A stretch of DNA of 19,563 nt from NCBI GenBank assembly GCA_030615035.1, contig JAUXAC010000018.1, positions 1-19,563 of the forward strand, written 5' to 3'. The DNA is from Dehalococcoidia bacterium (GTDB lineage: Bacteria; Chloroflexota; Dehalococcoidia; Dehalococcoidales; RBG-16-60-22). Both the position numbers and the translations under genes were made by a program. The number at the start of each line of letters is the position of its first letter. Positions within the stretch are counted from its first letter, which is position 1. Under the pieces are notes generated by a model. That model did no database searches. It worked only from the letters and a program-made list of their open reading frames with translations, and was not told where the DNA came from. Below, one piece after another: positions 1 to 19,563 of the stretch.

Positions 1-1979
1 AGCTTCTTATACATAATTTCATCAATGAGGGTGCTCTTACCACTCCCTGAGACCCCGGTTATACAAACGAACTTGCCCAAGGGAATATGAACATCTATGT
101 TTTTCAGGTTGTTTTGCTTAGCCCCTTTTATTACTATTTCCTGGGCTGAACCAGGACGACGCTTTGGTGGCAAAGGAATCTGCTTGATGCCGCTAAGATA
201 CTGACCGGTTATTGATTCCTTGCAATTCATAATATCGGTCAGAGTCCCTGTGGTCACAATCCAGCCACCATGCTCACCGGCTCCAGGCCCCATATCAATA
301 ATATAGTCGGCAGCTCGCATCATAGCTTCATCATGCTCCACAATCAATATAGTATTACCTAGGTCCCTCAGTCTCTTCAGAGTCTCAATCAAGCGAAAGT
401 TATCAGCTAGGTGCAGACCCACTGTCGGCTCATCACAAATATAAAGCACACCCATGAGCCCACTGCCAATCTGGGTCGCTAGGCGAATTCGTTGTGCCTC
501 ACCCCCGCTCAGGGTAGCTGAGGGGCGGTCAAGGGTAAGATAGTCCAGACCTACATCCTTGAGGAAGCCAAGACGGGCTTGAATCTCCTTGAGAATTTGG
601 CGGGCTATCATCTGCTCGCGCTCAGTAAGTATAGTTTTCCTACCATCGCTAATAGTAGTTGCCCAATCTAATGCTTGAGTAACTGACATTGAGCTAATGT
701 CAACAATATTTTTCCCCCCAATGGTTATAGCTAACGACTCTGGTTTAAGCCTCTTACCTTGACAAGCGGGACACGGTGTGGACACCATATAGCGTTCAAT
801 CTCGGCCCGAGTACGCTCTGACTGAGTATCCTGACTTAGACGCTCCAGGTAGGGAATCACCCCCTCATAGCCAGTAAAATATTCTCTGACCCGACCATAA
901 CGATTCCGGTGTTTTACTAGCTCTCCCCCTTCCCCATAGAGTATGACTTTAAGGTGACGTTTGCTTAGCTCTTTAACCGGGGTATGAAGAGAAAAGCCAT
1001 AGCGTCTAGCTAGTATTTCTAGCTCATTAGTATGCCAAGAGGACCACCACCCGGGGTGAATTGCCCCTTGAGCTATGGAGAGCTCTTTATTGGGGATAAC
1101 AAACTCGGGGTCTATCTCCAGCTTAACCCCTAAGCCGGTGCAGGCAAGACAGGCACCATGAGGACTATTAAAGCTAAATGTTCGGGGAGCAATCTCACCC
1201 AGGCTAATTCCACAGTGGACGCAGGCAAAGTGCTCTGAGAACAACAATTCCTCACCATCAATAATAGAAACCAGCACCACCCCTGCCCCAAGCTTGAGGG
1301 CAGTTTCTACTGAATCAGCGATGCGGCTTTGGCTACCGTTTTGGCCAACTACCAATCTATCCACCACCACCTCAATGGAGTGCTTCTTGTTTTTATCAAG
1401 TTGGAACTCCTCAGACAGGTCATAGATATGTCCATCGACCCGAACCCTGACATAACCCGCCTTGCGCAAATCATCAAACACTGCCTGATATTCACCCTTG
1501 CGGCCTCTAATCAGTGGCGCCAGAATCATAATACGACTACCTTCAGGGGTATTCTGGGTAGCATCCACAATCTGCTGCACTGTCTGCATAGCAATCTCTC
1601 GCCCGCACTTGGGGCAATGGGGGTGACCAACTCGGGCAAAAAGCAGACGCAGGTAATCATAGGTCTCGGTTACAGTGCCCACTGTAGACCGTGGATTCCG
1701 ACTCGGACCCTTCTGGTCAATGGAAATGGCTGGGCTTAAGCCCTCAATATAATCAACCTCAGGCTTTTCCATTCTGCCCAGAAACTGGCGAGCATAGGCA
1801 GATAGAGATTCCACATAGCGGCGTTGGCCTTCGGCATAAATGGTATCAAATGCCAACGAACTCTTGCCCGAGCCGGAGACGCCGGTAATAACCACCAGCT
1901 TATCACGAGGGATAACTACATCTATATTCTTTAGGTTATGCTCACGAGCCCCTTTGACAACTATAGCATCTAATGCCAT
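1..1979 (-). CDS. uvrA: UvrA, excinuclease ABC subunit A (C-terminus off the left edge)
   Basis: UvrA is the damage-recognition ATPase of nucleotide excision repair; it dimerises and loads UvrB at lesions. The minus-strand frame is open from an ATG at 1979 to the window edge, about 659 of the usual roughly 940 residues. It opens [20 protein letters not shown], followed by the first Walker A (GVSGSGKSS) and the UvrA-typical [26 protein letters not shown] zinc-binding half lies near residue 120 and a CPAC pair further on. The first ABC signature LSGGEAQRI and a Walker B of the form CDEPTVGLH follow. The second Walker A (GVSGSGKST) sits just inside the left edge, showing the usual tandem ABC layout. 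GGAG precedes the start, and a promoter is visible at 2000-2029. It looks intact as far as it goes and seems unrelated in function to its neighbours. Identification is very secure. Confidence 0.97.
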
Positions 1980-1999
1980 ATCTTTCTCCAACCGAGAGT

Positions 2000-2029
2000 A
2001 TTGTAGCACTAGAGCTTAATGTGTAACAA
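2000..2029 (-). promoter_or_regulatory. Sigma-70-type promoter of uvrA
   Basis: Read on the minus strand, TTGTTA (2024-2029) is followed after 18 bases by TACAAT (2000-2005). A start near 1993 would leave a short leader with GGAG just before the uvrA ATG. I see no LexA-type operator nearby. Assigned by eye from consensus and position. Confidence 0.5.
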
Positions 2030-2048
2030 GAGCACACCCTGTTGACAG

Positions 2049-2147
2049 TCCAAAGTTATAACTAAATTCCGCGCGTACACAGGTTTATCTCTGTGATTTG
2101 AGGTATTGACAAACCCCCATTAGAGAACTAAACTCAGGTCCTAACAT
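2049..2147 (+). repeat. Promoter-bearing interspersed repeat, copy 1
   Basis: A 99-base segment starting TCCAAAG, closely matching copy 2 at 2620-2718 over its full length, ungapped, with about 17-20 differences. Shared blocks include ATTCCGCGCG, CACAGGTTTATCTCTGTGAT, TTGAGGTATTGACAAACCC and CTAAACTCAGGTC. The last two blocks contain a promoter. The copy lies directly upstream of the riboflavin kinase-like gene. CACAG and CTGTG inside it could pair as a small hairpin. Confidence 0.85.
2106..2134 (+). promoter_or_regulatory. Sigma-70-type promoter inside repeat copy 1
   Basis: TTGACA (2106-2111), 17-base spacer, TAAACT (2129-2134). The same boxes and the same spacing recur in copy 2 although several spacer bases differ, which suggests the promoter is the conserved part. 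A start near 2141 would transcribe the riboflavin kinase-like gene at 2190. Confidence 0.6.
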
Positions 2148-2189
2148 ACGAATCCCCTCGTGCACAGCAATCATCAACAAGGAGAAAGC

Positions 2190-2615
2190 ATGATGGACAA
2201 AAAACAGGTCTACAAGGGAATAGTCACGACAGGGCGTGGAGCGGGCACCGGGAAGATGTCTGCCCCCGGCGTCCTGGAGGGGTTCAGGCAGCTGACCGGG
2301 CTTTCTGTAATTCCTGGGACGCTGAATATAAACCTTACCGAAGACTTCGACCTGTCCTTGCTCAACTACGCCTCCTTTGTCGATTTGGGTATGCCACAGG
2401 TGGACCTTGCGACGATGGGAATAGACTTCAATGGTGAGCAAGGCCTCCACTATGGCCAGGTAGTCATCGCGGCTAGATATCCGGGGTGTGTTCTCTGCTT
2501 CACGTGGGTCGGCCGACCCGGCATCAATGCAGAACTAGTCAGCCCTCACCATCTCCGCAACACTCTCAATCTGCAGGACGGGGACACAGTTGAGTTCACG
2601 CTGGTCAGTGATTGA
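2190..2615 (+). CDS. CTP-dependent riboflavin kinase-like protein (DUF120 family)
   Basis: The 141-residue product resembles the archaeal RibK/DUF120 family, which makes FMN from riboflavin using CTP. The N-terminal glycine-rich stretch GRGAGTGKMSAPG fits the nucleotide-binding loop. It is followed by GFRQLTGLSVIPGTLNINL, the family's P-G-T-L-N signature. The C-terminal half has GRPGINAELVSPHHLRNTL and then NLQDGDTVEFTL, matching the usual ending (hLRexLnLkdGDxVeh). There is no N-terminal winged-helix domain as in many archaeal members, so this is the kinase domain alone. The ATG at 2190 has GGAG five bases upstream; a GTG at 2160 is in frame but lacks a ribosome site. The gene is visibly more GC-rich than its neighbours and is bracketed by direct repeats, suggesting acquisition. 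Activity is inferred. FMN supply could matter for the flavoprotein encoded further on, but nothing links them directly. Confidence 0.8.
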   Translation: MMDKKQVYKGIVTTGRGAGTGKMSAPGVLEGFRQLTGLSVIPGTLNINLTEDFDLSLLNYASFVDLGMPQVDLATMGIDFNGEQGLHYGQVVIAARYPGCVLCFTWVGRPGINAELVSPHHLRNTLNLQDGDTVEFTLVSD

Positions 2616-2619
2616 GCAA

Positions 2620-2718
2620 TCCAAAGTCCTAACTACATTCCGCGCGCACACAGGTTTATCTCTGTGATTTGAGGTATTGACAAACCCTCAGGAGAGGACT
2701 AAACTCAGGTCACAACAT
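2620..2718 (+). repeat. Promoter-bearing interspersed repeat, copy 2
   Basis: The partner of copy 1, beginning five bases after the stop codon of the riboflavin kinase-like gene, so that gene sits between two 99-base direct repeats. The head (TCCAAAGTCCTAACTAC, ATTCCGC) is nearly identical to copy 3 and recognisable in copies 4 and 5. Confidence 0.85.
2677..2705 (+). promoter_or_regulatory. Sigma-70-type promoter inside repeat copy 2
   Basis: TTGACA (2677-2682), 17-base spacer, TAAACT (2700-2705), the same geometry as in copy 1. The predicted start near 2712 would give a leader of about 150 bases before the NTF2-like gene at 2860. I see no terminator or riboswitch in that leader. Confidence 0.55.
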
Positions 2719-2859
2719 GTGAAATGACCTTAGAATAAAATAATTGTAGTGTTGGTTTAGGAGCTGAATAGATGAACAAGGGCACTGGAAGCGCTAAATA
2801 GTATAGCGATGGCTGGTGCTCTTTTTGAATGGCTCAGAAAATAATTTAAAAGGGGGTAA

Positions 2860-3294
2860 ATGATAATGACCAACGAAGAGATTGCCAACATCATGCGTGA
2901 TTTTGTACAGACGATGGCGAAAGGGGACGTAGAGAAAGCGCTTTCTTTTTTTACTGAAGACGGTGCTTTTGTCAACCCCAATGGTACATTCAAGGGCAAG
3001 GATGAGTTGAGGCGCTGTTTGTCTGCTGAGTCTATGCAGAATATGACAGTTACTGAAACTGGTAACGGGATTATAGTGGAGGGAAATAAAGCCTTTTTCG
3101 AGCACATTATAGCCTCTACGGTTCAAGGCCGGAGAGGAGAAGTACTGGCTATGTGTGCGTATGAGTTTAGCGATGGAAAGATCAAGGAGGTCAGGGCAGT
3201 ATTCGATAGATTATCGATGGCTCAGCAGGCAGCCAAAGGTTGGCTACCTAAAATGCTTGTGAACTTTATTGTAAAGCAAATGGAAAAAATGTAG
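2860..3294 (+). CDS. NTF2/SnoaL-like domain protein
   Basis: A 144-residue soluble protein with the features of the NTF2-like superfamily (SnoaL and DUF4440 types), small cone-shaped alpha+beta proteins that bind or isomerise small molecules. The N-terminal helix with DFVQTMAKGDVEKALSFF is followed by TEDGAFVNPNGTFKGKDELR, the typical 'tdDavwvnpngtf.Gkdel' region. Beta-strands with alternating hydrophobics follow (FFEHIIASTVQG, AMCAYEFSDGKIKEVRAVFD). The C-terminus is a basic helical tail. GGGGG lies four bases before the ATG at 2860; a second ATG at 2866 is possible. The substrate cannot be told. It forms a one-gene unit between repeat copies 2 and 3. Confidence 0.8.
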   Translation: MIMTNEEIANIMRDFVQTMAKGDVEKALSFFTEDGAFVNPNGTFKGKDELRRCLSAESMQNMTVTETGNGIIVEGNKAFFEHIIASTVQGRRGEVLAMCAYEFSDGKIKEVRAVFDRLSMAQQAAKGWLPKMLVNFIVKQMEKM

Positions 3295-3325
3295 AGCGGA
3301 AAGAGTTTCAACTACCACCTCCATC

Positions 3326-3365
3326 TCCAAAGTCCTAACTACATTCCGCACGCCCAGGGGTTCAT
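3326..3365 (+). repeat. Interspersed repeat, copy 3 (head only)
   Basis: The first 24 bases (TCCAAAGTCCTAACTAC then ATTCCGC) are identical to copy 2. It continues ACGCCCAGGGGTTCAT as in copy 5, then similarity stops and the promoter half is missing. It follows the NTF2-like gene and abuts a different repeat element at 3364. Confidence 0.75.
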
Positions 3366-3401
3366 GAGGTAACAATCTGACGTAATGTTCAATCTACCGA
3401 T
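3364..3401 (+). repeat. Second repeat family, copy a
   Basis: ATGAGGTAAC is followed by a 30-base block containing TGACGTAATGTTCAATCT. That 18-base core is exact at 19207-19224. The 10-mer ATGAGGTAAC appears reverse-complemented just upstream of the other copy. Function unknown. Confidence 0.6.
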
Positions 3402-3508
3402 AAGGGGATCTGGAATAGTCCGTTTCTCCACTCGCTACCTGAGGTTTGGGATTCTTGACGACGCCCACAGCCTTTAATGAACCTTGAGCTTAACCCTTGC
3501 CAATTTTC

Positions 3509-3537
3509 TTGACAGTATCTCACAGTAATAGTAAAAT
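3509..3537 (+). promoter_or_regulatory. Sigma-70-type promoter of the rpoN-kinase-activator operon
   Basis: TTGACA (3509-3514), 17-base spacer, TAAAAT (3532-3537): a perfect -35 and 5/6 -10. The predicted start is near 3544, only a few bases before the first plausible ATG (3548), so the mRNA may be leaderless or nearly so. Confidence 0.7.
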
Positions 3538-3547
3538 ATTTATACAA

Positions 3548-4660
3548 ATGACAGGCTTACGGATGGAACAAATACAATCCCTGCAGATGCGACAGGAACT
3601 AAGCCAAATCCTCCGAATGGAACAGGCTAACCTGCTCGAAATGACTGAGGATGAGTTTCATAGGCTGATCACCGAGATAGAACAGGGTCCCCTTTTCAAG
3701 AGGCTTTACCAGAGAGAAAAGCTAATCCACTATCAGAGACTCCCCAGAACCGATGTTTCCTCCAGTTTCTATCAACTTAAAGAAGAGATGGTAGCCGATA
3801 GAGGCTCTATGGATGTTGAATCCCTCTTGCTGAACAAGGAGCATATTGTCCGTCAAATACAGAAATTGGGGCTGGAGAAATTCAAACGGTATTTCTTATT
3901 CCCTGAATCAGGGATGATCCTTGAAGAAATCGCCAGAGAGTGCGACTTGGAGGTTTCAGAGGTTAAGAAAATAAATAACCTTATTGATGAGTTCTCTATT
4001 ATGAATGAGTTTTATCATCGCTCCAATGTCATCTCAGGTGGCATTCGCTATTCCAAGGTCGCCTCAGTAGAAAGGGATGAGAAGGGCTTTGTTATCGGCT
4101 ACTTCTCAGCTTCTTTGGCTCGCGGCCGATATTCGATTGATTATGAAAGATTTAAAGAGTTAAAGGCGGCTGGTACATTCACCGAAGCTGAGGTCAAAGA
4201 AGCCAGGCAGTTATTCAAGAGGCTGGAACTAATCAATACCCGTAAAGAGACCCTAAGTCAAATCCTACAAAATATTATTGACAAGCAAGCCCTCTATCTA
4301 GAGTCTGGTGATTTAAGGTCTCTTTTACCCTTCAGTCAAAAGGAGCTAGCCGAAAAGATTAAACTTGCTCCCAGTTCAGTAAGTCGTGCTATCAGGAGGA
4401 AAAGCATAGATGTCCCTTGGGGTCAAGAAATTCCCCTTAAACACTTCTTCCCCAGACCGAAGAAGTTTAGGAAGGAACTGCTTAGGCAGCTTCTTGAAAC
4501 TAATAACGATCTTTCCTCTGATGGGGCAATCCGGATCAAGCTCTGGGAGAAATTTGGTGTGGCAATCTCCCGGCGCTCGGTGGCAAATCTGAGGAAAGAA
4601 CTTAAAATTCCAACACCTCGAGAAAAACGGCACTCAATCGGGGGCAGGGAGACGAGATGA
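3548..4660 (+). CDS. rpoN: Divergent, short RNA polymerase sigma-54 factor
   Basis: Sigma-54 directs polymerase to -24/-12 promoters and needs an AAA+ activator. The C-terminus carries an RpoN box, SRRSVANLRKELKIPTPREK (classically ARRTVAKYRE). Before it is the DNA-binding helix-turn-helix region: LPFSQKELAEKIKLAPSSVS, then RAIRRK, then IPLKHFFPR, matching the family's '..SrVSRa...K.v.tp.G...LK.FF'. The N-terminus (MEQIQSLQMRQELSQILRM) fits the Gln/Leu-rich region I that contacts activators. At about 370 residues it is shorter than the usual 430-490 and the acidic region II is reduced. Translation from an upstream TTG at 3497 would start before the predicted promoter, so I chose the ATG at 3548; the ATG at 3563 is equally possible. 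The stop overlaps the kinase start (ATGA). It is probably dedicated to the local NtrC protein. Confidence 0.87.
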   Translation: MTGLRMEQIQSLQMRQELSQILRMEQANLLEMTEDEFHRLITEIEQGPLFKRLYQREKLIHYQRLPRTDVSSSFYQLKEEMVADRGSMDVESLLLNKEHIVRQIQKLGLEKFKRYFLFPESGMILEEIARECDLEVSEVKKINNLIDEFSIMNEFYHRSNVISGGIRYSKVASVERDEKGFVIGYFSASLARGRYSIDYERFKELKAAGTFTEAEVKEARQLFKRLELINTRKETLSQILQNIIDKQALYLESGDLRSLLPFSQKELAEKIKLAPSSVSRAIRRKSIDVPWGQEIPLKHFFPRPKKFRKELLRQLLETNNDLSSDGAIRIKLWEKFGVAISRRSVANLRKELKIPTPREKRHSIGGRETR

Positions 4661-6606
4661 GCATTGTTTATACCGAGCGAGAAAAGTGCAAAGGAGGCCA
4701 TGCCTGTTTGCGTAGCTGCCCAGTCAGGGCAATCAGAGTAAAAGAGCACTTGGCTGATGTCATAAAGGAACGCTGTATCGCCTGCGGCAACTGCATCCAG
4801 ACCTGCCTTGCCAAGGCAAACCGAGTGGAGAGCGACGTAGGGATAGTTTGGCAACTACTGGAGCAGCGTCAACCTGTAATTGCTCTGCTTTCGGCTCCGT
4901 TTCCAGCCGCTTTTCCCGAAGTTCACCCAGGACAGCTTGTAACCGCCCTGAAAAAACTTGGATTTAGTGGGGTTATAGAGGATTCCTTCGGTGCTGAGCT
5001 AGTCAGCCGCGAATATGCCCGCCTTATGGATGAAAATAATGGCAAACCTATCCTCTCATCTCCCTGTCCGGTAGTAGTGTCTTACATTGAGAAATATTAT
5101 CCCCAGCTAATTGATAACTTGGCTCCCATCGTCTCGCCCATGATAGCTATGGGTAGACTGATTAAGCGACAGTACAATCCACAGGCTAAGGTAGTCTTCA
5201 TCGGTCCTTGCATAGCCAGAAAAGCCGAGGCTGAAGATGAAAAGGTTAGTGGAGTGATAGATGCTGTCCTGATCTTTGTCGAGCTGAATGAGATGTTCGC
5301 TGCTAAAGGGATTACTCCTGATACTGAGGAGGGAGGGCAATTCTCTGGTCCTAAGCCCAACCTGGGTCGGCTGTTTGACATATCGGGGGGCTTGCTCACG
5401 GTAGCGGGGCTCTCGGACGACATCCTAGCAAATGAAATCATCAATACCTGTGGTAAGGACTATATGCCCAATGTCCTTCAGGAGTTTGCCGAAGGCAACA
5501 TCACTGCTAAGCTCATCAGCCTGTGTTTCTGTGAGGGCTGTATTGATGGACCAGCCATTGAAAATGACCTGACCATTTTTGGACGGAGGGAAATAATCAG
5601 CAATTATGCTATTAGCCAGTCAGACCCGGCTCAAACCGAGAGGGATATCCAGGAATATGCCGATATTGACCTCAGCCGTAAATTTACCAACCGGGCTGTC
5701 AGCCTACCTACTCCAAGTCAGGAAGATATTCAACGGGTTTTAGAGGAGATTGGTAGGGTAGGCCCTAGCTACCAAATGAATTGCGGTGCTTGTGGCTATA
5801 GCCGCTGCCGAGAGCTGGCTATTGCTGTCTGTCAAGGCTTGGCTGAGGCTAAAATGTGCTGGCCGTACGTGGTTGAGAAGTTGAGGGCTACCCAAGAAGA
5901 GTTAATCCAGACGGAGAAACTGGCCTCTCTAGGTCAGATGGCAGCCTCTGTTGCTCATGAGGTCAATAATCCTTTGTCCGGTGTTTTGATCTACACCAAA
6001 CTATTATTAAAAAAAATAGATAGCGGTACCTTCTCCAAGCAAGAAGCCCTAGGCTACTTGTCGAAGATGGACTCAGAGGTCAGCCGTAGCTCGAGGATAA
6101 TTCGCAATCTTTTAGATTTCGCGCGTCAGTCGGAGCCACTGTTGAGGACAGTAGATGTCAACCCGGTTATGGAGCAAGCCCTCTCCCTGGTAAGCCATCA
6201 AGCCGAGCTCCAAAATATTGAAGTGGTAAAAGAGCTTAGCCCCTCACTACCCAATCTGATGGGTGATTTCGATCAGCTTCAGCAGGTCTTCACTAATCTC
6301 ATCCTGAATGCGGTTCAAGCCATGCCCAATGGGGGCGGTCTAACCGTTTGTACCTCGCTGGTCGGCGATGGTCAGCTCAGGATCGATGTCCAGGATACTG
6401 GGTGCGGAATTCCTAAAGAGAACCTACGCAATCTCTTTACCCCTTTCTTCACCACCAAAGAGAAGGGCAAGGGCGTCGGTTTAGGATTGGCCGTGGTCCA
6501 TGGGATTATCCAGGGACACCAGGGAAGGATAGAAGTGCAAAGCGAGGAGGGAAAGGGGACCACCTTTACTATCTACTTGCCGGTTTACCATGAAGAAAAG
6601 AGCTAA
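4657..6606 (+). CDS. Sensor histidine kinase with ferredoxin and [FeFe]-hydrogenase-like domains
   Basis: A 649-residue protein without membrane segments, so a cytoplasmic sensor. Residues 11-50 form a ferredoxin-like unit (C11, C17, C21 and C40, C43, C46, C50); the first half has Gly14 where a fourth Cys is usual. Residues about 70-310 resemble the [FeFe]-hydrogenase large subunit. Its three cysteine segments are present but altered: SSPCP (C137), GPCIARKAE (C185) and CFCEGCIDGP (C290, C292, C295). Residues 376-401 add a C-x2-C-x4-C-x16-C [4Fe-4S] domain. The HisKA box is SVAHEVNNPLSG (H434). The ATPase has NLILNAVQAM, DTGCGIP, FTPFFTTKEKGKGVGLGLA. It overlaps both neighbours in the operon and should phosphorylate the NtrC protein encoded next. 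The sensed signal is probably H2 or the redox state of an electron carrier. Hydrogenase catalysis is doubtful given the changed ligands. Confidence 0.93.
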   Translation: MSIVYTEREKCKGGHACLRSCPVRAIRVKEHLADVIKERCIACGNCIQTCLAKANRVESDVGIVWQLLEQRQPVIALLSAPFPAAFPEVHPGQLVTALKKLGFSGVIEDSFGAELVSREYARLMDENNGKPILSSPCPVVVSYIEKYYPQLIDNLAPIVSPMIAMGRLIKRQYNPQAKVVFIGPCIARKAEAEDEKVSGVIDAVLIFVELNEMFAAKGITPDTEEGGQFSGPKPNLGRLFDISGGLLTVAGLSDDILANEIINTCGKDYMPNVLQEFAEGNITAKLISLCFCEGCIDGPAIENDLTIFGRREIISNYAISQSDPAQTERDIQEYADIDLSRKFTNRAVSLPTPSQEDIQRVLEEIGRVGPSYQMNCGACGYSRCRELAIAVCQGLAEAKMCWPYVVEKLRATQEELIQTEKLASLGQMAASVAHEVNNPLSGVLIYTKLLLKKIDSGTFSKQEALGYLSKMDSEVSRSSRIIRNLLDFARQSEPLLRTVDVNPVMEQALSLVSHQAELQNIEVVKELSPSLPNLMGDFDQLQQVFTNLILNAVQAMPNGGGLTVCTSLVGDGQLRIDVQDTGCGIPKENLRNLFTPFFTTKEKGKGVGLGLAVVHGIIQGHQGRIEVQSEEGKGTTFTIYLPVYHEEKS

Positions 6607-7951
6607 AATCCTTATCGTTGATGATGAGGCCGTTATCCGCGAGTCACTTCATGACTGGCTCAGCGATGTCGGATATGAGGTGTTTACTGTAGAAAGCGGA
6701 CCTCAAGCCCTAGAGATTCTGGAAAAGGAGAAGGTAGGGATTGTTATTGCCGACCTGGTGATACCAGCGATGGATGGGATCGAATTAATGAAGAGAGCTA
6801 AGGAAATCGTCCCTAATGTTGAGGTAATCATCATTACTGCCTATGGGAGCATCCCCACCGCTACTGCTGCTATGAGGGAAGGAGCCTATGATTACATAGA
6901 GAAGCCCTTCTGCCCGGAGAGGGTAGAATTATTGATTGAGAAATTGATAGAGCGTCAAGGACTAATCGAGGAAAACCTTTCCCTGCACCAGAGATTGGAG
7001 GAGCGCTACCTATTTGAGAATCTCATTGCTAAAAGCCCTAAGATGCAGAAAATAATCGAGTTGATTAAGGTTGTAGCCAAGAGCAATGCCACTGTGTTGA
7101 TTACTGGTGAGAGTGGCACCGGGAAGGAACTTGTCGCGCGGGCCATCCATTCCCAGAGTCATCGTAAGGATAAGCCTTTTGTCGCCGTCAGTTGTGCTGC
7201 TTTGCCAGAGAGTCTCCTTGAGAGCGAGCTATTCGGTCATGAGAAGGGTTCCTTTACCGGGGCTTACGCTCAAAAGAAGGGGAAATTCGAAATCGTTAAT
7301 AAAGGTACCCTCTTTTTGGACGAAATTGGCGAGATGAGTGCCAATATCCAGGTTCATCTGCTGAGAGTGTTGGAAGAGAAGGAATTCACCCGAGTTGGCA
7401 GCAATGAGCTAATCAAAGTTGATGTCAGGGTTGTCTCAGCAACTAGTAAGGATATGAAAAAGGCGGTAGCCAGTAGGCAATTCAGGGAGGATCTTTATTA
7501 TCGACTGAATGTAGTTATCATCGAATTGCCTCCGTTGAGGGAAAAGAAGGAGGACATTCCACTCTTAGCCCAGCATTTCTTAGAAAAGTTTGCTGTGGAA
7601 AATCAAAAAGAGATTACCGGCTTCTCTCCTGATGCTACCGATTTTCTTCTGAAGTGTGAGTGGACAGGTAATGTCCGTGAACTGGAAAATGCTATTGAAA
7701 GGGCAGTCATCTTAGCCAAAAATTCCTATATTGAGGTTGCTGACCTGCCCCAGGAAAACTCGCTATTGACTTGCTCAGCTCCATCAAGGAAAAGCCTTGG
7801 AGAAGTGGAGAAATACCATATCATGAATATACTCAATGAAACCGGCGCGAACTATAGCCAAGCTGCTAAAATCCTGGGGATTTCCAGAATGACACTCTAC
7901 AACAAGATTAGGGCATACCGATTAGATGTAAATAAAATAGACAATGGCTGA
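6590..7951 (+). CDS. NtrC-family sigma-54-dependent response regulator
   Basis: A 453-residue activator with the full REC-AAA+-HTH layout. The receiver (1-120) has the acidic pair D11-D12, phosphoacceptor D55 (IADLVIP) and K105 (IEKPF). The AAA+ domain has Walker A GESGTGKE (173-180), the sigma-54-contacting loop as GSFTGA (220-225; usually GAFTGA), Walker B TLFLDEIGE and the arginine-finger region FREDLYYRLNV. The C-terminal Fis-type helix-turn-helix (about 405-441) contains NYSQAAKILGISRMTLYNKI. The start overlaps the kinase gene by 17 bases, implying translational coupling. With the co-encoded sigma-54 this is a complete signal-to-promoter unit; the nearest candidate target is the -24/-12 promoter at 8028-8045. 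The Ala-to-Ser change in the GAFTGA loop is mild and found in working activators. Confidence 0.96.
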   Translation: MKKRAKILIVDDEAVIRESLHDWLSDVGYEVFTVESGPQALEILEKEKVGIVIADLVIPAMDGIELMKRAKEIVPNVEVIIITAYGSIPTATAAMREGAYDYIEKPFCPERVELLIEKLIERQGLIEENLSLHQRLEERYLFENLIAKSPKMQKIIELIKVVAKSNATVLITGESGTGKELVARAIHSQSHRKDKPFVAVSCAALPESLLESELFGHEKGSFTGAYAQKKGKFEIVNKGTLFLDEIGEMSANIQVHLLRVLEEKEFTRVGSNELIKVDVRVVSATSKDMKKAVASRQFREDLYYRLNVVIIELPPLREKKEDIPLLAQHFLEKFAVENQKEITGFSPDATDFLLKCEWTGNVRELENAIERAVILAKNSYIEVADLPQENSLLTCSAPSRKSLGEVEKYHIMNILNETGANYSQAAKILGISRMTLYNKIRAYRLDVNKIDNG

Positions 7952-7994
7952 CTAATTCTTTTACAGTTGAAGTTTCTGCTTAAAGTAGAGAGTG

Positions 7995-8029
7995 GGCTAT
8001 CCTGAGCATTTGGGATAGCCTTCTCTTTT
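7995..8029 (+). terminator. Intrinsic terminator of the sigma-54/kinase/activator operon
   Basis: GGCTATCC (7995-8002) pairs perfectly with GGATAGCC (8013-8020) across a 10-base loop, followed by TTCTCTTTT. It lies 43 bases after the activator stop codon. Its T-run overlaps the first bases of the next promoter. Confidence 0.88.
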
Positions 8030-8045
8030 GGCAAGAAAATTGCAA
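8028..8045 (+). promoter_or_regulatory. Sigma-54 (-24/-12) promoter
   Basis: TTGGCAAGAAAATTGCAA has GG at 8030-8031 and GC at 8042-8043, exactly ten bases apart, in the TTGGCA and TTGCA contexts of the sigma-54 consensus. Transcription would start near 8055 and read into the REC-TPR-Cys gene and probably on to 12481. An imperfect palindrome, TCTGCTTAAAGTAGA at 7975-7989, could be part of an activator site, but it is short and has three mismatched positions. Confidence 0.8.
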
Positions 8046-8118
8046 CTAAGTAGGATGGAGGTAATAAAATATCACAAAGCAGGTAGTCCTAGAGCGAAGA
8101 ATTAAAGGGGGTGAAAGG

Positions 8119-9141
8119 ATGAGACCGATATTGATAGTAGAGGATGAAACTATTATGAGAGAGTCTCTCCGAGATTGGCTAACTGACACTGGCTACCAAG
8201 TAGAGACTGCTGAGGAGGGAGAGGAGGCGTTAAAAACTATTGCTGAGGAAGACTTTGGTGTTGTCATCCTTGACCTGAGGTTGCCGGGAAAGGATGGGCT
8301 TGAGGTATTAAGAGAGGCTAAGGAGAAAAGACCACAGCTTAAGGGAATCATTATTACTGCTTATCCCTCAGTGCAGACAGCGGTAGAGGCGATGAAAATA
8401 GGGGCTATTGACTACCTCACCAAGCCCTTTGACCTTAATGATCTAGAGAAATCAATCCGGGAGACTCTGGGGGTGGTTCAGGTGGAGATAAGACCGAAGG
8501 CTGTCCCTGCGGAAGCTGTGGCTGAGCCGGTTACAATAGAGAAAGCCAAGGTTGAGGAAGTCATACCCATAACTGCGGAGGAAATCCCAATTCACTTCAG
8601 GCAGGGTAAGGCTCACTTTAGGGCTAGTCGCTACCACGAGGCTCTAAAAGAGTTTGAGACTATCTTGGCAGTTGCACCGGGAAACATCGAGACTGGTATC
8701 TGGCTCCGCAAGACGACGGAAGCGCTAGCCACGAAAGCACAGGTCACAGTGCTGCCAGGGGCAGAGACTGCCCTCACCGAGGAGGCAAGAGCCAAGTACT
8801 GCGTGTGGATGAAGCTCGGGTTGGTCTCCTATCGATTGTGCACCTTTGACTACGACTGCCTCGCCTGTGAGTTTGACCAGGGTGTGCGAGAGCGAATGGC
8901 TGCTGGGGAATCTGAGGTTGAAGAGGTGCTGCGGAGACGGTTGGAGTTACCCGGTAACCAGAGGTTTTGTCTCTATGCCCTGAAGGAGGAGGTCTCCTAC
9001 CGGCTTTGCACTCGAGTCTTTGAGTGCGCTGGATGCGAGTTCACACAATGGGTGGAACATGCTCTGGAACAAAAGGTCGCACTCCGACAAGAAGCTATAC
9101 AGAAAAAGAGCCAGAGTTGGTGGTGGTCTTATTGGGGCTGA
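8119..9141 (+). CDS. Response-regulator receiver protein with TPR-like and duplicated cysteine domains
   Basis: A 340-residue protein with no recognisable DNA-binding or enzymatic output domain. Residues 1-118 are a receiver: acidic cluster E8-D9, phosphoacceptor D52 (ILDLRLPG), T80 and K102 (LTKPFD). It is strikingly like the receiver of the NtrC protein (RESLRDWLTDTGY here, RESLHDWLSDVGY there), so the same kinase may serve both. A charged, proline-containing linker follows. A TPR-like helical pair (about 157-200) contains HFRASRYHEALKEFETIL. The C-terminus has two cysteine segments: C241, C247, C250 with C284 (LCTFDYDCLACEFDQ ... LPGNQRFC), and C297, C303, C306 (LCTRVFECAGCEFTQ). It ends in an odd tryptophan-rich tail, SWWWSYWG. 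AAAGGGGGTGAAAGG precedes the ATG. First gene after the -24/-12 promoter. The cysteines could bind an Fe-S cluster or zinc; function unknown. Confidence 0.9.
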   Translation: MRPILIVEDETIMRESLRDWLTDTGYQVETAEEGEEALKTIAEEDFGVVILDLRLPGKDGLEVLREAKEKRPQLKGIIITAYPSVQTAVEAMKIGAIDYLTKPFDLNDLEKSIRETLGVVQVEIRPKAVPAEAVAEPVTIEKAKVEEVIPITAEEIPIHFRQGKAHFRASRYHEALKEFETILAVAPGNIETGIWLRKTTEALATKAQVTVLPGAETALTEEARAKYCVWMKLGLVSYRLCTFDYDCLACEFDQGVRERMAAGESEVEEVLRRRLELPGNQRFCLYALKEEVSYRLCTRVFECAGCEFTQWVEHALEQKVALRQEAIQKKSQSWWWSYWG

Positions 9142-9205
9142 ATTTGATATTGAGTCTAGCATTGTGCAATAAACTTGAAAGAGAACTGAGGAGGTTACGA
9201 GACAG

Positions 9206-9664
9206 ATGGCTCGAGGACTCGCCAAAATAAATGAAATTGATGGCAAGTATGGCAGTAATAAAAGTGCTCTCATTCAGATACTTCTTGAAATTCAGCGTGA
9301 AAACAACTGGCTTCCCAAAGATACTTTAATGTGGGTTAGCCAGAAGCTGGGGGTTCCCCTGACCGAGACCTACCATGTGGTTACTTTCTATAAAGCCTTC
9401 AGCCTAATGCCTAAAGGACGGCACTCAATAACGGTCTGTCTGGGGACTGCTTGCCATGTGCGTGGGGCACCTCGCCTTTTAGATAGAGTTATAGAGACCT
9501 TGAAGATAAAACCAGGCGAGAGCTCCACAGACATGCGATTTAGCTTAGATACTGTAAACTGTCTTGGCTGCTGTGCTTTAGGACCAGTGATGGTAGTTGA
9601 CAGTGTGTATTACGGTAAGCCTTCGACCAAACAGATTCAGCAAATTTTCGCTACATGCGAATAA
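9206..9664 (+). CDS. NuoE/HoxE/HydC-like [2Fe-2S] subunit
   Basis: A 152-residue thioredoxin-like [2Fe-2S] protein of the 24-kDa subunit family, which relays electrons next to the NADH-oxidising flavoprotein in complex I, NAD-linked hydrogenases and formate dehydrogenases. The N-terminal helical part has LIQILLEIQRENNWLPKDTL and the VSQKLGVPLTETYHVVTFYK segment typical of the family. The cluster ligands are C78 and C83 (CLGTACHVRGA), C119 and C123 (CLGCCALGPV). The length is normal. AGGAGG lies 11 bases before the ATG, slightly far. It follows the REC-TPR-Cys gene by 64 bases with no terminator between them and is followed 19 bases on by the NuoF-like gene. Confidence 0.94.
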   Translation: MARGLAKINEIDGKYGSNKSALIQILLEIQRENNWLPKDTLMWVSQKLGVPLTETYHVVTFYKAFSLMPKGRHSITVCLGTACHVRGAPRLLDRVIETLKIKPGESSTDMRFSLDTVNCLGCCALGPVMVVDSVYYGKPSTKQIQQIFATCE

Positions 9665-9683
9665 GCGACAAGGAGGGAGAGTC

Positions 9684-11609
9684 ATGCCCAGGCTAAACTC
9701 AGCCACTGACCTTGAAAGGTTTAGGCGAGAGATATTAGCCAAGAGAGATGGAACCAGGACTGTCTCAGTAACAAACGGGACAGATGGTCGAACTCGCGGT
9801 AGTCAGAATGTAGTACGAGCCTTTGTCGAGGAAATAGAAAGGCAAGGCTTGAGAGAAAAGGTAGAGGTGAAGAGTGCAGGATGCCATGGCTTCTGTGAAA
9901 AAGAGCCCATCGCGATTATCCTGCCTGACGAAATCTGTTATGTTGGAGTGAAACCTGAGGATGTACCAGAAATCGTCTCCCAAACCCTAGCTAACAGCAA
10001 GATTATTGAGCGCCTTCTTTATGAAGACCCTACTACTGGGCAAAGGATTACAAAGGAAACTGATATACCATTTTACAAATATCAAAATCGAACTGTGTTG
10101 GGGAATAATAGATTCATAGACATGGAAAGTATTGATGATTATATTGCTATTGGCGGCTATTCTGCCTTAGCTAAAGCGCTTTTTGAGATGACACCGGAAC
10201 AAGTGCTGCAAGAGGTTAAAAAGGCTAATCTAAGGGGTAGGGGAGGGGGTGGTTTCCCTGCTGGGATAAAGTGGGAGACCACTCGCAACGCGCCTGGTGA
10301 GATAAAATACGTTATTGTCAATGCTGATGAGGGTGACCCCGGAGCTTATATGGATAGGAGCTTACTTGAGGGCAATCCCCGTAGCGTGCTGGAAGGGTTG
10401 CTAATTGGTGCCCATACTATTGGCTCGCATCAGGGGTTTATCTATGTACGGCAAGAATATCCTCTAGCTGTGGAGAATCTTAGTATTGCCCTAGAGCAGG
10501 CACGGGAGTATGGTCTTCTCGGAACAAACATCCTTGGCTCTGGTTTTGACTTTGATGTTGAAGTGCACCGTGGCGCCGGTGCCTTCGTATCAGGTGAAGA
10601 GTCTGGTTTGATGAGAGCCATAGAGGGCAGGGTAGGAGAGCCAAGACCAAGGTATGTTTACCCTGCGGTGAGGGGGCTCTGGGGAATGCCAACCAATATA
10701 AATAATGTGGAAACCTGGGCTACTGTGCCTCTAATAATCAACAAGGGCGCTGAATGGTTTACTAGCATCGGGACAGAAAGAAGTAAGGGGACAAAGCTTT
10801 TCTCCCTTGTGGGTAAGGTGAATAATACCGGTCTGGTAGAGGTGCCTATGGGGATGACACTCAGAGATGTCATTTTTGATATTGGCGGCGGAATTCCCGG
10901 CGGAAAGAAGTTTAAGGCTGTCCAGACCGGTGGTCCTTCGGGTGGGGTTATTCCCGAGAGCTTACTTGATACCCCCGTAGATTTTGATGAGCTTACCAAA
11001 TTGGGCTCTATCATGGGCTCAGGTGGGATGATTGTGATGGATGAGGATACCTGTGTGGTTGATGTGGCTAGGTATTTCTTCAACTTCCTTGCCGGGGAAT
11101 CCTGTGGCAAGTGTCTTCCCTGCCGTGAGGGAATATACCAGATGCTCAAGATACTGAATAGAATTTGTGAGGGGAAGGGGGAAGAAGCAGACATCGAGTT
11201 ACTAGAGGAAATATCAGAGGTGGTCAGGGATTTCTCGCTTTGTGCTCTTGGTGGGACAGCTCCTAACCCGGTCCTCAGTACTATTAGATACTTCCGAGAC
11301 GAGTATGAAGCTCATATTAGGGAGAAGCGCTGTCCAGCCGGTGTCTGTAAGGCGCTAATATCCTACTATATCGAGCCGGAGAAGTGTCAGGCTTGTCTGA
11401 TTTGTCTCAGGGAATGTCCGGTGGGGACTATCACCGGTGGTAAAAACCTCATTCATATTATTGACCAAGACAAATGCACGAAATGTGGGACTTGTCTTGA
11501 GGTTTGTCCACCACGCTTTGGCGCCATTACCAGACTTTCCGGCGTGAAAGTGCCTGAACCTGTTTTACAAGGGACAGAAGTAATACGGAAACGAGGTAGG
11601 AAAAAATGA
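9684..11609 (+). CDS. NuoF/HoxF/HydB-like NAD(H)-binding flavoprotein
   Basis: A 641-residue subunit that should exchange electrons between NAD(H), FMN and iron-sulfur clusters. Residues 25-100 are a thioredoxin-like domain in which only the second cysteine pair survives (GCHGFC, C67 and C71); the first pair's CxGTxC is TNGTDG (residues 30-35). The FMN/NADH core carries LRGRGGGGFPAGIKW (183-197), VNADEGDPGAYMDRSLLEGN (212-231) and the RGAGAFVSGEESGLM (296-310) segment. An SLBB-like stretch follows, then the [4Fe-4S] site ESCGKCLPCREG with C520. A two-cluster ferredoxin tail has C568, C571, C574, C578 and C598, C601, C604, C608. This tail is found in HydB-type subunits and not in plain NuoF. 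The ATG at 9684 has AAGGAGGG upstream; an earlier in-frame ATG at 9597 lies inside the preceding gene. Confidence 0.95.
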   Translation: MPRLNSATDLERFRREILAKRDGTRTVSVTNGTDGRTRGSQNVVRAFVEEIERQGLREKVEVKSAGCHGFCEKEPIAIILPDEICYVGVKPEDVPEIVSQTLANSKIIERLLYEDPTTGQRITKETDIPFYKYQNRTVLGNNRFIDMESIDDYIAIGGYSALAKALFEMTPEQVLQEVKKANLRGRGGGGFPAGIKWETTRNAPGEIKYVIVNADEGDPGAYMDRSLLEGNPRSVLEGLLIGAHTIGSHQGFIYVRQEYPLAVENLSIALEQAREYGLLGTNILGSGFDFDVEVHRGAGAFVSGEESGLMRAIEGRVGEPRPRYVYPAVRGLWGMPTNINNVETWATVPLIINKGAEWFTSIGTERSKGTKLFSLVGKVNNTGLVEVPMGMTLRDVIFDIGGGIPGGKKFKAVQTGGPSGGVIPESLLDTPVDFDELTKLGSIMGSGGMIVMDEDTCVVDVARYFFNFLAGESCGKCLPCREGIYQMLKILNRICEGKGEEADIELLEEISEVVRDFSLCALGGTAPNPVLSTIRYFRDEYEAHIREKRCPAGVCKALISYYIEPEKCQACLICLRECPVGTITGGKNLIHIIDQDKCTKCGTCLEVCPPRFGAITRLSGVKVPEPVLQGTEVIRKRGRKK

Positions 11610-12235
11610 GCGAAGTTACCTTGATTATCAACGACGACGAGGTTAAAGCTGAGGAGGGGATGACTATTCTTGAAGCGGCGCGAAGTGTGGGAATTGACAT
11701 TCCTACCCTTTGCTATCACGAGAAATTGGCTCCTTATGGTGCTTGCCGGCTGTGCATGGTGGAGATAGTCAGAGGGCGGGGGTCGAGCTTGGTCACCTCT
11801 TGTGTTTATACTGTTGAAGACGGCCTTGTAGTAAAGACGGAATCCGAGCCAGTAATCAAAGGCCGCAAGATGCTACTAGAATTAATGTGGGCCCGTGCCC
11901 CTGGAATCACAGCATTGAGACATTACGGCATAAGATACGGGATAACCGAGGTCAAAGCAATACGAGAGTATGGAGTGATAGTTGACAGAGCCACAGCAAA
12001 GTTTGAAATAGAGCCAACCTTCTGTACCCTGTGTGGGTTATGCGTACGTTACTGCGCGGAGGTGGAAAAGAAGAATGCTATTGGCTTTGTTGGCAGGGGA
12101 ACAGAGCGAGAGGTAGTGTTTTTCCCACAAATAGCTCGTAAGTGGTGCCCCGGTTGTCAAGAGTGCTATTCACTTTGTCCTACAGGGGCGCTTCCATCCC
12201 ACTATGCATTAGCCGAGGCGCATCACTCTACGTAA
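11606..12235 (+). CDS. HoxU/NuoG N-terminus-like iron-sulfur protein
   Basis: A 209-residue electron-transfer protein matching the N-terminal part of NuoG, HoxU or hydrogenase large subunits. A plant-type [2Fe-2S] domain has C36, C47, C50, C66 (CYHEKLAPYGACRLCMVEI). The middle segment around LMWARAPGITALRHYGIRYG is where the usual His-Cys3 [4Fe-4S] motif would be; its cysteines are absent. The C-terminus has two [4Fe-4S] motifs: CTLCGLCVRYC (C140-C150) and CPGCQECYSLCP (C181-C191). It ends there, with no catalytic domain. The start overlaps the NuoF stop by four bases (ATGA), so the two are probably made together. It likely connects the flavoprotein to a partner enzyme encoded elsewhere. Confidence 0.92.
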   Translation: MSEVTLIINDDEVKAEEGMTILEAARSVGIDIPTLCYHEKLAPYGACRLCMVEIVRGRGSSLVTSCVYTVEDGLVVKTESEPVIKGRKMLLELMWARAPGITALRHYGIRYGITEVKAIREYGVIVDRATAKFEIEPTFCTLCGLCVRYCAEVEKKNAIGFVGRGTEREVVFFPQIARKWCPGCQECYSLCPTGALPSHYALAEAHHST

Positions 12236-12247
12236 CCCCTCACGAAG

Positions 12248-12481
12248 ATGGGGATAGTTCCTTATCACATCTGCACCAGCGACTACAACTGCCTCACCTG
12301 TGAGTTTGACCAGATGATGCGGGAGAAGATGGCTAGTGGTGAAACTCCAGAGCTTGATGTGGCACTGGAACGATTTAAGGAATTACCCGGTCATCAGAGG
12401 CTCTGCGCGAAAAAGAGTATAGGCCTCAAGCACAGTGAGGTTTCTTTGGGTAGTAAACAAAAGAGAAGTTTACATCGGTGA
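12248..12481 (+). CDS. Small four-cysteine protein, stand-alone paralogue of the REC-TPR-Cys output domain
   Basis: A 77-residue protein, family not recognised. Residues 4-53 match the first cysteine domain of the protein at 8119: HICTSDYNCLTCEFDQMMRE here against RLCTFDYDCLACEFDQGVRE there. Both continue with a K/RMA.GE stretch, and then LPGHQRLC against LPGNQRFC. Cysteines C9, C15, C18 and C53 keep the spacing C-x5-C-x2-C-x33/34-C. The tail after residue 54 is basic and looks unstructured. The gene starts 12 bases after the HoxU-like gene and is probably last in the operon. The ribosome site is poor, so the exact start is uncertain. A metal-binding or redox adaptor role is inferred from the cysteines and the context only. 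Confidence 0.8.
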   Translation: MGIVPYHICTSDYNCLTCEFDQMMREKMASGETPELDVALERFKELPGHQRLCAKKSIGLKHSEVSLGSKQKRSLHR

Positions 12482-12516
12482 AACAAAAGTCCATTTTGTG
12501 CAATACCATCTCCCTC

Positions 12517-12579
12517 TCAATTGTCGTAACCACATTCCGCACGCTCAGGGGTTCATTGCTATTTGGGTTAATATTGACA
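12517..12579 (+). repeat. Interspersed repeat, copy 4
   Basis: A diverged copy: GTAACCACATTCCGC matches the common head, CAGGGGTTCAT matches copies 3 and 5. TTGACA follows the ATTCCGC block at 33 bases, exactly as in copies 1 and 2. It sits just upstream of the hydrolase gene. Confidence 0.7.
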
Positions 12580-12603
12580 TCATTACTGACTCAGAACTAC
12601 TAT
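12574..12603 (+). promoter_or_regulatory. Promoter at the end of repeat copy 4, for the hydrolase gene
   Basis: TTGACA (12574-12579), 18-base spacer, TACTAT (12598-12603). The predicted start near 12610 lies after the first in-frame ATG (12605), which favours the internal ATG at 12659 as the true start of the hydrolase. Confidence 0.5.
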
Positions 12604-12658
12604 TATGTCACAAATTAAGTCACCGGGGCACAGCGTGCTAAAACTGAAAGGTCTCTTC

Positions 12659-13480
12659 ATGTTAGTTATCTGGATTCTTGTCGTTATCACCAGTGTCTAT
12701 GTCGCATTTGTGGCTCTCATCTATATTGTCCAGCCTAAGTATGTTTACTACCCTGAACGCACTCTATCAGCGGATCCTAGCAGAATCGGGCTTCAATTCG
12801 AGAGCGTCTACTTTAAAACCACAGATGGAGTGAGACTCTCCGGCTGGTTTGTTCCTTGTAAAAGTGCCAGAGGCATGGTTCTTTTTTGTCACGGTAACGC
12901 GGGTAACATATCGCATCGGTTGGAATCCATTGAAATATTTCATAGACTGGGGCTCAACATTTTCATCTTCGACTACCGAGGTTATGGACAAAGCGAAGGA
13001 AAGCCCACAGAGCAGGGCACATATGAAGATGCTTCAGCTGCGTGGCGCTACCTAACTCAGCAGCGTCAAGTGAACCCAAACGAAATCATCGTTTTTGGGC
13101 GGTCCCTCGGGGGTGCAGTTGCGTCATGGCTGGCTCAGAGCCACTCGCCAGGGGCACTTATCCTTGAGTCAACGTTCACGTCTCTGCCCGATATTGCTGC
13201 CAGCCTCTATCCCTACCTTCCGGTCAGGCTGTTGTTACGTTTTAAATACAATACGGCGGAGTACCTAGGTAAGGTAAATTGCCCCGTTCTGATTGTTCAC
13301 AGCCGCGATGATAAAATAATGCCGTTTAGCCACGGCCGCCGACTATTTGAGATGGCGAGTGAGCCAAGGAAATTTCTGGAAATTTCTGGAACTCATAATG
13401 AGGGATTCATTACCTCGGGCAAAGATTATGAAAAAGGCCTGAATGCATTCATCTCAGAGCATATCGAGCCCAGAACTTGA
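12659..13480 (+). CDS. Membrane-anchored alpha/beta hydrolase
   Basis: A serine hydrolase of the alpha/beta fold, similar to the BEM46/ABHD13-like group; substrate unknown. It begins with one transmembrane helix (LVIWILVVITSVYVAFVALI), followed by the family's YYPERTL segment and a TTDGVRLSGWFVP strand. FCHGNAGNISHR forms the oxyanion-hole region, FDYRGYGQSEGKPTEQG is the usual second motif and GRSLGGAVA holds the nucleophile serine. The acid is in HSRDDKIMP and the histidine in SGTHNEGF, so the catalytic triad is complete. The catalytic part probably lies outside the membrane. An ATG at 12605 is in frame, but the promoter at 12574-12603 would start transcription after it, so I chose 12659 (weak AAAGG upstream). 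It forms a one-gene unit between repeat copies 4 and 5. Confidence 0.88.
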   Translation: MLVIWILVVITSVYVAFVALIYIVQPKYVYYPERTLSADPSRIGLQFESVYFKTTDGVRLSGWFVPCKSARGMVLFCHGNAGNISHRLESIEIFHRLGLNIFIFDYRGYGQSEGKPTEQGTYEDASAAWRYLTQQRQVNPNEIIVFGRSLGGAVASWLAQSHSPGALILESTFTSLPDIAASLYPYLPVRLLLRFKYNTAEYLGKVNCPVLIVHSRDDKIMPFSHGRRLFEMASEPRKFLEISGTHNEGFITSGKDYEKGLNAFISEHIEPRT

Positions 13481-13552
13481 AGGACAGACCGAATCTTGGC
13501 GGTTACACATTTTGGCTAAATGTTCAGTTTCTAGCCTATCATAAATTTGCTC

Positions 13553-13617
13553 CCCAAACTCGTAACTACATTCCGCCGCACGCCCAGGGGTTCATCTCTA
13601 CTCTGGGGGTATTGACA
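13553..13617 (+). repeat. Interspersed repeat, copy 5
   Basis: CGTAACTACATTCCGC, then CGCCCAGGGGTTCATCTCT and GGGGGTATTGACA. TTGACA lies 35 bases after the ATTCCGC block. No -10 box stands at a sensible distance, so the promoter appears lost. CCCAG and CTGGG inside it could pair. It lies between the hydrolase stop and the tRNA-like gene. Confidence 0.75.
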
Positions 13618-13656
13618 ATCAAGCATAGCCTAAAGGTCTGAACCTTCAATACTCTT

Positions 13657-13733
13657 TGGTAGCGGTGGTTAGATTCGAACCAGTACTCTCCTCCTTGAGA
13701 GGGAGGTGTCCTAAACCCCTAGACGAATGCGCC
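13657..13733 (-). tRNA. tRNA-Glu(CTC)-like gene with degenerate acceptor and T stems
   Basis: On the minus strand the 77-base segment starts GGCGCATTCGTCTAGGGG and ends GCTACCA. The anticodon arm is perfect: CCTCC, loop CTCTCAA (anticodon CTC, reading GAG), GGAGG. The D arm GTCT/GGAC closes with one wobble, and the T loop TTCGAAT and encoded CCA are normal. Two stems are damaged: acceptor positions 5-7 do not pair (C-C, A-A, T-C) and the first pair is G-T; the T stem ACTGG/CTAAC pairs at only three of five positions. It could be a decayed tRNA gene or a copy whose 3' part was replaced. A functional tRNA-Glu presumably lies elsewhere. Confidence 0.65.
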
Positions 13734-13833
13734 ACATAATATACTTGTTGTTCTTGACGAAAGTGGTCTCGTCAGTCAGAGGCTCATGATTTCCCTTTGC
13801 GGGAACATCTTCTTTTCTTAGGCACATCTCACC

Positions 13834-13849
13834 CACATGTCAACATGTG
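13834..13849. other. Short palindrome downstream of the receptor gene
   Basis: CACATG, four bases, CATGTG: a perfect 6-bp inverted repeat. There is no T-run on either side, so it is not a convincing terminator; an operator or chance are both possible. Confidence 0.25.
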
Positions 13850-13924
13850 AAAGTGTCGCTTCACGCACTGACAGCGATACGAAACTCCTTGCGGGTACGA
13901 TAGCCTATGCTATATTATGGGCTT

Positions 13925-14914
13925 CTACTTCTCCACGTACTCGGCCAGGGCACCCGTCAAAAAGGCCTCCCTTTCCTCCCACACCCTCCGGGTCTCGTCC
14001 CAGGGAAGAGGCCACATGGGAGATCCGCCCTGCGCCATTTTCCCGATAACCTTTTTGTTGCTAAGCTGTGCATAGTAAGCGTCGCGCAGCTTCGTAAGGA
14101 TAGCTGGGGCGACTCCGGCTGGGGCTGCCAGTCCCCGGCAATTGTTGCTGGTATCGTCGACGTCTATACCCGACTCCATAAGGGTCGGAACATCAGGTAG
14201 GAACTCGGTATTTCTCTGCAAGTCAGCAATGGCCAGAATCTTTAGCCTGTCCTTACTGCGATAAGCATCGGAGAGATTGTTAAAACCGGCCATGGCCTCG
14301 CCGGCGATGACGGCGGTCAGGGCAGGGACACCGCCTGTATGGGGAACGTAGGTCAGTTCCACATCAGCCGCCTTCCCAAGCTGGAGAAAAGCAATGTGGT
14401 GCCCTACGAACTTCCCGGCCCCGGTGATAGTAACCTTACCCGGGTTTTCCTTGGCGAACGCTACCAAGTCATCAACAGTGTCAAAGGGGCTGTCTTTTCC
14501 CACAACGAGTGTGGCTGGGTCAGCGCCCCAGTTGATAACAGGCTCCCACACGCGGATATTATACGAAGCCTTCTTGGGATAAACAATGGACTGGGCGATA
14601 AAGTGGGGGATGTTGTAGCCGGCCAGCATGTAGCCATCAGGCTCAGCCTCCTCAGTAAACCAGTTCCATCCTACCATGCCGCCAGCCCCTGGTTTATTAA
14701 CGATGACGGTAGGCTGCCCTAGGTAATCCTCCAATCCAGACATCATGGTAACAATGCGAGCCTGAAAATCAGAGGCTCCCCCGGGATTGTAAGGTATAAT
14801 CACGGTGATCGGCTTTGCCGGGAATTCTTCCTCAGGGGCTGGTGCACAGGCACCAAGAACCATCGCCGTAATCAGAATCCCCCCCAGAATTAACAGAAAA
14901 CCTTTCTTTTTCAT
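13925..14914 (-). CDS. tctC: Tripartite tricarboxylate transporter substrate-binding lipoprotein (TctC/Bug family)
   Basis: The extracytoplasmic receptor of a TTT-type carboxylate uptake system, 329 residues. The signal peptide MKKKGFLLILGGILITAMVL ends in the lipobox LGAC, so C23 should be lipid-modified and the protein anchored outside the membrane. The mature part begins with the Bug signature region KPITVIIPYNPGGASDFQAR. Two typical segments follow: IVNKPGAGGMVGWNWF and GKVTITGAG. The last third has AIADLQRNTEFLPDVPTLME and GLAAPAGVAP, both family hallmarks. The ATG at 14914 has a strong GGAGGACGAGGAGG stretch in front; an in-frame TTG at 14935 is inside that ribosome site. It is downstream of the permease gene and also has its own promoter. 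The ligand is not predictable from sequence. Confidence 0.93.
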   Translation of the reverse strand: MKKKGFLLILGGILITAMVLGACAPAPEEEFPAKPITVIIPYNPGGASDFQARIVTMMSGLEDYLGQPTVIVNKPGAGGMVGWNWFTEEAEPDGYMLAGYNIPHFIAQSIVYPKKASYNIRVWEPVINWGADPATLVVGKDSPFDTVDDLVAFAKENPGKVTITGAGKFVGHHIAFLQLGKAADVELTYVPHTGGVPALTAVIAGEAMAGFNNLSDAYRSKDRLKILAIADLQRNTEFLPDVPTLMESGIDVDDTSNNCRGLAAPAGVAPAILTKLRDAYYAQLSNKKVIGKMAQGGSPMWPLPWDETRRVWEEREAFLTGALAEYVEK

Positions 14915-15022
14915 CTCCTCCTCGTCCTCCTTCAAAATTCATTTTTTGTCCTATATTGGTCACTATCTGAAGTTTTTCCCTTAAAGCTACCACCCCCTTC
15001 TTTATATGTTTGAGTAAAATTG

Positions 15023-15051
15023 ATTTTATGCCTTTGCCTCGCCAAAGTCAA
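15023..15051 (-). promoter_or_regulatory. Internal promoter for the receptor gene
   Basis: On the minus strand TTGACT (15046-15051), 17-base spacer, TAAAAT (15023-15028). The leader to the receptor ATG is about 100 bases. This would let the binding protein be made in excess over the permease, as is common for such receptors. Confidence 0.6.
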
Positions 15052-15086
15052 GAGGCTTCACTCTTTTTAGTGATATCCTGGGATTT

Positions 15087-17048
15087 CTAAAATCCAATCC
15101 CCGTGGGTGTCATAACATGGAAAAACATATTAAAGAAAAGATACAGAATACCGGTGAAGCCAACCGCTATCCCTAGGTTTCTTGCCCCCGAGGTAATCGT
15201 CAACTTTTTCTCCTTAGCTATAAGAGTGGGAACGATTAAGAGAAATAGAAAGCTGGAAAGGTAAAAACCCAGGGTTTTCACGGCAATAATATAAGTGACC
15301 ATGCAGACAAAGAAAAGGGCAACCTTAGAAAAGGGAAAGGCTTCACCCTTTTCTTTTGCCTTGGGCCGTTTTCGCCACAATGCCGGGATGAATATGGCAA
15401 GGGAAAGAGCAACCATGATAGCTAATAATATAGTGGGGAAGATAGCTGCCTTGGGCTCGGATACGTCCCTTAGGGATAGATACATGATGCCAGCCACCAC
15501 TAAAGGTATGCCACCAGCAACCAACTCTGTTAGCCTACCTCTGCCTCTCCCCTTGGCGGCTGTTCTTCTTGCCATCCACAACCCTATGCCCGTGGAGGCA
15601 ACACACAAGATGATGAGGGTGACGTTGATGTTACCGGTGAAGAAGTAAATTAAAGCTCCCGCCTGAGTCTCGGCAATGATCATGCCTAATCCAAAATTAT
15701 TTTGGGCGATGGAACCCAAAATGACTCCCAGTACCATCGGCGCCGCAGCGAAACCAGCCTTCATAGCAATATACATTACGAATCCTAAGGCGAACATGAT
15801 GATTACGTCGTTGAAGCTGGTCTGAATACTGTAGGTGCCAATGAGCGCCAGCACAATTATCCCTACTGCCATGAAGGCATTGGATATATTCATCACCCAA
15901 TGAGAATAGCGGGACATGATGAGCCCGAAGGCTAACAAGGCGAACTCAGCCAGGAGCAGACCAGCGAAGAAGGTATAGGTAACCGCGGACCACTTCACTA
16001 GGATATCTGGGCCAGGGAAAAGCCCGTTAATTAGAAGCCCGCCTAACAAAACTGCTGCGGTGGGGCTGCCCGGAATCCCAAGGGTTAAAAGGGGAACCAG
16101 AGAGCCTCCGCACATAGCACTGTTAGACGACATCGCTGCGACCACGCCCTCAGGGTCGCCTGTCCCAAAAGTTTCTGGGTGTCTGGAAAGCTTTTTGTTC
16201 CAGTCATAAGAGACCAAGCCGGCTATCTGCCCACCGGCTCCGGGGATGATTCCGATAATCGTCCCGACAATCATCCCGATGGTCCAGGTTTTGACCTTCT
16301 TAATGTTTTCCCAAACCGACCTCCACAAAATTCCTCTTTCCGGCCGATAAAGCACCTCCCTGCGCCCTAAGCCGATGCTTTCTATTAAACCGAAAACCTG
16401 GGGAATGGCAAACAAGCCAATGAGAGCGCATATGACGTGGACGCCCCCGAACAAGCTATCATGAAAGACGAATAGGTCTATCCCGTAGATGGGGCTCATG
16501 CCGACGATGCCCAGCAATAAACCAAACACACCTGAGATAATTCCCTTGGCAACCGACTCACTAGTGAGGCTAGCCATAACCGTAACCCCGAATATGGCGA
16601 CCCAGAACATCTCGGAGAATCCGAACCTGAGGGCAAATTCAGCCAGCGGAGGAGTAAGCGTTATCAGGACTAGCATGCCAAACGTCCCCCCGATAAGAGT
16701 GCTAATAAAAGCCATATTAAGGGCTTTTTGGGCGTGACCCTGCTTGGCCATAGGGTAACCATCGAAAAGGGTAGCGATGTCAGCCGGTGCACCGGGAACA
16801 TTAATTAAGATAGCTGAGATAGACCCCCCGGCTACGGCAGCGACATAAACCGCCCCCAACATAATCAAGCCGGTGGCGGCCGGCATGTAAAAGGTAAACG
16901 GTACCAAAAGGGCAACCGCCAAAGTGGGACTGATGCCGGGGAGAGCCCCCATAATTATACCCCCAAACACCCCAAGTGCTACTATAGCCAGATTCTCGGG
17001 GCTGAAGGCTAAAGGTAAATGTTGAATTGTACCTAAGAAACCTTCCAA
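15087..17048 (-). CDS. Fused TctA-TctB permease of a tripartite tricarboxylate transporter
   Basis: A 653-residue integral membrane protein. Residues 1 to about 500 are the large TctA subunit with its three signatures: MGALPGISPTLAVALLVPF near residue 32, NVPGAPADIATLFDGYPMAK near residue 83, and GIIPGAGGQIAGLVSYDWNK midway. A soluble basic link (ARRTAAKGRGRGR) leads into roughly 140 further residues with four hydrophobic segments. These match the small TctB subunit (GGIPLVVAGIMYLSL, then a KTLGFYLSSFLFL segment). TctB is normally a separate gene; none is found nearby, which supports a true fusion. The start is a TTG with GAGGAG five bases upstream. With the receptor this gives a complete transporter, driven by an ion gradient in known members. 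Confidence 0.93.
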   Translation of the reverse strand: MEGFLGTIQHLPLAFSPENLAIVALGVFGGIIMGALPGISPTLAVALLVPFTFYMPAATGLIMLGAVYVAAVAGGSISAILINVPGAPADIATLFDGYPMAKQGHAQKALNMAFISTLIGGTFGMLVLITLTPPLAEFALRFGFSEMFWVAIFGVTVMASLTSESVAKGIISGVFGLLLGIVGMSPIYGIDLFVFHDSLFGGVHVICALIGLFAIPQVFGLIESIGLGRREVLYRPERGILWRSVWENIKKVKTWTIGMIVGTIIGIIPGAGGQIAGLVSYDWNKKLSRHPETFGTGDPEGVVAAMSSNSAMCGGSLVPLLTLGIPGSPTAAVLLGGLLINGLFPGPDILVKWSAVTYTFFAGLLLAEFALLAFGLIMSRYSHWVMNISNAFMAVGIIVLALIGTYSIQTSFNDVIIMFALGFVMYIAMKAGFAAAPMVLGVILGSIAQNNFGLGMIIAETQAGALIYFFTGNINVTLIILCVASTGIGLWMARRTAAKGRGRGRLTELVAGGIPLVVAGIMYLSLRDVSEPKAAIFPTILLAIMVALSLAIFIPALWRKRPKAKEKGEAFPFSKVALFFVCMVTYIIAVKTLGFYLSSFLFLLIVPTLIAKEKKLTITSGARNLGIAVGFTGILYLFFNMFFHVMTPTGIGF

Positions 17049-17177
17049 CTCCGCTCCTCTTACTCCTCTTCCAATTTGGTCAGGTGGCTTGTTTCGTCAT
17101 TATACAACTTACACACCTTGGCATGAAGCCCCCGTGGTGAAAAATCCGCTTTTATCTAGATACCCTAAATGCTCCGT

Positions 17178-17208
17178 ATTATCTTATCACTCTCCAAAAG
17201 TGTGTCAA
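17178..17208 (-). promoter_or_regulatory. Candidate promoter of the transporter operon
   Basis: On the minus strand TTGACA (17203-17208) and GATAAT (17178-17183) with a 19-base spacer, longer than ideal; AAGATA at 17 bases is a weaker alternative. The leader to the TTG start is about 120 bases. Confidence 0.4.
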
Positions 17209-17264
17209 GATATCGGGTTATGTGATAGCATTCTTTTTGTTCAGGCTTTTCTCAGAAAACCTTC

Positions 17265-17293
17265 TTGCCATTCTTGAGCAAGGGTGATAGGAT
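17265..17293 (+). promoter_or_regulatory. Candidate promoter of the acyl-CoA ligase gene
   Basis: TTGCCA (17265-17270), 17-base spacer, TAGGAT (17288-17293). The predicted start near 17300 leaves a leader of about nine bases, which would explain why no clear ribosome site precedes the ATG at 17309. Confidence 0.4.
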
Positions 17294-17308
17294 TATGGTG
17301 TTGCTAAT

Positions 17309-18838
17309 ATGAGCATCCTGTCAGAATGTAAGACTATCGGGGAATTGGTAGACCTCCAATCTCAGAGATACGGGAGCAAGCCTTTCATTATCTCCCCCGA
17401 TGAGCCTCGGGCAATCACCTATCGGCAATTGGGAGAATGCATCAACCGGGTAGTGGGTTCCTTGCGTCAGCAAGGGGTAAGCAAAGGTGATAAGGTATCA
17501 ATCCTTCTGCCTAATATTCCCGAGTATGCTTATATCTTTCTCGGAATTATGAAACTGGGGGCAGTGGCTAACCCTGTTAATATTCATCTGAAAGCCCCTG
17601 AACTACAATTTGTCTTGGGACATGCCGAGAGCAAGCTAGTAGTTGCCTCACCTGATTTTCTGCCTCTTTTGCAGGAGGTATGGCAACTGCGGGAAAAAAC
17701 ATTACCGGTTGCCGTATTGGGCGAGGGTGATGAAGACCTGCACTTCCAGCAAGCCCCGGTAGGCATCCCCTCACCATCTGCTGAGGTTTCTTCTGAAGAT
17801 GAAGCCGAGCTTCTTTATACAACTGGAACTACCGGGCGACCTAAGGGGGTGCTCCTCACCCACAGTATTCTCCTATCTGAAGCTCAATTCATCGTTGCTG
17901 GACATAGGTTCACCGAAAATGACCGAAGCTTGTGTTTATTGCCCTTTTTCCATATCAATGGTCAGGTTGTCAACCTGATTTCTGGTTTGCTTAGTGGGGG
18001 CAGCATTATCCTGCCTCGTCGTTTCAGTGCCGGCGCTTTTTGGTCTACTCTGGCTGATTACGAGGCTACATGGTTCAACGCTGTGCCTACCATTTACTCC
18101 ATCCTCCTCAACCGACCAGAAGCGGAGGTAGCGCACCTAAATTTATCAGGGGTTCAGTTTGGGCGTTCCGCCTCAGCCCCTCTCCCGGTATCGGTGCAAA
18201 AAGCTTTTGAGGAGAGATTCCACATACCGATTATTGAAACCTATGGTATCTCTGAAACAGCAAGTCAGGTAACTACTAATCCCAGGGAGGTAAATGAGCG
18301 GAAACTGGGCTCGGTGGGTAAAGCTCAGGGCTGCGAAGTTAAAATCGTCAATAAAGAAGGGCAGGAATTGCCAAGAGGGCAAGAGGGGGAGATTGTGGTT
18401 AGGGGCAAGAATGTCATGAAGGGCTATTATAAAGACCCAAAGGCTACCGTTGAGGCTCTACGTGATGGATGGTTTCATAGCGGAGACCTGGGTTATCAAG
18501 ATGACCAAGGTTTCGTAGTTATCACCGGGCGCGTAAAAGAGCTCATCATTCGCGGCGGTGAGAATATAGCGCCTCGTGAAATCGATGAGGTTCTCTATGA
18601 CCACCCCAAAATTCAGGACGCGGCTACAGTAGGCATCCCCGACTCTTTCTATGGTGAGGAGGTTAAATCTTTTGTGGTATTAAAACTAGGGCAAGCGTGT
18701 TCGGAGGAAGAACTCCTTGATTACTGCCGCCAACGCTTGGCTGCCTTCAAATGCCCTAAAAGCATATCATTCCTGGAAGAAATGCCTAAGTCGCCCGGCG
18801 GTAAGATTATCCGCCGTAAACTTATGGAATCAGGCTAG
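17309..18838 (+). CDS. AMP-forming acyl-CoA ligase
   Basis: A 509-residue ANL-superfamily enzyme that should adenylate a carboxylic acid and transfer it to coenzyme A. The phosphate-binding loop is YTTGTTGRPKG (170-180). Further signatures are YGISETASQ (312-320), WFHSGDLGY (388-396, with the ribose-binding Asp393), TGRVKELIIRGGENIAPREI (406-425, hinge) and PGGKIIRR with the catalytic Lys499. The length and all motifs are normal, so it should be active. Chain-length preference cannot be read reliably; overall it resembles medium/long-chain and oxalate-CoA-ligase-like members. It is divergent from the carboxylate transporter across 260 bases, suggesting that it activates the imported acid. No other pathway gene follows in the window. 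Confidence 0.93.
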   Translation: MSILSECKTIGELVDLQSQRYGSKPFIISPDEPRAITYRQLGECINRVVGSLRQQGVSKGDKVSILLPNIPEYAYIFLGIMKLGAVANPVNIHLKAPELQFVLGHAESKLVVASPDFLPLLQEVWQLREKTLPVAVLGEGDEDLHFQQAPVGIPSPSAEVSSEDEAELLYTTGTTGRPKGVLLTHSILLSEAQFIVAGHRFTENDRSLCLLPFFHINGQVVNLISGLLSGGSIILPRRFSAGAFWSTLADYEATWFNAVPTIYSILLNRPEAEVAHLNLSGVQFGRSASAPLPVSVQKAFEERFHIPIIETYGISETASQVTTNPREVNERKLGSVGKAQGCEVKIVNKEGQELPRGQEGEIVVRGKNVMKGYYKDPKATVEALRDGWFHSGDLGYQDDQGFVVITGRVKELIIRGGENIAPREIDEVLYDHPKIQDAATVGIPDSFYGEEVKSFVVLKLGQACSEEELLDYCRQRLAAFKCPKSISFLEEMPKSPGGKIIRRKLMESG

Positions 18839-18865
18839 ATAGAATAAACCTTGAGGAGGAAAGGC

Positions 18866-18922
18866 ATGGAAGTTGTAACTGTCACTATTGCTTTTTTCAT
18901 AGACTCCTCCTTTCGCGTCTAA
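18866..18922 (+). CDS. 18-codon ORF with a strong ribosome site
   Basis: GAGGAGGAAAGGC leads into ATG; the peptide MEVVTVTIAFFIDSSFRV ends at TAA. It lies 27 bases after the ligase stop, where a next operon gene would start. It may be the stub of a gene whose remainder was deleted, or simply untranslated. No family is recognisable. Confidence 0.2.
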   Translation: MEVVTVTIAFFIDSSFRV

Positions 18923-18991
18923 GCTAAACGCCTGCTCGCTTATTGTCAATAGAATCAGCAATTCTGAAATAGCTTCCGCTACTGCTATTAC

Positions 18992-19151
18992 ACAGAACAG
19001 CAGATTGCCCACTGCAGTAGTGATGCCGATGGCTATGCCACCGCAAGAGCCTGTTGAAGTTACCGTTGATCGCCCCTTTGTCTTTCTGATTCGTGACATT
19101 GAGACCGGTACCATTCTGTTTGCTGAGCGCATCGTAGATCCTGGTGCATGA
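18992..19151 (+). pseudogene. Decayed C-terminus of a serpin
   Basis: The frame ending at TGA 19149-19151 reads TAVVM, then a reactive-loop-like stretch, then VTVDRPFVFLIRD and ETGTILFAERIVDP. This is the end of a serpin (usually 'ATAVVM ... v.vDRPFlFlIrd..tGtiLFmGrv..P'). The hinge 'TEAAAATA' can be pieced together from 18992 only if a net one-base shift is allowed between ACAGAA and ACTGCA. No serpin-like sequence is visible before it and the ligase ends at 18838, so about 330 residues are missing. A pseudogene fragment. The reading of the hinge is inference; the last 35 residues are clear. Confidence 0.75.
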
Positions 19152-19187
19152 TTAAATCTTGACTGCCATTACACAAAAGCTTGTTTT

Positions 19188-19230
19188 GTTACCTCATCAC
19201 ACAATATGACGTAATGTTCAATCTGCGAAT
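19188..19230 (+). repeat. Second repeat family, copy b
   Basis: A 30-base block (19201-19230) matches 3372-3401 at about 26 positions, with TGACGTAATGTTCAATCT identical. GTTACCTCAT (19188-19197) upstream is the exact reverse complement of the 10-mer preceding copy a. It lies between the serpin remnant and the MarR gene. Confidence 0.6.
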
Positions 19231-19245
19231 ACCAACGCCATTGCT

Positions 19246-19563
19246 CTAGTCAGACTGAGGTTGAGCAGACTTAGCAAGATGTTCCAAGCCATCGTGTGCA
19301 TTCTGCCTCAAGACCCTTAGTGACTTTTCGAGCGGAACAGCGTCACCTTCACTAATTGATAACATCACCCGGTTTACAATCTCTCTCGCCACCGGCATAG
19401 CCTGCTTGAGAACCTTCCGTCCCTTAGCCGTCAGCGAGACACTGACGAACCTCTTGTCTCTGTTATTGCGTTCAACTCTGACGAGTCCATCTCGTTTCAG
19501 GCGGTCGACTAATGTCGTGATATCGTGCCGCTCCCTGAATGTCCACTCTGCTATCTCAGAAGG
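19246..19563 (-). CDS. MarR-family transcriptional regulator (N-terminus off the right edge)
   Basis: The last 105 residues of a small winged-helix DNA-binding protein. The frame is open from the window edge to TAG at 19246-19248. It contains the end of the recognition-helix region (ITTLVDRLKRDGLVRVERN), then the wing NNRDKRFVSVSLTAKGRKVL, a classic MarR pattern (DrR...v.LT.kG). A C-terminal dimerisation helix follows. MarR proteins usually repress a neighbouring gene in response to phenolic or other small ligands. The probable target lies beyond the right edge; a link to the ligase is possible but not shown. Confidence 0.87.
   Translation of the reverse strand, partial: PSEIAEWTFRERHDITTLVDRLKRDGLVRVERNNRDKRFVSVSLTAKGRKVLKQAMPVAREIVNRVMLSISEGDAVPLEKSLRVLRQNAHDGLEHLAKSAQPQSD

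Follow-up and report, generated by a model that had tools for sequence, protein, structure and literature searches.

Sigma-54 is usually regarded as a factor of global reach that works with many activators. In Chlamydia trachomatis, a near described case, ChIP-seq found only two promoters bound by sigma-54, and the promoter sequences are conserved across the order (PMC12282069). Sensory [FeFe]-hydrogenases keep the ligating cysteines of the catalytic enzymes, while the C299 position is occupied by Ala (~43%), Pro (~10%) or Ser (~10%) and the M353 position by Gly (~51%) (PMC10055695). Within the Chloroflexi, only certain members have sigma-54 and its activators according to PMC3162934, and the word "sigma" occurs 0 times in the available portion of PMC5736913. 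In the largely open-access literature searched, we found no description of a circuit such as the one presented here among the papers listed on sigma-54 in Dehalococcoidia or Chloroflexota or on single-promoter sigma-54, where the Chlamydia system is a near case; nor, among the papers listed, of diaphorase, heterodisulfide reductase or bifurcating enzymes that carry receiver (REC) domains.

Here we analysed a 19,563-nt stretch of DNA (the window; contig JAUXAC010000018.1, positions 1-19,563, forward strand, assembly GCA_030615035.1) from a Dehalococcoidia bacterium. The gene order in the window and its relatives is sigma-54, kinase, activator, promoter and output gene, and every gene that an earlier note on this DNA had named within 3509..12481 was found in its place (Table 1). 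We give a probability of about two in three to the reading that the locus encodes a self-contained sigma-54 circuit for essentially one promoter, with a redox-responsive kinase and, probably, shared phosphorylation of REC domains.

Regulator genes and the linked promoter

Table 1. Features of the locus, numbered by position in the window
Feature	Position	Strand	Detail
Sigma-70-like promoter, regulator operon	3509..3537	+	TTGACA-17-TAAAAT, 11/12, consensus match only
Reduced sigma-54, 365 aa	3563..4660	+	Pfam Sigma54_DBD 1.1e-20
Histidine kinase	4657..6606	+	Fe_hyd_lg_C 1.4e-46, FeS, HisKA, HATPase_c
NtrC/AtoC-type sigma-54 activator	6590..7951	+	REC, AAA+ (Sigma54_activat 2.6e-74), HTH_8
TTTACA element, candidate activator (enhancer) site	7960..7965	+	17/23 regions
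Intrinsic terminator-like hairpin, 3' of regulator genes	7994..8021	+	12 pairs
Predicted -24/-12 promoter TTGGCAAGAAAATTGC (GG-N10-GC)	8028..8043	+	23/23 regions at <=1 mismatch
REC-TPR-Cys protein	8119..9141	+	two C-x12-C-x5-C-x2-C motifs
NuoE/HoxE-like subunit	9206..9664	+	domain matches
NuoF-like subunit, extra C-terminal 2x[4Fe-4S] domain	9684..11609	+	domain matches
HoxU-like [2Fe-2S]/[4Fe-4S] subunit	11606..12235	+	domain matches
Small Cys protein	12248..12481	+	repeats one Cys motif of the REC-TPR-Cys protein

The regulator genes are preceded by a sigma-70-like promoter (3509-3537), and a promoter of this housekeeping type would drive the regulator operon. The open reading frames overlap, those of sigma-54 and kinase by 4 nt and those of kinase and activator by 17 nt; an alternative start for sigma-54 is the ATG at 3548. 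The sigma-54 carries the C-terminal DNA-binding domain with an RpoN box (PF04552, 1.1e-20), and R337, R338, V340 and R344, a region which we take to be the box from its canonical form, are invariant in 25 sequences (including 24 homologues of the 720 found). Pfam's other two sigma-54 domains (Region I and core-binding) were unmatched in this protein at E<=10, and a low-confidence model predicts helices at 2-51. Foldseek ranks 1-21 were exclusively sigma-54 (SigN) chains, with ~420 columns aligned at TM 0.36 from a poor model (pLDDT 60). The activator matches PF00072, PF00158 and PF02954, the architecture of an NtrC-type bacterial enhancer-binding protein, and its translation contains GSFTGA; the best NCBIfam match is AtoC, at 486.8 bits versus a cut-off of 714. 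Scanning the window for Rfam families and tRNAs gave no matches.

The sequence TTGGCA-N4-AATTGC, with at most one mismatch, is present in all 23 intergenic regions compared (the window and 22 related genomes) and is perfect in 19, where dinucleotide shuffles give an expectation of 0.01. Each region thus holds a putative sigma-54 promoter of the GG-N10-GC form, in line with the earlier note, which had proposed to look for -24/-12 boxes conserved in relatives. TTTACA lies within 75 nt past the end of the activator match in 17 of the 23 regions, versus 0.83 expected by mononucleotide shuffle. The segment with the terminator-like hairpin (7985-8040) has a folding energy of -25.2 kcal/mol (z -3.7); across the whole region, neither terminator-like nor promoter-like sites exceed the shuffled range in number.

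Output genes and their receiver domains

The usual target is the REC-TPR-Cys protein (19 of 23 loci), whose eight cysteines are conserved in 15 aligned proteins of the 23 loci; the first output protein lacks the Cys-tail match in three loci (L008, L016 and L039). The earlier note had linked the regulators to the electron-transfer genes, and this held in part: a REC or TPR-Cys gene lies 3' of the promoter in all 23 loci, whereas NuoE-NuoF-HoxU does so in only 5 of the 21 loci whose sequence extends at least 1.3 kb beyond it, and was rejected as the fixed target. In the window, domains of the HoxE, HoxF and HoxU kinds are all present, with top NCBIfam scores under the cut-offs (best matches of the HoxU-like subunit: FeFe_hydrog_A6 and HoxU), and no HoxYH hydrogenase partner or other hydrogenase subunit was found among the ORFs scanned. 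The small Cys protein, for which a Pfam search gave no credible match, shares a repeat with the REC-TPR-Cys gene (D4; 8811-8913 versus 12244-12346, 73%).

The RECs closest to that of the circuit occur in fusions with redox subunits of the HoxU, NuoF, GltD-like and FNR-like kinds, and several of these fusions adjoin hydrogenase or Hdr genes. Close RECs are present in 10 of 11 circuit genomes versus 5 of 283 others (p 2.9e-14), these five being genomes that lack the circuit; in 16 of 17 genomes, the activator supplies the top-ranking REC beyond the redox-tag group. The recognition helix of the activator REC is common to the RECs of the output protein and of several redox subunits and, because they share it, the same kinase probably phosphorylates these RECs too. 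One signal would then set transcription and electron-entry activity together, and, judging from sequence, one kinase may control both. The fuller proposal, that one redox kinase acts through the genome's only sigma-54 promoter and through RECs in HoxU, NuoF, GltD-like and FNR-like subunits of hydrogenase/Hdr complexes, thereby gating electron transfer, is tentative, and we would place it somewhat short of even odds.

We consider it rather unlikely that the transcription circuit is private but the RECs of the redox proteins serve as phosphate sinks or docking parts, or survive as relics, without gating electron transfer. Locus L038 fits such a view, its FNR-fused REC being degenerate and its first output protein lacking a REC. 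However, the phospho-site Asp, Thr and Lys look intact by eye in the other aligned REC-redox fusions (save for Lys to Arg in L051), REC-HoxU fusions make up 75 clusters among the 120 listed, and redox subunits of four kinds bear REC tags, all of which speaks against that view.

Copy numbers, promoter counts and the sensor

The circuit sigma-54 is the sole copy in 21 of the 22 draft genomes that carry it (G001 has an additional, diverged sigma-54-like ORF), and one strong sigma-54 activator per genome was found in 22 of 22, in drafts of unstated completeness from which a second rpoN or activator could have escaped. Perfect promoter matches in 18 genomes total 19, of which 15 are at the circuit locus, 3 within ORFs (L043-L045, taken as chance rather than as further promoters) and 1 intergenic elsewhere (G017, L041), 5' of an FAD-oxidoreductase-like gene; 278 genomes of the class without PF04552 hold 59 perfect matches, 0.21 per genome. 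Sites with one mismatch number 191 with the correct spacing versus 214 in a wrong-spacing control, that is, no excess of strict-motif promoters elsewhere in the genomes, a measure that degenerate promoters would escape. Since the box is conserved, sigma-54 and activator are single and near matches are not in excess, the circuit looks private, serving about one promoter; by sequence, the draft genomes present one sigma-54, one activator and about one predicted promoter, as in a few-target sigma-54 circuit of the Chlamydia type, which has one or two. The private regulatory channel proposed in the earlier note is thereby strengthened. Of the opposing picture that the note had itself raised, an only rpoN serving many promoters, the first half stands, and for the second no excess of further promoters was found.

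An ordinary global sigma-54, whose many promoters depart from the strict motif and whose linked promoter is simply the best conserved, is improbable. Some genuine sigma-54 promoters match the motif poorly, our scan covered a single motif class, and the G017 site would suit this explanation, as would the excess of one-mismatch sites over a backwards-pattern control (191 versus 44 places). We discount the latter, since the wrong-spacing pattern outnumbers its own backwards control in the same way (214 versus 52); the wrong-spacing comparison lends a global role no support, and the one strong activator per genome argues against it. Against the circuit as a unit, the kinase and activator are present in G195 and sigma-54 is absent; in favour of a link between kinase and RECs, the same kinase core adjoins REC-Cys genes in two genomes (L056 and L057) that lack both a PF04552 match and a strong activator.

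The kinase consists of a 2x[4Fe-4S] ferredoxin part, an [FeFe]-hydrogenase-like domain, a PF04060 Fe-S domain, HisKA and HATPase. That it binds Fe-S clusters we infer from conserved cysteines. C137, C185, C292 and C295, at the H-cluster ligand positions, are conserved in 14 of 14 aligned sensors. The canonical L3 ligand motif is C-x3-C; all 14 sensors have C-x2-C, departing from the H-cluster cysteine spacing. Residues at the C299 position are T, S, N or P and that at M353 is G, changes that alone were not used as evidence because sensory enzymes carry them too. HydF was over the cut-off in 0 of 18 draft genomes (best 98.8 versus 325.6 bits), 13 of which show the Fe-S sensor kinase; in the remainder the locus is cut or the sensor is of the membrane type. 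Four of the 23 circuits have an apparent membrane sensor in place of the Fe-S one. Where the Fe-S sensor is present, sensing of redox state is likely; sensing of H2 through an H-cluster is improbable and was rejected as the main reading because of the HydF result and the altered L3 motif, so that the earlier note's view of the kinase as a reader of H2 is not upheld. A true sensory [FeFe]-hydrogenase of the HydS type, measuring H2 with an H-cluster, has little probability: the Fe_hyd_lg_C match (1.4e-46), the shared lack of C299 and M353 and the hydrogenase genes flanking circuits in L038 (by Pfam) and in L005 and L037 (by eye) are outweighed by the HydF counts, the replaced sensors and an L3 change in ligands that sensory enzymes conserve (PMC10055695).

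In the private circuit that we favour, the kinase would sense cellular redox state via Fe-S clusters in its hydrogenase-like domain, which probably no longer holds an H-cluster, and would phosphorylate the REC of the activator. The activator, bound 5' of the -24/-12 box, would open what is, as far as found, the genome's single conserved sigma-54 promoter, yielding the REC-TPR-Cys protein and whichever redox module lies 3' (NuoE-NuoF-HoxU in the window; in some relatives, genes for Hdr or a [NiFe]-hydrogenase). Some uncultured anaerobes seem to devote a sensor, a switch and a sigma factor of their own to about one promoter for electron-flow proteins, some of which also bear this switch module. 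A lineage in which a single sigma-54 gene and a single activator gene lie next to about one promoter would be a natural minimal version of the system, which helps to ask why activator-dependent melting merits an entire sigma factor and is ready for in vitro rebuilding. If the REC-tagged redox subunits are phosphorylated by the same kinase, two-component signalling would act directly on electron-entry enzymes, a form of metabolic control, in uncultured sediment anaerobes, that we did not find described in the literature searched; whether the kinase hits the redox RECs, and whether electron transfer then changes, can be tested now.

Comparison with known systems

The activator has the REC-AAA+-HTH_8 architecture of NtrC/AtoC-type proteins; it differs in being the sole strong activator found in each of 22 genomes and in having a REC similar to those on redox-enzyme fusions. 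The locus shares NuoE-, NuoF- and HoxU-like subunits with the HoxEFU/NuoEF diaphorase and the electron-bifurcating HydABC modules, whereas here no hydrogenase subunit is found among the scanned window ORFs, the scores are under the curated cut-offs, and in relatives HoxU or NuoF occurs in fusion with a REC. The Borrelia Rrp2-RpoN-RpoS pathway likewise pairs RpoN with an NtrC-like activator, which targets rpoS. Its output, unlike here, is another sigma factor with many controlled genes, and its genes are not known to form one cluster with the target.

Like the kinase, HydS sensory [FeFe]-hydrogenases are altered at the C299 and M353 positions (PMC10055695); the locus differs in its C-x2-C L3 motif, in the absence of HydF over the cut-off (18 drafts) and in that its hydrogenase-like domain is joined to a kinase and to a PF04060 Fe-S domain. 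Also close is C. trachomatis CtcB/CtcC, likewise a two-component kinase and activator with one sigma-54, which has two targets (ctl0021 and ctl0052; PMC12282069), versus one predicted promoter locus here. Unlike in Chlamydia, as described there, the target promoter of the present circuit lies directly 3' of the regulator operon, and its putative output is redox-related and REC-tagged.

Gene cluster and relatives

Every gene named in an earlier note, which had read this DNA as a private redox-sensing sigma-54 circuit and inferred a kinase reading H2 or carrier redox state, was found in the window by ORF reading and a Pfam scan. The REC-TPR-Cys gene (REC, receiver domain) is followed by genes for NuoE, NuoF-like and HoxU-like proteins and a 77-aa Cys protein.

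Features of the regulatory cluster in the window
Feature	Position	Remarks
Sigma-70-like promoter	3509-3537	upstream of the regulator genes; 11/12 consensus bases
Sigma-54 gene	3563-4660	end overlaps kinase gene
Kinase gene	4657-6606	ends overlap both neighbours (sigma-54, activator)
Activator gene	6590-7951	start overlaps kinase gene
Terminator-like hairpin	7994-8021	12 pairs
Promoter box TTGGCAAGAAAATTGC	8028-8043	immediately after the hairpin
REC-TPR-Cys gene	8119-9141	downstream of the promoter box

A distance of 10 nt separates the end of the -10-like box from a possible ATG at 3548 (segment 3537-3563), so that the regulator transcript may have almost no leader. A dispersed repeat with the core AAAGTCCTAACTACATTCCGC occurs at 2036-2088, 2607-2659, 3313-3365, 12504-12556 and 13551-13576; the cluster lies between two of the copies, and a 24-base pattern built from these two was found in none of 62 loci. 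Another 31-nt repeat pair (3372-3402 and 19201-19231) is 87% identical. Downstream of the cluster (13925-17048, minus strand; 17309-18838) lie genes of a tripartite tricarboxylate transporter, TctC and a TctA-TctB fusion, and a gene for an AMP-binding enzyme.

The sigma-54 protein is short: Pfam matches its DNA-binding domain only, and its NCBIfam rpoN score is 89 bits against a cut-off of 277. Its predicted structure is of low confidence (mean pLDDT 60), yet a Foldseek search with this low-confidence model returned sigma-54 chains as its first 21 matches (best E 2.8e-7, TM 0.36). We take it as a reduced member of the sigma-54 family.

The sigma-54 protein has 720 homologues (E<=0.001; best 120 listed), and the REC-TPR-Cys protein at least 2411 (E<=0.001; 8000 candidates scored, best 120 listed). 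A single scan of genome contigs yielded 18 loci (L001-L018), 17 of them titled Dehalococcoidales, Dehalococcoidia, Chloroflexi or Chloroflexota; L017 is truncated within the sigma-54 gene. L018, titled Deltaproteobacteria, carries the same circuit (sigma-54 70% identical), reflecting either a mislabelled bin or transfer. Drawing 294 genomes from the class to which genome G006 belongs added five circuits (L035-L039), and L040 is the second contig of the L003 genome, so that the full comparison set is the window and 22 genomes. In all relatives whose DNA extends far enough, the order is sigma-54, kinase, activator, then promoter and output gene.

Promoter and probable privacy of the circuit

The motif TTGGCA-N4-AATTGC, with at most one mismatch, was present in all 23 intergenic regions scanned (window, L001, L002, L004-L016, L018, L035-L040), 19 of them without mismatch (the others being L004, L008, L011 and L039), against 0.01 regions in total expected by chance (300 shuffles per region). 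It is kept even in L038, whose sigma-54 protein shows no more than 42% identity, and several loci have, by eye, a tandem pair of boxes. Downstream of the activator gene, 17 of 23 loci have a TTTACA element, versus 0.83 expected. Its distance is typical of enhancers, and as a lead it is a candidate enhancer site.

Seventeen of 18 draft genomes have the sigma-54 DNA-binding domain (PF04552), once each save for two in G001, and G100, G160, G225, G243 and G276 also have it once each; thus 21 of the 22 draft genomes having a sigma-54 gene have exactly one. G017, the genome of the truncated locus, gave no PF04552 match. The second ORF of G001 (L001:1473-2096, minus strand; 454-aa frame, 37 bits) is diverged, sigma-54-like and divergently encoded just upstream of the circuit. 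The same 22 drafts each have exactly one strong match to the activator domain PF00158 (248-259 bits; the G015 frame, split into two pieces, scores 165). Other PF00158 matches score 18-35 bits, many in frames of ~780-900 aa that by their size are probably Clp/Lon-like; because all 14 control genomes, archaea included, also match, we regard these as AAA+ background.

Of 19 perfect promoter matches across the 18 genomes, 15 are at the circuit locus and three of the other four lie inside ORFs. In G017, the only genome whose circuit locus is truncated, a perfect off-locus motif (L041:808-823, minus strand) stands ~46 bases upstream of an FAD-oxidoreductase-like gene. Places with one mismatch numbered 191, versus 214 when the half-sites were set one base further apart, so there is no excess elsewhere; the backwards pattern gave 44 places at the real spacing, which we do not read as an excess of 191 because it also fell below the wrong-spacing pattern (52 versus 214). 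Among the 294 class genomes there were 76 perfect matches: 14 in the 11 circuit genomes (10 at the circuit locus and 4 outside it), 3 in further genomes with PF04552 and 59 in the 278 genomes that lack the domain (0.21 per genome). Sixteen of the 294 have PF04552, comprising 11 circuit-type, four higher-scoring (G025, G039, G045, G140) and one odd (G138). The odd sigma-54-like protein (L042, contig G138:C9; ~30% identical) is followed by a 1085-aa histidine-kinase-like ORF, and the circuit is absent from that contig. Taken together, the conserved promoter, the single sigma-54 and strong activator and the lack of excess elsewhere support well a private regulatory channel in these draft genomes.

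The kinase and its sensor

Across 14 kinase orthologues the Cys of two ferredoxin clusters are conserved, apart from one in the window, where Gly (G14) replaces a Cys present in the 13 others; conserved too are the Cys at 137, 185, 292 and 295, the four in the hydrogenase-like domain, and those of the Fe-S domain PF04060 (376, 379, 384, 401). The L039 kinase, outside this alignment, also reads CRGGYAC. T, S, N or P takes the place of the first Cys of the TSCCP motif, and in the second motif Gly replaces Met. These changes do not exclude an H-cluster, because both are common among sensory [FeFe]-hydrogenases (PMC10055695). An H-cluster is disfavoured by the third motif, which is C-x2-C, and by HydF, over cut-off in none of the 18 draft genomes (weaker GTPase matches in all 18, best 98.8 bits) and in one of 14 control genomes. 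H2 as the signal read by the kinase is therefore not supported.

Four loci (L001, L003, L015, L018) have the same kinase core with a short hydrophobic sensor, by eye apparently a membrane domain (in L001 Pfam finds kinase parts only); therefore the sensed signal can change while the circuit persists. The Fe-S sensor was found in 15 of the 294 class genomes: in all circuit genomes but G018, which has the membrane type (10 of 11), in G195 with kinase and activator but without sigma-54, and in more distant forms in G138, G181, G240 and G258. At the G195 locus (L060, contig G195:C3) kinase and activator are 58-61% identical, and beside them there is no sigma-54, promoter box or REC gene, possibly reflecting a remnant or a lost sigma-54. 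L061 (G240) and L062 (G181) encode 566-aa proteins with this hydrogenase-like sensor (37%), adjoining a weak NuoE-like match; sigma-54 is absent from both loci.

Output genes, receivers and proposed mechanism

The REC-TPR-Cys protein was matched over its length in 19 of 23 loci (in L004 the contig end cuts it; in L012 a short Cys ORF precedes the gene), and its 8 Cys are conserved in all 15 aligned proteins. L008, L016 and L039 have a different tail on the first REC protein, and L038 has TPR-Cys without REC, which is on the next protein instead. Twenty-one loci, window included, extend at least 1.3 kb beyond this gene. NuoE-NuoF-HoxU follows on the same strand in five (window, L006, L009, L016 and L035, the last with an interrupted NuoF frame), and thus, counted at the circuit locus, is not its regular output. 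Other same-strand followers are Hdr-type genes (L007, L010, L013-L016; Pfam for L014, others by eye), a second REC-Cys gene (L002, L011, L018), several RECs (L008) and [NiFe]-hydrogenase subunits (L038); in L001, L005, L012, L037, L039 and L040 come genes of other kinds or on the opposite strand.

RECs resembling that of the activator are fused to redox subunits: to HoxU in L006 (and in 75 of the best 120 of 6446 homologues, counted from the listing), in L008 and L048 to a GltD-like Fe-S oxidoreductase, in L050 to the NuoF C-terminus, and in L051 and L038 to an FNR-like Fe-S protein. Inspection by eye places L048, L049 and L051 beside [NiFe]-hydrogenase genes, and L047 beside HdrA. Once this redox-linked group is set aside, the activator REC ranks first in 16 of the 17 genomes that gave matches at E<=1e-22, the exception being G013, where a 183-aa REC protein (L053) outscores it; G017 gave no REC matches at that threshold. 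Activator and redox-linked RECs share a first helix, R-x-S-x-x-D/E-W-L, with few deviations, and the phospho-site of the latter looks intact save in L038, although L051 has Arg in place of Lys. With up to 15 candidates scored per genome, 10 of 11 circuit genomes have close RECs (E<=1e-33), versus 5 of 283 others (G058, G101, G194, G205, G287; Fisher p 2.9e-14, related genomes not being independent). Close RECs in L053 (3205-3756, minus strand) and L057 (14221-14778) carry, by eye, an N-terminal ribbon-helix-helix-like DNA-binding domain. In L056 and L057 the same kinase core (67% and 60% identical) with a different sensor lies, by eye, directly 5' of REC-Cys genes that adjoin Hdr-like genes, and neither genome gave a PF04552 match or a strong activator; this is consistent with a kinase that would signal to redox-linked RECs without any promoter.

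Of the original reading, the gene cluster is confirmed and, in draft genomes, the private channel is well supported; H2 as the signal is not supported. On our best reading, a redox change would alter the Fe-S sensor of the kinase, which would phosphorylate the activator REC and the redox-linked RECs, and the phosphorylated activator REC would turn on the promoter; the steps from sensor to promoter are standard for these families and fit the sequence. The phosphorylated redox-linked RECs would, we infer, adjust the electron-entry subunits. The nearest precedent for a sigma-54 with few promoters is Chlamydia, where two promoters are bound by sigma-54 (PMC12282069).
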